DNA of 64,000 bases, from contig NZ_SPMY01000053.1 of NCBI RefSeq assembly GCF_012939955.1, forward strand, positions 1 to 64,000. The letters are read 5' to 3'. Each line of letters starts with the position of its first letter. Position 1 is the stretch's first letter. The notes below the pieces were generated by a model. That model saw only the letters and a program-made list of their open reading frames with translations. It was not told the origin of the DNA and ran no database searches. Below, piece by piece: positions 1-64,000 of this stretch. A program made the translations under genes and the position numbers. Origin of the DNA: Candidatus Accumulibacter phosphatis (GTDB lineage Bacteria; Pseudomonadota; Gammaproteobacteria; Burkholderiales; Rhodocyclaceae).

Positions 1-4
1 ACAC

Positions 5-114
5 GTGGAGACACCCCGAATCATGAAAGTCATGACCGTTACCCTCTTCCCCTGCCCCTTCTCCCGCAAGGGAGAAGGGAGGTTCGTGAGTCGCTTGCGC
101 GACTTTCACATTAA
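5..114 (-). repeat. Dispersed palindromic repeat, inverted copy
   Basis: This is the reverse complement of the repeat at 57509-57632 and matches parts of 43518-43688 and 15065-15115. It contains the self-complementary core ggtcatgacc-like sequence near 32-40, a hairpin made of cttctccc/gggagaag around 58-79, and a second hairpin agtcgc/gcgact around 89-105. It lies just upstream of the defence genes. No ORF in it looks real. Confidence 0.75.
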
Positions 115-195
115 CGCCTTGCCGCCGGGCGACGGGAGCGTGCTGGCGCGTGGTATCCTCAGCCCTGCCAAAGGGGTTTTAGCGGAGCTGGCCGG

Positions 196-372
196 ATGAA
201 AGATCATTACGATTTCAGCAAGGGCGTGCGTGGCAAGTTCTACGCTTCCGATGCGGTTGTCCGCTTGCCGGTTTACCTCGATGAGCAGGTGGAGCGGGTG
301 GCAAGCCTGCAAGTCGCCAGTGATGGTGTCGCGAGGCAATCAAAAAGTGCACGAGAAGTAAACGAGAAGTAG
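196..372 (+). CDS. Small antitoxin-like protein (58 aa)
   Basis: The product begins MKDHYDFSKGVRGKFY and continues through LPVYLDEQVE. This is the N-terminal signature of a widespread family of short ribbon-helix-helix/antitoxin-like proteins often found beside toxins. The usual C-terminal helix ending in an LVN-type motif is not recognisable here; residues 38-58 look diverged or frame-disrupted. No toxin partner is visible, since the next gene (36 bases downstream) is a Wadjet subunit. The family assignment rests on the N-terminal half only. It sits between the repeat at 5-114 and jetB, where jetA would be expected. Confidence 0.5.
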   Translation: MKDHYDFSKGVRGKFYASDAVVRLPVYLDEQVERVASLQVASDGVARQSKSAREVNEK

Positions 373-407
373 GCGCGGCTGTCGCCGGTGATGTTGGTGA
401 GGGAAGC

Positions 408-1160
408 ATGGTGGCAGCAGCGGAAGACGACCTGGAAGCACAGCTCGACCTAGATGGCTCGGTCGCAGCGACGTCCACCCCGGAGAGCCCCGACCTCTCC
501 GCTCTGGTCATTCCCCTGCTCAAGGGCGTGCTCTATCAGGAGGCGGACGCGGCCTTGTGGAATGCGCTGCTCAATCTACAGCCGCGGGTGCGTGATTACG
601 TGGCCGTGCTCGACCTCGAACTGGTGCTCGACGAGGCCGAGGGCTATGCCTTCCTGCGCTCGCGTCCGCAGCCCGAGGATGGCGAGGGGGTCCGGCTGCC
701 GCGGTTGGTTGCGCGGCGTCCGCTGTCGTTTCCGGTCAGCCTGCTGCTGGCGCTGCTGCGCAAGAAGCTGGCCGAGTTCGATGCTGGCGGCGGCGACACG
801 CGGCTGGTGTTCTCGCGCGACGAGGTCGTCGAGCTGCTGCGCGTTTTCCTGCACGAAGGCAGTAACGAAGCGCGCCTGATCGACCAGATCGACTTCTATC
901 TCGGCAAGGTCGTCGAGCTCGGCTTCGTCCGCCGCCTGAAAGTGCAAAGCGGCCAGACGGCGACTTTCGAGGTGCGGCGAATCCTCAAGTCCTTCGTCGA
1001 CGCGCAGTGGCTGGCCGAATTCGATCAGCGCCTGGCCGCTTACCGCTCGCTGTTGGCGGGGGAGAGTGGCGGCGCAGTGAAGAGCACGAAGAGCACGAAG
1101 AGTACGCCGAGTACGCCGAGTACGCCGAGTAGGAATACCAAGGCCGCCACCGATGAATGA
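408..1160 (+). CDS. jetB: Wadjet subunit JetB (DUF4194, kleisin-partner/MukE-like)
   Basis: This 250-aa protein matches the DUF4194 pattern: paired winged-helix-like segments rich in LLxLLR and the stretch [18 protein letters not shown] around residues 160-177. In Wadjet, JetB is the MukE-like accessory subunit of an SMC-type complex that recognises and cleaves circular plasmid DNA. The start is preceded by a GAGGGAAG ribosome-binding site. Its end overlaps jetC by eight bases, which implies translational coupling. The C-terminus is a low-complexity tail of KST/PST triplets encoded by 9-base repeats. The identification is helped strongly by jetC and jetD downstream. Confidence 0.85.
1080..1133 (+). 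repeat. Six 9-base tandem repeats encoding the JetB tail
   Basis: Six units run head to tail: two aagagcacg, one aagagtacg, two ccgagtacg and one ccgagtagg. They encode the triplets KST and PST at the very C-terminus of JetB. The nine-base period keeps the frame, so copy-number change would only alter tail length. Confidence 0.85.
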
Positions 1161-4100
1161 GCCGCAGAGCCTCGGGCTCGATTTCGTCGCCGACGACACG
1201 CTTTCGGGTTTTCGCCTGCAGCGCCTGGAAGTCTTCAACTGGGGCACTTTCGAGGCGCGCGTGTGGACGCTCAACCCGGGCGGCCAGAACGCGCTGCTTA
1301 CCGGCGACATCGGGTCGGGCAAGTCGACGCTGGTCGATGCGGTGACCACCCTGCTGGTGCCGGCGCAGCGCATCGCCTACAACAAGGCGGCGGGTGCCGA
1401 CAGTCGCGAGCGGACGCTGCGCTCCTACGTCCTCGGCCACTACAAGTCCGAGCGCAACGAGGTCAGCGGCACGGCGCGACCGGTGGCGCTGCGCGACCAC
1501 AACAACTACTCGGTGATCCTCGGCGTGTTTCATAACGCCGGCTACGACCAGACGGTGACGCTGGCGCAGGTGTTCTGGATCAAGGATGCGCAGGGGCAGC
1601 CGGCACGCTTCTTCGTCGCCGCCGAACGCGAGCTGTCGATTGCCGGCGATTTTGCGAACTTCGGCTCGGACATCGCCGCGCTGCGCAAGCGGCTGCGGAA
1701 GCCGCTGGCCGAAGTCTTCGACAGCTTTCCGCCCTACGGCGCCTGGTTCCGGCGCCGTTTCGGCATCGACAACGAGCAGGCGCTGGACCTCTTCCACCAG
1801 ACGGTGTCGATGAAATCGGTCGGCAACCTGACCGACTTCGTGCGCAGCCACATGCTCGAGCCTTTCGATGTCGCGCCACGAATCACGGCCTTGATCGGCC
1901 ACTTCGACGACCTCAACCGCGCCCATGAAGCAGTCCTCAAGGCGAAGCGGCAGGTGGCGCTGCTCGCGCCGCTGGTGGCCGACGGCGGGCGGCATGCGCT
2001 GCTGGCGGCGCAGATCGAGGACATGCGCGCCTGTCGCGAAGCGCTCAAAGCCTATTTCGCCGGCCTCAAGCTCGGCCTTCTCGACAAGCGGCTGGCCGGC
2101 CTGGCTGAAGACTGGCGGCGGCAGGACGCGCAGCTCAGGCGCATCGACGAGCAACGCCTGGCGCAGCGCGCCGAGGAGGGCGAGCTCAAGCGCAGCATCG
2201 CCGAGAACGGCGGCGATCGGCTCGAGCGCCTGGCGGCCGACATTCATCGCCTCGAACTGGAGCGCCAGGCGCGAGCGCGCAAGGCACAGCGCTACGGCGA
2301 GCTGCTCGGCGCCATTGGCGAGCAGGCCGCGTCTGACGAAGCCGGTTTTCTCGACCAGTGCCAGCGCTTCGCCGTGCTGGCCGAAGCCGCGCGCGAGCGC
2401 GATGCAGGCTTGCAGAACGAGCTCACCGAGTTGAGTGTCAGCTTGCGCCAGGGCAAGCAGGAGCACGATGAGCTGATGGCCGAGATCAACAGCCTCAAGG
2501 CCCGGCGCAGCAACGTCCCGGCCGCGCAGGTGGCGATGCGCAGCGCGCTGTGCCAGGCGCTTGGCTTCGCCGAAGAGACCATGCCTTTTGCCGGGGAGCT
2601 GCTGCAGGTGCGCGACGACGAGCGCGACTGGGAAGGGGCCGGCGAACGCCTGCTGCACAACTTCGGCCTGTCGCTGCTGATTCCCGACGAGGATTACACG
2701 CCGGTCGCCGAGTGGGTCGATCGCACCCATCTGCGCGGGCGGCTGGTCTATTTCCGCGTGCGCAAGACCAAGACTACGCCCGGCGACCTGCCCGGCCTGC
2801 ATCGCGACTCACTGGTGCGCAAGCTGGCGGTCAAGCCCGACTCGCCGTACTACGACTGGTTGGAACGCGAGCTGGCGCACCGTTTCGACGTCGCCTGCTG
2901 CGCCACCCACGAGCAGTTCCGCCGCGAGACGAAAGCGATCACCCGTGCCGGCCAGATCAAGGCGCCCGGCGAGCGCCACGAGAAAGACGACCGCCACCGC
3001 CTCGACGACCGCAGTCGCTACGTCCTCGGCTGGAGCAATGCCGCCAAGATCAGCGCCCTCGAAGCCAATGCCCGGCAACTCGAAACGCGGCTCGGCGAGC
3101 TCGGCAGCCGCATCGGCAGGATCATGGGCGAGCAGAAGGCGCTCAAGGAGCGCCTGACGGCGCTCTCGAAACTCGGCGAGTACGGCGACTTCAGCGAATT
3201 CAGCGAACTCGACTGGCAATCGTCGGCCACCGAAGTGGCACGCCTGCAGGACGAGAAGCGCTTGCTGGAAACGACCTCGGACGTCCTGCAGAACCTGACC
3301 GCACGCCTGCAGCAACTGCAGGGCGTGCTTGCCGACAGCGAGGCCGCCCTGGCCGCCAGGACGCGCGAGCTGGGCGCCACGCAGGCCAAGCGCGAAGCCG
3401 CCGAGGCCTTGCGTAGCGACACCCTGGCGGTGATCGCCAAGGACACGGCGGCGCAGCCGCCGCCAAGTACCTACTTCGAGCGTCTCGATGCGATACGCAG
3501 CGAAGCGCTCGGCGAACACCAGCTGAGCGTCGAGTCCTGCGAGAATCGCGAACACGATGTGCGCCAATGGCTGCAGGGCCGCATCGAAAACGAGGACGGC
3601 AAGCTGAAGCGGCTGCGCGACAAGATCATCGACGCCATGCGTGCCTACTGCAGCGCATTTCCGCTCGATACCCAGGAAGTCGATGTCGCCATCGAGGCCG
3701 TCGGCGAATACCGCCTGATGCTCGACAAGCTGCAGGCCGATGACCTGCCGCGCTTCGAGCTGCGCTTCAAGGAACTGCTCAACGAGAACACCATCCGCGA
3801 AGTGGCCAACTTCAACGCCCAGCTGGCGATGTGGCGCGAGACGATCAGGGAGCGCATCACGCGCATCAACGGCTCGCTGACGCAGATCGACTACAACACC
3901 GGCCGCTACATCGCCCTCGAAGCGCAGGCCACGCCCGACGCCGACATCCGCGATTTCCAGAGCGAGCTGCGCGCCTGCACCGAAGGCAGCATCACCGGCT
4001 CGGACGACGCCCAGTATTCGGAAGCCAAGTTCCTGCAGGTCAAGCACATCATCGAGCGCCTGCGCGGTCGCGAGGGCCTTTCCGAGCAGGATCGCCGCTG

Positions 4101-4548
4101 GACGGCCAAGGTCACCGACGTCCGCTACTGGTTCGTCTTCGCCGCCAGCGAGCGCTGGCGCGAGGACGACAGCGAGCACGAGCACTACTCGGATTCCGGC
4201 GGCAAGTCGGGCGGCCAGAAGGAGAAACTGGCCTACACCATCCTCGCCGCCAGCCTGGCCTACCAGTTCGGCCTCGAATGGGGCGCCGTGCGCTCGCGCA
4301 CTTTCCGCTTCGTGGTCATCGACGAAGCTTTCGGGCGCGGCTCGGACGAATCCGCCCAATACGGCCTGCGCCTCTTCGCGCAGCTCAACCTGCAACTGCT
4401 GATCGTCACCCCGCTGCAGAAAATCCACATCATCGAGCCCTTCGTTGCCAGCGTCGGCTTCGTGCATAACGAAGAAGGACGCACCTCGAAACTGCGCAAC
4501 CTGTCGATCGAGGAATACCGCGCAGAGAAGGCGAGGGCGACCGCGTGA
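1153..4548 (+). CDS. jetC: Wadjet subunit JetC (SMC/MukB-like ATPase)
   Basis: This 1131-aa ABC-type SMC-like ATPase has Walker [10 protein letters not shown] at residues 51-59, a signature segment SGGKSGGQK at 1015-1023 and Walker [12 protein letters not shown] with D1057-E1058. A long coiled-coil region rich in E, R, L and Q occupies roughly 270-950, with a hinge-like insert around 460-640. JetC is the motor of the Wadjet complex, using ATP to extrude DNA loops and size circular DNA. The ATG overlaps the jetB stop, and its own TGA overlaps the GTG of jetD. Length and order match the JetB-JetC-JetD arrangement. Confidence 0.93.
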
Positions 4549-5771
4549 GCTGGACGCGGCCGGCCGGGCTGCGCGCGCAGGTGCAGAAACTCTGGGACCG
4601 CGGCGACGTGCTCGCCAGTCTGGTCAGCGGCGAGCCGCTGTTTCCGCGCCGGCTGCTCCTCAAGGGCCCGACCTCGGCCGAGATGGCCGAGCGCTTCGAC
4701 GCCGTGCGCGCCTGGGTCGCCGAACTGCGCGCCATGCCCCACTGCCGCATCGAGATGCGCGAATTCCGCCATCGCGTCTTCGGCGCCAACGCCGTGCCGC
4801 ACGAGGCGTGGGTGGACAGTCTCGACGACGCGCTGGCGCTGCTCGGCAAGCGCCGTGAGCTGACGCGCTTCAATGCCCTGCTCGAACTGACCCGGCAGCG
4901 CCAGCCGCAACTGCTGGCCTGGTTGGCAAAGCGCCCGCTACGCGCGCTCGAACTGGCCGGCGAATGGAGCCGTCTGCTGGCCATCGTCGCCTGGGTGGAG
5001 GCGCGTGCGCAGCAGGCGCCCAGGCAGAGCGTCTATCTGCGCCAGGTGGACATTCCCGGCGTGCATAGCAAGTTCATCGAAGCGCATCGCGGCGTTCTCG
5101 CCGAGTGGCTGGATCTCGTTCTGTCGCCCGCGGCGATCGACACCGCGGCCACGGGCGTGAGCGGCTTCGCCCGGCGCTACGGTTTTCGTGACAAACCGGT
5201 GCGCATCCGTCTGCGGATCCTCGACCCGGCGCACTCGCGCCTGCCAAGCACCTTCGGCGACGACATCACTCTCGACGCCGCCAGCTTCGCCCAACTCGAC
5301 CCCGGCGTCGCCCGCGTCTTCATCACCGAGAACGAAATCAACTTCCTGGCCTTCCCGGCCGTGCGCGACAGCCTGATCATTTTCGGCGCCGGCTACGGCT
5401 TCGAGATGCTGGCGCAGGCGCAATGGCTATCGCGCTGCCGCATCCACTACTGGGGCGACATCGACACGCATGGCTTCGCCATCCTCGACCAGCTGCGCGC
5501 GCACTTTGCGCATGTCGATTCCTTCCTCATGGACCGCGCGACGCTGCAGGCTTTTGCAACGCAGTGGGGCGAGGAAGACAAGCAGACGCTACGCGATCTG
5601 CCGCGGCTGAATGAGGAAGAGCGTGCGCTTTACGATGACCTGCGCGACAACCGCTTGGGCAAGAATCTGCGGCTGGAGCAGGAGAGGATCGGGTTCGGCT
5701 GGGTGGAGGAGGTGATTGACGGGATTGTGCCGGTTGCGACGCCGCTTGCGTCCCCGGGCACGCTGGAATAG
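4545..5771 (+). CDS. jetD: Wadjet nuclease subunit JetD (DUF3322-DUF2220, Toprim-like)
   Basis: This 408-aa protein has the two JetD parts: an N-terminal DUF3322 region (about 1-190) and a C-terminal DUF2220 Toprim-like fold. The metal-binding motifs are visible as ITENEINF (E262, E264) and WGDIDTHG (D305, D307). JetD is the topoisomerase VI-like nuclease that cuts captured plasmid DNA. It begins with GTG in a GTGA overlap with jetC, so it is the last gene of the coupled jetBCD unit. No terminator is obvious after it; a large inverted repeat follows at 5843. Confidence 0.92.
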
Positions 5772-5842
5772 GGTCTGTCCAGTCAGAAAAATGGAGGGGT
5801 CGCCATGCGCGCGTGGAAACTACAGCAGGCAACCGACTCCCC

Positions 5843-5969
5843 GTCATTGCGAGGAGGCGAAGCCGACGCGGCAATCCAGTTCCATCCTCTCACTGCTTCT
5901 CCGCCGCGCCGACAACGCACAGAGCCAAACCTCTGGATTGCCGCGTCGGCTGCGCCTCCTCGCAATGAC
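5843..5969. repeat. Long inverted repeat (MITE-like, 37-base arms)
   Basis: The left arm begins gtcattgcgaggaggcgaag and the right arm is its near-exact reverse complement ending cctcctcgcaatgac. About 50 bases separate the arms. A solo arm is found at 21638-21674. It fills the 333-base gap between jetD and the methyltransferase gene. Such arms are common dispersed intergenic repeats in proteobacteria. No transposase is present. Confidence 0.85.
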
Positions 5970-6104
5970 GTGCGGGCGGGCGAGTGCCTTGGTGGAAGCA
6001 CGAGCGCCGTTGTGCTTCGTCCCCCGGTGGACAAAGGCGGATGCCACCCCCGGTGTTTGCCAACAGGGTATGCTGACGACCGGGCTCCTGACCGATTGAG
6101 CAAG

Positions 6105-6779
6105 ATGACGAAACATTTCCCCGAGGCAGCTGGCGAGCTGCTCCACCGCGTCGGCGATCGCCGCTTTCACACCGTGCTCGCCGATCCGCCGTGGCAGTTC
6201 CAGAACCGCACCGGCAAGATGGCGCCGGAACACAAGCGGCTGAACCGCTACGCGACGATGACCCTGGACGACATTCTCGCCCTGCCGGTGGCCAGCATCG
6301 TCGGCGACACGGCGCACCTCTACCTGTGGGTGCCGAATGCGCTGCTTCCCGAGGGCCTTCGGGTCCTGGTCGCCTGGGGTTTCCAGTACAAGAGCAACAT
6401 CGTCTGGCACAAGATCCGCAAGGACGGCGGCCCGGATGGGCGCGGCGTCGGCTTCTACTTTCGCAACACCACCGAACTGATCCTTTTCGGCGTCCGCGGC
6501 AAGAATGCCCGCACGCTGGCTCCTGGTCGCCGCCAGGTCAATATCATCAAGAGCCGCAAGCGGGAGCATTCGCGCAAGCCCGACGAAGCCTACGGGCTGA
6601 TCGAATCCTGCTCGCCCGGCCCCTATCTGGAAATGTTCGCCCGCGGCCCGCGCGACGGCTGGACCAGCTGGGGAAACCAGGCCGACGAGTATTTCCCCGA
6701 CTGGCCGACCTATGCCAACCACTCGCAGGCGGAAGTCGATGCCGACTGCCTGCTGGCGAAGGAAGGTGATCATGCGTAA
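6105..6779 (+). CDS. MT-A70 family N6-adenine methyltransferase
   Basis: The 224-aa product carries the catalytic DPPW motif at residues 27-30 and the MT-A70 signature YLWVPNALL followed by GFQYKSNIVWHK. It should transfer a methyl group from S-adenosylmethionine to N6 of adenine in DNA or RNA. The frame is open further upstream, but that extension runs through the inverted repeat at 5843-5969, so the ATG at 6105 is preferred. Its stop lies inside the start region of a 40-aa ORF, and an FGE-like gene follows in the same overlapping way. The unit looks like a three-gene operon beside Wadjet. Target specificity cannot be read. Confidence 0.88.
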   Translation: MTKHFPEAAGELLHRVGDRRFHTVLADPPWQFQNRTGKMAPEHKRLNRYATMTLDDILALPVASIVGDTAHLYLWVPNALLPEGLRVLVAWGFQYKSNIVWHKIRKDGGPDGRGVGFYFRNTTELILFGVRGKNARTLAPGRRQVNIIKSRKREHSRKPDEAYGLIESCSPGPYLEMFARGPRDGWTSWGNQADEYFPDWPTYANHSQAEVDADCLLAKEGDHA

Positions 6780-6894
6780 CTGGCTCTGTATCGAAGTGCG
6801 TGGCTTTGATGTCCTCGCCATGGCCGTTCCCGGTGGCCTGGCGTCGGCGCGCGGCGCGGATCATGCGCCGCTGATTGTCGAGCGGGAACTGTGA
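6772..6894 (+). CDS. 40-aa hypothetical protein in the MT-A70/FGE operon
   Basis: The ORF starts MRNWLCIEVRGFDVLAM and ends IVEREL. It overlaps the methyltransferase gene by eight bases and the next gene by a GTGA overlap at 6891-6894. Both junctions being overlapped is the main argument that it is translated. No family is recognised and it has no membrane segment. It might instead be only a coupling leader for the FGE-like gene. Confidence 0.5.
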   Translation: MRNWLCIEVRGFDVLAMAVPGGLASARGADHAPLIVEREL

Positions 6895-7652
6895 AACGCG
6901 TTGCCGCGGCGGACCTGGGGATCGATGCGGTGCAGGCGCAGCGGATGATTCTCCTGCCCGACATCGACTGGGTCGAGATCCCCGGCGGCGATTTCGTCTT
7001 TCAGGAAGGCGAGCGGCGCTCGCTGCCGACTTTCTACATGGCGCGCTATCCGGTCACCAATGCGCACTACCGGACCTTCATCGATGCCGGTGGGTATCGG
7101 GATGAGCGCTGGTGGCGGGATCTGGTGCGACCTGAGCCGGAAGAATCGCGCTTTCCCCAGGCCAACCGGCCGCGAACGAACGTCGACTGGTACGAGGCAG
7201 TGGCGTTCAGCCGCTGGTTGAGCGAGCAGCTGGGCTACGAAGTCCGGCTGCCGACCGAGGAAGAATGGGAGCGTGCGGCACGCGGACACGATGGTCACCA
7301 GTATCCCTGGGGCGCGCGGTACCAGACGGGTTACGCCAATATCGACGAAAAGGACACCAAAGCCGGCGAGTGGTACCTGGGGCAGACGACAGCGGTCGGT
7401 GTCTATGGGCACGCGTCTTCAGCTGAAGGGGTTCTCGATCTCTCCGGCAACGTCTGGGAATGGTGTCTCAACAAATATGATCGCCCCGATGAGCTCGCAG
7501 CCGATACCAGTGGCGACTGGCGTGTACTACGTGGCGGATCATGGCTCAACCCGCCTAGCTACGCGCGCGGCTCACAGCGCTTCACCTTTGCCCCTAGCGA
7601 CCGTTACTTTGATTACGGGTTTCGGCTGGTTTCGTCGGTCCCAGTTGCTTGA
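6891..7652 (+). CDS. FGE-sulfatase (SUMF1) fold protein, probably non-catalytic
   Basis: The 253-aa protein is almost entirely one FGE/C-type-lectin-like domain. Hallmarks are DWVEIPGGDF, FYMARYPVTNAHYRTFIDAGG, VDWYEAVAFSRWL, RLPTEEEWERAARG, GNVWEWC and RVLRGGSW. True formylglycine-generating enzymes need a cysteine pair after the RGGSW segment; none is present, so a binding or sensor role is more likely. The GTG start overlaps the stop of the 40-aa ORF. The domain is clearly paralogous to the C-terminal domain of the convergent gene 7917-10343, differing mostly in the last 40 residues. Confidence 0.88.
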   Translation: MKRVAAADLGIDAVQAQRMILLPDIDWVEIPGGDFVFQEGERRSLPTFYMARYPVTNAHYRTFIDAGGYRDERWWRDLVRPEPEESRFPQANRPRTNVDWYEAVAFSRWLSEQLGYEVRLPTEEEWERAARGHDGHQYPWGARYQTGYANIDEKDTKAGEWYLGQTTAVGVYGHASSAEGVLDLSGNVWEWCLNKYDRPDELAADTSGDWRVLRGGSWLNPPSYARGSQRFTFAPSDRYFDYGFRLVSSVPVA

Positions 7653-7843
7653 CCGCAGTTGCGAATTCAAGAACCCGTAACGTGGCAGCGCGTGCTGGTT
7701 CAGTCGCCAAGAGTCAGCGTAACTTACGTGCTTGATCCAGCCCTGTTGCCTCTCCCGATAACGCTCGCCGAGTGGGCGCGCGGCCTGAACCATCTTGCCG
7801 CTCCTGGCGCGGGGAGGCCCCTACAAGGGGTAGTAGGCGGTAG

Positions 7844-7868
7844 GTTGGGCTGAGGAACGAAGCCCAAC
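7844..7868. repeat. Short palindromic repeat (gttgggct/agcccaac)
   Basis: An 8-base inverted repeat surrounds gaggaacga. It lies between the two convergent FGE-domain genes. The same motif, in opposite orientation and with a longer stem, is at 13750-13788, so the two copies bracket the minus-strand conflict operon. It may act as a bidirectional terminator, but there is no T-run. Confidence 0.7.
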
Positions 7869-7916
7869 ATCATGCAGATAGGGATTGAGGCCACTGCGGT
7901 CGGCAGCGAACAGCGG

Positions 7917-10343
7917 TCAAGCAATGGGGGCAGACGAAACCAGGCGAAACCCCCTGTCGTTGAGGTGGAAGTCAGGCAAGAGCCCGCTGCGCCGCGAGCC
8001 GCGCGCGTCGCCCGGGCCGTAGCCCCACGAACCACCGCGCGCCACGCGACTGTCGTCGCTGGTATCGGCTTCAACCTTTCCGGGGCTACCATACTTGTCA
8101 AGGCACCATTCCCAGACGTTGCCGGCCAGATCGAGAACCCCTTCGGTCGACGCGCCCTGTGGATAGACGCCGACCGCTGTCGTCTGCTGCAGGGACCATT
8201 CGCCGGCTTTGAGTTCTTTCTCGTTGATATTGCTGTAGCCGGTCCGGTAGTCCTTGCCCCAGGGGTACTCGCGACCATCGCGTCCGCGCGTCGCACGCTC
8301 CCATTCTTCCTCGCTCGGCAAGCGGACTTCGTAACCGAGCTGCGCGCTGAGCCAGCGGCTGAAAGCCACTGCCTCGTACCAGTTGACATCGCTGCGCGGC
8401 CGGTTGGCCTGCGACCATGACGACTGCTCCGCCTTTGCTTGCTTGAGGTCCCGCCACCAGGCGCTTGTGCCCTTGCCGTTGTAGCCGCCAGCGTCGATGA
8501 AGGCCTGGTACTGCACATTGGTAATCGGGTATCGCGCCATGCGGAAGGTCGGCAGCCTGCGCTTCTCTCCGTTCTGATAGATGAACTCCCCGCCAGGGAT
8601 GTCGACCCAGTCGAGCGCCGGCAGGCCGCGCTCGTCGAGGCCGACGCCTGCCCTCGGGTCGCCGATTTCGGCCAGGCGATCGCCAATCGCCAGACGCCGT
8701 GGCGGGATGGTCTCGATTCGTTCGAGTTCGTCGAGGAGTTGGTGGACTTCGGGCGGCAGCGTTTCTGCCGCCGGCTCTGCTGGGCGCGGCGCCGCATCGG
8801 CCAGCACGAATTCACGTACGCCGACGCCCCGCCGCGGGTCGCCGATTTCGTCCAGGCGGTCGCCGATTTCGAGGCGGCGCGGCGGCGGCGTCTTCGGGTC
8901 GGCGAGTTCGGCGAGCAGGGCCTCGGCCTCGCCGCCGCCTTCGCCGCCTTCGCCGCCTTCGCTGCGTTCGCCGAGCTTGTCTACGTCTGGTGCTGGCGGC
9001 GGCTGCTCGTCGGCCAGCCAGGCGCGCAGCTGTCCGAGGAAGTTCCTGGCCTCTTCCGACTTCTCCGGCTGCTGCCAGTCGAGGAGGTCGAGCAGTCGCT
9101 CGGCGCCCTGGCCGGGCGGCGGCGCAGCGAGCGCTTCCGTGCGCAGCAGGGCCGCGCGTGGGCCGGGCAGGGCGTCGCTGCCGGTCTTTTCGGCCCAGTA
9201 AGCCTGCGCCGCGCGGGTCCACAGGCGCAGCAAGCGAATTGGCCCGTCCTGGTCTCCCTCAGTGGCAGCGGCGGTGCTGAGCGACTCCTCTTCGATCAGT
9301 TGCAGCCGTATCCCTTGCCTTGCCAGCCAGTCGGCGATACGGCTGGCCTGTTCGCGGTCGGCAGCTAGATGGCTGAGGTACAGCGCTGTCGTTGTCGATG
9401 GCGGGGCGCCGGGAACGACCTCGGTGGGCAATTCGGCGTGCAGTTCGTAGCGGCGGCCGTCGCTGGTCGTCAGCAGAATGCGCTCGGCGATCAGCGGCAG
9501 TGCGACGCGTGTATCGGCGCCGACGACCTGCCAGGTGCCGCTCGGCGCGCCTTCGCTCTGCACGTGCAGGTTCACCGGCAGCGGTGTCGGTAGCTCGATG
9601 GCCGGCTCGCCTGCGCTGGCGGCCCGGCAGTGCAGAACCAGCCGCCGGCTGTCGGCGTCCCAGTGCAGGCTGACCGCCAGCCGTGCCGGCCGGAAAGGCT
9701 TGGGCAGCTTGCCGTTGAGCCAGCCAGGCAGCGTTGCCGGTGCTGCTGCGTTGCCGGCGGCCAGGCTGCTGCTGGCGCCGAGACTGCAACTCGCGTACTG
9801 GGTGAGCAGTCTGGCTTCCGCCAGCGTGCTCCCGGCGCCGGCGACGCTTGCCAGGCTGCGCCGGCTCCAGCGCGCGAGCCGGATGCGTTGTTCCTCGTCG
9901 GCTTCGTCGTGAATGCGCTTGAGCATGTCCTGCAGACCCTGCTCGATGGCCGGCTGATCGTCGAGCAGGGCGGCCAGACGCAGATCCTGTTCGAGACGGT
10001 CTTCGGGCGACCAGTGGCGGCTGTGGCGCCGGGTGAAGTCGCTCACCTGGTCGAACGGCGGCTGATCGGCGGCGCGCAGTTCGTTGGCGAGAAGGCGCGC
10101 CACGCCCGCATGCAGGATCACTTCGCCGCTGCTGCGCGCGCCGATCAGCGGGCTGAACCAGAGCTGCGACTCGATCTCCGTGGCGCTGCCCGGGATGAAC
10201 TGCAGCCGCGCATTGCGCAGCAGCAGCGGCTCGATGCGCGTGGCGAGCGACAGCAGACGTGCCAGCGGGACGATTTCCGGCCAGCGCCGGCGAACGTCGC
10301 TGACCAGGTCCTGCTCGAAGGGTGTCGGCTGCAGCCAGCTCAT
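7917..10343 (-). CDS. Large conflict-system protein with C-terminal FGE-fold domain
   Basis: This 808-aa protein is the last gene of the TIR-MoxR-vWA operon; its ATG overlaps the vWA stop (ATGA). Residues 1-170 are helical and match no family I can name with certainty. Residues about 340-375 begin ALYLSHLAADREQASRIADW, which resembles a TIR or Rossmann-like entry strand. A glycine/glutamate-rich linker (about 455-475) leads to two copies of a 22-residue motif, PPRRL-IGDRL-EIGDPR-GVG, near 487-509 and 547-568. An FGE/lectin-fold domain follows (about 575-808) with IPGGEF, ARYPITNVQYQAFIDAGG, GNVWEWC and RVARGGSW, again without the catalytic cysteine pair. By position it corresponds to the MoxR/vWA-associated component, and the tail may be its ligand sensor. 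Confidence 0.78.
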   Translation of the reverse strand: MSWLQPTPFEQDLVSDVRRRWPEIVPLARLLSLATRIEPLLLRNARLQFIPGSATEIESQLWFSPLIGARSSGEVILHAGVARLLANELRAADQPPFDQVSDFTRRHSRHWSPEDRLEQDLRLAALLDDQPAIEQGLQDMLKRIHDEADEEQRIRLARWSRRSLASVAGAGSTLAEARLLTQYASCSLGASSSLAAGNAAAPATLPGWLNGKLPKPFRPARLAVSLHWDADSRRLVLHCRAASAGEPAIELPTPLPVNLHVQSEGAPSGTWQVVGADTRVALPLIAERILLTTSDGRRYELHAELPTEVVPGAPPSTTTALYLSHLAADREQASRIADWLARQGIRLQLIEEESLSTAAATEGDQDGPIRLLRLWTRAAQAYWAEKTGSDALPGPRAALLRTEALAAPPPGQGAERLLDLLDWQQPEKSEEARNFLGQLRAWLADEQPPPAPDVDKLGERSEGGEGGEGGGEAEALLAELADPKTPPPRRLEIGDRLDEIGDPRRGVGVREFVLADAAPRPAEPAAETLPPEVHQLLDELERIETIPPRRLAIGDRLAEIGDPRAGVGLDERGLPALDWVDIPGGEFIYQNGEKRRLPTFRMARYPITNVQYQAFIDAGGYNGKGTSAWWRDLKQAKAEQSSWSQANRPRSDVNWYEAVAFSRWLSAQLGYEVRLPSEEEWERATRGRDGREYPWGKDYRTGYSNINEKELKAGEWSLQQTTAVGVYPQGASTEGVLDLAGNVWEWCLDKYGSPGKVEADTSDDSRVARGGSWGYGPGDARGSRRSGLLPDFHLNDRGFRLVSSAPIA

Positions 10344-11377
10344 CGTGTCGGTCGCTGCCTGCCGCCGAACTGCCGGCTGAGCATCGCGGCGCTGGTGCGC
10401 GGATGCCAGTGCACCAGTTCGGCGTCGGGACCAAGGGTGGTCGGCCAGTATTCCGGCGACCAGGGGACGAGGACGATCAGCGGGCAGCCTGGCGCACGGC
10501 AGTCCTTGATCAGCTTTTGCCAGCCGGCGTCGGGCCGGCTACGCGGCGGTAATCCCTGAATGCCGAAGTCGGTGGCGGCGAGGATCGGTCGACCGGGCTC
10601 CGGTTGCCAGGGCTGCCAGTCTTGTTCTGCGTCCTTGCCGGGCAGCCAGCGGCCAGCCTGCTCTGGAGTCGAGTCGAAGTCGAAGACCGCGACGCGATCT
10701 TCGCCGAGCACGCCGACGAGCTGCCTGGCCAGGTCGCGCAGATCTTCCCACCACGGCAGCATGCTGTCGCTGAAGTCGAGCAGGAGCTGGCAGCCGCGGG
10801 CGAGCGTTGCCGAGTGCTGGCGCGGCAGCCGCGGCGGCAGGCGTCCCGCGACGACGCGGCGGACGAGTTGATCGATGTCGAGCCGGTCACCCTGGCGCAG
10901 CGTCGCCAGGGCGGCGGTGAACACGCCGCGGGCGGTCTCGGCGGCGATCAGCGTCCGGCGCGGCGGCGAAACGCCCGGTGCGGGTTCGAGACGCTGGTAG
11001 TCGCCCGTGAGCCAGCTCGGGGCTTCGGCGGTATCGATCGCGGGCGGCGCTGCGACGGCGTTGAGCGTCGATTTCAGCGTCTGCGCGGGCAGATCGATTT
11101 GCGGCGCGCGTGTCGGCGGTGCGGCGAGCCCCGCTTGACGCGGCGTGGCAGGAGCTTCGCTTTTCGCTTGCGCCGACAGGCGGCTGCGGTCATAGACCGT
11201 CGGCGTCGGCCGGGCAGGCTGCACCTCGGGCGCCGCCAGCCCGAAACCGAGGCAACCGGCAATCGCCTGTGCGTGCTCGTCTTCCTGACCGTGCAGCGTG
11301 CCGAGCGCGCGGATCAGGTCGCCGAGATGAATCTCGCCGCGTTGCATCGTGTCGTTCTTCCTGCGGGACGTCGCCAT
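10340..11377 (-). CDS. vWA-domain protein of a MoxR/vWA ternary system
   Basis: The 345-aa protein has a proline/alanine-rich N-terminal half and a von Willebrand factor A-like domain from about 190. Its metal site (MIDAS) reads DFSDS at residues 201-205. Such proteins partner with MoxR AAA+ ATPases, which remodel or load the complex. The start at 11377 follows the MoxR stop by four bases, and its stop overlaps the next gene. An internal ATG at 11347 is possible but less well placed. Annotation pipelines often name relatives SAV_2336-type proteins; that name is from memory. Confidence 0.78.
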   Translation of the reverse strand: MATSRRKNDTMQRGEIHLGDLIRALGTLHGQEDEHAQAIAGCLGFGLAAPEVQPARPTPTVYDRSRLSAQAKSEAPATPRQAGLAAPPTRAPQIDLPAQTLKSTLNAVAAPPAIDTAEAPSWLTGDYQRLEPAPGVSPPRRTLIAAETARGVFTAALATLRQGDRLDIDQLVRRVVAGRLPPRLPRQHSATLARGCQLLLDFSDSMLPWWEDLRDLARQLVGVLGEDRVAVFDFDSTPEQAGRWLPGKDAEQDWQPWQPEPGRPILAATDFGIQGLPPRSRPDAGWQKLIKDCRAPGCPLIVLVPWSPEYWPTTLGPDAELVHWHPRTSAAMLSRQFGGRQRPTR

Positions 11378-11381
11378 CCGC

Positions 11382-12338
11382 TCACTCCGTAGGCTTGGTC
11401 AGAACTGCCCTCTCGATCTGGCTCCAGAGCGGGTTGTCGTCGGCGACATCTATCTCCAGTTTCTCGCAGGCCTGGATGGCGTCGAGGAATTCGCTGGTGC
11501 CGGGCGGACGGCGACCGCTGGTCGTAGAGGCCGCACGGATTCCGATCAGCTTGTCGACGATCGCTTCGGTCCGCCGGCTGTCGGTGGCCGGATAGTGCGC
11601 GTGGGCGATGCCGAGCAGGGTGTCGCGGTCCAGTTCGCCGAGAACCAGGCTCACACAGCGGCGTAGAAACGCTTGTGGCAGCTCGCGCTCGCGATTGGTG
11701 GTGATGATCGTGAGTAGCTTCTGCTTCGGGTCGGCCTGCTGCGTCGCCCCGTCGGGCAGAGAGAAACTGCGCCGGTCGAGCGGTTCGAGCAGATCGTTCG
11801 GTACGTCTGGCTCTGCCTTGTCGATTTCGTCGATGAGCAGGACGGTGTGGTGGTGTCCACCGGCGGAGGCTCCCTCGCTACCGGGAAAGGGCAGGGTGGC
11901 GTCGTATCCGGCGGCGTCGGCAGCGCTGAGTCCACGGCGTGCGGCCGACTCCCGGTCGAAAGCCCACCAGAAGACTCCCGGGTTGTGATACGCCTGATCC
12001 GGCTTGAGGTCTACGGCGTCCGGTCGTGCCGCGCGGTGCGCGTCGTGCAGGCGGCGCAGGTGATCAACCTCGACGGTCAGTTCTTCGAGCCGGGTGCGCG
12101 AGGTGATCGTCTTGCTGAGGAAGTTCCAGCCGAGCACCGCCGCCATCGCTTCAGCGAGGCGGCTCTTGCCGCAGCCCGGCGGGCCGGCGATGAGCAGCGG
12201 CCGGCTGGTGGCCAGCGCCACATCGACGGCGATGACCGCTGTTTCGGGAAAGATGTAGGGCTTGATTTCCAGGGCGGGATCCCCCGGAAAGGAGTAGTCG
12301 TCGGCGAGTTTGAAGTTCCTGGGGCGGTAGCTGGCCAT
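11382..12338 (-). CDS. MoxR-type AAA+ ATPase
   Basis: The 318-aa protein has Walker A AGPPGCGKS at residues 51-59, Walker B VLLIDEIDKA with D170-E171, and a sensor-like ITTNRERELPQAFLRRC segment. MoxR ATPases act with vWA proteins as chaperones or switches. Here the gene lies between the TIR gene and the vWA gene, with gaps of nine and four bases. It is probably the NTP-driven regulatory switch of the conflict operon. Confidence 0.9.
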   Translation of the reverse strand: MASYRPRNFKLADDYSFPGDPALEIKPYIFPETAVIAVDVALATSRPLLIAGPPGCGKSRLAEAMAAVLGWNFLSKTITSRTRLEELTVEVDHLRRLHDAHRAARPDAVDLKPDQAYHNPGVFWWAFDRESAARRGLSAADAAGYDATLPFPGSEGASAGGHHHTVLLIDEIDKAEPDVPNDLLEPLDRRSFSLPDGATQQADPKQKLLTIITTNRERELPQAFLRRCVSLVLGELDRDTLLGIAHAHYPATDSRRTEAIVDKLIGIRAASTTSGRRPPGTSEFLDAIQACEKLEIDVADDNPLWSQIERAVLTKPTE

Positions 12339-12347
12339 CGGGTTACC

Positions 12348-13661
12348 CTATCCGTAGATGTTGTTGAGCAGCTCGCGTGCGTCGAGTTCTGCGAGCAGTT
12401 GTGCCGACTCCGTTTCCAGCGACAGTTCCGGGAGAAGGGATTCGACCGCGTCTGGCAGATCGTCTCGCAGTTGCGCGCCGACACCGAAGACGAAGACCGG
12501 GGTGCGATAGAGTTGCTGCAGTTTCTGCAGACCATCGACCAGCCGCGCATCGGGGGCTTCTCCGGCCCAGTTGGTTGCTGGAACGAAGACCACCACATGC
12601 CACTTGTCATTGCGAACACGCTGGTCGATCTGTTCATTCGTGAGATGCGCCAGGCCGCGCGCGTAAACCTTGCGGATTTCTCCCTGGATCGCGTCCTGGC
12701 TGCTCACGTCCGATATGGGGATTACCCGGATCTGGGCTGTCCCAGGCCAGGCGCGTTCGAGATAGCGATCGAGCGTGAAATGCCGCGTGCCGAGTTCGGG
12801 CTGGCTGAGCTCCAGGCACTGGCCGTTGAGCGCCAGGCATTTTCCGTGCGATCGGGCGGCCGGAATCTGACCCGCCTCGCCGGCACCCACCCACAGCGCG
12901 CGGACGAACTTCAACAGCTCTTCCGCACGTTCTCGGCTCGGGTGTGGCAGCGTGTCGTTGAGCACCTCCTGGAAGCGTTCGAGGGACTTCTGGCCGTCGT
13001 TCAGCAGGTGGCGCGCCAGCGCCCTGGCGTAGGCGCCGCGCGTCGATGGCCGTGGCGTGTCAGGGAAGAGTTTCTGCCACAGCCGCTCCAGATTGCTCAA
13101 CTTCACCTGCTCGACAAGGACGCTCTCGACGGCTTCCAGAAGCCGTTCGAAGGGTGTCGTGACGGTCCCCCGCAGCAGCTCGGGATGATCGCCCATCTTC
13201 AGCCTGATGCCGCCGAGAATCTGCTCTGCGGTGCTGACCTGGGCAACGCACTGCGTGCGGGTGATGCGCAGCGTGCCCAGGAAGTCCTTTTCGAGATCTT
13301 CCGGCGTGGCCTGCTGGTCGAGCAGGACAGGGAAGAGCTTGAACTCGGGTTCGAGTTCGGCGCGCCAACTAAGAATCGCCGCTTCCTTCCTGACCCAGTT
13401 CGACTCCTTGATCGCTCGTCGGGAGAAGAGGATGATCGCCGCGTGACACTCGGCCAGCCATTCGTTGAGCCGCCGCTCCCAGTCGTCGCCGGGATGCAGA
13501 CCCTCGTAGTCGACCAGAATCTCGATCTTGTCGGAGTACTCGGCCTTCAGCGCCTTGCAGGTGTCCTGCAGCAGTTGCCAGTTGGCCTGCGCCTCGGCGT
13601 CATCCGCACTGGCGGGGCGCAGTCGGGAACTGTGGCTGATGAAAAGTTTGAGAGCCGCCAT
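12348..13661 (-). CDS. TIR-domain effector protein
   Basis: Counting from the ATG at 13661, residues 1-130 form a TIR domain. It has LKLFISHSS, EILVDYEGLHPGDDW and IILFSRRAIKESNWVRKEA, where E93 in the SNWVRKE motif is the likely catalytic glutamate for NAD+ cleavage. The remaining 300 residues are helical and unassigned; they may contact the MoxR/vWA partners. The frame is open to 13742, but the extension is not domain-like and 13661 starts exactly before the first beta strand. It is the first gene of the minus-strand operon. NADase activity is inferred from the family. Confidence 0.82.
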   Translation of the reverse strand: MAALKLFISHSSRLRPASADDAEAQANWQLLQDTCKALKAEYSDKIEILVDYEGLHPGDDWERRLNEWLAECHAAIILFSRRAIKESNWVRKEAAILSWRAELEPEFKLFPVLLDQQATPEDLEKDFLGTLRITRTQCVAQVSTAEQILGGIRLKMGDHPELLRGTVTTPFERLLEAVESVLVEQVKLSNLERLWQKLFPDTPRPSTRGAYARALARHLLNDGQKSLERFQEVLNDTLPHPSRERAEELLKFVRALWVGAGEAGQIPAARSHGKCLALNGQCLELSQPELGTRHFTLDRYLERAWPGTAQIRVIPISDVSSQDAIQGEIRKVYARGLAHLTNEQIDQRVRNDKWHVVVFVPATNWAGEAPDARLVDGLQKLQQLYRTPVFVFGVGAQLRDDLPDAVESLLPELSLETESAQLLAELDARELLNNIYG

Positions 13662-13749
13662 GTCGGATTCTCGTGCGGGGTTCGCTGCGTGGTCGGGCGT
13701 GCCTTGTTTCTCCAAGAGCCTACCACGCATCGCGCATCGCAAGCTGTCG

Positions 13750-13788
13750 TAGCTTGGTTCGTTGGGCTTCGTTCCTCAGCCCAAGCTA
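13750..13788. repeat. Palindromic repeat related to 7844-7868
   Basis: Nested inverted repeats tagcttgg/ccaagcta and ttgggct/agcccaa surround tcgttcctc. The core is the reverse complement of the copy at 7844. It lies upstream of the TIR gene and could influence its transcription. Confidence 0.65.
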
Positions 13789-14049
13789 CACAGGCTTGCT
13801 GGAGCCGCTACAGCAACACGCCCGCCGTTATGCCCAAGAACAGCTGTGCCGTAAGCTCACTGGCCTTGGCGCCAGGATCCCCGGCGGAAAATGGCTGCGC
13901 ATCGAGGTCGGCCAGTCTCCGCCATGAGACGGCCTTCGCCGACCTACTGTCCAAAATTCGACCACACGTTCGCCGGTGATTCCGGGAGGTCTGGATCGAT
14001 GCGGAAATGGCAAGAATAGCGCCGATCACGGCGTCACTGCGAAGCGTCC
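13789..14049. other. Intergenic stretch without a supported gene
   Basis: Short ORFs exist on both strands but none has a family match, a ribosome-binding site or a sensible start. The plus-strand ORF ending near 13927 and a minus-strand ORF ending at 13808 look like chance or decayed coding sequence. The region separates the conflict operon from the EamA gene and should hold the promoter of the TIR gene. No good sigma-70 pair was found on the minus strand. Confidence 0.4.
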
Positions 14050-14055
14050 TATAAT
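14050..14055 (+). promoter_or_regulatory. Perfect -10 hexamer (TATAAT)
   Basis: A consensus TATAAT is followed 20 bases later by a strong hairpin (14076-14110). The -35 region at the right distance is poor (near tcacgg), so strength is uncertain. It points toward the EamA gene. Confidence 0.45.
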
Positions 14056-14075
14056 CGCCGCGTAGCAAACTCCGC

Positions 14076-14110
14076 AGCGCCGGAGAGCCCGACCAGGGCC
14101 GTCCGGCGCT
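14076..14110 (+). terminator. Hairpin, attenuator- or terminator-like
   Basis: A perfect 9-base stem, agcgccgga with tccggcgct, encloses a 17-base loop and is followed by tcttgtcc, which is not a real T-run. It directly follows the TATAAT at 14050 and directly precedes the EamA reading frame. A leader or attenuator role is possible. Confidence 0.4.
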
Positions 14111-14112
14111 TC

Positions 14113-15051
14113 TTGTCCTCCCGGCGCTACCGCTACGCCCTCTCCGAGTCGTCGATCTTGACTGCTGCCATCCTTGCCCCCGCGCCAGCCGTTCGCCTGG
14201 CAGGCGTTGCCTGCATCGTCGCTTCGGCGACGGCTTTCGGGGCGATGCCGATTTTCGGCAAGCTGGCCTATGCCGACGGGGTCGATGTGCCGAGCCTGCT
14301 GTTTCTGCGCTTCGGACTGGCCGGTGCGCTGATGGTGGTGGTGATGCGGATGCGTGGCATGGCCTGGCCGCGCGGGCGCAATTTGCTGCTGCTGGTGGCC
14401 ATGGGTGGGCTGGGCTATGTCGGGCAGTCCTTCTGCTATTTCGCCGCTCTGCAGTACGCCAGCGCCGGGCTGACGGCGCTGCTGCTCTACCTCTATCCGG
14501 CGATCGTCACCGTCTTGTCGGCCGTGTTGGCGCGGCGACGGTTGTCGGCGATGCGCATGCTGGCGGTGCTGGCGACGCTGTTCGGCACCGGGCTGGCGGT
14601 CGGCGGCAGCCTCGCCGGCAGCACGCTCGGCATTCTGCTCGGTGCCACCGCGGCGCTGATCTACTCGGTGTACATCCTGGTCGGCGAGCGGGTGACGCCG
14701 GTGAGCGGGGCGATGGCGTCGGCGACGGTGATCATGCTCGCTGCGGCGCTGGTCTGCGGGCTGGTGGTTCTCGTGCGTGGGCCGGCTTTGCCAGGCTCGG
14801 CGCTGGGCTGGGCAGCGGTGGTCAGTATCGCGACCCTGTCGACGGCGGTGGCGGTGATCACTTTTTTTGCCGGCATGGCGCGCCTCGGTGCCGCCGACGC
14901 GGCGACGCTGTCGACGCTCGAACCGGTGGTGAGCATTGTCCTGGCGGCGATGTTTCTCGACGAGGCGCTGGGTCGGTGGCAGATTGTCGGCGGGGCGATC
15001 GTTCTCGGCGCGGTGATCCTGCTGGCGCGTTCGGGCGACGGGCGAAGCTAG
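14113..15051 (+). CDS. EamA/DMT-superfamily transporter
   Basis: The 312-aa protein has about ten predicted membrane segments in two EamA repeats (about 25-165 and 170-305). Typical stretches are FGAMPIFGKLAY, FLRFGLAGALM, and near the end LEPVVSIVLAAMFLDEALG, the hallmark of the second repeat. It is an inner-membrane permease of the drug/metabolite superfamily; the substrate cannot be told. The longest frame starts with TTG at 14113, inside the hairpin context. TTG at 14158 is also plausible, because the first membrane segment begins about residue 28. Confidence 0.85.
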   Translation: MSSRRYRYALSESSILTAAILAPAPAVRLAGVACIVASATAFGAMPIFGKLAYADGVDVPSLLFLRFGLAGALMVVVMRMRGMAWPRGRNLLLLVAMGGLGYVGQSFCYFAALQYASAGLTALLLYLYPAIVTVLSAVLARRRLSAMRMLAVLATLFGTGLAVGGSLAGSTLGILLGATAALIYSVYILVGERVTPVSGAMASATVIMLAAALVCGLVVLVRGPALPGSALGWAAVVSIATLSTAVAVITFFAGMARLGAADAATLSTLEPVVSIVLAAMFLDEALGRWQIVGGAIVLGAVILLARSGDGRS

Positions 15052-15064
15052 CAGCCTGTCGGAC

Positions 15065-15115
15065 TAACGGTCATGACTTTCATCAGCCGGGGTATCTCGA
15101 CTGTCATGACCGTTA
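15065..15115 (+). repeat. Partial copy of the dispersed palindromic repeat
   Basis: This stretch, aacggtcatgactttcatca through gtcatgaccgtt, matches the 3' part of the repeat at 57509-57632 and the 5' part of 5-114. It lies just after the EamA gene. Confidence 0.7.
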
Positions 15116-15180
15116 GCCAGCTCAACACAGTGTCACAGTTTCTAGTTCTCAATCGTGCCTCCTAACTCGAAGGAAAAATC

Positions 15181-15696
15181 ATGAAATCGAGAAATCCAGG
15201 AAAATTGTTATGTGCGCTCGCATTTGCTGCGGGCTTGAGCGCCGCCACGTCGGCAAAGGCGGTACCTGTCACCGTCGATGGCGGCTGGGTGCCATTCACC
15301 TTCGGCGGTGTCGGGTCGAGCTTTGTCGACCAAGCCTTCACGTTTGCGCTGGCCTCGGCAGGCGTTCTGAAAGTGACCGATGCCTTTCTGTCCGGCGATC
15401 GCTTCGAGATCTTTGACGGCATTTTATCGCTCGGACTGACTTCGGCGCCGGGATCTGTAGGCGACGACATCTTCAGCGACTACGACGCGGCGTTCGCTGA
15501 TGCGCTCTGGAGCAGCGGATCGTATCTTCTGGGAGCGGGTAGCTACTCGATCAACGGTCTTGTCACGGCAAGTCCGTTTGGCGGTGGTGGTGCCGCGCTG
15601 CGCGTGGATCTGAGCCCGGTTCCAGAACCGGCCACGCTCCTGCTTCTGGCTGGCGGTCTGGCGGGGCTTGGCGTCATGCGCGGTCGCAAGGTCTGA
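15181..15696 (+). CDS. PEP-CTERM sorting-domain protein
   Basis: The 171-aa protein has an N-terminal signal peptide (about 1-27, cut near AKA) and a C-terminal PEP-CTERM tail. The tail comprises VPEPATLLLL, a glycine-rich membrane helix and a short basic end (MRGRKV). Such proteins are processed by exosortase and linked to the envelope or exopolysaccharide. The middle is glycine/serine/aspartate-rich with no known domain. An aaggaaaa ribosome-binding site precedes the ATG. The last 23 bases overlap the convergent hydrolase gene. No exosortase gene is in the window. Confidence 0.9.
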   Translation: MKSRNPGKLLCALAFAAGLSAATSAKAVPVTVDGGWVPFTFGGVGSSFVDQAFTFALASAGVLKVTDAFLSGDRFEIFDGILSLGLTSAPGSVGDDIFSDYDAAFADALWSSGSYLLGAGSYSINGLVTASPFGGGGAALRVDLSPVPEPATLLLLAGGLAGLGVMRGRKV

Positions 15697-16519
15697 TTGC
15701 CGTCGCCTTCGTCGCTGTGCTGCCGACAAACTTCAACAGCGCTTCGATGACCGCCTGCGGCTGCTCGTTCATCATCGCGTGTCCACAGTTCTCGATTTCG
15801 GTGCGAACCACCTGGCGCAGTGCGGATTGCAGCAGCGGCAGATTGCGGCGCGGCGTCATGCGGTCGCGGCGGCCGACCAGCAGCAGGGTCGGGCAGGCGA
15901 CCTGCGCCGCGGCTTCCAGACCGTGCAGATAGTTGTTGCAGTTGGCGAGATCGATGGCCAGGACGCCCGGCGGGCTGCGGCGCATGATGGCCAGGGTCGC
16001 GCCGGGTCCCCAGATGCCGTGTCCGCCGCCGCCGGTGAGCAGGAACGGCAGCGTGTGCGAGTATTCGGTCATCAGTCGAAGGACGCTGTCGGGATGCGTT
16101 TCGGCGCGCTTGAGCAGGGCGTCGGCGACCGGCATCGGCGCCGACGAGCCGAGCAGCGCCAGGCTGCTGACGCTTTGCGGATGGCGCGCGGCGCACTCGA
16201 GGGTGACGAGCGAGCCCATCGAGTGTCCGACCAGCAGCGCGCGATCAACGCCAGCGGCGTCGAGCAGGGCTGGCAGCCAGTCGGCGAGTTCCTCGATACT
16301 GCGCAGGGGCGGACCAGCCGACTGGCCATGTCCCGGCAGGTCAGGGACCAGTAGCGCGCAGCCGGCGGCGCTGAGCCCGCCGGCGACGATACGCCAGCAG
16401 TCACGGTCGTTGGCGGCGCCGTGGATCAGCAGCAGCGGTGGGTATGGCGAGGCGGCAGGGTCGAAGGGTTTTCCCCCGGTGCCAACATGGCAGCGCTTCC
16501 CGGCGATGTTCAATTGCAT
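15674..16519 (-). CDS. Alpha/beta-fold hydrolase
   Basis: The 281-aa protein has the oxyanion loop LLLIHGAAND, the nucleophile elbow GHSMG with S100, a late aspartate in GRRDRMTP and a histidine in ENCGHAMM. That is a complete Ser-Asp-His triad. Esterase, lactonase or related activity is likely, but the substrate is unknown. There is no signal peptide, so it is cytosolic. It converges on and overlaps the PEP-CTERM gene by 23 bases. An octamer tandem repeat lies 27 bases upstream of its start. Confidence 0.88.
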   Translation of the reverse strand: MQLNIAGKRCHVGTGGKPFDPAASPYPPLLLIHGAANDRDCWRIVAGGLSAAGCALLVPDLPGHGQSAGPPLRSIEELADWLPALLDAAGVDRALLVGHSMGSLVTLECAARHPQSVSSLALLGSSAPMPVADALLKRAETHPDSVLRLMTEYSHTLPFLLTGGGGHGIWGPGATLAIMRRSPPGVLAIDLANCNNYLHGLEAAAQVACPTLLLVGRRDRMTPRRNLPLLQSALRQVVRTEIENCGHAMMNEQPQAVIEALLKFVGSTATKATAIRPCDRA

Positions 16520-16545
16520 GTTTTGTCTCTTACTCCGCCATTTCT

Positions 16546-16585
16546 GTATCTACGTAGGTACGTATCTACGTATCTACGTTTCTAC
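16546..16585. repeat. Five 8-base tandem repeats (gtatctac)
   Basis: Units gtatctac, gtaggtac, gtatctac, gtatctac and gtttctac run head to tail in the gap between the YdcH-like gene and the hydrolase gene. The AT-rich composition stands out from the GC-rich surroundings. It lies in the 5' untranslated or promoter region of the hydrolase gene. Confidence 0.85.
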
Positions 16586-16612
16586 ACCTCGCACTTTGAA
16601 CTGTTTTCCTGC

Positions 16613-16823
16613 TCAGGCCTGAACATCCGGCTCCAGCGCGCTTTCGAGCTGGTTGATGCGATCCTTGAGCAGCAGCTTGCGTTTTTTTGAGGCGGCGCAC
16701 CAGTAGCTCGTCGGGAGGCGGGCTGAGCAGCAGGTGATCAATCACCAGGTCGAGGTCGCGATGCTCGACGTGCAGTTCTTCGAGGGTGGCGCGTGCTTCT
16801 GTCGTCTGTTCTTCGCTGAGCAT
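16613..16823 (-). CDS. YdcH/DUF465-family small protein, frameshifted in an A7 run
   Basis: The N-terminal part reads MLSEEQTTEARATLEELHVE and continues to LVRRLKK in one frame. The typical DUF465 ending RKLLLKDRINQLESALEP is in the next frame. The switch point is a run of seven A on the coding strand (T7 at 16682-16688). With six A the product is a normal 69-aa YdcH-like coiled-coil protein ending at 16613. As sequenced, the first frame instead runs to 16566 with an unrelated tail. The function of the family is not established. Confidence 0.75.
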
Positions 16824-16879
16824 GGTGGGCTTTCTTTACTGGTAGGGGTCAGGGGTAAGGGTAGGCGGGTCCGGGTTGT

Positions 16880-17230
16880 TTAGCCGAGCAGGGCTTGCAG
16901 CCCCCACAGGGCGAGCATGCCGAGAACGATGGTCCACAAGGTACTGTGCGTTCGCCAGGCGACCACGGCTGCCAGGGTGGCGGCGATGACGCGCGGCAGG
17001 TTGGCGTCAATGGTAGGCGCGCCATCGGCAAAAAACAACGGCGGAGCGATGATCGCCGCCATCACCGCTGGCGGCACGTAGCGCAAGGCCCGGGTCAGCC
17101 AAGCCGGTAGTTCGAGACGGGCGAGGAGGGCGATGGGAGCGAAGCGGATCAGGAAGGTGGCGACGCCAATGCCGATGATCATCGACCACACGAACAGCTC
17201 GCCGGCGAGTTCGCCGCTGACGCTGCTCAT
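16880..17230 (-). CDS. azlD: AzlD-family branched-chain amino acid exporter subunit
   Basis: The 116-aa protein has four hydrophobic segments and the AzlD-typical stretches TFLIRFAPIALL and LRYVPPAVMAAIIAP. AzlD pairs with AzlC to export branched-chain amino acids or analogues. The ATG at 17230 forms an ATGA overlap with the azlC stop, so the pair is translationally coupled. An ATG four codons further upstream (17242) is in frame but less likely. Confidence 0.9.
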   Translation of the reverse strand: MSSVSGELAGELFVWSMIIGIGVATFLIRFAPIALLARLELPAWLTRALRYVPPAVMAAIIAPPLFFADGAPTIDANLPRVIAATLAAVVAWRTHSTLWTIVLGMLALWGLQALLG

Positions 17231-17928
17231 GCCCTGACCCATAGTCTTTCGGCGGCGACGCCGACGGCGACGCCGATCAGCGCGGCGCCGATCAGATTGA
17301 GTTTCAGTGGCAGGACCAGCAGCACCGATGCCAGAGCGCCGGCGGCAGCGGCCAGCTGCATCGCGCGGTCGCCGAGCAGCGGCACGACCATGGCGATGAA
17401 GGTCAGCGGCACGATGAAATCCAGCGACCAGCTCGGCGGTACCAGGCTGCCGAGGAGGATGCCGGCAATCGTTGCCAGCTGCCACGACAACCAGGTCGCG
17501 CCGGCGACGCCGAGGTAGAACCAGCGCAGGTCCGCTTGCCGGTCGGGGTGCCGGGTGTGGTGCACGATGGTCAGCCCGAAGGCCTGGTCGGTCAGCAGAT
17601 AGGCGATCAGCGCTTGCCAGCGCCGGTTCTGACTGCGGAAGAGCGTCGCCAGCGACGTGGCGTACATCAGGAAGCGCAGGTTGACGATCGTCGCCGTCGC
17701 CACAATGACCAGCAGTGGCGCGCCGCTGGCGAACAGTTGCGTGGCGGCAATCTGGGCCGATCCGGCGAAGATCACCCAGCTCATCGCCGACGCCTGTAGC
17801 GGCGTCATGCCTGCCGTACTGGCGGCGGCGCCACAAACCACACCGAAGGGAATGATACTCATGCTCAGCGGCGCGAAGGCGCGCATGCCGACGATAAACT
17901 CGGCGCGAGCGCTGGGGACTTGCGGCAT
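17227..17928 (-). CDS. azlC: AzlC-family branched-chain amino acid exporter
   Basis: The protein has seven to eight membrane helices and the AzlC signatures PLSMSIIPFGVVCGA, SWVIFAGSAQIA and YLLTDQAFGLTI. With azlD it forms a two-subunit inner-membrane exporter. The ATG at 17928 (MPQVPSARAEF) is chosen; an in-frame TTG at 17961 would add 11 residues but has no better ribosome site. The gene is divergent from 17996, leaving about 67 bases for both promoters. Confidence 0.9.
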   Translation of the reverse strand: MPQVPSARAEFIVGMRAFAPLSMSIIPFGVVCGAAASTAGMTPLQASAMSWVIFAGSAQIAATQLFASGAPLLVIVATATIVNLRFLMYATSLATLFRSQNRRWQALIAYLLTDQAFGLTIVHHTRHPDRQADLRWFYLGVAGATWLSWQLATIAGILLGSLVPPSWSLDFIVPLTFIAMVVPLLGDRAMQLAAAAGALASVLLVLPLKLNLIGAALIGVAVGVAAERLWVRA

Positions 17929-17995
17929 GTGGCGCTTTTTGCGAATAGAATAGAGGGTCAAATTGTAACCTTGGTGTACCCCCGGGAGGAGGCAG

Positions 17996-18316
17996 ATGGT
18001 CTATCACATAATCGTTTCGTTTGGGCGGGAGAGGGAATACGAGTTCAAGTTCCCTCATACCGAACTCGCTACAGGGTCTCCCGAAGAAGCGCGCCGCTGG
18101 TTTGACAAGGAGTTCGCGGATCTCGAATGCGAACCCAGCAACCCAATGGGCAAGGTCTTGATCATCGACAAGATTCTCAATGTGGCTCGTTACGGCGGCG
18201 AGCAGCGCTTCATCGATCGCAAGGACTGGGCGACGCGCTTCGCACGCTACACGGCCCTGGCCCTCGGGCGCGACACCGTGCGCATCGACGTGGTGGCGTT
18301 CAATATCGGCTACTGA
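17996..18316 (+). CDS. Conserved-looking hypothetical protein (106 aa)
   Basis: The product starts MVYHIIVSFGREREYEF and has an alternating beta/alpha look without signal peptide or membrane segment. A strong ribosome-binding site (gggaggagg) precedes the ATG. A good terminator follows at 18358, so it is a monocistronic unit divergent from azlC. I do not recognise the family. Confidence 0.75.
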   Translation: MVYHIIVSFGREREYEFKFPHTELATGSPEEARRWFDKEFADLECEPSNPMGKVLIIDKILNVARYGGEQRFIDRKDWATRFARYTALALGRDTVRIDVVAFNIGY

Positions 18317-18357
18317 TTCGGCTGCCGGCGCTCGAGCGCTCGGCAGTCAGTCATTGC

Positions 18358-18393
18358 GGCGCAGGTTTGCGGACCTGCGCCGTTTTCTTTTTT
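18358..18393 (+). terminator. Rho-independent terminator
   Basis: The stem ggcgcaggt / acctgcgcc with a 6-base loop is followed by gttttctttttt. It ends the 17996-18316 gene and insulates greB downstream. Confidence 0.9.
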
Positions 18394-18461
18394 ACGCACC
18401 GTCTGGCGTACGGCCAGGCCGGTGCAGCGAGTTCTCAGCCCCGGGACCATTCAAACGAAGC

Positions 18462-19031
18462 ATGAACAAGGCATTCACCAAAGAGGCAGACGGCGAAGAA
18501 GCGGAGCAGGAACAGGGCCTCGATCCCTCGTTCCGGCTGCCGCCGGGAACGCGCAACTACATCACCCCGGGTGGGCACGCACGCATTCTCGCCGAAGTTG
18601 ACCATTTGCTGCGTATCGAGCGGCCGCAGCTGGTCGGCGTTGTGCAGTGGGCGGCGTCGAATGGCGACCGTTCGGAGAACGCCGACTACATCTACGGCAA
18701 GCGACGGCTGCGCGAAATCGATCGGCGGATTCGTTTCCTGACCAAGCGCCTGGATCTGGCCGAAGTTGTCGATCCGGCCGGGCGGCAGGGCACCGAGCAG
18801 GTTTTCTTTGGGGCCACGGTGAGCATTGCCGACGAGGAAGGGCAGGAGCAGACCTATCAGATCGTCGGCGTCGACGAAACCGACTTCGCACGCGGGCGGA
18901 TCAGCTGGGTGTCGCCGCTGGCGCGGGCGCTGCTCAAGGCGCGCGAGGGCGACACGGTGCGCTTTCAGAGTCCTGCCGGAATACGCGAGGTCGAGGTGCT
19001 GGCGGTGGCCTACGTGGCCATCGAAGAGTAA
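18462..19031 (+). CDS. greB: Transcription elongation factor GreB
   Basis: The 189-aa protein has an acidic N-terminal extension of about 28 residues, then the Gre coiled coil beginning NYITPGGHARILAEVDHLL. The tip motif GDRSENADY supplies the acidic residues that stimulate transcript cleavage in stalled RNA polymerase. The C-terminal FKBP-like domain ends with REGDTVRFQSPAG. It is typed as GreB rather than GreA by the NADYIYGKRRLREIDRRIRFL segment. The frame is open upstream through the terminator, so ATG 18462 is chosen. Confidence 0.92.
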   Translation: MNKAFTKEADGEEAEQEQGLDPSFRLPPGTRNYITPGGHARILAEVDHLLRIERPQLVGVVQWAASNGDRSENADYIYGKRRLREIDRRIRFLTKRLDLAEVVDPAGRQGTEQVFFGATVSIADEEGQEQTYQIVGVDETDFARGRISWVSPLARALLKAREGDTVRFQSPAGIREVEVLAVAYVAIEE

Positions 19032-19178
19032 ACCGGCTGCAGCGGCCGCGCAGGCAGGCAGCGCCGGCAGGGCTTGAAATCGCGGCGACTGCCCCCACGT
19101 GATGGTCCATTGCGCGCCGGCACGGCTCTGCTTGGGTCGCCGCGGCACTTTCAATCCACATTTTTCACGGAGTTTTAA

Positions 19179-21097
<1,919 letters not shown>

Positions 21098-21101
<4 letters not shown>

Positions 21102-21595
21102 GCGCCGACGGCAGGCCGGCAGCGATCCTGCACGGCCTGCCACCGATTCTCGACGCCGGGGTCAGGACCCTGATCCTCGGCAGTTTTCCGTCGCCGGCAT
21201 CGCTGGCCGCACAGCGTTACTACGGGCATCGCCAGAACCAGTTCTGGCGTTTGCTCGCCTCCATTCTCGACGAGCCCCTGGCCGAACTCGACTACCCGGA
21301 GCGGCAGTCATGTCTGTTGCGCCATGGTTTCGGCGTCTGGGACGTCTATCAGCGCTGCCAGCGCCAGGGGGCGCTCGACTCGGCGATTCAGTCGCCCGCA
21401 ATCAACGATTTTTCACGGCTGCTGACCGACGCGCCGAAGCTGCAGCGGGTCTGTTTCAATGGCCAGACGGCCGGCAAGCTTGCCGCCTGGTTTCAGGCGC
21501 GTGGCTACGCAACGCGGCTGCTGCCGTCGAGCAGCCCGGCCTACACCCTGGCTTTCGCCAGCAAGCTCGAACGCTGGCGCGCGGCGCTACTGTAG
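21098..21595 (+). CDS. DNA-deoxyinosine glycosylase (uracil-DNA glycosylase superfamily)
   Basis: The 165-aa protein carries the UDG-fold motifs of the hypoxanthine-DNA glycosylase family: [12 protein letters not shown] near residue 25, QFWRLLA, a GFGVWDVY segment and [10 protein letters not shown] near the end. It should remove deaminated adenine (hypoxanthine) or similar bases from DNA. It starts with GTG in a GTGA overlap with htpG. Assignment of substrate is from family similarity. Confidence 0.8.
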
Positions 21596-21637
21596 CGCTG
21601 CGTGGCGGCGGCGTGGTCGTCAATTGAGAGGATGGCA

Positions 21638-21674
21638 CTGGATTGCCGCGTCGGCTGCGCCTCCTCGCAATGAC
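21638..21674. repeat. Solo arm of the 5843-5969 inverted repeat
   Basis: These 37 bases, starting ctggattgccgcgtcggctg and ending caatgac, match the right arm of the repeat at 5843-5969. No partner arm is present nearby. It lies in the gap after the glycosylase gene. Confidence 0.85.
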
Positions 21675-21833
21675 GGTGGCTGGGCGTGAGCGCCGGCTGT
21701 GGCGACGAGCGCCTCGGCACGGCGCATGCGAACTCCGCCCACCACAGGGTTTTTGCGCTGCGTGCAGCTGTCGCCGAAGGCTTCGTCAAGCATGTCGCAG
21801 GACACGGGCGCGCCGAGGCCAAACCAGAAGGCT

Positions 21834-22394
21834 TCACTGCCCCATGCCGAGAACGTCGAGTACGCACTGTCTGTGTTGCGAACCGCTTTTGGCAGCGCAC
21901 AGCTTGCGGGCCTTGTCCTGTCGCTGGCAAACCGCGGCGTCGCTGGCCCTGCTGCAGTCTGCTGGCAGGGTCTCCTGGAGTACGCAGTTCCTGAACTGTG
22001 GTCCGGTTTTTCCCTTGCACAGCGCGTAGGCGATCTTGCGTTGCGCGCATTGCGCCGGGATGCGCGCCTGCGTGCAATCGATCTGCTCTGCCTGCCGGTG
22101 CAGGCACTGCTCGCGCTCGCTGCCCGCCTTGTCGCGGCAGGCCTCGTAAACCTGGCGATGAGCGGCCCGGCGCGCGGCGCACTGTTCGGGATCCTTGGTC
22201 AGGCTGCAGTCGGATGGGCCGCGCGTGCCAAGCATTCCCCGCCGATAGCCGGCACCCTGCATGGCGGCGCTGGTTCCATCCATGGTCGTCGTCGTGTCCT
22301 TGCCGGAGCCCGCCTGGGCGATGGCCGGCATGGCGAACAGGCTGGCGGCAAGTGCGGTGACGAGTGTTGTGACGATCGGTAAAGCCCTCTGCAT
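21834..22394 (-). CDS. Secreted protein with three cysteine-rich repeats
   Basis: The 186-aa protein has a signal peptide (about 1-26, cleaved after AIAQA). The mature part has twelve cysteines in three similar blocks of roughly 40 residues starting DCSLTKDP, DCTQARIP and DCSRASDA. Each block has the pattern Cys-x(7-8)-Cys-x(8-15)-Cys-x(8-10)-Cys with many basic residues. It probably folds with disulfides in the periplasm or outside. No named family is recognised. Confidence 0.78.
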   Translation of the reverse strand: MQRALPIVTTLVTALAASLFAMPAIAQAGSGKDTTTTMDGTSAAMQGAGYRRGMLGTRGPSDCSLTKDPEQCAARRAAHRQVYEACRDKAGSEREQCLHRQAEQIDCTQARIPAQCAQRKIAYALCKGKTGPQFRNCVLQETLPADCSRASDAAVCQRQDKARKLCAAKSGSQHRQCVLDVLGMGQ

Positions 22395-22588
22395 GTTGTT
22401 CTCCTGGGGGAATGGCGGTGGGAGTTTTCGCTCCGCCGGCAGGTGGGAAGACTGGAAAAGGGGGCGTTCGCCAGCGGCGCCGCGGCCCGCGAGGGCAGCG
22501 CTGGTATCTTACCCGCTCTTGTGGCATCCATTGGTTGTCGTCGAGCTTGTCCGGTATAGTTGCCGATCATCGCCCAGGAACAGTCGTC

Positions 22589-24382
22589 ATGCCGGAAGCC
22601 ACCGTCAGTACCGTTTACGATCATCGCCTGACGCTCGCCGAGCTCCTCGGCTGGCTGGTTGATGACGGCCTGGTCAAGCCGCCGGACGCCGATCTGCTGC
22701 TCAGGGACAGTCGCCTCAATCGCCTCACCGCGCATCCCCTGGTGATCATTTCCGACCAGAAATGGAAATCCCTGCAGGAGCCGCCGCGACCCTTGAATCT
22801 CGAAGTGCTGGGTGGCTGGCTGGCCGCCAGAGTCGGGCTCGAATACCACCATATCGATCCGCTGAAAGTCGATTTCACGGCGGTTACCGAAGTCATGTCG
22901 AGTGCCTACGCAACGCGTTTTGGCATCCTGCCGGTGAAGGTGACGACGCGCGAAGTGCTGGTGGCGACGACGCAGCCCTTTCTGCGCGACTGGGAAAAGG
23001 AGATCCGCGCGATTGTCAAGAAAGACATCCGTCGCGTGTTCGCCAATCCGGTCGATGTCGCACGCTATCTGATCGAGTTCTACAATCTGGCACGCTCGGT
23101 CAAGAAGGCCGCACAGCTGGGTGGTCCGAGCGGCAATCTGTCGTCCTTCGAGCAGCTCGTCGAACTCGGCCGCACCAATCGCCAGTTCGATGCCAACGAC
23201 CAGCACATCGTCAATATTGTCGACTGGCTCTGGCAGTACGCTTTCGAACAGCGCGCCAGCGACATCCACATCGAACCGCGGCGTGAAATCGGTATCGTCC
23301 GCTTCCGCATCGACGGCATGCTGCATCAGGTGTACCAGATCCCGATGAGCGTCATGGCGGCGATGGTCAATCGCGTCAAGATTCTCGGGCGCATGGACGT
23401 CGTCGAGAAGCGCCGGCCGCAGGATGGCCGCATCAAGACGCGCACCGCGGAAGGCCAGGAAGCCGAACTGCGTCTGTCGACCCTGCCGACCGCTTTCGGC
23501 GAGAAGCTGGTGATGCGTATTTTCGACCCGGAAGTGCTGGTCCGCGACTTCACCGAACTCGGCTTCACCGACGACGACCAGGCGCGCTGGAAAACGATGT
23601 CGGAACGGCCGAACGGCATCATTCTGGTCACCGGGCCGACCGGTTCGGGAAAGACGACGACGCTTTACTCGACGCTCAAGCAACTGGCGACGCCGGCGGT
23701 CAACGTGTGCACCATTGAAGACCCGATCGAGATGGTCGAGCCGGCGTTCAACCAGCTGCAGGTGCAGACCGTCATCGACCTCGGTTTTGCGCAGGGCGTG
23801 CGGGCGCTGATGCGCCAGGACCCGGACATCATCATGATCGGCGAAATTCGCGACCTCGAAACCGCCGAAGTGGCGATTCAGGCGGCGCTTACCGGCCACC
23901 TGGTGCTGTCCACACTGCACACCAACGACGCTCCGGCGGCGCTTACCCGCATGCTCGACCTCGGCATCCCGTCCTACCTGCTCAGCGCCACCGTGCTTGG
24001 CGTGATGGCGCAGCGCCTGGTGCGCATTCTCTGCCCACACTGCAAGCAGGAGCATGAGGCGAATGCGCTCGAGGAGACGATGTGGGATCAGCTGGTCGCG
24101 CCGTGGAAAGCCAATCGTCCGGCGCGTTTCCACCGCTCGGTGGGCTGCCTCGAATGCCGCATGACCGGCTTCCTCGGGCGTGTCGGCCTGTACGAGATTC
24201 TCACGCTCTCGCCGGACGTCAAGCTGGCCATCAGTGAAAACAAGGATATTGCCAAGATCCGCGAGCTCGCTTTCCGCGAAGGCATGAAGCCCTTGCGCAT
24301 CGCGGGGGCGATGAAAGTCGCTGCCGGCGTAAGCACCCTGGCCGAGGTTTTCAAGGTCGCGCCGCCGATCGAGCACGCCTGA
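22589..24382 (+). CDS. GspE/PilB-family type II secretion or type IV pilus ATPase
   Basis: The 597-aa protein has an N-terminal GspE_N-like region (about 1-160). The motor domain contains Walker A GPTGSGKTTT (K355), Asp box CTIEDPIEMV, Walker B DIIMIGEIRD and His box LSTLHTNDAP. A zinc site is formed by CPHC and CLEC pairs (CPHCKQEHEA and SVGCLECRMTGF). It powers assembly of a type II secretion or type IV pilus machine; no partner gene is in the window. The ATG at 22589 is chosen because the upstream frame continues through non-coding sequence. Confidence 0.9.
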   Translation: MPEATVSTVYDHRLTLAELLGWLVDDGLVKPPDADLLLRDSRLNRLTAHPLVIISDQKWKSLQEPPRPLNLEVLGGWLAARVGLEYHHIDPLKVDFTAVTEVMSSAYATRFGILPVKVTTREVLVATTQPFLRDWEKEIRAIVKKDIRRVFANPVDVARYLIEFYNLARSVKKAAQLGGPSGNLSSFEQLVELGRTNRQFDANDQHIVNIVDWLWQYAFEQRASDIHIEPRREIGIVRFRIDGMLHQVYQIPMSVMAAMVNRVKILGRMDVVEKRRPQDGRIKTRTAEGQEAELRLSTLPTAFGEKLVMRIFDPEVLVRDFTELGFTDDDQARWKTMSERPNGIILVTGPTGSGKTTTLYSTLKQLATPAVNVCTIEDPIEMVEPAFNQLQVQTVIDLGFAQGVRALMRQDPDIIMIGEIRDLETAEVAIQAALTGHLVLSTLHTNDAPAALTRMLDLGIPSYLLSATVLGVMAQRLVRILCPHCKQEHEANALEETMWDQLVAPWKANRPARFHRSVGCLECRMTGFLGRVGLYEILTLSPDVKLAISENKDIAKIRELAFREGMKPLRIAGAMKVAAGVSTLAEVFKVAPPIEHA

Positions 24383-24457
24383 TCACGGTGGCCGCCAGCG
24401 ACCGCGATCACTTCGCTCCCGGCCTGTTCCTGGCCGGCCGTTTGCCTTCGCTTGCGA

Positions 24458-27370
<2,913 letters not shown>

Positions 27371-27784
27371 TGCTGTGGCGACAAGGAGGGCCTGGCTTGC
27401 CGCGGCGACAGAAGCGGCGCTCGCCGCCCGCTTTTCGGGGCCATCCCGGCGCGTATCCGCGGCCCCGCCATTGCACCTGTGTTCAGCATCTTTCTGCGCT
27501 CTTTCGGTCATCGCCATGTTGGTCCTGCACTCTATCAGAGAGCGTGGCGCTGGTCACCGCCGCGTTCGCGGCCAGCGCCGCGACCGCTCAGCGGCAGCGC
27601 GGAGGACGGTGGCTAAAGGCAGGACAGCGTCGCTGTGCTCCGGGATGGTCTTTTTGATTCGCTGGCCGTATGCTAGCCCTCTACAGCTAACAAGCTCGCC
27701 TAGAGAGAGACGTTCCGGTCGCCGTCCCCGGCAGCGGCTGGTTCCGTCGGGCGCAAGTCCAGACCGGGAAATAACGGCAGAAAG
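27371..27784. other. Divergent intergenic region between two sensor kinases
   Basis: These 414 bases separate the starts of two divergently transcribed histidine kinase genes and must hold both promoters. The first 150 bases can be read as an N-terminal extension of the minus-strand kinase, which I do not support. No clear consensus promoter or operator palindrome was found. Confidence 0.5.
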
Positions 27785-30700
27785 ATGACTCAACGCAGCG
27801 CTTCCACCGCGGCCTCCCAACCCGTCCCAGCTCCTGGTGCGTGGCGGCGTGGCTGGCAGCCTGATCCGCGTTTCATCCGTTACCTCGTCGTCGGCATCAT
27901 GGGCATCAATGTTCTGGTGGCTGCCGCGCTGGTCTATGTCTTGGCAGACTGGCGGCGCAGCGAGGAGCTGGAATTCCGGTCCCAGGCGATGACCGTCGTT
28001 CGCTTGATCAGCAAGGATGTCGAGAGGCAGTACAGCGGAATCGATCTCAGTCTGCGGGTCGTTGCCGAGGAGTTTGCCGGGCAGCTGGCCCATGGTCGTC
28101 AGCAGTTCGACCGCTGGCTCGAGCGTGTCGGCGACCGGCATCCGGTGGTAGGCTTCATCTCGATCAGTGATGCCGACGGCCAGATCATCCGCTCGCCTGA
28201 CGCCAGTGCATCAGGCCGCGTCAACATCTCGGATCGCGAGTATTTCATCCGCCTGCGTGACAATGCGCAGCTCGGCCTGCAGATCTCGCCGCCGCTGACG
28301 GGTCGCATCTCCGGGGAGACGGTGCTGGCGATGGCGCGGCGACTGAGCGCAAAGGACGCGCCCTTCAGCGGTGTCGCCGTGGCGTCGGTTCCCGTCGACT
28401 ACCTCAGCAGTACGCTTTTCGGCCTGTTTTCCGAACCGGACAGTAGCGTCTGGCTCCTGGACTCGGAACTACGCTGGGTCGCGGCGGCCCCCGCCTTGCC
28501 GGCCGCGGCGCGGCTCGGAGCACCGCTGACCAGCGGCGCATTGCGTGACGCCCTGGCGCTGTCGCCGGCGGGTACTGTCCTCGTCAAGAGTGAGGACGGT
28601 AGCGAGCAGCTTTTCGCCTACGCACGCAGCGCGACCTATGGCTTCACCGCGGTCGTCTGTCAGCCGGCCGCCGTTCCGCTGGCAGATTGGTGGCGGAAAG
28701 TCGTCGTGGGCTCCGTCGCCATGGCTCTGTTCGCCTTGCTGAGTACGCTCCTCGGCGGGCTGCTCAGCCGCAGCTGGAAGCAGCAGTCGGCGATGACGGC
28801 GAGTCTGCTCGAACGCGATGAATGGGTTCGCCAGGCGCAGCAGGTCGGCGGCCTGGCGCTTTTTTCCTACGATCTTTCCAGCCAGCGCTTTGCCGTCAGC
28901 GATGCCCTGTACAGTATCGCCGGTACCAACAGCGAATATCCGCACACTTGGCCGGGCTGGCTGGCGCTGGTCCACCCGGATGACCGCCAGGCACTGGATT
29001 TCGCGTTCCGCGGCATCATGCGTGGTGAGCGCGAGGTTCCTGCTGTCGAGTACCGGATCGTCCGGCCTGCCGACGGCAGTGTGCGCTGGGTGAAAAGCGT
29101 CGCCCATCTGCTCAGTGCGCCGGATGCTGCCAGGCAGACGGTTACCGGCGCGGTTCTCGACATCACCAGCCAGAAGCTTGACGAGGAGGCGCTGGCGACC
29201 AGCGAACAACTGTTCCGCGGTGTTTTCGAGAACGCGATGATCGGCATGGCCACCACATCGCCGGAAAAAGGCTGGCTGGGGATCAATCAAACGCTGTGCG
29301 ATATTCTTGGCTATGAGCACGACGAACTGCAACGCATGACCTGGGCAGAGCTCACGCACCCGGACGACTTGGCAGTTGACGTCGCGTACTTCAACCGCGT
29401 GCTGACCGGCGAAATCGATGCCTACGACCTAGACAAGCGCTTCATTCGCAAGAGCGGTGAGATCGTCGATGCCTACATTGCGGTGCGGGCCATTCGCCGG
29501 TCCGATCACTCGATCGACCACTTTGTTGCCCTGGTGCAGAACATCACCCCCCGCAAGCGCATTGAGGAAAAGCTGCGCGCCAGCGAAGCCGCGCTGAGTG
29601 CTGCCGTAGACCAGGCCGCTGCCGGCATTGCCTTCGTCGCGCCCGACGGTCGCTGGCTGCGGGTCAATGAGCGCCTGTGTCAGCTGGTCGGCTACTCGCA
29701 GACGGAGCTCCTCACCCTGTGTTTCCAGGATATTACCCACCCGGACGACCTGGCACTGGATCTGGAACAGCTCGCGCGCCTGCTGCGCGGGGAAATCGAC
29801 AGCTATACCCTGGAAAAGCGCTACCTTCGCAAGGATGGTCGTTGTATCTGGATCAATTTGAGCGTTTCGTTGGTCAGCAATGACGACGGTTCGCCAAGGC
29901 ACTTCGTGTCGATTATCGAAGACATTGATGCGCGCAAGAATGCCGAGCAGGATTCTCGCAGCGTGCGTGGGATGTTGAAGAGTTTCCTCGACCACCTGCC
30001 CGGCCTGGCCGCCATCAAGGATCAGGAACGACGTATCCTGTTCGCCAACCGCGGCCTTCAGGCGGCACTGAACCTCTACGGCGAGGAGATCGTCGGCCGT
30101 AGCAACCGCGAGCTTTTTTCCGGCGAACTTGGCGAGACGATAGACCGCCTCGATCAGCGTGTCCTGGCTTCCGGCGAGACCGAAGTTGCGGAGCTGGCTT
30201 ACGCTGGGCGGATCTATCAGACGACAAGGTTCACTATCCTGCAGGACGACGGCCCCGAGCTGCTTGGCGGCATTGCGCTCGATGTGACGCGTCGCTGCCG
30301 CCTGGAACAGCGGACGCAGGCACTGCTCGATATCAACAAACATGCCGGCACGCTGCCGGAGAAGGAGTTTCTCGCTTACGGAATCGAGAGCATCGAAAAA
30401 CTGACCGCCAGCGACATCGGCTTCCTGCACTTCGTAAACGACGATCAGGAGACTATCGAGCTGTCGACGTGGACCGCCGGCGCGCTCAAGGGCTGCCGCG
30501 CAATGTTTGCCAGACACTACCCGATCAGCGAGGCCGGAATCTGGGCCGATTGTTGCCGCGAGAAGCGTGCGCTGTGCTTCAACGATTACGCCGCGTACGC
30601 GGCCAAGCGCGGCTTGCCGGACGGGCATTCGCCGCTGCAGCGGCTGATCGCGGTGCCGGTCATCGAGCACGGCGCAGTGCGCATGATCGTTGGCGTAGGC

Positions 30701-31705
30701 AACAGGATTGCTGCCTACGACGACCTGGATGTCGAGACGGTGCAAATGGTCGCCAACGCAGTCTGGAGCGTCGTCCAGCGGGCACGGGCAGAGGCCGCGC
30801 TGGCCCGCCGCCTCGCCGAAGTGACCGAACTCAACGGCAAGCTCGAAGACGCTCATCTGCAGCTCCTGCAGTCGGAAAAGATGTCGGCGATCGGCCAGCT
30901 CGCGGCGGGTGTTGCGCACGAGCTCAACAACCCGATCGGCTTCGTCTATTCCAATCTCGGTACTCTTGCCGAGTACGTCAAAGATCTGCTGGCCATCGAT
31001 GCTGCCTATGGCCGTGTCGAGGAACAGTTGCCCGCACTGGCAGGTCCCGGCGTCCTCGACGAAGTCCGCCGGCTGAAGGGAGCGAGCGACCATCCCTATC
31101 TCGTCGAAGATCTGCCGAAGCTGATCCAGGAGAGCAAGGAGGGCCTCGAACGGGTGCACAAGATCGTCCTCGATCTGCGCGACTTCTCGCGTGTCGGCGA
31201 AAGCGACTGGCAGTGGACCGATCTCGAGAAAGGCCTGGAGAGCACGATCAACATCGTCTGGAACGAACTCAAGTACAAGGCCGACGTCGAGCGCCAGTAC
31301 ACCTCGCTGCCGCCGGTGCGCTGCCTGGCTTCGCAGCTCAACCAGGTGTTCATGAACCTGCTGGTCAACGCCGCACAGGCCATCGAAACGAGCGGCAAGA
31401 TCGTCATTCGCACCGGTACAGACGCCGCTTCGGCGGATGCCGCCGCTGCTGCCGGCTCGGTCTGGGTGGAAGTCGAGGACAGCGGGCGCGGCATGTCGCC
31501 GGAGGTCCAGAAACGCTTGTTCGAGCCTTTCTACACCACCAAGCCGGTCGGCAAAGGGACCGGGCTGGGCCTCTCGATTGCATTCGGGATCGTCGCCAAG
31601 CACAATGGTCGTATCGAATTCCGTTCGGAACCTGGTCGCGGTACGACTTTTCGCATCACCCTGCCGATCGACGCCAGCCAGGCCGGCGTGGGAACAGGAG
31701 CTTGA
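27785..31705 (+). CDS. Multi-PAS/GAF membrane sensor histidine kinase (1306 aa)
   Basis: Two membrane helices (about 33-55 and 308-333) bracket a dCache-like extracellular sensor with the typical ISDREYFIRLRD and ISPPLTGRISGE segments. Four PAS domains, several ending in an ITxxK/R-type linker, span about 345-840. A GAF domain follows (about 860-1010). The transmitter has H1045 in GVAHELNNPIGF, then NLLVNAAQAIE, EVEDSGRGM and GTGLGLSIAFGIVAK. It autophosphorylates on histidine but has no receiver of its own. It is the first gene of a plus-strand signalling run; a hemerythrin-kinase starts 70 bases later. Confidence 0.9.
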   Translation: MTQRSASTAASQPVPAPGAWRRGWQPDPRFIRYLVVGIMGINVLVAAALVYVLADWRRSEELEFRSQAMTVVRLISKDVERQYSGIDLSLRVVAEEFAGQLAHGRQQFDRWLERVGDRHPVVGFISISDADGQIIRSPDASASGRVNISDREYFIRLRDNAQLGLQISPPLTGRISGETVLAMARRLSAKDAPFSGVAVASVPVDYLSSTLFGLFSEPDSSVWLLDSELRWVAAAPALPAAARLGAPLTSGALRDALALSPAGTVLVKSEDGSEQLFAYARSATYGFTAVVCQPAAVPLADWWRKVVVGSVAMALFALLSTLLGGLLSRSWKQQSAMTASLLERDEWVRQAQQVGGLALFSYDLSSQRFAVSDALYSIAGTNSEYPHTWPGWLALVHPDDRQALDFAFRGIMRGEREVPAVEYRIVRPADGSVRWVKSVAHLLSAPDAARQTVTGAVLDITSQKLDEEALATSEQLFRGVFENAMIGMATTSPEKGWLGINQTLCDILGYEHDELQRMTWAELTHPDDLAVDVAYFNRVLTGEIDAYDLDKRFIRKSGEIVDAYIAVRAIRRSDHSIDHFVALVQNITPRKRIEEKLRASEAALSAAVDQAAAGIAFVAPDGRWLRVNERLCQLVGYSQTELLTLCFQDITHPDDLALDLEQLARLLRGEIDSYTLEKRYLRKDGRCIWINLSVSLVSNDDGSPRHFVSIIEDIDARKNAEQDSRSVRGMLKSFLDHLPGLAAIKDQERRILFANRGLQAALNLYGEEIVGRSNRELFSGELGETIDRLDQRVLASGETEVAELAYAGRIYQTTRFTILQDDGPELLGGIALDVTRRCRLEQRTQALLDINKHAGTLPEKEFLAYGIESIEKLTASDIGFLHFVNDDQETIELSTWTAGALKGCRAMFARHYPISEAGIWADCCREKRALCFNDYAAYAAKRGLPDGHSPLQRLIAVPVIEHGAVRMIVGVGNRIAAYDDLDVETVQMVANAVWSVVQRARAEAALARRLAEVTELNGKLEDAHLQLLQSEKMSAIGQLAAGVAHELNNPIGFVYSNLGTLAEYVKDLLAIDAAYGRVEEQLPALAGPGVLDEVRRLKGASDHPYLVEDLPKLIQESKEGLERVHKIVLDLRDFSRVGESDWQWTDLEKGLESTINIVWNELKYKADVERQYTSLPPVRCLASQLNQVFMNLLVNAAQAIETSGKIVIRTGTDAASADAAAAAGSVWVEVEDSGRGMSPEVQKRLFEPFYTTKPVGKGTGLGLSIAFGIVAKHNGRIEFRSEPGRGTTFRITLPIDASQAGVGTGA

Positions 31706-31775
31706 GTCCGCGTGGCTTCCCGCCGGCCGGAGTTTCCCGTCGCCGCGAGCCGATCATCGAGAAAGTAGAGCGTCA

Positions 31776-32423
31776 ATGACATTCATCAACTGGAGTCCGC
31801 ACTTCGTCACCGGCATCGAGCTCGTTGATCGCCAGCATCATGGCCTGGTCGACCTGATCAACGCTGTCGCACCGCTGCTGGCGCGCCAGGAGCCGGTCCT
31901 GGCCGATGAGGTCGAAATCCTGCTCGATCGTCTCGCAGCGTACGCGGTGACGCATTTTCGCGATGAGGAGCAGTTGATGGGCGCGGCGGGAATGGGTGCC
32001 GCGAGTATCGGCCGGCACGTCACAGCACATCGCGGCTTCGTCGAGGAAATCGGCATCATGCGCCGCGCGGTCGATGCCAATGGCCAAATCGATGGCGGCC
32101 TGTTGCTGCGCTTTCTGGGCAATTGGTTGATCTTTCACATCCTGGTCGACGATCAACTGATGGCCACGCAACTGCGGCTGATTGCCAGCGGTTTCTCGGC
32201 TTGCGAAGCCGCGACGCGGGCAGGGGAAGCAAAGGTAGATTCTGCGCAGGCGGTGCTCAGCGAAGCGCTGATTGACCTTTTCGGCGTCGTTTCAGCGCGT
32301 AACCGCTCGCTGCTTCAGGTCAACGAAGAACTGCAGGCGGCGCGGAGCACCCTGGTCGGAGTCAACGCCAGTCTCGAAAAAAAAGATTGCGGAACGAACC
32401 TGCGCACTGACGACCAGCAATGA
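31776..32423 (+). CDS. Hemerythrin-domain part of a sensor kinase (5' piece of a split gene)
   Basis: The first 135 residues form a bacteriohemerythrin domain that binds a di-iron site and senses oxygen or NO. The ligands are seen as ELVDRQHHGLVD, THFRDEE, RHVTAHRGF and FHILVDDQ. A coiled linker follows. At 32377-32384 a run of eight A moves the frame to an early stop (tail DCGTNLRTDDQQ). With seven A the frame runs straight into the kinase core at 32383-33300, giving one hemerythrin histidine kinase of about 507 residues. The ATG at 31776 is preceded by a weak site. Confidence 0.85.
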   Translation: MTFINWSPHFVTGIELVDRQHHGLVDLINAVAPLLARQEPVLADEVEILLDRLAAYAVTHFRDEEQLMGAAGMGAASIGRHVTAHRGFVEEIGIMRRAVDANGQIDGGLLLRFLGNWLIFHILVDDQLMATQLRLIASGFSACEAATRAGEAKVDSAQAVLSEALIDLFGVVSARNRSLLQVNEELQAARSTLVGVNASLEKKDCGTNLRTDDQQ

Positions 32424-33300
32424 CGAGTTGCTGCGCGAGCAGGCCGAACTGCTCAAGGCCATGGAAGCCATCGAGCGGACGCAAGCTCAGTTGCTGCAGT
32501 CCGAGAAAATGGCCGCTGTCGGCCAGCTTGCGGCCGGCGTTGCGCACGAGATCAACAATCCGGTCGGCTTCGTCAGTTCCAATCTCGGTTCGCTGAAGAA
32601 CTACGTCGCGCGCCTGTTCGCAGTCGTCGACCTTGCCGTGCCGGCAGTTGCTGCGCTCGCTGCCGATCATCCGGCGCGATTGGCGGTCGAACAGGCCTGG
32701 CGGACGGCGGAAGTGGACTTCCTGCGCGAGGACATCCCGGCGCTGCTCGCCGAGTCCGCCGAGGGGCTGGAACGGGTGCGCAGGATCGTCGCCGACCTGA
32801 AGGATTTTTCGCATGTCCAGGAAGCCGAATGGCAGGACGCCGACCTCAACCGTGGGCTGGAGAGCACCTTGAACGTGGTCTGGAACGAACTCAAGTACAA
32901 GGTAACGATCGTCCGTGACCTCGGCGAGCTGCCGCTGGTGCGCTGCATTCCTGCGCAGCTCAACCAGGTTTTCATGAATCTGCTGATCAATGCCGGGCAG
33001 GCGATCGAGAGTGCTGGAACGATCAGCCTGCGTAGCGGCTTCGAAGCCGAGCACGCCTGGGTCGAAATCGAGGACAGCGGTGGCGGCATGCCGCCGGAAG
33101 TCGTGAAACGGATATTCGAGCCCTTCTTCACCACCAAACCGGTCGGCAAGGGGACCGGTCTCGGTTTGCCGATTTCCTGGGAAATCGTCCAGCGCCACGC
33201 GGGCACGATCAGCGTCAACAGCGAACCAGGGCGAGGGACGTGCTTCCGCATCCGCTTGCCGCTTGCCGGTCCGCAGCCCGAGCAGGAGGTGAGCGCTTGA
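32383..33300 (+). CDS. Histidine kinase core (3' piece of the split hemerythrin-kinase gene)
   Basis: This frame continues the hemerythrin protein after the A-run. It starts KIAERTCALTTSNDELL, then the H-box GVAHEINNPVGFVSSNL and the ATPase motifs NLLINAGQAIE, EIEDSGGGM and GTGLGLPISWEIVQ. As sequenced it could only be translated alone from an internal start such as ATG 32461. Its last bases (cttga) place a TTG over the stop, the likely start of the next gene. It shares over its whole length the transmitter type of the two kinases upstream. Confidence 0.85.
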   Translation, partial: KIAERTCALTTSNDELLREQAELLKAMEAIERTQAQLLQSEKMAAVGQLAAGVAHEINNPVGFVSSNLGSLKNYVARLFAVVDLAVPAVAALAADHPARLAVEQAWRTAEVDFLREDIPALLAESAEGLERVRRIVADLKDFSHVQEAEWQDADLNRGLESTLNVVWNELKYKVTIVRDLGELPLVRCIPAQLNQVFMNLLINAGQAIESAGTISLRSGFEAEHAWVEIEDSGGGMPPEVVKRIFEPFFTTKPVGKGTGLGLPISWEIVQRHAGTISVNSEPGRGTCFRIRLPLAGPQPEQEVSA

Positions 33301-33399
33301 TTCCCGACCCCCCCCCAGGCGTCGATCTACGATGCACTCGGGCTGATCGTCATCCGTGTCGATGCCCAACTCAAGGTCTGGTACGTCAATAGCTTCGGC

Positions 33400-35781
33400 T
33401 TGCGTCTGCTCGGTCACAGCCGGCTCGGGCAGGTTTTCCGGTGGCCATTGACCGAGTTGCTCGGCGCGGATACGCAACGCCCGCCCGAATTCCTCGCCGA
33501 GCTGCGCGACATCGGCGCGCACGGTGGAGTTCGCCAGGTGGAAACGCCGCTGACGGCCGGTGACGGGAGGCGGCTGTGGATCTCGTGGTCGATTGAACAG
33601 CGTGTCGGCGCCGATACCATCCTGGCGCCGATCTTTCTGGTCGGAACCGATGTCACGCGCATGCACGAAAGCCTGGAATCGGCATTGCTGTTTCGCGATA
33701 TCGCGCAGAACAGCCCGCTCTCGATCCTCATCACCGACGCGCGGCGGAAGATCCTCTTCGCCAATCCCGCCGCTCTGGCGATGAGCGGCTATAGCGCCGA
33801 GGAAGTGGTTGGTCGCCAACCTCGGATGTTTCGCTCGGGGCTGACCCCGGACGAGACCTATAACGCGATGTGGGCCGCTCATGGCAGCGGTGTCAGCTGG
33901 AGCGGTGAGCTGATCAATCGGCGCAAGGACGGCCAGGTGTTCACCGAGCGACTTTCCATTTCGCCGATCGACGATCACGATGGACAGCTGCGCTTCTACT
34001 TCGCGATCGGAGAGGATTCATCGCGACAACGCGAACTCGAGACTCGGCTGGCGCTGGTGACCCGCAGCGATGCGCTGACCGGGCTGCACAACCGCGTCGG
34101 TTTTGTCAACGAACTGGCACGACTGACGCGATGCCCAGCCGTCGCCACCGCGGCCGCTACGCGCATCGCCGTGGTCCATATCGATATCGATGATTTCGAG
34201 AGCATCAATCGCACTTTCGGGCACGAAACGGGCGATCGCCTGCTGGTCGAGTTCGGCAGGCGGCTCGCCGACAGCGTGCCCGAAGCGGACGCCGTCGCTC
34301 GTCTCGGCAACGACGAGTTCGGCTTGCTGCTTAGCGTTCCGGAGGAGAACTCGGGCGACAGCTATGACGAACTGTCGAGCCTTCTGCTGGCGGCGCTGCG
34401 GCCAGCCTTCGTCATCGGCGAGCAAACGTTCGAGGTGAGCTCGTCGCTCGGCTTCGCCTGCTTCCCTGCCGACGGCAAGGAGCCCGGCGAACTGCTGGCG
34501 GGTGCCGCAAGCGCGACGCGAGTTGCCAAGCGCGATGGCGGCAATAGTGCTGCCCGTTTCGACGGGCAGCTGAATACGGAAGATTCCGAGCGTCGCCAAC
34601 TGCTCGTCGAATTGCGCCAGGTCATCGAGAAGCGGCAACTGCTGTTGCATTATCAGCCGCAGTTGAATCTGCAGACCGGTGCGCTGATCGGTATGGAGGC
34701 TTTGCTCCGCTGGCAGCATCCGGAGAAGGGGATGATCCCGCCAGGTCGATTCATTCCCTGGGCCGAAGAAAGCGGCTTGATCATCGCCATCGGCGAATGG
34801 GTGCTCGGCGAGGCCTGCCGTCAGATGCGCGAATGGCTCGACGCCGGGCTGCCGCCGATCAAGGTGGCGGTCAATCTGTCGGCGCGGCATTTCCGCGTTG
34901 CCAACCTCTGCCAGAGCGTTGGCGAGGCACTGGCCAGGTACCAGATCGATCCGCAGACGCTCGAACTGGAGATCACCGAAGGGGCGATGATGCTCGATGT
35001 CGCGACTTCCACGCGGACCAGCGAAGGGCTCAAGGGTCTCGGCGTACGGCTTTCGCTCGACGACTTCGGTACCGGCTATTCGTCGCTTGCCTACCTCTCG
35101 CGTTTCCCGATCGATGTCGTCAAGATCGACCAGTCATTTGTTCGCGATATCACCAGCAATCCGGCCAGCGCCGCGATCGTGCAGGCGATCATCGCCATGT
35201 CGCACAAGCTCGGCAAGATTGCGCTTGCCGAAGGCGTCGAGACCGAGGAACAGATGCACTATCTGCGTCGCTGCGACTGCGACGAGATGCAGGGCTATTT
35301 CTTCTCGCGCCCCCTGCCCGCGGAGCAGGTGTCTGCCTTGCGCAGCGCCGGCAAGCGGCTCGCTTTAGGAAGCAATGCGGATGCTGCGCCGCCGACGGTT
35401 CTGCTGGTGGACGATGAGCCGAGCATTCTTTCGGCACTCAATCGCCTGCTGCGGCGTGAGGGCTATCGGGTTCTCGTCGCCGGTAGCGCCGAAGCCGCCT
35501 TCGCGGTCCTGGCGCGCGAGTCGGTGGCGGTGATCCTGTCCGACCAGCGCATGCCGGTAATGACCGGCACCGAGCTTCTCGCCCGCGTCAAGACACTCTA
35601 TCCGCAGACGGTGCGCATGGTCCTTTCCGGCTACTCGGAGATTAGCGCGGTCACTGACGCCATCAACAAGGGCTCGATTCACAAATACCTCAGCAAGCCC
35701 TGGGACGATGAGCACCTGAAGAGCGAGATCCGCGACGCCTTTCGCACCTGGAGGGAACGCTTTGGCAGGGACGGCGACTGA
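33400..35781 (+). CDS. PAS-GGDEF-EAL-REC cyclic-di-GMP protein
   Basis: The protein has two PAS domains, a GGDEF domain, a full EAL domain and a C-terminal receiver (DDEPSILSAL, phospho-acceptor in ILSDQRMP). The GGDEF site reads RLGNDEF, with N replacing the second glycine. The EAL part keeps MEALLRW, NLSARHF, EITEGAMM, DDFGTGYSSL and GVETEEQ. It is probably a phosphodiesterase controlled by PAS ligands and phosphorylation. In the given sequence the frame opens after 33300 and the first start is TTG 33400. The PAS sequence clearly extends upstream to IYDALGLIVIRVDAQ at 33325. One C fewer in the C9 run (33308-33316) would connect it to TTG 33297, overlapping the kinase stop. Confidence 0.88.
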   Translation: MRLLGHSRLGQVFRWPLTELLGADTQRPPEFLAELRDIGAHGGVRQVETPLTAGDGRRLWISWSIEQRVGADTILAPIFLVGTDVTRMHESLESALLFRDIAQNSPLSILITDARRKILFANPAALAMSGYSAEEVVGRQPRMFRSGLTPDETYNAMWAAHGSGVSWSGELINRRKDGQVFTERLSISPIDDHDGQLRFYFAIGEDSSRQRELETRLALVTRSDALTGLHNRVGFVNELARLTRCPAVATAAATRIAVVHIDIDDFESINRTFGHETGDRLLVEFGRRLADSVPEADAVARLGNDEFGLLLSVPEENSGDSYDELSSLLLAALRPAFVIGEQTFEVSSSLGFACFPADGKEPGELLAGAASATRVAKRDGGNSAARFDGQLNTEDSERRQLLVELRQVIEKRQLLLHYQPQLNLQTGALIGMEALLRWQHPEKGMIPPGRFIPWAEESGLIIAIGEWVLGEACRQMREWLDAGLPPIKVAVNLSARHFRVANLCQSVGEALARYQIDPQTLELEITEGAMMLDVATSTRTSEGLKGLGVRLSLDDFGTGYSSLAYLSRFPIDVVKIDQSFVRDITSNPASAAIVQAIIAMSHKLGKIALAEGVETEEQMHYLRRCDCDEMQGYFFSRPLPAEQVSALRSAGKRLALGSNADAAPPTVLLVDDEPSILSALNRLLRREGYRVLVAGSAEAAFAVLARESVAVILSDQRMPVMTGTELLARVKTLYPQTVRMVLSGYSEISAVTDAINKGSIHKYLSKPWDDEHLKSEIRDAFRTWRERFGRDGD

Positions 35782-35813
35782 TCGGCGACTGATCAAATAC
35801 CGCCGCGATGGCT

Positions 35814-38771
35814 TCAGGGGCTATGGACTTCTCCCATGGCAAGCAGGATCAGTGGCTGTGTGCCGGCGAGGCGACGGGCGTTGAGCATCATTTGCACTCG
35901 CCCGCTGCCGTGGATGTCGACCTCGACCGGGAAGTCCTCGACGGCCTCGTCGCGTGGCAGGATGTTCAGCAGTAGCTCGCGAAAGGCCGGCAGGTCCCAC
36001 TGCCGGTTGGCAAGATCGCCTAACTGCCGGCCGATGGTTTCTTCCTTCGCGACCTGGAAGCGCTGGTAGAAGGCGCGGCTGGCGGCAATCACCTGCAGCT
36101 CGCCGTCAAGCACCAGCAAGGGTTCGCGCACCGTATCGACGATGCTCTCCGAAAACAGCTGCGCTGCGCTGGCACGCGAATTGGCGTCGATGCGGGCAGT
36201 GATATCGGCGAAGGTCATGACCACGCCGTCGATGTCGTCGTCGAGCGTGCGATAAGGCTTCAGGCGTACCTGATAGTAGCTGCCGGTGATGGTACGTACT
36301 TCCTGCTCGCCCGGCAGCTGGCTGTCGAGCACCGCCTGGGCATCGATCAGCAAGTCACGCGCTTCGATAGTGGACTTGATATCGGCCAGCGGCCGGCCGA
36401 CGTCGGCTGCCTGCAGATGATAAAAATCCACTGCTTCGCTGGTGAAGCGCTGGATGCACAGCTGCTGGTCGAGGAAAATGATACCGCCGCTAATGTTGTC
36501 GAGCAGGTTCTTGAGGTCGTTCTGTGTCTTCGTCAGATGAGCGGTGTTGGCTTGCAGCTCGCCGTTCACCGTCACCAGTTCTTCGTTGATCGACTGCAGT
36601 TCCTCCTTCGATGTTTCCAGTTCCTCGATGGTGGACTGCAGTTCCTCATTGGTCGATTGCAATTCCTCGTTGCTTGACATCAGCTCTTCGTTGGCCACTT
36701 GCTGCCTCTCGATGGTCGACTGCAGCGCTTCCCAGGTATGCGCGAGTTCGCTCTCGAGCTCCTCGATGCGCCGCATCTCGGGTGAGCTCGCATCGGGTGG
36801 GGCAGTGGACGCATCCCTTGCCGCTGTCGGGGTCTCCTCCTGAAAACTCACCAGCAGCAATTGATGGCCGTCCGCGTCGGCCAGCGGGTGCACGCTCAAT
36901 CTGACGTTCCGCAACTCACCATCGATCTTCACCACGACCTGGCGTCCGCGGGTCGTCGTGCGTTCTTCGGTCGCCCGGTGCAGGGCGGAGCGCAGTTCGG
37001 CGCGCAGACTATCGAGCGCCATGTCGACGACGCTGAGTGTCGCCTGGCCTGGTGCCGGGCGCAGGAACCTGTCGGTGTCGCCGTGCACGAAGACGATATT
37101 GCCCGCTGCGTCGGTGACCACCGAGGCCGGCGCGAACAATTGCAGGAGCGCGCGCCGCGTGAGTTCAGCGAGATTTACCGGCGCGAGCTTGCCGGCCACC
37201 TGGTGTGTGGCGCGGCCAGGGTTTGCCGTCTGCCACGAGAGGTCACCGAGGAGCATGGTGCTGTTCGGCCTGCTGGCGCCAATTGCCCTGTAGAACTTCC
37301 ATTTGCGGTTGACCGCCGTAAACAGTTCGGCATGCATGCCGATACTCTCGGCCGGTGACAGGAAGAGCACCCCGTTCGTTCGCAAGGCGTAGTGCAGCGA
37401 GCGAATCAGTTGGTTCTGCAACTCCGGCTCGAGGTAGATCATCACGTTGCGGCAGCAGATCAGGTCGAGCTGGCTGAACGGCGGATCCTTGATGACGTTC
37501 TGGACGGCGAACACCAGCATTTCGCGAATCTCCTTCCTGACGCGGTAGCCGGCATCCTCGTGGAGGAAGAAAGTGTGTAGCTGGGCGGGCGTCAGATCGG
37601 CGGCGATGTTGGGCAGATAGAAGCCGGCGCGGGCGCTGGCGATCGACTCCTCGTCGAGATCGGTGCCGTAAATCTGGACCTTGAATGCTTTCTGCGTTTC
37701 GCTCATGAATTCGCGCACCAGGATGGCCACCGAGTAGGCCTCTTCTCCGGAGGCGCAGCCGGCTACCCAGATGCGGAACACGTAGTCGGCGGGTTTGTCG
37801 GCGAACAGCTGCGGCAGGATCTCCTGTTTCAGTACCTTGAAGGCTTCGGGGTCGCGGAAGAAACGGGTGACATTGATGAGCAGGTCCTTGAATAGCGCTC
37901 GCCCTTCTTCCGGATGGGCCGCGACATAGGCGCGGTAGTCGTCGATACTGCGCAGCCGGTGCTGCAGCACTCGCCGCGCGATGCGCCGGCCGATGGTACC
38001 CTTCTTGTAGTGTGAAAAATCGTGGCCGGTGCTGGCGTGCAACACGGTCAGCACGGCGTCGATATCGACTGCAGTCGCCTCGTTCGCCTGCGGCGACGGA
38101 TGAACGTTGTTGCTGAGCTGGCGCGCAGTAGCCAGCAGCACTGTCGGCATGTCGGCAGCCGGCAGGACATGGGTCGCATAAGCGGCGTGAATGACACTTC
38201 CCGGCATGCCAGGGAACTTCGCCGAGCTCGGCTCCTGGACCAGCGTGATGCCGCCGGCGCCGTGGATGGCGCGCATCCCCAGGGTGCCGTCGCTGCCGGT
38301 GCCCGAGAGAATGACGCCGATCGCCTGGTCACCCTGGTCATCGGCCAGCGAGCGCAGGAAAGCGTCGATCGGCATGCGCTGGCCGCGTGGCAACTCCGGC
38401 ACGGCAACACACAGCTGGCCGTGCACGATGGCCATCTCACGGTTGGGTGGAATGATGTAAACGCGATTGGCGGCCACCGCCACGCCATTTTCGGCCTCGA
38501 CGACCGGCATTGCCGTCGACCGTTGCAGAATTTCGGTGAGCAGGCTGGCATGACCGGGATCGAGATGCGGCACCAGCACGAAAGCCAGGCCGCAGTCGTC
38601 TGGCAGGTGGCGAAAGAATTCCTCGAACGCCTCCAGCCCGCCGGCCGAGGCACCGATGCCGACGATCGGAAAGTGCGTGCGCTCGCCGTGCCCTGGGTGC
38701 TCAGTGGCCGTTGCCGCGGCTGCTGCCGCTTGCCCCGGGGGCGGTGCTGTGTCGCTTTTGTCTTTGCTCAT
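35814..38771 (-). CDS. CheB-CheR-PAS fusion protein
   Basis: From ATG 38771 (MSKDKSD, good AGAGGT site) the protein has 985 residues. A CheB methylesterase domain (about 33-220) has S42 in GIGASAGG, H69 in VPHLDPGH and D161 in SGTGSDGT. A CheR methyltransferase domain (about 235-500) contains NVTRFFRDPEAF and VAGCASGEEAYS. A long NEELQSTNEELQST-type coiled coil follows, then PAS domains (about 730-980). No chemotaxis receptors are nearby; such fusions usually feed two-component pathways. It is the last gene of a four-gene minus-strand operon and converges on the GGDEF-EAL gene. Confidence 0.92.
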   Translation of the reverse strand: MSKDKSDTAPPPGQAAAAAATATEHPGHGERTHFPIVGIGASAGGLEAFEEFFRHLPDDCGLAFVLVPHLDPGHASLLTEILQRSTAMPVVEAENGVAVAANRVYIIPPNREMAIVHGQLCVAVPELPRGQRMPIDAFLRSLADDQGDQAIGVILSGTGSDGTLGMRAIHGAGGITLVQEPSSAKFPGMPGSVIHAAYATHVLPAADMPTVLLATARQLSNNVHPSPQANEATAVDIDAVLTVLHASTGHDFSHYKKGTIGRRIARRVLQHRLRSIDDYRAYVAAHPEEGRALFKDLLINVTRFFRDPEAFKVLKQEILPQLFADKPADYVFRIWVAGCASGEEAYSVAILVREFMSETQKAFKVQIYGTDLDEESIASARAGFYLPNIAADLTPAQLHTFFLHEDAGYRVRKEIREMLVFAVQNVIKDPPFSQLDLICCRNVMIYLEPELQNQLIRSLHYALRTNGVLFLSPAESIGMHAELFTAVNRKWKFYRAIGASRPNSTMLLGDLSWQTANPGRATHQVAGKLAPVNLAELTRRALLQLFAPASVVTDAAGNIVFVHGDTDRFLRPAPGQATLSVVDMALDSLRAELRSALHRATEERTTTRGRQVVVKIDGELRNVRLSVHPLADADGHQLLLVSFQEETPTAARDASTAPPDASSPEMRRIEELESELAHTWEALQSTIERQQVANEELMSSNEELQSTNEELQSTIEELETSKEELQSINEELVTVNGELQANTAHLTKTQNDLKNLLDNISGGIIFLDQQLCIQRFTSEAVDFYHLQAADVGRPLADIKSTIEARDLLIDAQAVLDSQLPGEQEVRTITGSYYQVRLKPYRTLDDDIDGVVMTFADITARIDANSRASAAQLFSESIVDTVREPLLVLDGELQVIAASRAFYQRFQVAKEETIGRQLGDLANRQWDLPAFRELLLNILPRDEAVEDFPVEVDIHGSGRVQMMLNARRLAGTQPLILLAMGEVHSP

Positions 38772-38809
38772 GGTGTACCTCTGCTGCTCAAGCGTCGCGC
38801 GGATGGTCT

Positions 38810-40054
38810 TCAATCCGGCAGGCTGACGGTAACCGTGGTGCCGCCATCCACAATGCTGTCAAAGCTGATCTCACCCCCATGTGCGCGTACGATGTCGCGC
38901 GCCATGGTCAGCCCCAGGCCGGTTCCCTTGCCGACCGGCCGGGTGGTGTAGAAAGGATCGAAGACGCGCGGCAGGGCGCTTGGCTCGATACCGGCGCCGT
39001 TGTCGCTGACCTCGATCAGCGCCTGTTGACCGTCGAAACGGCTGCACACACGCACTTCGCCGGTCGCTCCTCGAGCTTCGATAGCCTGAACCGCGTTGTT
39101 GAGGATTGCCAGCAAGGCCTGCGCCAGATGGCCGGGTAAACACAGGAGCGGCTTTACGACACCCAGCTCGCAAACCAGCGCCGCGCCAGGAAGAAGCCTT
39201 TTCTCCGCCATCGCGCACGCGGAACGGATGAGTTGGTTGAGGTCGACGACATCTTCCTCCGGTTTGTCGATGTTGGAAAAACCCTTGAGGTCGCTGACGA
39301 TTCGCGCCACCCTGTCGACGCCGCCGATGCTGTCGTGCAGCAGCGCGGAAAAGTCTTCGAGAAGAAAGTCGACATCGGCTGCGGCGATGAGCGCGTTGCC
39401 ACCCGCCAGCCTCTTGAGCGCTGCGGCCAGGTCGGCAAGTTTGCCGAGATAGGTTTCGGCCGTGCGCAGGTTGCTGCGCACAAAAGCGATGGGATTGTTG
39501 ATCTCGTGCGCAACGCCTGCGGCCAGCGCGCCCACCGAGGCGAGGCGTTCAGCCTGGTAGGCCTGGCGCTGGCGTTCGTCGAGCAGGTTCACCTGCGCGG
39601 CGACGCGGCCCGCAAAGTCTTCCGCAAGGGCCTGCTGCCGGGCTTCCGATTCTGCCAGCGCGGCGCTTTGTTGCGCCAGCGCTGCGGCGTGCGCCCGGTG
39701 TTCGGCCTGCTGTTCGGCCTGTTGTTTGGCCCGCTGTGTGGCAGATTCGCTCCTCAGGCAGGTCGCTGCGCCGAGCAGCAGTTCAGCGATCACCCTCGCC
39801 GCTGCCTGGCGCGCGGCGGGCAAAGCCTGTGGCGCCTGCAGGTAAGCGACAGCTTCGTGTTCGCACAGGATCTCGATCCGCGCGTCCGCCGGCAGCGCTG
39901 CTGCGCCGCCAATCACCGTGCCAGCCAGGTCCTGGAGGGCGACTGGAGAATCGAGCAGCAGGCTCAAGGATGCGCACAGGCGATCCATGTCCGCCGGCCG
40001 CAGCAAGGCAGCCAGGGACAAATGTGGATCGAAGTTAGGAGCTGCTGCGGACAA
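38810..40054 (-). CDS. Soluble sensor histidine kinase
   Basis: The protein has an N-terminal GAF/PAS-like region (LLDSPVALQDLAGTVIGG), then an alanine/glutamine-rich coiled coil (about 110-170). The transmitter has H-box GVAHEINNPIAF, N-box AILNNAVQAIE and EVSDNGAGIEP with GTGLGLTMARDIV. No membrane helix is seen. The open frame reaches 40285 but would overlap the upstream response regulator, so TTG 40054 with a gaggg site is chosen. It lies between a response regulator and the CheB-CheR fusion in one operon. Confidence 0.85.
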   Translation of the reverse strand: MSAAAPNFDPHLSLAALLRPADMDRLCASLSLLLDSPVALQDLAGTVIGGAAALPADARIEILCEHEAVAYLQAPQALPAARQAAARVIAELLLGAATCLRSESATQRAKQQAEQQAEHRAHAAALAQQSAALAESEARQQALAEDFAGRVAAQVNLLDERQRQAYQAERLASVGALAAGVAHEINNPIAFVRSNLRTAETYLGKLADLAAALKRLAGGNALIAAADVDFLLEDFSALLHDSIGGVDRVARIVSDLKGFSNIDKPEEDVVDLNQLIRSACAMAEKRLLPGAALVCELGVVKPLLCLPGHLAQALLAILNNAVQAIEARGATGEVRVCSRFDGQQALIEVSDNGAGIEPSALPRVFDPFYTTRPVGKGTGLGLTMARDIVRAHGGEISFDSIVDGGTTVTVSLPD

Positions 40055-40230
40055 AGCGCCCTCGCGGTGTTGTGTGGAGCAGACGCGCCGTCGCCCGACG
40101 GTGGCGTACGAGCGTGTCGGCGAACGATACGCCCTAAGTGCGGGTGTGTGCAGCTTTTCATGAAGCCAGGGGGAAGGTCTTGGCTCCGGTCTTGCCGTGC
40201 CAGTCATGCCTGCGCTGCAAGGCGAGCGTT

Positions 40231-40797
40231 TCAGTCGCGCTTCAGCGCGTCCGGGTCGAGCATTACCGAGCCGTCCGGCCCCCATAGTACGTGCGTGATG
40301 CCAGGTTCCAGCGCTTCCAGTCGCTTGCGCTCGAAATCTTCGGCAGTGAGCAGGCCTTGCTTGAGGCGTGCCTGGTCGGCGATCTTCTGGGTTTCGTTCT
40401 GCAGTTCCTGAAACGCCAGGGCTTGCCCGATGGTCGCCACGAGCTCGTAATCATTCCACGGTTTGGCGATGAAGCGGATGATGCCCGCTTCGTTGATCGC
40501 CGCGATCAAGCCATTCAGGTCGGTGTAGCCGGAAAGAATCAGTCTTGCGGCGTTCGGTTGCAGCTCACGAAACTGCTTGAGAAAGGCGACGCCGTCCATG
40601 CCCGGCATGCGGTAGTCGGAGAGCACCAGATCGTAAGGCGTCTCGAAGGCATTCTCCAGGGCCTGCATGGGGTCATTGCAGCTGTCCACGGTGAGCGGAA
40701 ACACTTTGCCGCCGCTTGCGCAAGGCGTCATCGCCAGGAGTCTGCGCAAGGATTTGAGAATGCTGTCTTCGTCATCGACGATCAGGATACGGGGCAT
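40231..40797 (-). CDS. Response regulator with short C-terminal extension
   Basis: The 188-aa protein has a receiver domain with IVDDEDS, phospho-acceptor D61 in LVLSDYRMPGMDG and the lysine in FIAKPWND. The remaining 50 residues form a helix and a WGPDGSVMLDP tail without a DNA-binding domain. It is probably phosphorylated by the adjacent kinase and acts by protein contact. It sits 20 bases after the HD-GYP gene. Confidence 0.9.
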   Translation of the reverse strand: MPRILIVDDEDSILKSLRRLLAMTPCASGGKVFPLTVDSCNDPMQALENAFETPYDLVLSDYRMPGMDGVAFLKQFRELQPNAARLILSGYTDLNGLIAAINEAGIIRFIAKPWNDYELVATIGQALAFQELQNETQKIADQARLKQGLLTAEDFERKRLEALEPGITHVLWGPDGSVMLDPDALKRD

Positions 40798-40817
40798 TTC
40801 GGGGCTCCTCCTCGAAG

Positions 40818-42137
40818 CTAGTGCGGCATGCTGTCGCGGCGGATGTGCAGTACCAGCGACAAGGCTTCGCGCTTCGCGTAGGCCTGTATCTCGCGTACCA
40901 GCTTGGCGTCCAGCAGGTAGTCGGCGGCGAGCAGCAAGCTGCCGTCACGCGCTATCAAATCGCGGGCCAGTACCATCCCGACCTGGAGCCTGTCTACCGG
41001 CACCTGCAACTCGTGCTCGCCATCTTCAATCGGTGCGTTGTGGAGATCCAGCAGCGCGTCGATGACCACCGGGCAGTAACGCTTGCCACACGATTTGACG
41101 AGCAGGCTCTTGGCTTCGTCGGCGTTGAATCGCCTCTCGGAAAGGGTGCCGATCTGCAGACCGTCATAGTCGTTGGCGACCGCCAGAATGCGCGCGCCCA
41201 GCGGGATCGCGAGCCCGGCGAGGCCATCTGGAAAGCCCTGGCCATCGAAGTGCTCGTGATGCGCCCGGATGAGGTCGGCGACCGGCTTCAGATCGGGCAG
41301 CGGCAGCAGTGCGTTGGCGCCAACGAGACTGTGCTTGCGGTAACGTGCCAATTCCTCGCCTTTCAACTTCGGCACCGGCTTGGCAAACATCGCATCGGGG
41401 AAGCCGATCTTGCCGATATCGTGGAGCAGGCCGGCGATGAAGATATTCTGTTGCGTCTTGGCATCTAGCTTCAGCTTGATTGCCAGCTTGCGCGCCAGGT
41501 CGGCGACGCGACGGGCGTGCCCACCGACCGATCCATCGCGTAACTCCAGCAGAGTCGAGAAGATCTTGATCGAGACCAGAAAACTCTGTTTGAGCGTGTC
41601 GTTGGCGATGTTGAGGAAGCCATTGACCTGCTCGATCTCGGCAGTACGTGCCCTGACCCGCGCCTCGAGGTCGCTGTTGAGTGCTTTCAGCTCGTCGTTC
41701 TGGCTTTGGGTCAAGGCCAGCAGGCGGCTGTTTTCACCCTGCAGCTGTTGCCGTTCCAGGGCGTCGCGGACAATCAGCACGATATCGTGGTCGTCCCAGG
41801 GCTTGGCGATGTAACGGTAGATCTCGCCCTTGTTGATGGCGTTGACGGTCGCGGTCATGTCCGCATAGCCGGTGAGCAGTATGCGCACCGCTCGCGGCCA
41901 TTCGGCACGCACCCGTTCGAGAAACTGGGCGCCATCCATCTCCGGCATGCGCATGTCGGAAATCACCAGGTCGACGTTTTCCCGGGCCAGCAGATCCAGT
42001 CCGGCGGCACCGCCTTCGGCGGTCAGAATTCGATAGCCGCAGGGCCGGAAAAGTCGGCGCAGGGCGCTAAGGATCGACGGCTCGTCATCTACCAGGAGCA
42101 GCGTCGGTGGGGCCGGCGGCGAAGTCTGTTCGCTCAT
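40818..42137 (-). CDS. HD-GYP response regulator (RpfG-like c-di-GMP phosphodiesterase)
   Basis: The 439-aa protein has a receiver (LLVDDEPSILSAL, D61 in LVISDMRMPEMDG), a coiled linker and an HD-GYP domain with HDIGKIGFPD and HHEHFDGQGFPDGLAG. It should hydrolyse cyclic di-GMP when phosphorylated. It is the first gene of the minus-strand operon with a response regulator, a kinase and a CheB-CheR fusion. With the EAL protein at 33400 it gives the region two c-di-GMP-degrading outputs. Confidence 0.92.
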   Translation of the reverse strand: MSEQTSPPAPPTLLLVDDEPSILSALRRLFRPCGYRILTAEGGAAGLDLLARENVDLVISDMRMPEMDGAQFLERVRAEWPRAVRILLTGYADMTATVNAINKGEIYRYIAKPWDDHDIVLIVRDALERQQLQGENSRLLALTQSQNDELKALNSDLEARVRARTAEIEQVNGFLNIANDTLKQSFLVSIKIFSTLLELRDGSVGGHARRVADLARKLAIKLKLDAKTQQNIFIAGLLHDIGKIGFPDAMFAKPVPKLKGEELARYRKHSLVGANALLPLPDLKPVADLIRAHHEHFDGQGFPDGLAGLAIPLGARILAVANDYDGLQIGTLSERRFNADEAKSLLVKSCGKRYCPVVIDALLDLHNAPIEDGEHELQVPVDRLQVGMVLARDLIARDGSLLLAADYLLDAKLVREIQAYAKREALSLVLHIRRDSMPH

Positions 42138-42373
42138 TTTCTCGCATCAGTTGTTTCGGCATTACGGCAGGCATGCGCCGCGTCGGGGGAGGAATCCCTC
42201 TGCCCGAGCAGTAGCAGAAGCATCGCCGGCAGCTTGTGATTTTCCCGTCAGTTTTGCACTTTACTCCATTCGCCACGGCCCTTGCATCCCTTGTCGACCC
42301 GTTCTGGCAGTATGCGCAGTCGTGGTTTGCTCGGCGCGTCCCCGCGCCAGGCGGGGTGCCGGAGCGCGAGGTC

Positions 42374-43504
42374 TCAAAGCTCGATGCGATACGGCGCATT
42401 GGCGACCGGGTTGTACTCGGCACGATAGCTCAGTTCAGCCTGCCGAGCCGGCGCAGCCCAGCCGAGCGTCGTCTTGCTGGCATAGTTGAAGCACAGCGTC
42501 GGTGCTTGCTGCAGCGAGCGGGCGATGATGCGCTGCATCGCTTCGGCATCGGGGTGTCGGAAGCGACTGCCATTGGTGCTGACCAGAAAGCGCGGACTGT
42601 CGATCAGCGCCAGCAACTCGTCGCTGACGTTGCCGGCGCTGCCATGGTGAGCGACTTTCACCGCGTCGACCCTGAGGATGGGCTGGCCGCGTTGTTGCAG
42701 CAGGCGTTTTAGCGAGGCGGTGATCACCTCGTGGTAGGCGTCGGCCAGGAAAAGGCAGGACTTGCCGGCGAATTCGGCCAGGAAGGCGATCGAACTGCCG
42801 TTGGCGGCCGATTTGTCGACTTTCAGCTGGCGTTCGAGCAGGCTGTCGAGTTCGGGTGTGGTGCCGAGCAGGCCTTGCCCGGGCAGGTAGGCCTTGAGCT
42901 GCGCCAGGCGTTGCCAGGCGGCGTCGAGATCGCCGGGGGTGACGCTCGGGCCAAGGTCCTTTTCCCAGGCCTTGCGCATCTGCGCCAGCGTCGCCGGTGT
43001 CGGCGACAGCAGGGTCAGCTTCAAGCCGCCGGCCAGCGTGCGTTCGGGCAGCGGGCCGTCGTCAGGGACCACCACTGCCTGCCCGGAAAACGCCCCGTTC
43101 CATTGCTCGTCTTCAAAACGGCGAACGATCAGGGCGCTGAGGAACTCGCCCTGCTTGCCGCCCAGGACGCGTCCGCCGCTGCTCAGATGGTTCCAGCCGT
43201 TGAACCACAGGTCGATGACCCGGATCGGCAGCGGCTGATTGGCGAGCAGGCGCACGATGCCTTCGACATGATCGGTATCAACGTGGCTCATGACCACCAG
43301 CTCGAAACGCCGGTCGCCGGCCGGCAGTGCGTCCAGGCGTGCCTCGAGATGCTTGTAGGTGGCAATCGGGCCTCCGTCGATGAGCAGCCGGCGCGTGCGT
43401 GAGCTGTCGCCGTACTCGACGAACAGGCAGTCGCCGTGCAGTGCCGGCAGCATTTCGATGCGAAAAAAGCGGCTGTCCTTACCCAGGTCGCTCGGCGTGC
43501 TCAT
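42374..43504 (-). CDS. Metallo-beta-lactamase-fold hydrolase (ComEC/Rec2-type)
   Basis: From ATG 43504 (MSTPSD, GGAG site seven bases upstream) the 376-aa protein has the MBL metal motif HVDTDH at residues 74-79. A metal aspartate in CLFLADAYHE and the VAHHGSAGN motif follow near the end. ComEC-like stand-alone MBL proteins of this kind occur in many conflict loci as nucleases or hydrolases; the substrate here is unknown. It points away from the CHAT gene upstream, separated by the repeat at 43518. An ATG one codon upstream is equally in frame. Confidence 0.85.
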   Translation of the reverse strand: MSTPSDLGKDSRFFRIEMLPALHGDCLFVEYGDSSRTRRLLIDGGPIATYKHLEARLDALPAGDRRFELVVMSHVDTDHVEGIVRLLANQPLPIRVIDLWFNGWNHLSSGGRVLGGKQGEFLSALIVRRFEDEQWNGAFSGQAVVVPDDGPLPERTLAGGLKLTLLSPTPATLAQMRKAWEKDLGPSVTPGDLDAAWQRLAQLKAYLPGQGLLGTTPELDSLLERQLKVDKSAANGSSIAFLAEFAGKSCLFLADAYHEVITASLKRLLQQRGQPILRVDAVKVAHHGSAGNVSDELLALIDSPRFLVSTNGSRFRHPDAEAMQRIIARSLQQAPTLCFNYASKTTLGWAAPARQAELSYRAEYNPVANAPYRIEL

Positions 43505-43517
43505 CATTGATCTCCAG

Positions 43518-43688
43518 TTAATGTGAAAGTCGCGTATGCGACTCACGAACCTCCCTTCTCCCCTCGCGGGAGAAAGGCCAGGGGTGAGGCGGGGAATTCA
43601 GGGAGCATGCTCCCTGCCCGGCGAACGATTCCGGCGTGCAAGCCGGAATGCGCACTGCAAGTGAGAGGGGGAACGGTCATGACCGTCA
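43518..43688 (+). repeat. Dispersed palindromic repeat, direct copy with extra hairpins
   Basis: The left part (ttaatgtgaaagtcgcg through cgcgggagaa) and the right end (aacggtcatgaccgtca) match 57509-57632 in the same orientation. A middle block differs and holds two more palindromes: cagggagcatgctccctg at 43599-43616 and attccggc/gccggaat at 43628-43649. The right end overlaps the stop codon of the CHAT gene. Confidence 0.8.
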
Positions 43689-44030
43689 GAGCCGCCAGTC
43701 GGCGTCACCGAAGGCGACGACGCACAAGGCCATTGGCAGGCTGTCGAGCAGCGCTTGCCGTTTCGCTGCGCGCAGCGCTTCGCCGAGGCAAGGCACGGCG
43801 TCCGGCTGGCGTGCTGTGCCGGACTGCTCGTCGGCGGTCGATTGCCGGTGGATGGCGAGCAGCACTTCGAGCAGCTTTTCGCCGACCCTGACCGCATGCG
43901 GGCCGAAGACCGTGGCGATGGTCGAGACGATCACTGCTGCGCCTGCCTGGCGGAAATAGCGGATGTGGTTGGCGTACTGCTGCGCGCTGCTGGCGGTGTC
44001 GCAGCCGAGCAGCAGCAGCAAGGGGTAGCG
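43686..44030 (-). CDS. C-terminal part of the CHAT protein (3' piece of a split gene)
   Basis: This frame continues the protein at 43931-46741 after the broken G-run. It reads RYPLLLLLGCDTASSAQQY, then IVSTIATVFGPHAV and ends VVAFGDADWRL. That is the end of a CHAT protease domain with the catalytic cysteine in LGCDT. As given it has no own start directly at the junction; the frame opens at 44177 in unrelated sequence. Confidence 0.8.
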   Translation of the reverse strand, partial: RYPLLLLLGCDTASSAQQYANHIRYFRQAGAAVIVSTIATVFGPHAVRVGEKLLEVLLAIHRQSTADEQSGTARQPDAVPCLGEALRAAKRQALLDSLPMALCVVAFGDADWRL

Positions 44031-46741
44031 CCCTCGACATGCACGTATTCGCGCGGCAGGCGCAAGGTCTTGAAGGCGATACCACCAATCTCCAGCGCGA
44101 TGTCCTGGCGTTCGCCGGCATTGTGCGGGAAGGCGACGAGCAGGCTCGGGTGGCTGCCGCTGATCGCCTGTTTCCATTCATCCCAGTTGCCGGCGACCTG
44201 CACCGCTTGCGGCAACTGCTGGCGCAAGGCAGCGAGCAGCGGCGCCACCTCGCCGGCCTTGACCTCCTGGCTGTAAGCGACCAGCGCGCCCTGGTCGAGT
44301 TGCAGGCGAACGCGTGTGCCCACCGGTTCGGCCTGGACGATCACCTCGGCCTGGTTGGGGACGTCGATCGCGGGGTTGTAAACGTGCCTTTCGATGACTT
44401 TGCGCAGACCCCAGAAACCCATCGGGCAGACGTGTCGGCGCGGCTCTTTCTGGCCGGCGCAGGCTTGCGGACAAGCGCCGTCGGCAAGTGCCTGCAGGGC
44501 GTTCGGACAGAAGTCGACTCCGGCATCGTCGTCGGGCGGCGGGTACTGGTAGATGAACTCGAAGGGAACGACGGCGTCGGCGCGGGTGCTGACGAGCTGA
44601 ATGTGCGTGGCCTCGTCGACGTCCATGCCTTCGCTTTGCAGCGGCTGCAGGTTGTCGATCACCAGGCTCGAGTAGAGGTCGGCGCCGAGACGCGCCAGTT
44701 TGATGAACAGCTTGCGGTTGTCGCCGCTGGTCAGCCCGTCGCTGTAGTCGGCGACGCTGTGCGCGACCTCGGAGAGGAGCTGGTTGATGCTGGCGATCGG
44801 CTCGTCGATACCGCTCAGGTCCTTGGCCCAGGCGCGCTTGCCGGCAATGCCGGTGAGTAGCGGCCGCTGCTGATTGCTGTGGTTGAGGATGAAAGAGGCG
44901 TCGAAACGCCGCCGCGAGCCGAGTTCGCCCCAGTTTTCACGCACGCGCGCTTCAAGCTGCTGGCTGATCACTTCGCCGGCGCTGCTGGCGTCAAGGGCTT
45001 CATCAGCGGCGGCCACGCGGCTGTGGATGAGCACTGTCTGCAGCACGCGGCCGCGGTGCAGAACACTGACCCGGCCTTCGAAAGCGGCCACGATGCGCGG
45101 CGTAAAGACGAACTCGGCGACGCTGCTCGGCCCGACGCGCGGCAAGAGCAGTTGTCCGAGCAGCGGCGCGTCGAGTTGCGTCGGCTCGTGAAAGACCACC
45201 TGCAGTCGATGCGGCCGCTGACTGCGCGGAAGTTCGTGTGCCGGAAAGGCTGCCGGGGCGGAGTGCCATTGTTCGTCCGGCGGGCCGATGCGCAGGCGCA
45301 GCATGATCGGTACGCCGACCTGCAGGCGCCGCCGTTCTTCGACCAGTTGCTCCGTGTGCTTGCGCCAGAAGCTGTGCTGGATGAAGCGCTGCTCGCCTTG
45401 CTCGACGGCTGCCGCTGCCCCACTGGCGCGCATCTCGTCGGCGATTTCGGCCAGCGCAGCCGCTTCGTCGGACTCGTGATCATAGCCGTAGCGGGCGCTG
45501 GACTCGTCAATGCCTTGGGCCAGCAGATGCGGCGAGACGCTGCGCGCAGACGGCAGCGCATGTCCCGCGCGTCCGGAGTGCTGGCCGCGGTCAGCGCCTT
45601 CAACCCCGCCCGCGGTGCCGCGCGTGCCGCGCGTCAGCGTTGCGGCGACGCGATCGGGATCGCCGACGAGGCGCCACAACGAGTGTTCGCTGACCGCCAG
45701 TTCGGCATCCGCGGGGAGGGCTCGCAGGCGCGCGGTCAGCGTGCCGAGAGAATGCGACAGGGTACTGATGCGCAGCAGGTCGTCACCGAGGACGGCCGTG
45801 ATGCCCTGGCCGAAAGCCTCTGCCAGGGCGATGTCCAGCGCTGTGTTGTGGCTCAGGGCGTCGGCAAAGTGTTGCAGTGCTGGCAAGGCCGGGCCGCTGC
45901 TGGCGTCGGCGAGCGCGCCGGCGGTAGCGAAAGGCGCGACGCAGACCACTCCCTCGGCCGCCAGCTCGCCGGCGACAATGCGGAGCAGGGCCTTGCTGTC
46001 GTCGCTAGCGTCCAGCCCACCAAGGATCAGCACCAGCGCCGCCCGGCTCGGCGAACGCCGGCTCAGCAAGCGGGCTGCGGTTTGTCGCAGTGAGCCACTG
46101 AAGACGAGCACTTCAAGACGTGGCGTGGCGCGGCCGGCGACGCCGAAGCGATAGGGCCAGGGTTGCGGTCGTGGTACAGGCGTGTTGGCCAATGTGCTGG
46201 CGAGGCGATCGTCAGGCAGCACTGCGATCTGGAAAGGCAGCTGCCAATCGATGCGTCCGTCAGCAGCGAAAGCGTCGGCGACGAAGACGCTCGCGGCGCC
46301 GACCGCAGGGTGCTGCAGCGTTTGCAGCATCGGCAGCAGGGTGTTCCAGCTCTGCGCGTGGCTGCGTACGGCGAGACGCGGCCCGGTGGACGCTTCGTTA
46401 CGTAATGCCAACCATACGGCGGGGAGCTCGCGGGTCTCCAACCATGCGGCAGCGAGCACGCTGGCCGGCGGCAAGGCGTCGAGCGCGTCGGCCGTCGGCA
46501 GCTGCCAGGCGAGCAGCCCGCGGTTCGCTTCGCGGTCCTGTTCCTCGTAGGCAGCGTAGAGGAGGCGGCCGATGCCTGCCGCCACCTCGCTTGCCGAGTT
46601 TTCGGCACCGCCCGGGAGGGTCAGCAGTTCTTGCGGCGACGCTGCGCGCCAGACGCCCAGCGCGGCCAGCGCCTGTGCAAAGCCCGCGTCGTCGACGGCG
46701 AGGCTCCAGGTGGCGAGATATTGGCGATCGATCATGATCAT
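43931..46741 (-). CDS. CHAT-domain caspase-like protease (5' piece, frameshifted before the active cysteine)
   Basis: This frame gives 936 residues from ATG 46741 (GAGAGG site). The last 250 residues start a CHAT domain, with FEFIYQYPPPDDDAG, a four-cysteine segment between CPNAL and RRHVCPMGFWG, and the active-site histidine in LLVAFPHNAG. After HVEG the frame turns into a CCCC-type nonsense tail. With one more G at 44031-44033 it would continue into 43686-44030 and make about 1018 residues. Residues about 215-310 (ALVLILGGLDASDD) look like a decayed first CHAT copy lacking the cysteine. The gene lies 10 bases after the patatin gene, in one minus-strand unit. Confidence 0.78.
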   Translation of the reverse strand: MIMIDRQYLATWSLAVDDAGFAQALAALGVWRAASPQELLTLPGGAENSASEVAAGIGRLLYAAYEEQDREANRGLLAWQLPTADALDALPPASVLAAAWLETRELPAVWLALRNEASTGPRLAVRSHAQSWNTLLPMLQTLQHPAVGAASVFVADAFAADGRIDWQLPFQIAVLPDDRLASTLANTPVPRPQPWPYRFGVAGRATPRLEVLVFSGSLRQTAARLLSRRSPSRAALVLILGGLDASDDSKALLRIVAGELAAEGVVCVAPFATAGALADASSGPALPALQHFADALSHNTALDIALAEAFGQGITAVLGDDLLRISTLSHSLGTLTARLRALPADAELAVSEHSLWRLVGDPDRVAATLTRGTRGTAGGVEGADRGQHSGRAGHALPSARSVSPHLLAQGIDESSARYGYDHESDEAAALAEIADEMRASGAAAAVEQGEQRFIQHSFWRKHTEQLVEERRRLQVGVPIMLRLRIGPPDEQWHSAPAAFPAHELPRSQRPHRLQVVFHEPTQLDAPLLGQLLLPRVGPSSVAEFVFTPRIVAAFEGRVSVLHRGRVLQTVLIHSRVAAADEALDASSAGEVISQQLEARVRENWGELGSRRRFDASFILNHSNQQRPLLTGIAGKRAWAKDLSGIDEPIASINQLLSEVAHSVADYSDGLTSGDNRKLFIKLARLGADLYSSLVIDNLQPLQSEGMDVDEATHIQLVSTRADAVVPFEFIYQYPPPDDDAGVDFCPNALQALADGACPQACAGQKEPRRHVCPMGFWGLRKVIERHVYNPAIDVPNQAEVIVQAEPVGTRVRLQLDQGALVAYSQEVKAGEVAPLLAALRQQLPQAVQVAGNWDEWKQAISGSHPSLLVAFPHNAGERQDIALEIGGIAFKTLRLPREYVHVEGATPCCCCSAATPPAARSSTPTTSAISARQAQQ

Positions 46742-46751
46742 GGTCGGCCTC

Positions 46752-47867
46752 TCAGTGCAGCGGCCACGCCCCGACCGGCCAGCCCTGCGGCGCGTCGAGC
46801 GCTAGCTCCGTGCGCGTGCGCAGTGCGGTGTCGGTGAGGGCGTAGCCCCAGTTGATCAATTGCCCCTGCTCCTTCGCCGTGAACGCCTTGAGCCGGGTCG
46901 GGATATTCTGCAGCGCGGCGGTGACGGCGTTGTCGCTGGCCAGCGCATCATGATCGTCGTAGGCGTCGATCGCACTGCCGATTCCCCAGTAAGCTCCGCG
47001 CCGAACCCCGCTCTCAAAATCGCCAATCAGCGAGCGCCTGCGCAGCGCCCGTGTCTGTTCGATCAGGATGTCGCGCACCCGGCCGAGCTGCAACAGATCG
47101 TCCTCGAAGGGCGACTCGTCGATCTCGAAGGGTGCTCCGGCGTCGCTGACGAGAACGAAATCAAGCTTGTCGAGCAGTGCTTCGACTCCCATGTTGTCGG
47201 AGATGCGGCCGTCGGCAAGCACGATGCGTTGGCGCAACTGGTTGAGATTGGCCAGCTTGCCCTGTGGCTCCTCCCAGGCGCCGGTTTCCGTCTTCAGCAC
47301 CACCGGCGAGAAGATCGGCGGGACAGCGCTGGATGCGGCGATGGCCGCGGCGAGAGGCACTTCAGTCTTGTACGAAATACCCAGGACGCAGTCCGCGATG
47401 TAGTCCTGACGAAAAAGGAAGCTGCGCCCGGTCTGCATGTTCGTGGCGTAGAAGATGAAGCGTGGCGCGTGGTTTTCGGCGGGAGTTGCGATCTGACGCA
47501 GCAGCGTTTCGCCGAACAGGTCTTTGGCGTAGCGCCTGGCCAGAATCTCGCCGGACGACCGGAACGGCGTCAGGTGGCCGCGGAGGGCGGTGCTGACGTC
47601 GATGGTCTGATTGCAGAACTCGCGTACCGGTTGCGCGACCACTTCTTCGAAGTTGCTGGCCTGATCGTCGACGAAGTTGAGTTGCCGCCAGCGGTGAGCC
47701 AGCACGCCGGCCACAATCGAGCCGCCGGAAACGCTGCTGATCCGCGTCAGGCGGCGCAGCAGCCCGCCCTCGTTGAGCCGCCAGAGAGTGCCCAGGCCGA
47801 AAAGCGTCGCCCGGAATCCGCCGCCGGACAAGGACAGGCCGATAGTCGGCTGTTGGTCAGTGTTCAT
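46752..47867 (-). CDS. Patatin-like phospholipase
   Basis: The 371-aa protein has the patatin oxyanion motif SGGGFRA at residues 14-20, the nucleophile S47 in SSVSGGS and the catalytic aspartate D219 in LADGR. It should hydrolyse phospholipids or acylglycerols and may attack membranes, as patatin effectors of several defence systems do. There is no signal peptide or membrane helix. A strong AGGAGG site precedes the ATG. It is the first gene of the minus-strand unit and is divergent from the caspase gene. Confidence 0.9.
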   Translation of the reverse strand: MNTDQQPTIGLSLSGGGFRATLFGLGTLWRLNEGGLLRRLTRISSVSGGSIVAGVLAHRWRQLNFVDDQASNFEEVVAQPVREFCNQTIDVSTALRGHLTPFRSSGEILARRYAKDLFGETLLRQIATPAENHAPRFIFYATNMQTGRSFLFRQDYIADCVLGISYKTEVPLAAAIAASSAVPPIFSPVVLKTETGAWEEPQGKLANLNQLRQRIVLADGRISDNMGVEALLDKLDFVLVSDAGAPFEIDESPFEDDLLQLGRVRDILIEQTRALRRRSLIGDFESGVRRGAYWGIGSAIDAYDDHDALASDNAVTAALQNIPTRLKAFTAKEQGQLINWGYALTDTALRTRTELALDAPQGWPVGAWPLH

Positions 47868-48201
47868 CGGAGTCCTCCTGCAGATTGTGGCAAGCCCCGG
47901 TCGATGGGCTTCCGGGCAGCGTTTGCCGACCTGATTCAGTGCTGCCCGGCAGCGTGCTGCTACCCACTGAAGGATAGGAAATCTCGTGGCATGTGGGGAG
48001 AGTATCCTTATTCACGGCAAGTGTGGTCAAACCTGCGTGGGTGCGAGTTTACGCAGCACCGGTAATGGCCATCGACGCCAGGCAAGCCGACCGAGCAACG
48101 GCGAGGTTTGTTATTGCCTGTGCGCTTGCTAGACTGAGGACCGTAGTTTGCAGTCCGCAGTCCACGAGCAACCATCACCGATCAATCGACAGGAGGCAGT
48201 T
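47868..48201. other. Divergent promoter region between patatin and caspase genes
   Basis: These 334 bases lie between the outward-facing patatin and caspase genes and must contain both promoters. The composition is less GC-rich than the genes. I see no gene and no clear operator; the strong aggagg at 48191 is the ribosome site of the caspase gene. Confidence 0.5.
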
Positions 48202-49044
48202 ATGAGCAAGCGCGCACTTTGTATGGGGATCAACAACTACCCCGGTACGCACATGGATCTCAGTGGTTGTGTCAACGACGCCAACGATTGGGCTGCCGAG
48301 CTCGCCGGGCGTGGCTTTGCGGTCAGCAAGCTGATCGACAGCCAGGCCACCAAGGCGGCGATGTTCAACGCCATCCAGTCGCTGATTACCGGCGGGGTCA
48401 GTGGCGATGTGCTGGTGATTACCTATTCCGGACACGGGACCTATGTGCCCGACACCAACGGCGACGAGATTGACGGCCTCGACGAGGCGCTTTGCCCCTA
48501 CGACATTCAGACCGGTGGGGGAGCGCTGATCGATGACGAGATCAACACCCTGTTTTCGGCGCGCAAGGCCGGTGTGCGCTTGCTGTTGATCTCCGACAGT
48601 TGCCACTCGGGTACCGTGACCCGTGCCGCGGCTGCCGACCCGGACGCCGACGATTCGCTGCGTCCTCGTTTTATGCCGATGGGCAACTGGCTGGCGGCCA
48701 ACAAGTTGCCGCACGGCATCAGCGGCCAGCCGCTGACGGCGGTGCCGGTGACCGCGGGAGGCTCGCCGTTTGCCGGCGCGCTGTCGCGAATGATGGGCGA
48801 TCTGCTGCTGGCGGGCTGCAAGGAGGGGCCGAACAATTTCAGCTACGACGCGCGCATCGCGGGCCGCCCCTGTGGCGCCTTCACCTATTACGCGCTGAAG
48901 GCGCTCAAACAGTTGCCGGCCAACGCTACTTACGCGCAGTGGCATGCGGCGATCAACCCGACCTACCTGCCGTCGGCATCGTATCCGCAAAGCCCGCAGA
49001 TTTTTGGCAGCGAGGATGCGCGCAAGCGCCAGATTTTCACTTGA
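48202..49044 (+). CDS. Caspase-like protease (metacaspase/orthocaspase, peptidase C14)
   Basis: The 280-aa protein is a complete p20-type domain. The catalytic dyad is H78 in ITYSGHGTYV and C134 in LISDSCHSGT, and acidic residues DEIDGLDEALCPYD follow the histidine, as in metacaspases. The family cleaves after arginine or lysine and acts in bacterial death or conflict modules. It has no prodomain or signal peptide. ATG 48202 has a consensus AGGAGG site; the longer frame from 48148 is rejected. It starts the plus-strand unit leading to the LCAT-CHAT giant gene. Confidence 0.93.
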   Translation: MSKRALCMGINNYPGTHMDLSGCVNDANDWAAELAGRGFAVSKLIDSQATKAAMFNAIQSLITGGVSGDVLVITYSGHGTYVPDTNGDEIDGLDEALCPYDIQTGGGALIDDEINTLFSARKAGVRLLLISDSCHSGTVTRAAAADPDADDSLRPRFMPMGNWLAANKLPHGISGQPLTAVPVTAGGSPFAGALSRMMGDLLLAGCKEGPNNFSYDARIAGRPCGAFTYYALKALKQLPANATYAQWHAAINPTYLPSASYPQSPQIFGSEDARKRQIFT

Positions 49045-49136
49045 TGGCGGTTCTGTAGCCTGTCCAGATGTCCTGGCGTGACAGGCCGACCTGAGCCGAC
49101 CCAGGGCGCTCCGGGACCTGGCGTGGCAAGAACTCG

Positions 49137-52100
49137 ATGGAGGCGATGATGGCTGATACCACTACTCTCAACTTCACTGGGCGGCAAAGCGACGAGAAGC
49201 AGTTGCCGGCACTGCTGCAGAACGTTCGACGGTCGGCGGGTGAGCCGGAGGATCCTTTCCTGCCGGCCGGCTACCTGAAGACGCGGGCGAGTTTTGAAGT
49301 CGGTGCTGCGCTGCGCGCTGCCGGGGCCAGCGTCAGTGCCCAGCAGTATGCGGCGCAGGGCGATGAGGTGCTGGTCATCGAACTCGCCGACGGCGGTGTT
49401 CTCATCACCTCGGCCGGCAAGCTCAAGGCTTCGCTGGAGCGCAGCCGACCCGAGCTGATCGGCAGCGACGGGGAGATTCTGTTCGATCAGCTGAGCGGCG
49501 ACGGGGCTGCGACGCGCGGGCTGCTCGGGGACGCGGTCGGCGGCCTGATCAGCAAGGTCTTTGCGCTGGCGGTAGGGACTGCCAGCGACGAAATCATCGA
49601 GGCGGCGAAGAAGAAGCTTGGCGAGCTGGGCAAGGGTGGCGGTGACGGTGACGGCGCCGAGCTGGGGGTCAGCGGGCTGGGTACCAGGGCGCTGATGTGG
49701 GCGATCGAGGCGCGGCTGGGTCGGCCGACCGGTGTTTACTGCTGGGACGGCGGACGCAGTGCCACTGAGGCGCAAGACAGCAAGGCGCTGGCGCGCGCGC
49801 AGCGCGAGCTGCAGCGCGCCGCTGCCGAGAAGCTGCCGGTGCTGGTTTTCGTGCATGGGACTGGTTCCAATACCGTGGGCAGTTTTGGCGACCTGCCGCT
49901 CGACGAGCGCGATCTGTGGAGCGTCCTGCAGCGCCATTTCAGCGGCGGTATCTACGCCTACGAGCACCGCACGCTCTCCGAGAGCCCGATCGAGAACGCC
50001 CTGGAGCTGCTGGCGGTGTTGCCTGACGGCCTGCAGCTCAACCTGGTCTCGCACTCGCGCGGCGGCCTGGTTGCCGACCTGCTCTGCCTGCAGGATTTCG
50101 ATCCGCTGATCGAGCTCTACAAAGCCGATCTGCCGGGCACTGGTGACGCCTACGAGAGCGAGGCTGCCGCGCAAGACGTGCGTCGCGACGTCGACTCGGC
50201 GCACGCCGGGCAGCGCGAGCAACTGCGCCAGCTGGCCAGGGTGCTGGCGGACAGGAAGCTGGTCGTGCAGCGCTACGTGCGGGTGGCCAGTCCGGCGCAG
50301 GGAACGCGGCTGGCCAGTGGCAACCTGGACCTCTTCCTGTCCGGGATGCTGACCCTGATCGGGCAGGTGCCGTTCTTTTTCGGCAACCCCTTCTATTCGG
50401 CTTTCAAACGGGTGGTGCTGGAAATCGCCCACAAGCGCACCAACGCGCATCTGGTTCCCGGCATCGAAGCGATGTTGCCGGATTCACCAATGGCGCGCCT
50501 CTTGCGCGACGCACCGGTGCGCGCCGGGATCGAGATGGCGGTGATCGCTGGCGACATCGAAGGCGGCAACCTGCTCAAACGTCTCGGTGTCCTGCTCACC
50601 GACTATCTGCTTTTCGACAACGTCGACAACGACCTGGTGGTCGATAGCGACTCGATGTTTGCCGGCATTGCGCCGCAGGCGCGGGCACGGGCGCTGTTCG
50701 ATCGCGGTGCCGAGGTCTCGCATTTCCGCTACTTCACCAACATCGACACGCGCCTTGCCCTGCGCGACTGGTTGGTGGCCGGCGAGGTCCTGCCGCTGAC
50801 GGCTTTCCAGGCCTTGCCGGGTCCCTTCTCGGATGGCGAGGCAAGCGCGGTGGAGGAGGGCTCGGGCGCAGGCCGCAGGCGTGCTGCGCGTGCTGAGCGT
50901 GCCATATCGCGCTCGCCGGAGACGCCTCGTGCCGATTTGCCGGTGCTTGTCGTGCTGCCCGGGGTGATGGGTTCGCACCTGTCGGTGAATGGTCAGGACC
51001 GGGTGTGGTTCGACCCGCTGGATATCGCCAGCGGTGGCCTGAGCAAAATTGCCTGGGAGCAGTCGGGCGTCGAGGCCGAGAAGCTGTTCGAGATGTTCTA
51101 CGGCGATATCTGCACGTATCTGTCGGCCAGTCACCGCGTCGAGCCCTTCGCCTACGACTGGCGGCAACCGCTGGATGTGCTCGCCGAGCGCTTTGCCGAA
51201 TTCCTCGATCGCTTGCTGCGCGAGACCACGCAGCCGGTGCGCCTGCTCGCGCACAGCATGGGCGGACTGGTGGTGCGCGCCAGCATTCACAAGCGCCGTG
51301 CAGTGCTCGACGCGCTGATGGCGCGCGACGGTGCGCGCCTGGTGATGCTCGGGACGCCCAATCAGGGCGCCTACTCGATGGTCGAGAACCTGCTCGGCAA
51401 GGGTGATACGCTGCGCTCGCTGGTGCGTCTCGACGTTCGCCACGATATGCGGGAAGTGCTGCAGATCGTCTCCGGTTTTCGCGGTGCGCTGCAGTTGCTG
51501 CCCAAGCGCGGCTTCGTCGATACCTTCCAGGGGCAGCCCGACGGTGGCGACGACAAGCAGGATTTCTGGCTGGCCAAGACCTGGGTCAACTACCAGGAGA
51601 AAGTCTTCGATTTCTGGTTCGGAAACGGCAATTCGGCGACACCGAGCCAGCCACAGCTCGACGCGGCGAACTGGCTTTGGCAACAGGACGGCGAGGCAAG
51701 GCCGGCGCTCCCCGAGGCCTATGCAAGCAAAGCCGTCTATGTCTTTGGGGTGGCGCGCAATACCCCGTGCGGAATACGCGAGGTGAAAGGGCGCCTGAAA
51801 ATGGTCGGCACCAGCCAGGGCGACGGCACTGTCACCTGGGCTTCCGGGCGCATCGGCAATGTCGCCAGTCACTACTATCTGCCCGCCAAGCATGGCGATC
51901 TGCCGTCGACCAGCGCGTACTTTCCGGCGCTTGGCGAACTGCTGAGCAGCGGCGTCACCAGCGCCCTGCTGAGCAGCCCGCCGGCGGTGCGCGGCGAAGA
52001 GCAGCCGCTACCGCTGACCTACGATGCCGGGCCGCCGACGCTCGACGGCGGCGAGGCCGTGGCACGCGGTCTGCTCGGCGGTTCGCCGCGCAGTCGTGTC

Positions 52101-54644
52101 GCGGCGCGGCCGAAGCGCCGCCTGGAGGTCAAGGTCAAGGCCATGGACCTGCGTTTCCTGGCCCAACCCGTTCTGCTCGGTCACTACGAGCAGGATCCGA
52201 TTGCTGGCGCCGAGGCGCTGATCGACAGCGAACTACTCGATGGTGACCTCACCCAGCGCTACAACCTCGGCCTTTACGCCGGCCCGCGCGGCACGGCGAG
52301 CGTCGTCCTGCGCGTTCCCAACGAGCAGGAGCGCCGCCGCGGCAGCCTCACTGGGGCGATTGTTACCGGTCTTGGCGCCTACGACGGCAACCTCAGTGTC
52401 GGCGATCTGATCGAGGCGGTGCGCGCCGGTGTCCTGCGCTACCTGCTGCAGGTCATCGACGTCCTGGGCAAGGACGAACGCGAACTGCCGCTGGCGGCGC
52501 TGTTGCTCGGTTACAACTCTTCGGCGAACCTCTCGGTCGCGGCGTCTGTCGAGGCGTTGTTGCGTGGCGTCATGGAAGCCAACGCACGTTTCTACGAGAC
52601 GACACGACTCGATATTCGCGTGGCTCGCCTTGACATCGTCGAGCTCTATCAGGATACGGCGATTACCGCCGTCTACGCGCTGCGGCGAATGCCCGACCGG
52701 CTCGCCGAACTGACCCGGCGCTATGACGTGGCGCTGGTCTGTTGGCCGGAGCTCGAACAGGGCGAAGGCCTGCGTCGGCGCCTGTTCGACAGCGGCAATC
52801 CGAGTTACTGGCCACGGCTGATCGTCACCGACGCCGATCGCCACGAGCAGGGCCTGGCCGTTCGCCTGCCGGCGTGCGACGGCGCCAAGGCCGGCGACAC
52901 TGGCCAAGGGGGCGCCTCGCAAGGTGCGCCGCGACAGCGCACGGCGATCGCCGAACGGCTACGCTTTCTCTACGTCGGCCAGCGTGCGCGCGCCGAGTCG
53001 GTGGTCCTCCAGCGGCAACCGGGCCTGGTCGAAAAACTCGTGCGCCAGCAGATCCAGAGGCCGGTGTGGCGCGAGGACTTCGGTCGCGTGCTCTTCCAGT
53101 TGATGGTGCCGCACGACTTCAAGGATGCCGCACGACAGCTCGAAAGCATCGTCCTGGTGGTCGACGACTACACTGCCAACCTGCCGTGGGAATTGATGTT
53201 TGCCGATGATCAGCGGGGTGCGGGGGAAAAGCTGCCACTGGCCTTGCGTACCCCGGTGGTACGGCAGCTTGCGGCCATGCAGTTCCGTCGCCAGGTGCGG
53301 CAGGGGCTGGAGCGCACGGCCTTTGTCGTTGGCAATCCATCCGTTGACGGTTTTGTTGCGGCTTTTCCGGATCGGCGGCAGCCAGATGCCCTCGACCCGC
53401 CACCGCTGCCGGGCGCAGAGGAGGAAGCTACGCAGGTGGCTGCCATCCTGCAGGGCCTTGCCTACCAGGTAGTCGCCGAGATCGGCAGCGACCGCAACGC
53501 ATCTGACGTGCTGACACGCCTCTACCAGCAGCCCTATCGGCTGCTGCATATCTCGGCGCACGGTATTTTCGACCAGCAGCACGTCGATGGCTGCCGCCGT
53601 TCGGGCGTCGTTCTTTCCGATGGTCTGTTGATTACTGCCGCCGAGATCCGCGCCATGGAAAGCGTGCCCGAACTCGTTTTCCTGAGCTGCTGCCACCTTG
53701 GCAAGGTCGATACGGGCAGCGCCAAGGGAGCAAACGACAACAGCGGCGAGCGCACGCTGCAAGACGGCAACCTGTTGGCGGCCAGCGTCGCGCGCGAGTT
53801 GATCAATATCGGTGTGCGTTGCGTGGTCGTTGCCGGCTGGGCAGTGGACGACAAGGGTGCGATGATCTTCGGCAAAGCTTTCTACGAGAGCCTGCTGCTC
53901 GAAGGCCGCCCCTTCGGGCAGGCGGTTTTCGAAGCCAGGCGGGCGGTGTGGCAGGCCAATCGCGAAGACATCACCTGGGGCGCCTACCAGGCCTATGGCG
54001 AACCGGGTTGGCTGGCCGAGCCGCGCCTGTCGGGCAAAGCCGCTGCCGCGGTCGCCTATGTCTCGCCCGACGAATTGCTCGACGAACTGTCCAGTCGCCG
54101 TGCGGCGCTGGCGCGTGCCAGTGAGCGGCAGACCCGGCGCGAGCTTGACGCGCAGGTGAGCAGCATCGAGGCTTTGCTCAGGGAGCGTTGTCCGGCAGGC
54201 TGGTTACGCCTACCGGTCCTGCAGTCGGCGCTGGCGAGCGTGTGGGCGGACCTCGGTGAATTCGCCAAGGCGCGGGCGGCTTACCTCGACGCGATCCAGT
54301 CCGAAGATGGTGACGGACGGGTGCCGATACGCGACATCGAGCAGTTGGCCAATATCGAGGCGCGCATGGGCGAGCAGGATGAAGGTGACGAAGGTGACGA
54401 TAAGGACGGCAGCGCACTGAACTTGATCGAGAGCGCGCTCGAACGTCTGCGCGCTCTCGACGCTCTGGTCTCGCATGCGGCGGGTGAGGCGGCTAGCGGT
54501 CAGGTCAACAGCGAACGTTGCGCACTGCGCGGCAGTGCTGCCAAGCGCAAGGCCAATGTTTTTGCAGGCCGGGCGCTCGCCGCCGACGCCGCGACGGGAA
54601 GCGTGAGCGAAGCGGGCAGCAAAGGGGGGGCAGCTGGGAAGTGA
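49137..54644 (+). CDS. Giant protein: two alpha/beta-hydrolase domains plus CHAT protease
   Basis: The 1835-aa frame has three catalytic modules. A first alpha/beta hydrolase (about 215-545) has FVHGTGSN (H240-G241) and SHSRGG with S307. A second, LCAT/lipase-like (about 600-1000), has VLPGVMGSHL and AHSMGG with S707. A CHAT domain (about 1340-1640) has HISAHG with H1475 and LSCCHLG with C1519. TPR-like helices follow. The frame ends just after seven G (54624-54630); with six G it continues to 55320, adding about 225 residues. It could cleave lipids or esters and proteins, with CHAT as activator or effector. It follows the caspase gene by 92 bases in the same direction. Confidence 0.88.
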   Translation: MEAMMADTTTLNFTGRQSDEKQLPALLQNVRRSAGEPEDPFLPAGYLKTRASFEVGAALRAAGASVSAQQYAAQGDEVLVIELADGGVLITSAGKLKASLERSRPELIGSDGEILFDQLSGDGAATRGLLGDAVGGLISKVFALAVGTASDEIIEAAKKKLGELGKGGGDGDGAELGVSGLGTRALMWAIEARLGRPTGVYCWDGGRSATEAQDSKALARAQRELQRAAAEKLPVLVFVHGTGSNTVGSFGDLPLDERDLWSVLQRHFSGGIYAYEHRTLSESPIENALELLAVLPDGLQLNLVSHSRGGLVADLLCLQDFDPLIELYKADLPGTGDAYESEAAAQDVRRDVDSAHAGQREQLRQLARVLADRKLVVQRYVRVASPAQGTRLASGNLDLFLSGMLTLIGQVPFFFGNPFYSAFKRVVLEIAHKRTNAHLVPGIEAMLPDSPMARLLRDAPVRAGIEMAVIAGDIEGGNLLKRLGVLLTDYLLFDNVDNDLVVDSDSMFAGIAPQARARALFDRGAEVSHFRYFTNIDTRLALRDWLVAGEVLPLTAFQALPGPFSDGEASAVEEGSGAGRRRAARAERAISRSPETPRADLPVLVVLPGVMGSHLSVNGQDRVWFDPLDIASGGLSKIAWEQSGVEAEKLFEMFYGDICTYLSASHRVEPFAYDWRQPLDVLAERFAEFLDRLLRETTQPVRLLAHSMGGLVVRASIHKRRAVLDALMARDGARLVMLGTPNQGAYSMVENLLGKGDTLRSLVRLDVRHDMREVLQIVSGFRGALQLLPKRGFVDTFQGQPDGGDDKQDFWLAKTWVNYQEKVFDFWFGNGNSATPSQPQLDAANWLWQQDGEARPALPEAYASKAVYVFGVARNTPCGIREVKGRLKMVGTSQGDGTVTWASGRIGNVASHYYLPAKHGDLPSTSAYFPALGELLSSGVTSALLSSPPAVRGEEQPLPLTYDAGPPTLDGGEAVARGLLGGSPRSRVAARPKRRLEVKVKAMDLRFLAQPVLLGHYEQDPIAGAEALIDSELLDGDLTQRYNLGLYAGPRGTASVVLRVPNEQERRRGSLTGAIVTGLGAYDGNLSVGDLIEAVRAGVLRYLLQVIDVLGKDERELPLAALLLGYNSSANLSVAASVEALLRGVMEANARFYETTRLDIRVARLDIVELYQDTAITAVYALRRMPDRLAELTRRYDVALVCWPELEQGEGLRRRLFDSGNPSYWPRLIVTDADRHEQGLAVRLPACDGAKAGDTGQGGASQGAPRQRTAIAERLRFLYVGQRARAESVVLQRQPGLVEKLVRQQIQRPVWREDFGRVLFQLMVPHDFKDAARQLESIVLVVDDYTANLPWELMFADDQRGAGEKLPLALRTPVVRQLAAMQFRRQVRQGLERTAFVVGNPSVDGFVAAFPDRRQPDALDPPPLPGAEEEATQVAAILQGLAYQVVAEIGSDRNASDVLTRLYQQPYRLLHISAHGIFDQQHVDGCRRSGVVLSDGLLITAAEIRAMESVPELVFLSCCHLGKVDTGSAKGANDNSGERTLQDGNLLAASVARELINIGVRCVVVAGWAVDDKGAMIFGKAFYESLLLEGRPFGQAVFEARRAVWQANREDITWGAYQAYGEPGWLAEPRLSGKAAAAVAYVSPDELLDELSSRRAALARASERQTRRELDAQVSSIEALLRERCPAGWLRLPVLQSALASVWADLGEFAKARAAYLDAIQSEDGDGRVPIRDIEQLANIEARMGEQDEGDEGDDKDGSALNLIESALERLRALDALVSHAAGEAASGQVNSERCALRGSAAKRKANVFAGRALAADAATGSVSEAGSKGGAAGK

Positions 54645-54660
54645 GGGCGCGCTGGCGCAG

Positions 54661-55320
54661 ATGGACCAGGCTTTGCGCGACAGCGCTGGTTTTTACCGGC
54701 AAGGCGAGGGACGGCCGGGCGATGCGGCTTTCCGATCCTACAACGCGCTCAACCGGCTGGCGATCGAGGCTTTGTTGGTGCCGGCAGATGGCGAGCGGCA
54801 AGGGGAGGGGGAGGGCAACGCGGCCAACACCGACATCGAGGCCATTGCCCTGGCGCGTTACTGCCGTTCCGCGGCCCGCGACGCTTACGCCCGCAGTGCC
54901 GATTTCTGGGACGCGATGCGCGAGCCTGAGGCGCTGCTCGTCGAGCACCTGCTCGATGCTCGGCTCATGCAGTCCGGAGCTGTCGGCCAACTGGCGTTCG
55001 ACGAAGTGACGCGTGCTTACCAGGAGACGCTGTCCTCTCTTTGCCTCAAGCCGAAGCAACTCGACTCGGTGCTTGCGCAGATTTGCCTGTTGTCGCGATT
55101 CTGTGACGCTCGCTCCCTCGCTCACGATCATGGTCACGGGGGCGGCTGGCAGTTGGCGGCCGACCGCCTGATCGCCCTTGCTGAAGGCCTCAGGCCCGGC
55201 GCATGCCAGCGCGGCGATCGCCCGCATGGTGCGACGCCGGTTGCGGCGGCGTTGGCGAAAGCGCTGCCGTCGAAGGCAGCGGCCAGTGCCGGGCGTCAAC
55301 GCGCGACGCGGAAACGCTAG
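54661..55320 (+). CDS. Helical C-terminal part of the giant CHAT protein (split by a G-run)
   Basis: The frame from ATG 54661 gives 219 residues, mostly helical with TPR-like spacing, and an RKR-rich end. The same frame read back to 54628 joins the giant protein exactly when the G7 run is read as G6 (GGQLGSEGALAQMDQ). I therefore regard it as the natural C-terminus of the 49137 protein, giving about 2060 residues. Taken alone, no domain is recognised and no ribosome site is visible. Confidence 0.7.
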   Translation: MDQALRDSAGFYRQGEGRPGDAAFRSYNALNRLAIEALLVPADGERQGEGEGNAANTDIEAIALARYCRSAARDAYARSADFWDAMREPEALLVEHLLDARLMQSGAVGQLAFDEVTRAYQETLSSLCLKPKQLDSVLAQICLLSRFCDARSLAHDHGHGGGWQLAADRLIALAEGLRPGACQRGDRPHGATPVAAALAKALPSKAAASAGRQRATRKR

Positions 55321-55401
55321 GTGCGTTTGTCGCCTCCGCCGCTTGTGGTAGGGGACGCGCACAGCCATTTTTCCATCAACCATCCTTGAGAAAGGATCGC
55401 C

Positions 55402-55518
55402 ATGATGCAGAAGTTCCGGTCTTTCCTCTCAGCCCTTGTCCTCGTCAGCTTCCTCACGGCTTGTGCCGGCGCGCTGACTGGCGTGTCGGCACAGGTCATG
55501 ACGCTTAGGCAGGCATGA
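55402..55518 (+). CDS. 38-aa predicted lipoprotein coupled to the next gene
   Basis: The ORF MMQKFRSFLSALVLVSF ends its signal with the lipobox LTAC (cysteine 21) and has only 17 residues after it. A clear aagga site lies six bases before the ATG. Its TGA overlaps the ATG of the next gene (ATGA). It would be acylated and membrane-anchored with a tiny mature part, like lysis-type or entericidin-like peptides. That functional parallel is a guess. Confidence 0.6.
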   Translation: MMQKFRSFLSALVLVSFLTACAGALTGVSAQVMTLRQA

Positions 55519-57485
55519 AGGCACACGCTTTCGTCGTCATGCCCTTCGGCAGCAAGCGCGGGCCCGATGGGCAGCTGATCGACTTCAATCGGGTCTACGC
55601 CGAGTACATCTGGCCAGCGCTGAAGGCGGCCGGGATGGCAGTTTTCAAGGCCGACGAAGAGGAGCGTCCCGGTGATATCCTGGATGACATGTTCCAGGAA
55701 CTGCTGCTCGCCGATCTGGTGGTCGCCGATCTGACGCTGGACAATCCCAATGTCTGGTATGAGCTCGGTGTCCGGCACGCGCTGCGCGCGCGTGGCGTGG
55801 TGCTGGTGCAGGGGCCACGGGCCAGCCAGCCCTTCGACACCTATACCGATCGCAAGCTGCGCTACACGCTGCGCGACGGTGCCCCTGACCCGGCCACTCT
55901 GGCGGCTGACTGTGCCGCCTTGACGGCGATGGCGCTGGCCAGCATGGCCAGCTCGACGCGGCGCAAGGTGAGCCCGGTTTTTAAGCGCATTCCCAATCTT
56001 GAACAGCCGCAGTGGCGGCAGCTGCTGCTCGAACAGCACAACGAGTTTTCCGACGCCCATGCCAGCTGGGATCGGCGAATGGAGATCGCGCGGCAGAAAA
56101 ACCGTCCCGGCGATATTCTGCTGCTCGCCGACGAGACGCCAATCCGCGCCCTGCACCGTGAAGCCAAGCATACCGCCGGCAACGCCTTGCTCAAGCTCAA
56201 GCAGTATCAGCTGGCGCTCGAGCAGTTCGATCTGGCGCTGGCCATCGACGCTGATGACAAGGCCAGCCGGGAGAAAAAGGCGGTCTGCCTGGGTCGCCTG
56301 GGCCGCTTCGAGGAGGCGCGCGAATGGGTGCGGCAACTGACCCGTGACTATCCTCGCGATGCCGAATGCTGGGCACTGCTCGGGCGCGTCGAAAAGGAGA
56401 ACTGGCTGGCGCGCTGGCGCCGGCCAGGGCTGACGCCGGCAGAGATGCACGCTGCCGCCAAGCATGAGAATGCGGCGCTTGGCGAGGCCATTGACCCCTA
56501 CTACCAGGCCTTCATCGCCGACCCGGCGCATCATTACTCGGGGATCAACGCGCTGACCTTGCAACTTCTGCGCCAGCATTGTGGCGGCGAGACCAGCCAG
56601 ACGGTGATCGACAACCTCATCGGTGGTGTCCTCTGGGCCAGCCTGACTGCCCAGGAGCGCAATCGCAAGGACTACTGGGCGCGCGCCAGCTACGCCGAAC
56701 TCTGTTTGCTGGTCAATCCGCCGGCGAGTATCGGCAAGGAGTACGCGAACATGGTGGCGGCGGCCAACGGCGACTGGTTCGCGCTCGATTCGAGTCGCCA
56801 GACGCTGCAGCTTCTGCGCGATATCGACTTCCGGCCAGCCGAGACGGCTGCGGCGCTGGCCATCGTCGAACGCGAGATCGAGCGCAGCAGTCCGCCGTTC
56901 GAGCCCCGCCAGGTGCTGCTCTTCAGCGGTCACATGATCGATTCCGCCGGCCGCCAACCGCCGCGTTTTGCTGCCGAGAAGGAGGCGCTGGCGGCAGCGA
57001 AGATCGCCGAGGCGCTCGATCAGCTCGCCGCGGGGCCAGGGGACCTGGCGCTAGCGCAGGCCGCCAGTGGCGGCGACCTGCTGTTTCTGGAAGCGTGTCA
57101 GGCGCGCGGCGTCCGCCTGCAAGCGATGCTCCCTTTCGAGGAGCCCGAGTTCATCGAGCGCTCGGTTCTGCCGGCGAGCAACGGCGAGCACTGGCGGCAG
57201 CGCTACTTCACGCTGACCAGCATGCTTGCCGAGGAGCCGCGGATCATGCCGGCGGAACTCGGTACGCCGCCAAGGGACGAGCGCGGCGAAGCGGCGAATG
57301 CTTTCGAGCGCTGTAACCTCTGGCTACTGTACACCGCCCTGGCCTGGGGGGTCGACAAGGTGCGTTTCATCTGCCTGTGGGATGGCGGTGGCGGCGACGG
57401 CCCGGGCGGAACCGCGCACATGTACCACGAAGTCAAGCGTCGCACCGGACGGGTGAGCTGGCTCGATACGCGCAAGCTGTGGTGA
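55515..57485 (+). CDS. Deoxyribosyltransferase/TIR-like - TPR-S (DUF4071-like) - SLOG-like protein
   Basis: The 656-aa protein has three parts. Residues 1-130 are a Rossmann-type domain like nucleoside deoxyribosyltransferases: FVVMPFGS, ADLVVADLT with D72, and NPNVWYELG with E83. Residues about 150-455 are helical repeats with YYQAFIADPAHHYSGINALT, resembling the TRAFs-binding/TPR-S domain (DUF4071) of ASK-type kinases. Residues about 465-656 (VLLFSGHMIDSAGRQPPRF, ASGGDLLFLEA) resemble a SLOG-family nucleotide-binding fold. The order of the first two parts is that of the N-terminus of eukaryotic ASK kinases. It probably senses or cleaves a nucleotide in the CHAT/caspase module. It begins in an ATGA overlap with the lipoprotein ORF. 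Confidence 0.82.
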   Translation: MKAHAFVVMPFGSKRGPDGQLIDFNRVYAEYIWPALKAAGMAVFKADEEERPGDILDDMFQELLLADLVVADLTLDNPNVWYELGVRHALRARGVVLVQGPRASQPFDTYTDRKLRYTLRDGAPDPATLAADCAALTAMALASMASSTRRKVSPVFKRIPNLEQPQWRQLLLEQHNEFSDAHASWDRRMEIARQKNRPGDILLLADETPIRALHREAKHTAGNALLKLKQYQLALEQFDLALAIDADDKASREKKAVCLGRLGRFEEAREWVRQLTRDYPRDAECWALLGRVEKENWLARWRRPGLTPAEMHAAAKHENAALGEAIDPYYQAFIADPAHHYSGINALTLQLLRQHCGGETSQTVIDNLIGGVLWASLTAQERNRKDYWARASYAELCLLVNPPASIGKEYANMVAAANGDWFALDSSRQTLQLLRDIDFRPAETAAALAIVEREIERSSPPFEPRQVLLFSGHMIDSAGRQPPRFAAEKEALAAAKIAEALDQLAAGPGDLALAQAASGGDLLFLEACQARGVRLQAMLPFEEPEFIERSVLPASNGEHWRQRYFTLTSMLAEEPRIMPAELGTPPRDERGEAANAFERCNLWLLYTALAWGVDKVRFICLWDGGGGDGPGGTAHMYHEVKRRTGRVSWLDTRKLW

Positions 57486-57508
57486 GCCGCGGCTCACCCG
57501 CCGGGGGG

Positions 57509-57632
57509 TTAATGTGAAAGTCGCGCAAGCGACTCACGAAACTCCCTTCTCCCTCGCGGGAGAAGGGGCAGGGGAAGAGGGAAACGGTCATGACTTTCAT
57601 CATCAGGGGTGTCTCGACATGTCATGACCGTC
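57509..57632 (+). repeat. Dispersed palindromic repeat, complete copy
   Basis: This is the fullest copy: ttaatgtgaaagtcgcgcaa, two hairpins (agtcgc/gcgact and cttctccc/gggagaag), then aacggtcatgac through gtcatgaccgtca. The same sequence is found inverted at 5-114, direct at 43518-43688 and in part at 15065-15115. It closes the second conflict island. A separate perfect palindrome gtgagccgcggctcac overlaps the stop of the preceding gene at 57482-57497. Confidence 0.85.
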
Positions 57633-57638
57633 AGCGCC

Positions 57639-58220
57639 TCATGGCTCGATGCGCGTTCCGAGGACTTTCAGGAATTTGGCCAGCCAGTCTGCGTGTGCGG
57701 GCCAGGCCGGTGCGCTGACCAGATTGCCATCGACCAGCGCCTCATCGATCGGGATGTCGGCGAAGCTGCCACCGGCCGCGCGGACTTCGGGCGCGCAGGC
57801 TGGATAGGCGGAGCACGAGCGCCCCGCCAGCACACCGGCGGCAGCCAGCAGTTGCGCACCGTGGCAGATGGCGGCGATCGGTTTGCCGGCGCTGGCGAAA
57901 TGCTGAACCATGGCGATCACTGCCGGGTCGAGGCGCAGGTATTCGGGCGCGCGGCCACCGGGAATGACCAGCGCGTCGTAGTCTTCGGCGTTCACGGTGG
58001 CGAACTCGGCGTTGAGCGTGAAGCGGTGTCCCGGCTTTTCGCTGTAGGTCTGGTCGCCTTCGAAATCGTGGATTGCGGTGCGTACCTGTTCGCCGCCAAT
58101 TTTGCCCGGGCAGACGGCGTGCACGGTATGGCCGACCATCTGCAGGGCCTGGAAGGGAACCATCGTTTCGTAGTCCTCGGTGAAGTCACCGGTGATCATC
58201 AGAATCATTTTTGCGGCCAT
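57639..58220 (-). CDS. DJ-1/PfpI family protein
   Basis: From ATG 58220 (AAGGAGA site) the 193-aa protein has the PfpI nucleophile elbow AAICHGAQ with C119-H120 and the [12 protein letters not shown] segment carrying the family glycine turn. Relatives include proteases, glyoxalases and stress chaperones; the exact activity is not readable. The frame is open to 58283 but the extra residues have no support. It is divergent from acnA with a 388-base gap. Confidence 0.9.
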
Positions 58221-58608
58221 TTGGGTCTCCTTGGGGTGAGGGAAACGAGCGCTCGAAAGAAGCGTCACGAAGTTGATACGCAAGGATTGTATACAAAGCC
58301 TGTCGAATGCGCAGGCACTGCCGGGCGGCAGTTGCCGGGACGGTGTCGGGCGGCGTGCCTTTTCCCTGGAAAGGGAAGGGCGTTGGATTAGCGGTTATTA
58401 TTAAGCTGTCGCCAACCTGAACTGCGCCCGCAGCTGCCATTGCGGAGGCCACGCCAGCCACGCCGGCCACCAAGCCACGCCGGCCGAGTTGGCAGCTTGT
58501 CCAGCGGTGGAAACGAGCCCGATTGCGCAATTGCCTGCTGCCCGATGTCGGTCCGACGTTGGCCCGATTGTTTCGTGTATCTCGTGCACAACCCTGCGGA
58601 GGTCTTCC
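58221..58608. other. Divergent intergenic region DJ-1 / acnA
   Basis: The 388-base gap carries a 10-base perfect palindrome at 58287-58296 and an AT-richer stretch (gcggttattattaagc) near 58390-58405. No gene is supported; the plus-strand frame upstream of acnA is a shadow. Promoters for both genes must lie here. Confidence 0.5.
58287..58296. promoter_or_regulatory. Possible operator palindrome TTGTATACAA
   Basis: A perfect 10-base palindrome lies 67 bases upstream of the DJ-1 start and about 310 bases upstream of acnA. Its form resembles sites bound by GntR-type regulators (T-GT-N-AC-A). No regulator gene is adjacent. Confidence 0.35.
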
Positions 58609-61326
58609 ATGTCGCATTCGCCGTTCAATACGCTGTCCCGCTTCTCTCCGCCTGCTCAGCCGGAGGCGCTGTTCTACTCGCTGCCGGCGCTGGCCGCGGC
58701 CGAGATCGGCAACATTGCCCGCCTGCCGGTGTCCCTGCGCATCGTGCTGGAATCGCTGCTGCGCCACTGCGATGGCCATCGGGTCACGGAGAGGAATATC
58801 CGCGAGCTCGCGCAGTGGCAGCCAAGCGCACCACGCAGCGAGGAGATTCCCTTTGTCGTCGCGCGTGTGGTGCTGCAGGATTTCACCGGCGTGCCGTTGC
58901 TCTGCGATCTGGCGGCGATGCGCCACGCAGCACAGGCCAGCGGCCACGATGCGCGCTGCATCGAGCCCCTGGTACCGGTCGATCTGGTCGTCGATCATTC
59001 GGTGCAGGTTGACCACTACGGCACCCCGCAGGCGCTGGAGCAGAACATGCGCCGGGAGTTCGAGCGCAATCACGAGCGCTATCAGTTCATGAAGTGGGGC
59101 ATGCAGGCTTTCAACACCTTCCGTGTCGTACCTCCCGGCGTGGGCATTGTGCACCAGGTCAACCTCGAACATCTCTTCGCCGGCGTTCGCCGCCAGGAAA
59201 CTGCAGGCGGCAGCCTGTGTTTTCCGGACACACTGGTCGGTACCGACTCGCACACGACGATGATCAATGCCGTCGGCGTCGTCGGCTGGGGCGTCGGTGG
59301 CATCGAGGCCGAAGCGGCGATGCTCGGGCAGCCGGTCTATTTTCTGACTCCGGATGTGGTCGGCGTCGAATTGGTCGGGCGCTTGCGGGAAGGGGTCACG
59401 GCGACCGATCTGGTGCTGACCGTGACCGAGCTGTTGCGCCGCCAGAAAGTGGTCGGTACCTTCGTCGAGTATTTCGGTGAGGGTGCCAGTACCCTGACCG
59501 TCACCGACCGCGCGACATTGGCCAATATGGCGCCCGAGTACGGTGCGACGATGGGTTTCTTCCCGGTTGACCAGAAGACCGTCAGCTACCTGCGCACCAC
59601 CGGCCATAGCGAAGCCGACTGTGAGCTCTTCGAAGCCTATTTTCGTGCCCAGGGACTGTTCGGCATTCCCCGTGCTGGCCAGATCGACTACTCGCGCAGC
59701 GTACGCCTCGACCTCGCCAGCATCGTTCCCTCCCTGGCCGGCCCGAAGCGCCCGCAGGACCGCATCGCGCTGCCCGATATGGCGAGCAAATTCAATGCCT
59801 TGTTCAGCGCGCCGGAAGCGGATGACGGCTTCGCCCGGCCGCCCGAGACGCTGACCCAGCGCTACCCGTGCGAACGGCCCGGCGTTGATCTTGGCAATGG
59901 TGATGTGCTGATTGCGGCGATCACCTCGTGCACCAATACCAGCAATCCGGCGGTGATGATCGCCGCCGGATTGCTGGCCAGGAAAGCGGTGGCCCGTGGC
60001 CTGCAGGTGCAGGCGCACATCAAGACTTCGCTGGCGCCCGGCTCACGCGTGGTCACCGACTACCTGGAGAAGGCGGAACTGCTGGCACCGCTCGCCGAAC
60101 TTGGCTTCGCGCTGGCCGGCTACGGTTGCACGACCTGCATCGGCAACGCCGGCGACCTCGATCCGGCCTTCAACAAGGCGATCACCGAGAACCAGCTGGT
60201 CGTTGCGGCGGTGCTTTCCGGCAACCGCAATTTCGAGGCGCGCATCCATCCCAATCTGCGCGCCAATTATCTGGCTTCGCCGCCGCTGGTGGTGGCTTTC
60301 GCCATCGCCGGGCGCGTCAACATCGATCTCGACAGCGAAGCCCTGGGCATCGGCGCCGATGGCCAGCCGGTTTTTCTGCGCGACATCTGGCCGACGTCGG
60401 AAGAAGTCGACGCGGTGCTGCCTCTGGCGCTCGATCCGGAAACCTTCCGCCGTCGCTATGCCGATGTCGGCGCCGATCAGGATCTGTGGAATGCCATTCA
60501 GGCGCGTAGCGGCGCGGTCTACGACTGGCCGCCATCGAGTTACATCGCGCGCCCGCCATTTTTCGAGCTGCCCGCCCTGCCGGCAGGCGATATCACCGGT
60601 GCGCGCGCGCTGCTGCTGCTCGGCGACTCGGTGACTACCGACCATATTTCGCCGGCCGGTGCTTTCGGCGAGGCGACGCCGGCGGGCAGCTGGCTCAAGG
60701 CCCAGGGCGTCGAGCGCGCCGACTTCAATTCCTATGGCGCACGCCGTGGGCACCATGAAGTCATGATGCGCGGCACTTTTGCCAACGTCCGCATTCGCAA
60801 CCTGATGTTGCCGGCAGACGCCGCCGGGCGCCGACCAGAGGGCGGCCATACCCTGCTCGATGGTCAGCAGACGACGGTCTACGAGGCGGCGATGGCCTAC
60901 CTTGAGCGCGCTACGCCGAGCATCGTCGTCGCCGGCGAAGAGTACGGCACCGGCTCTTCGCGCGACTGGGCGGCCAAGGGAACGCGGCTACTCGGCGTGC
61001 GTGCGGTGATTGCGCGCAGCTTCGAACGCATTCACCGCGCCAACCTGGTCGGCATGGGTGTGCTGCCACTGCAGTTCATGGCCGATGACTCGGCGACGGT
61101 GCTGCAGCTGCGCGGTGACGAGAGCTTCGAGATCCTGGGTCTGGGCCCGGATCTGATGCCCATGCAGAACCTTACCCTGGCCATCGTACGCGCCGACGGT
61201 GAGCGCCTGGAGCGCCCACTGCTGTGCCGCATCGATACACCGATCGAGGTTCAGTACTACTGGTCGGGTGGCATCCTGCCCTATGTCTTCGGTGAACTGA
61301 TGGCCGAAGCTGCGGCCAGTCGCTGA
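58609..61326 (+). CDS. acnA: Aconitate hydratase A
   Basis: The 905-aa protein is a full-length AcnA/IRP-type aconitase. The iron-sulfur ligands are C441 in [10 protein letters not shown] and C507/C510 in [10 protein letters not shown]. Other hallmarks are [32 protein letters not shown] and, in the swivel domain, [16 protein letters not shown]. It interconverts citrate and isocitrate in the TCA cycle. ATG 58609 has a GGAGG site; the longer frame to 58489 is not needed. A strong terminator follows, so it is monocistronic. Confidence 0.96.
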
Positions 61327-61338
61327 GGGCAGGAAGCC

Positions 61339-61380
61339 GGCGGCAAGGGCTGGCGCCGCGCCGGCCCTTGCCGCCTGTTT
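61339..61380 (+). terminator. Terminator hairpin after acnA
   Basis: A perfect 12-base stem, ggcggcaagggc with gcccttgccgcc, encloses 13 bases and is followed by tgttt. The T-run is short, but stem strength and position just after acnA support termination. Confidence 0.75.
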
Positions 61381-61435
61381 CATCGCTACGGGCGCGGTGT
61401 TCCTGATCGCCTGCTGCATCCGCCAACTTGCCGCC

Positions 61436-62623
61436 ATGCTCCGGGAGACCCGCTTGCCGTCTCGCATCTCAATCAGCACCGTCCCTTCGGCGAGCGCGAT
61501 TCCGCGCCGGGCGTGGGATCGCCTCTGCCCTGCCGGTCATCCTTTCCTGAACGCCGATTTCCTGACCATCATCGAGGAGCATGGCGCGGCGGCGCGCGAA
61601 TGGGGATGGGCTGCTCGCCATCTGGTGGCCAGCGACGCAAGCGGTGCCGTCGTCGGCCTTCTGCCGCTCTACCTGAAGACCCATTCGCATGGCGATTTCA
61701 TCTACGACTGGTCGTGGGCCGCCGCCTATCGGCAGCTTGGTCGACAGTACTACCCGAAGTTGATGAGCTGCCTGCCGCACACGCCGGTGGCCGGACCACG
61801 CTTGCTGGTTGCCGCCGGGCCGCAGGCGACTGGCGCTCGCCAGGCCTTGCTCGATGGCGCCAGGGCGCTGCTGAGCAGCGCCGGTTTGTCGTCATGGCAC
61901 GTGGCCTTGCCGGCCGACGCCGAAGCAAGGATGTTGCAGAGCGAGGGCTTGTTGATCAGCCACGACGTGCAGTTCCACTGGATCAACCCGGGTTGTGGCG
62001 ATTTTGACGGCTATCTGGCGAGCTTCAGCGCCGCCAAGCGCCGCAAGGTGCGCGCTGAAAGACGGCGGGTGCAGGAAAGCGGCCTGGCGATCGAAATCAG
62101 GCACGGCGATCAGATCGATCCCGCCGAATGGCCGCTGCTGCACGCCCTCTACGCCGATACCTTCGAGAAGTTCAACAATCACGCCGTTTTCTCGGCGGCC
62201 TGTTTCGCCGCTCTGGGGACGGCGCTGGGTCGCTGCATGGTCGCTTTCATCGCTCGCGATCACGGCTTGCCGGTGGCCGTGGCGATCTGTTTTCGCAGCG
62301 ACGAAGCGCTCTATGGACGCTACTGGGGCTGCCGCGGCAACTACCACAGCCTGCACTTCGAACTCTGCTTCTACCAGGGCATTGCCTATTGCCTGCAGCA
62401 GGGCCTGGCACGCTTCGAGCCCGGCGCCGGCGGCGAGCACAAGCTGTCACGCGGCTTCACGCCGACCGCCGTGCATTCTGCGCACTGGATCGCCGATCCT
62501 GAAATGCGCGCCCTGCTTGCCCGTCATCTGGCGCTGCAGGAGCAGGCGCTGGCCGACTACCGCGAGCAGGCGGCAGAGCACTTGCCGTTCCGGCGAGATC
62601 TGTGGTCGCCGTCAGCCGCCTGA
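61436..62623 (+). CDS. GNAT-fold acyltransferase, DUF482 / FemAB-related
   Basis: The protein of about 395 residues has the DUF482 features: HPFLNADFLTIIEEHG near the start, the loop PLYLKTHSHGDFIYDWSW, YPKLMSCLPHTPVAGPRLL, SAAKRRKVRAERR, and the end segment FEPGAGGEHKLSRGF followed by PTAVHSAHW. Members are GNAT-like transferases of unknown substrate, sometimes described as peptidoglycan- or peptidogalycan-related. Start choice is uncertain: GTG 61397, ATG 61436 and TTG 61454 (with a gggaga site) are all in frame. Confidence 0.85.
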   Translation: MLRETRLPSRISISTVPSASAIPRRAWDRLCPAGHPFLNADFLTIIEEHGAAAREWGWAARHLVASDASGAVVGLLPLYLKTHSHGDFIYDWSWAAAYRQLGRQYYPKLMSCLPHTPVAGPRLLVAAGPQATGARQALLDGARALLSSAGLSSWHVALPADAEARMLQSEGLLISHDVQFHWINPGCGDFDGYLASFSAAKRRKVRAERRRVQESGLAIEIRHGDQIDPAEWPLLHALYADTFEKFNNHAVFSAACFAALGTALGRCMVAFIARDHGLPVAVAICFRSDEALYGRYWGCRGNYHSLHFELCFYQGIAYCLQQGLARFEPGAGGEHKLSRGFTPTAVHSAHWIADPEMRALLARHLALQEQALADYREQAAEHLPFRRDLWSPSAA

Positions 62624-62661
62624 AGTGGCCAAGCGGCATCGCCAGGAGTCGGCGCTGCCCG

Positions 62662-63510
62662 CTATTCCAGACTGACGGCAATGGCGCGCAGCGCTTCCAG
62701 GCCGCTGGCAGCGATAGCGAGGCCTTGGCCAGCTTTTCCGTCTTTGCCGCGTTTTTCATCGGGTAGGTGCGCTTCGCTGGGGTTGATACGGATCAGAGCT
62801 CCCTTGAGGCGCTCGCCGAGCAGGCGCACGGTCGGGATGTTGGTGCCGGCGCCGACTTCGATGATCAGCAGGCGCTCGACGCGTCGCAGCCAGGCTTGCA
62901 GGCGGCGATCCTGGGCGTCGCTGCGCTGCCCCAGCCATCCCCAGTCGCCGAACATCAGGATGTTCGGGCGGGCGATTTTCCGGCAGCGGGGGCAGAGCGG
63001 CAAGTCGCCGGTCAGCAGACACTGTTCTTCGTCGATCTCGGGTTCGAAGTCGTCGGCGGGCCAGATGCTGTCGCGGTCAGCGTTACAGCCAGCGCTGCAC
63101 TGCAGGTGATGGATGGAGCCGTGGCATTCGCTGAGGCGATGGTCGGGAAAGCCTGCTTTCTGGAACTGTCCGTCGACATTGCTGGTGAACACGAAACTGC
63201 CATGTGCCAGCCTTTCGCCGATCCGGCGCAGGATGGCGAAGCCCGGGTGGGGAATGGTCTGCCGGTAGAGCTGCAGGCGATGCCCGTAGAAGCCCCAGGC
63301 GAGGCGGGGCTGGCGCTCGAACGCGGCCGGATTGGCAATCTGCTCAAAGGCGATGCGCGCGCGACCGAGCGCCGGGTAGGCGCCCCAGAAACCCTGCGTG
63401 CCGCGAAAATCGGGCAGGCCTGAATCGACACCGATGCCGGCGCCGGCCGTGATCAGCAGGCCGTCGGCCTGGGCGATCAGTTCCGCGCAATGCTGGTAGT
63501 CGGTAGGCAC
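62662..63510 (-). CDS. Sir2-family NAD-dependent protein deacylase
   Basis: The 282-aa protein has the NAD motif GAGIGVDSGLPDFRG (about 23-37), TSNVDGQF (109-116) and the catalytic histidine H130 in SECHGS. Four zinc cysteines are C138, C142, C173 and C176. It removes acyl groups from lysines using NAD+; Sir2-like proteins also act as NADases in defence, but here it sits beside a radical SAM gene and looks like a stand-alone sirtuin. It starts with GTG immediately after the stop of the upstream gene. Confidence 0.92.
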   Translation of the reverse strand: MPTDYQHCAELIAQADGLLITAGAGIGVDSGLPDFRGTQGFWGAYPALGRARIAFEQIANPAAFERQPRLAWGFYGHRLQLYRQTIPHPGFAILRRIGERLAHGSFVFTSNVDGQFQKAGFPDHRLSECHGSIHHLQCSAGCNADRDSIWPADDFEPEIDEEQCLLTGDLPLCPRCRKIARPNILMFGDWGWLGQRSDAQDRRLQAWLRRVERLLIIEVGAGTNIPTVRLLGERLKGALIRINPSEAHLPDEKRGKDGKAGQGLAIAASGLEALRAIAVSLE

Positions 63511-64000
63511 TTACAGCCCGCGTGCCCAGGATGGCCGCAGCGACGCGCCTTGCGGATCGGTGATTGCCTGCCGCAGCTGCTGCAGCAAGCGCTGCTTGTC
63601 GGTGCCCAGTGTGCCCTTGAGCACCAGCCAGTTCGACGCGTGGTCGCTGCGGAAAACCGTGCGTTTGAGTTGCAGTTGGTCGACAAAACTTTCCATTTCG
63701 ACGAACAGCTCGTGCTGACTCAGCGGCCGCCAGCCCGGGAAGCCGCCACGGAAGCGTTCCTCGCCGCGTGGGAAACTGACCACCAGCGTTGCCAGATATT
63801 CGGGCTGCGTGGCGTTGAGCAGGCGCGCCGAGTTCTCGGCGTGGCGCAAGGACAGTGCCGGGCCGGCGAGGCCATTGAGAATCATCACCGAGCGTGTGAT
63901 GCCGGCGGCGCCGAGCTTGTCGAGCGCGGCACGCGTCGATTCGAAAGTCTCGCCCTTAGTGACCCGTTCGAGGACTTCATCGTCGCCGGATTCGGCACCG
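63511..64000 (-). CDS. Radical SAM protein, 3' part (runs off the window)
   Basis: The visible part covers the last 160 or so residues. On the minus strand it enters with the TIM-barrel motif GAESGDDEVLERVTKG and ITRSVMILNGLAGPAL, typical of B12-independent radical SAM proteins of the COG1032 type, and ends SLRPSWARGL. The cysteine CxxxCxxC motif lies outside the window. Its stop directly abuts the sirtuin start, so the two are probably co-transcribed. Confidence 0.8.
   Translation of the reverse strand, partial: GAESGDDEVLERVTKGETFESTRAALDKLGAAGITRSVMILNGLAGPALSLRHAENSARLLNATQPEYLATLVVSFPRGEERFRGGFPGWRPLSQHELFVEMESFVDQLQLKRTVFRSDHASNWLVLKGTLGTDKQRLLQQLRQAITDPQGASLRPSWARGL

Follow-up and report, generated by a model that had tools for sequence, protein, structure and literature searches.

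A candidate CHAT-type variant of canu beside a caspase/lipase module in Candidatus Accumulibacter phosphatis

The reading that we favour, with modest confidence, is that Candidatus Accumulibacter phosphatis encodes, side by side, two proteolysis-triggered suicide (abortive-infection) modules, a CHAT-type variant of canu and a caspase/lipase module. The genes are found at positions 42374-57485 of a stretch of 64,000 nucleotides (contig NZ_SPMY01000053.1 of assembly GCF_012939955.1), here called the window. The earlier note on this DNA had described two divergent units with an MBL hydrolase, a patatin, a caspase, a giant protein (E) and a TPR-S protein (G), and profile matches (PF01734, PF00656, DUF7379/LCAT/CHAT, TPR-S) bear this out, with C, B and A on the minus strand and D, E and G on the plus strand. 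What had been presented as a system of seven genes is two modules, C-B-A and D-E-G, with the following features:

42374..43507, minus strand: A, a putative ComEC-like MBL pro-nuclease of 377 aa, related to CanC, Avs1a and LmuA (PADLOC, Foldseek, motifs)
42803..42949, minus strand: disordered loop 2 of A, residues 187-235, pLDDT below 50 nearly throughout, holding L214-G215
43163..43192, minus strand: disordered loop 1 of A, residues 106-115, pLDDT below 50, L115 being its last residue, followed by G116
43686..46741, minus strand: B, a CHAT-like (caspase-clan) protease, frame broken near the C-terminus (Foldseek, motifs)
46752..47867, minus strand: C, a patatin-like phospholipase (PF01734, 5.1e-18; catalytic dyad)
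48202..49044, plus strand: D, a caspase of 280 aa with SGHG and DSCHSG motifs (PF00656, 1.1e-19)
49137..54644, plus strand: E, a DUF7379 hydrolase, an LCAT-like hydrolase, a middle domain, CHAT and the start of TPR-S (Pfam, conserved sites)
52077..52079, plus strand: Gly981 of E, a candidate processing site in the linker that joins LCAT to the middle domain, within an LLGG-like motif
54661..55320, plus strand: F, the C-terminal end of E with its TPR-S, in another frame than E in the window (by the E frame of relatives)
55402..55514, plus strand: a glycine-zipper lipoprotein gene remnant of 36 aa, with 56% identity to a 147-aa protein intact in relatives
55515..57485, plus strand: G, a possibly deoxyribosyltransferase/TIR-like N-terminus, TPR-S and a C-terminal domain (PF20308, 1e-20)

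As to the nuclease, A matches the PADLOC profiles of LmuA (3.2e-67), Avs1a (9.2e-50) and RTasMBL (5.6e-39), the top Foldseek match of its model is the ComEC nuclease domain (9ic4, E 1.9e-11), and the residues of its metal-site motif are invariant in 18 of 18 homologues. In the model, pLDDT falls below 50 at residues 1-10 and in the two loops, and nowhere else, and both L115-G116 and L214-G215 are invariant in all 18 rows of the alignment, six of which are at least 87% identical to the first row. Among 21 diverse A homologues, loops 1 and 2 share matching short motifs within each protein: the loop-1 motif scores 12.19 against the protein's own loop 2 and 8.79 (sd 0.74) against loop 2 of the other proteins, with other 4-mers of loop 1 scoring 7.22 in the same comparison. 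The own-loop score was reached by none of 20,000 permutations, a count that is not a clean probability because the 21 representatives are related. One homologue with overlapping loops (L222) was left out of the test and three (L129, L220, L221) were missed by its anchors, while distant rows (L198, L200-L202, L204, L205), in which the loop-1 motif is probably mis-set, were kept; the 15 rows labelled as CHAT/caspase-linked include one without an identified protease (L217). For A of the window, the best loop match is KDLG, rather than its own LG (GLLG by eye). Judged by the model and the alignments, A looks like a gated pro-nuclease with two loops carrying matched motifs, and motifs of this kind would be expected if one partner protease cuts the pro-nuclease at two places.

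The candidate for such a protease is B, for which the earlier note had also proposed a CHAT fold, with all catalytic motifs of the island being readable. The motifs are indeed intact in A, C, D and E of the window, but the frame of B breaks before the CHAT Cys, which sits in another frame; close relatives possess intact B frames of about 983-1,022 aa. The CHAT assignment agrees with a Foldseek comparison, in which an intact orthologue, represented by a weak AF2 model (pLDDT 55.9), had TPR-CHAT/Craspase as its top match (E 6e-4, prob 0.97), followed by SAVED-CHAT, and with the His and Cys being invariant in 13 of 13 homologues, but B has no Pfam match. A PDB sequence search with B gave no match, and an hhalign profile comparison of B with the CHAT part of E gave a weak probability of 12%. 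Given this low-confidence model and the motifs, B is best termed a CHAT-like protease. Its linkage to the nuclease is recurrent, A adjoining B in 14/14 fetched B loci and in all five plasmid records with a B-type CHAT, and no gene lies between B and A, either in the window or in those B-A loci that are unlinked to D-E.

The patatin dyad of C (Ser47 and Asp219) is invariant in 12/12 homologues. Patatin adjoins A in four of the eight other A-bearing Pseudomonadota genomes, one of these cases being a piece of 85 aa only, and it recurs beside A-like nucleases in other classes. Across 398 genomes, a patatin of the C family was found in eight, A in nine and both in four, adjacent in those four, as counted with a profile that includes three members chosen for adjoining A. 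Patatin beside A is not universal; of 15 A-bearing plasmid loci fetched, one has a patatin, one more a Tle1-like lipase and a third an alpha/beta hydrolase.

In the second module, a caspase is found near E in 44, and directly upstream in 42, of the best 80 E loci, and 12 of these loci, five of them from Accumulibacter, have within 10 kb of E a gene that combines the N-terminal and the TPR-S part of G, the D and G profiles for these counts having been built partly from the loci counted. E, described earlier as a giant of two hydrolases plus CHAT, does carry these domains (the CHAT Pfam match is 3.7e-33, DUF7379 and LCAT are also matched, and PDB sequence matches are to LCAT/PLA2G15), but its frame is broken in the window, with its TPR-S tail appearing as ORF F. 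F as a separate gene was rejected, since relatives read through from E into it; one genome, with an E of 97% identity, has an open frame of 2,068 aa that takes in the F region. An alignment of 87 homologue rows, with at least two genes counted twice (L124 and L147 represent genomes already in the set), shows all three active sites of E conserved with hardly an exception, and the position of Gly981 is Gly in 86 of these rows, inside a variable linker; that the linker is a processing site is a guess from the alignment. In relatives, the tail of E can be aligned with the TPR-S of G, and TPR-S scores above the cut-off in the E tail of nine of 11 other genomes of the order, E of the window by itself falling below the PF20308 cut-off (17.4 vs 27.6). 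G scores 74.6 bits against the same cut-off, so that of its earlier description as deoxyribosyltransferase-like/TPR-S/SLOG-like the middle part is upheld, but the N-terminus is recognized by motifs seen by eye and a weak PADLOC TIR-effector match (2.9e-5), with no Pfam TIR match, and the C-terminus has no Pfam match, SLOG included. The "tiny lipoprotein" preceding G is of lipoprotein origin, but it is a remnant; PF05433 is found in two intact copies from relatives.

The relation of the two modules can be judged from their linkage in other genomes. Of 20 E regions of the genus, 11 have D, E and G, and only two of the 11 also have A and B; a fixed system of seven genes was rejected, as D-E-G occurs without A-B in the other nine. 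One genome (G203, E 88%) has the patatin, D, E and G, with A and B absent. The recurrence of the gene set in relatives thus holds in part: wherever contigs allow the check, a close B orthologue is found together with D-E (G220, G213 and, judging from a B fragment at a contig end, G211), while in G208 and G201 the close B orthologue and D-E are on different contigs, but diverged B homologues (about 30% identical; one 52%) are unlinked to D-E. One example is G212, whose single contig carries a B of 30% identity at 1.62 Mb, about 2.3 Mb away from E (3.92 Mb). Among the best 80 E loci, apart from one weak case, the only ones with A or B nearby come from one Accumulibacter and from Chromatiales. 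A Chromatiales genome carries a head-to-tail run of patatin, caspase, a 403-aa CanB-like protein, an MBL nuclease and E, suggesting that the parts come together independently. This run, along with the side-by-side position of the modules in the window and in the three linked genomes, would suit one integrated system, a single protease cascade of all the proteins driven by G as a sensor, but we consider this unlikely in view of the two genus regions out of 11, of the genome with patatin and D-E-G without A and B, and of the diverged B standing apart from E.

Decay of the island, with the window copy dead or dying and kept by chance, is somewhat unlikely. The copy is damaged, with B frameshifted, a frame break between E and F, and the lipoprotein gene reduced to a remnant. 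However, relatives carry intact copies, including one whose E is 97% and whose B is 87% identical and whose frames are unbroken, and A, C, D and E of the window keep their catalytic motifs; since the genome is a 149-contig assembly, the frame breaks may also be assembly errors. A role outside defence, in developmental cell death or in lipid/protein turnover of activated-sludge bacteria, with chromosomal CHAT-MBL pairs as housekeeping genes, is improbable. It would agree with the unlinked A-B pair having neighbours common to several Accumulibacter genomes (L180-L184), suggesting one chromosomal site there, but A homologues are found on 53 of 72,556 plasmids, 38 of the 53 typed conjugative, their presence is patchy (9/398 Pseudomonadota genomes), the MBL family is known otherwise from defence, and the same window holds Wadjet and TIR/MoxR genes.

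As to known systems, according to the main text of Tuck et al. (2025, PMC12799240), the gated-nuclease mechanism has been shown for HamM (Hachiman) and Avs1a (AVAST), and activation by CanAB for CanC, whose glycine sites are proposed as cut sites, their mutation ablating defence. As in canu (CanABC), the island has a putative MBL nuclease of ComEC type (A), in which two disordered insertions each hold a conserved Gly and whose gene lies downstream of that of a caspase-clan protease, but this protease, B, is one CHAT-like protein of another caspase-clan family and not a caspase, a separate CanB gene is not present in the island, and a patatin is upstream. A CHAT protein here appears to take the place of caspase plus CanB within a canu-like layout. 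True caspases lie beside related nucleases at L129, L206, L208, L211, L215, L216, L218 and L219, and in the caspase-linked homologues examined here the loop motif is [E/D]-x-[LFYM]-[GSA], whereas the island type is x-x-L-G, often with D first. A word search of the main text of PMC12799240 found no CHAT, patatin or lipase, and a literature search found no description of a CHAT-type canu or of an LCAT-CHAT-caspase system.

A also belongs, by its PADLOC matches, to the MBL nuclease superfamily of AVAST type 1, Hachiman, Lamassu and DRT, but in these the protease is a trypsin-like domain joined to a second defence enzyme, none being seen beside A; the Hachiman protease, per the main text of PMC12799240, cuts after Ile. 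AVAST type 1 was rejected, A scoring 231 bits against the Avs1a equivalog cut-off of 420, and so was Lamassu, as in spite of the LmuA match no LmuB was found among the seven island ORFs scanned. Among nine other proteins of the window, the LmuB profile gave one weak match, to the Wadjet JetC about 38 kb away; Wadjet and TIR/MoxR genes are also encoded in the window, about 28-40 kb from the island. Craspase (TPR-CHAT) and SAVED-CHAT, the closest structural neighbours of B by its weak model, have in common with the proposed scheme CHAT as a signal-activated switch, and no gRAMP or SAVED match was found among the island proteins except a weak SAVED_CHAT match in the CHAT part of E (0.009). G and the tail of E share TPR-S (PF20308) with TPR-S/ASK-signalosome-like systems, which Burroughs and Aravind reportedly described in 2020. 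The TIR-caspase systems, which we take to be type IV Thoeris, likewise have a nucleotide-enzyme-like domain and a caspase in one locus, but the TIR likeness of G is limited to the weak PADLOC match. Such TIR-activated caspase-like immunity is attributed to Rousset (2025) in the main text of PMC12799240.

Under our favoured reading of two adjacent suicide modules, B would become active once infection is sensed and would cut A in both loops at the Leu-Gly motif, upon which the loops, predicted to cover the active site, would open it, and DNA would be degraded, with the co-encoded patatin C attacking membranes in parallel. In the second module, a nucleotide-type signal may be sensed or relayed by G together with the TPR-S tail of E that matches it, both the signal and this role of G being guesses; caspase D, the CHAT domain of E, or both would be switched on by the signal, and would free or activate the two lipase-type domains of E, perhaps by cleavage at the conserved LLGG-like linker. 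The earlier proposal, a conflict island that is triggered by proteolysis and damages membranes, is reasonable in light of the E active sites, the patatin dyad and the defence genes in the window, but it missed the gated MBL pro-nuclease with its matched loop motifs.

A more far-reaching version, which we hold to be quite doubtful, is a two-armed bacterial apoptosis machine, in which the stand-alone caspase, the B CHAT and the E CHAT would form a single cascade set off by a TPR-S receptor, same-motif cuts in both gating loops unlocking the DNase and a matching motif in the E linker unlocking the lipases; if true, the cell would lose its DNA and its membrane at once, much as when caspase-activated DNase and lytic death are combined in animals, and the specificity of the protease could be read from the nuclease sequence alone by the loop-motif rule. 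Overall, if the favoured reading is true, the canu kind would be extended to CHAT proteases and would gain a lipase as a partner that recurs, and the sharing of one motif by both nuclease loops would be a sequence rule predicting the cutting site of the protease. Proteases unlocking a DNA-cutting enzyme and lipases may present a bacterial parallel to animal cell suicide.

The island consists of two modules on opposite strands of contig C58, in a genome of 5.04 Mb assembled in 149 contigs, with the genes of the minus-strand module listed here in transcription order:

46752-47867, minus strand: C, patatin, first
about 46741-43686, minus strand: B, putative CHAT protease, second
43507-42374, minus strand: A, MBL protein and putative (pro-)nuclease, third
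48202-49044, plus strand: D, caspase
49137-54644, plus strand: E, giant hydrolase-LCAT-CHAT-TPR-S protein
54661-55320, plus strand: F, tail of E, out of frame
from 55402, plus strand: lipoprotein remnant
55515-57485, plus strand: G, TPR-S protein

GC content within the island is 0.64-0.68, versus 0.61-0.63 in the adjoining 2-kb bins, with no marked step. The window copy is damaged: the CHAT cysteine of B lies in a different frame, just behind a frame break, whereas in intact relatives the frame is continuous across this point. In the relative G208 (97% identity in E), a single open frame of 2,068 aa spans E and F, and B is an intact ORF of 1,021 codons (87% identity over the part compared). 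The lipoprotein has 147 aa, with a glycine zipper, in relatives versus 36 aa in the window. This damage represents either an assembly error or real decay.

The check proposed in an earlier note, for the same gene set in relatives, has a mixed outcome: D, E and G are found together in 11 of the 20 E regions of the genus, and A and B are present in only two of these 11 (L157 of genome G220 and L158 of G213). Close B orthologues (66-89% identity over the parts compared) occur in G208, G201, G220, G213, and G211: B is beside D-E in G220 and G213, the contig carrying E in G211 ends inside B, and in G208 and G201 A-B-C are on contigs other than that of E, which counts neither as linked nor as unlinked; in G208, the 2.8 kb preceding D contain no patatin. 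G203 has kept the patatin and lacks A and B. The remaining B homologues have diverged to 27-32% identity (51-52% in one case) and are located elsewhere, for example about 2.3 Mb from E on the single contig of G212. One Chromatiales genome possesses a head-to-tail run of patatin, caspase, a 403-aa CanB-like gene, an A-type MBL, and E, the patatin being near A with the caspase and the 403-aa gene in between. Joining of the modules is thus recurrent but rare among the best 80 E loci, with A present in three (one weak) and B in one; these loci were taken from 537 GTDB stretches encoding relatives, and several of the 80 are truncated by contig ends near E.

The PADLOC matches of A are LmuA (3.2e-67), Avs1a (9.2e-50), and RTasMBL (5.6e-39), with the NCBIfam Avs1a model scoring 231 bits, under its cut-off of 420. 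ComEC was retrieved from PDB by the profile of A, and its nuclease domain ranks first in Foldseek with the model of A (E 1.9e-11). According to work on canu, the CanABC caspase-nuclease system (Tuck et al., 2025; PMC12799240), nucleases of this type are kept locked by a pair of disordered insertions, which the partner protease cuts, after I118 and I218 in HamM and at predicted sites I134 and I234 in Avs1a; conserved glycines are proposed in both insertions of the nuclease CanC, and mutating them ablates defence. In the model of A, pLDDT is below 50 at 106-115, nearly all of 187-235, and the first ten residues. L115-G116 and L214-G215, one pair in each insertion (loops 1 and 2), are shared without exception by the 18 aligned homologues, six forming a group of at least 87% identity and one being caspase-linked. 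In a wider set, the two loops of single proteins carry ESLG/ESLG, DLLG/DLLG, DVLG/DVLG, DRLG/DRLG, GLLG/GLLG, ETFG/EAFG, DVFG/EHFG, or EAYS/EGYG. When the loop-1 motifs of 21 representatives (<60% identity) were compared with loop 2 of the same protein, the score was 12.19, versus 8.79 (sd 0.74) for shuffled partners, the value being reached in none of 20,000 shuffles; other loop-1 4-mers gave 7.22 (highest among 2,000 draws, 9.24). With only the rows labelled as linked to CHAT or caspase, 15 in number, the scores were 14.27 versus 10.26 (sd 0.94), again with 0 of 20,000. In CHAT-linked nucleases the motif is x-x-L-G, D often taking the first position; in caspase-linked nucleases it is, with exceptions, [E/D]-x-[LFYM]-[GSA]. 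As the loops match within each protein, the simplest reading of these sequences would be that a single protease cuts both.

B is present in 17 of the 61 genomes searched, own included; A adjoins it in all 14 B loci fetched, short contigs among them, and is directly downstream of a B-type CHAT in 5 of 5 plasmid records carrying one. Neither Pfam nor, by sequence, PDB returned a match to B, and its profile matches the CHAT of E weakly. The PDB neighbours of a low-confidence model of an intact orthologue (pLDDT 55.9, pTM 0.34) are led by the TPR-CHAT of Craspase (E 6e-4, prob 0.97), with SAVED-CHAT and separase also among the best. The His and Cys of the B motifs are invariant (13/13). Among B proteins, C710, C726, and C737 are also invariant and H735 nearly so (L157:14644-17595, residues 710-737), possibly a zinc site preceding the CHAT domain.

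Besides the window type, two unlinked loci have the order C-B-A, those of G005 (another family) and G217. The A profile was found in 9 of 398 Pseudomonadota genomes, own included, and patatin adjoins A in four of the other eight (in G428 only an 85-aa piece), as well as on a Sinorhizobium plasmid. The 15 A-bearing plasmid loci fetched include one patatin, one Tle1-like lipase, and one alpha/beta hydrolase; their proteases are an annotated caspase in seven, a B-type CHAT in four, and a serine protease in one, with none identified in three. In L215, a plasmid locus of Bosea vestrisii that is canu-like with a fused protease, two TIR genes are followed in series by those for an 838-aa caspase protein, an A-type MBL, and another caspase. 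Another plasmid locus, L218 of Agrobacterium plasmid pAtCG920, has consecutive genes for a caspase, a hypothetical protein, an A-type MBL, and a CHAT protein; a TIR/caspase pair lies upstream of these.

E has its best matches in Candidatus Accumulibacter; it is encoded in 25 of 28 genomes of the genus and 12 of 200 of the order (own included in both). A caspase is present in 44 of the best 80 E loci, directly upstream of E in 42, downstream in L120, and further off in L122. Almost without exception in 87 E rows, Ser307, Asp499, and His529 of the first hydrolase, Ser707, Asp896, and His919 of the second, and His1475 and Cys1518/1519 of CHAT are kept; the second hydrolase is followed by a variable linker with an LLGG-like motif, and position 981 within that motif is Gly in 86 rows. 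The TPR-S of G, a domain reportedly introduced by Burroughs and Aravind in 2020, aligns with the tail of E (prob 93.7). A gene with the N-terminal and TPR-S parts of G lies at most 10 kb from E in 12 of the best 80 loci (five Accumulibacter, two Nitrospira, Geobacter, a Deltaproteobacteria MAG, Piscinibacter, and two cyanobacteria); for comparison, 28 of the 200 genomes of the order have a TPR-S scoring over cut-off, with the tails of E counted. In a Geobacter MAG (L136:3196-5166), the G homologue is 73-79% identical to that of the window and its E neighbour 33-40%, suggesting that G alone was recently transferred.

JetB, JetC, and JetD of Wadjet are encoded at 408-5771 of the window (PADLOC 1e-92, 0, and 2.6e-152), and JetA, if present, would lie before position 408. 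A row at 7917-13661, perhaps another NTP-dependent conflict system, encodes a TIR protein (PF13676), an AAA/MoxR-like ATPase, a 335-aa protein of no assigned family, and a protein of 808 aa whose C-terminal part is an FGE-sulfatase domain. Elsewhere in the genome (G000:C27:89288-94475; L187), two further CHAT proteins are encoded close together, with open frames of 1,138 and 1,663 aa.

A CHAT variant of canu was not found described in the literature searched, which included the main text of PMC12799240, and part of the plus-strand module may already be listed by Burroughs and Aravind (2020). In conclusion, the minus-strand module most likely belongs to the canu nuclease-protease systems as a CHAT-type variant that also has a lipase arm, and it is placed beside what is most likely a separate caspase-lipase-TPR-S module. 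The mechanism of the former is grounded in homologous, tested systems, and that of the latter we infer. Together, the two modules most likely make up a proteolysis-triggered suicide island.
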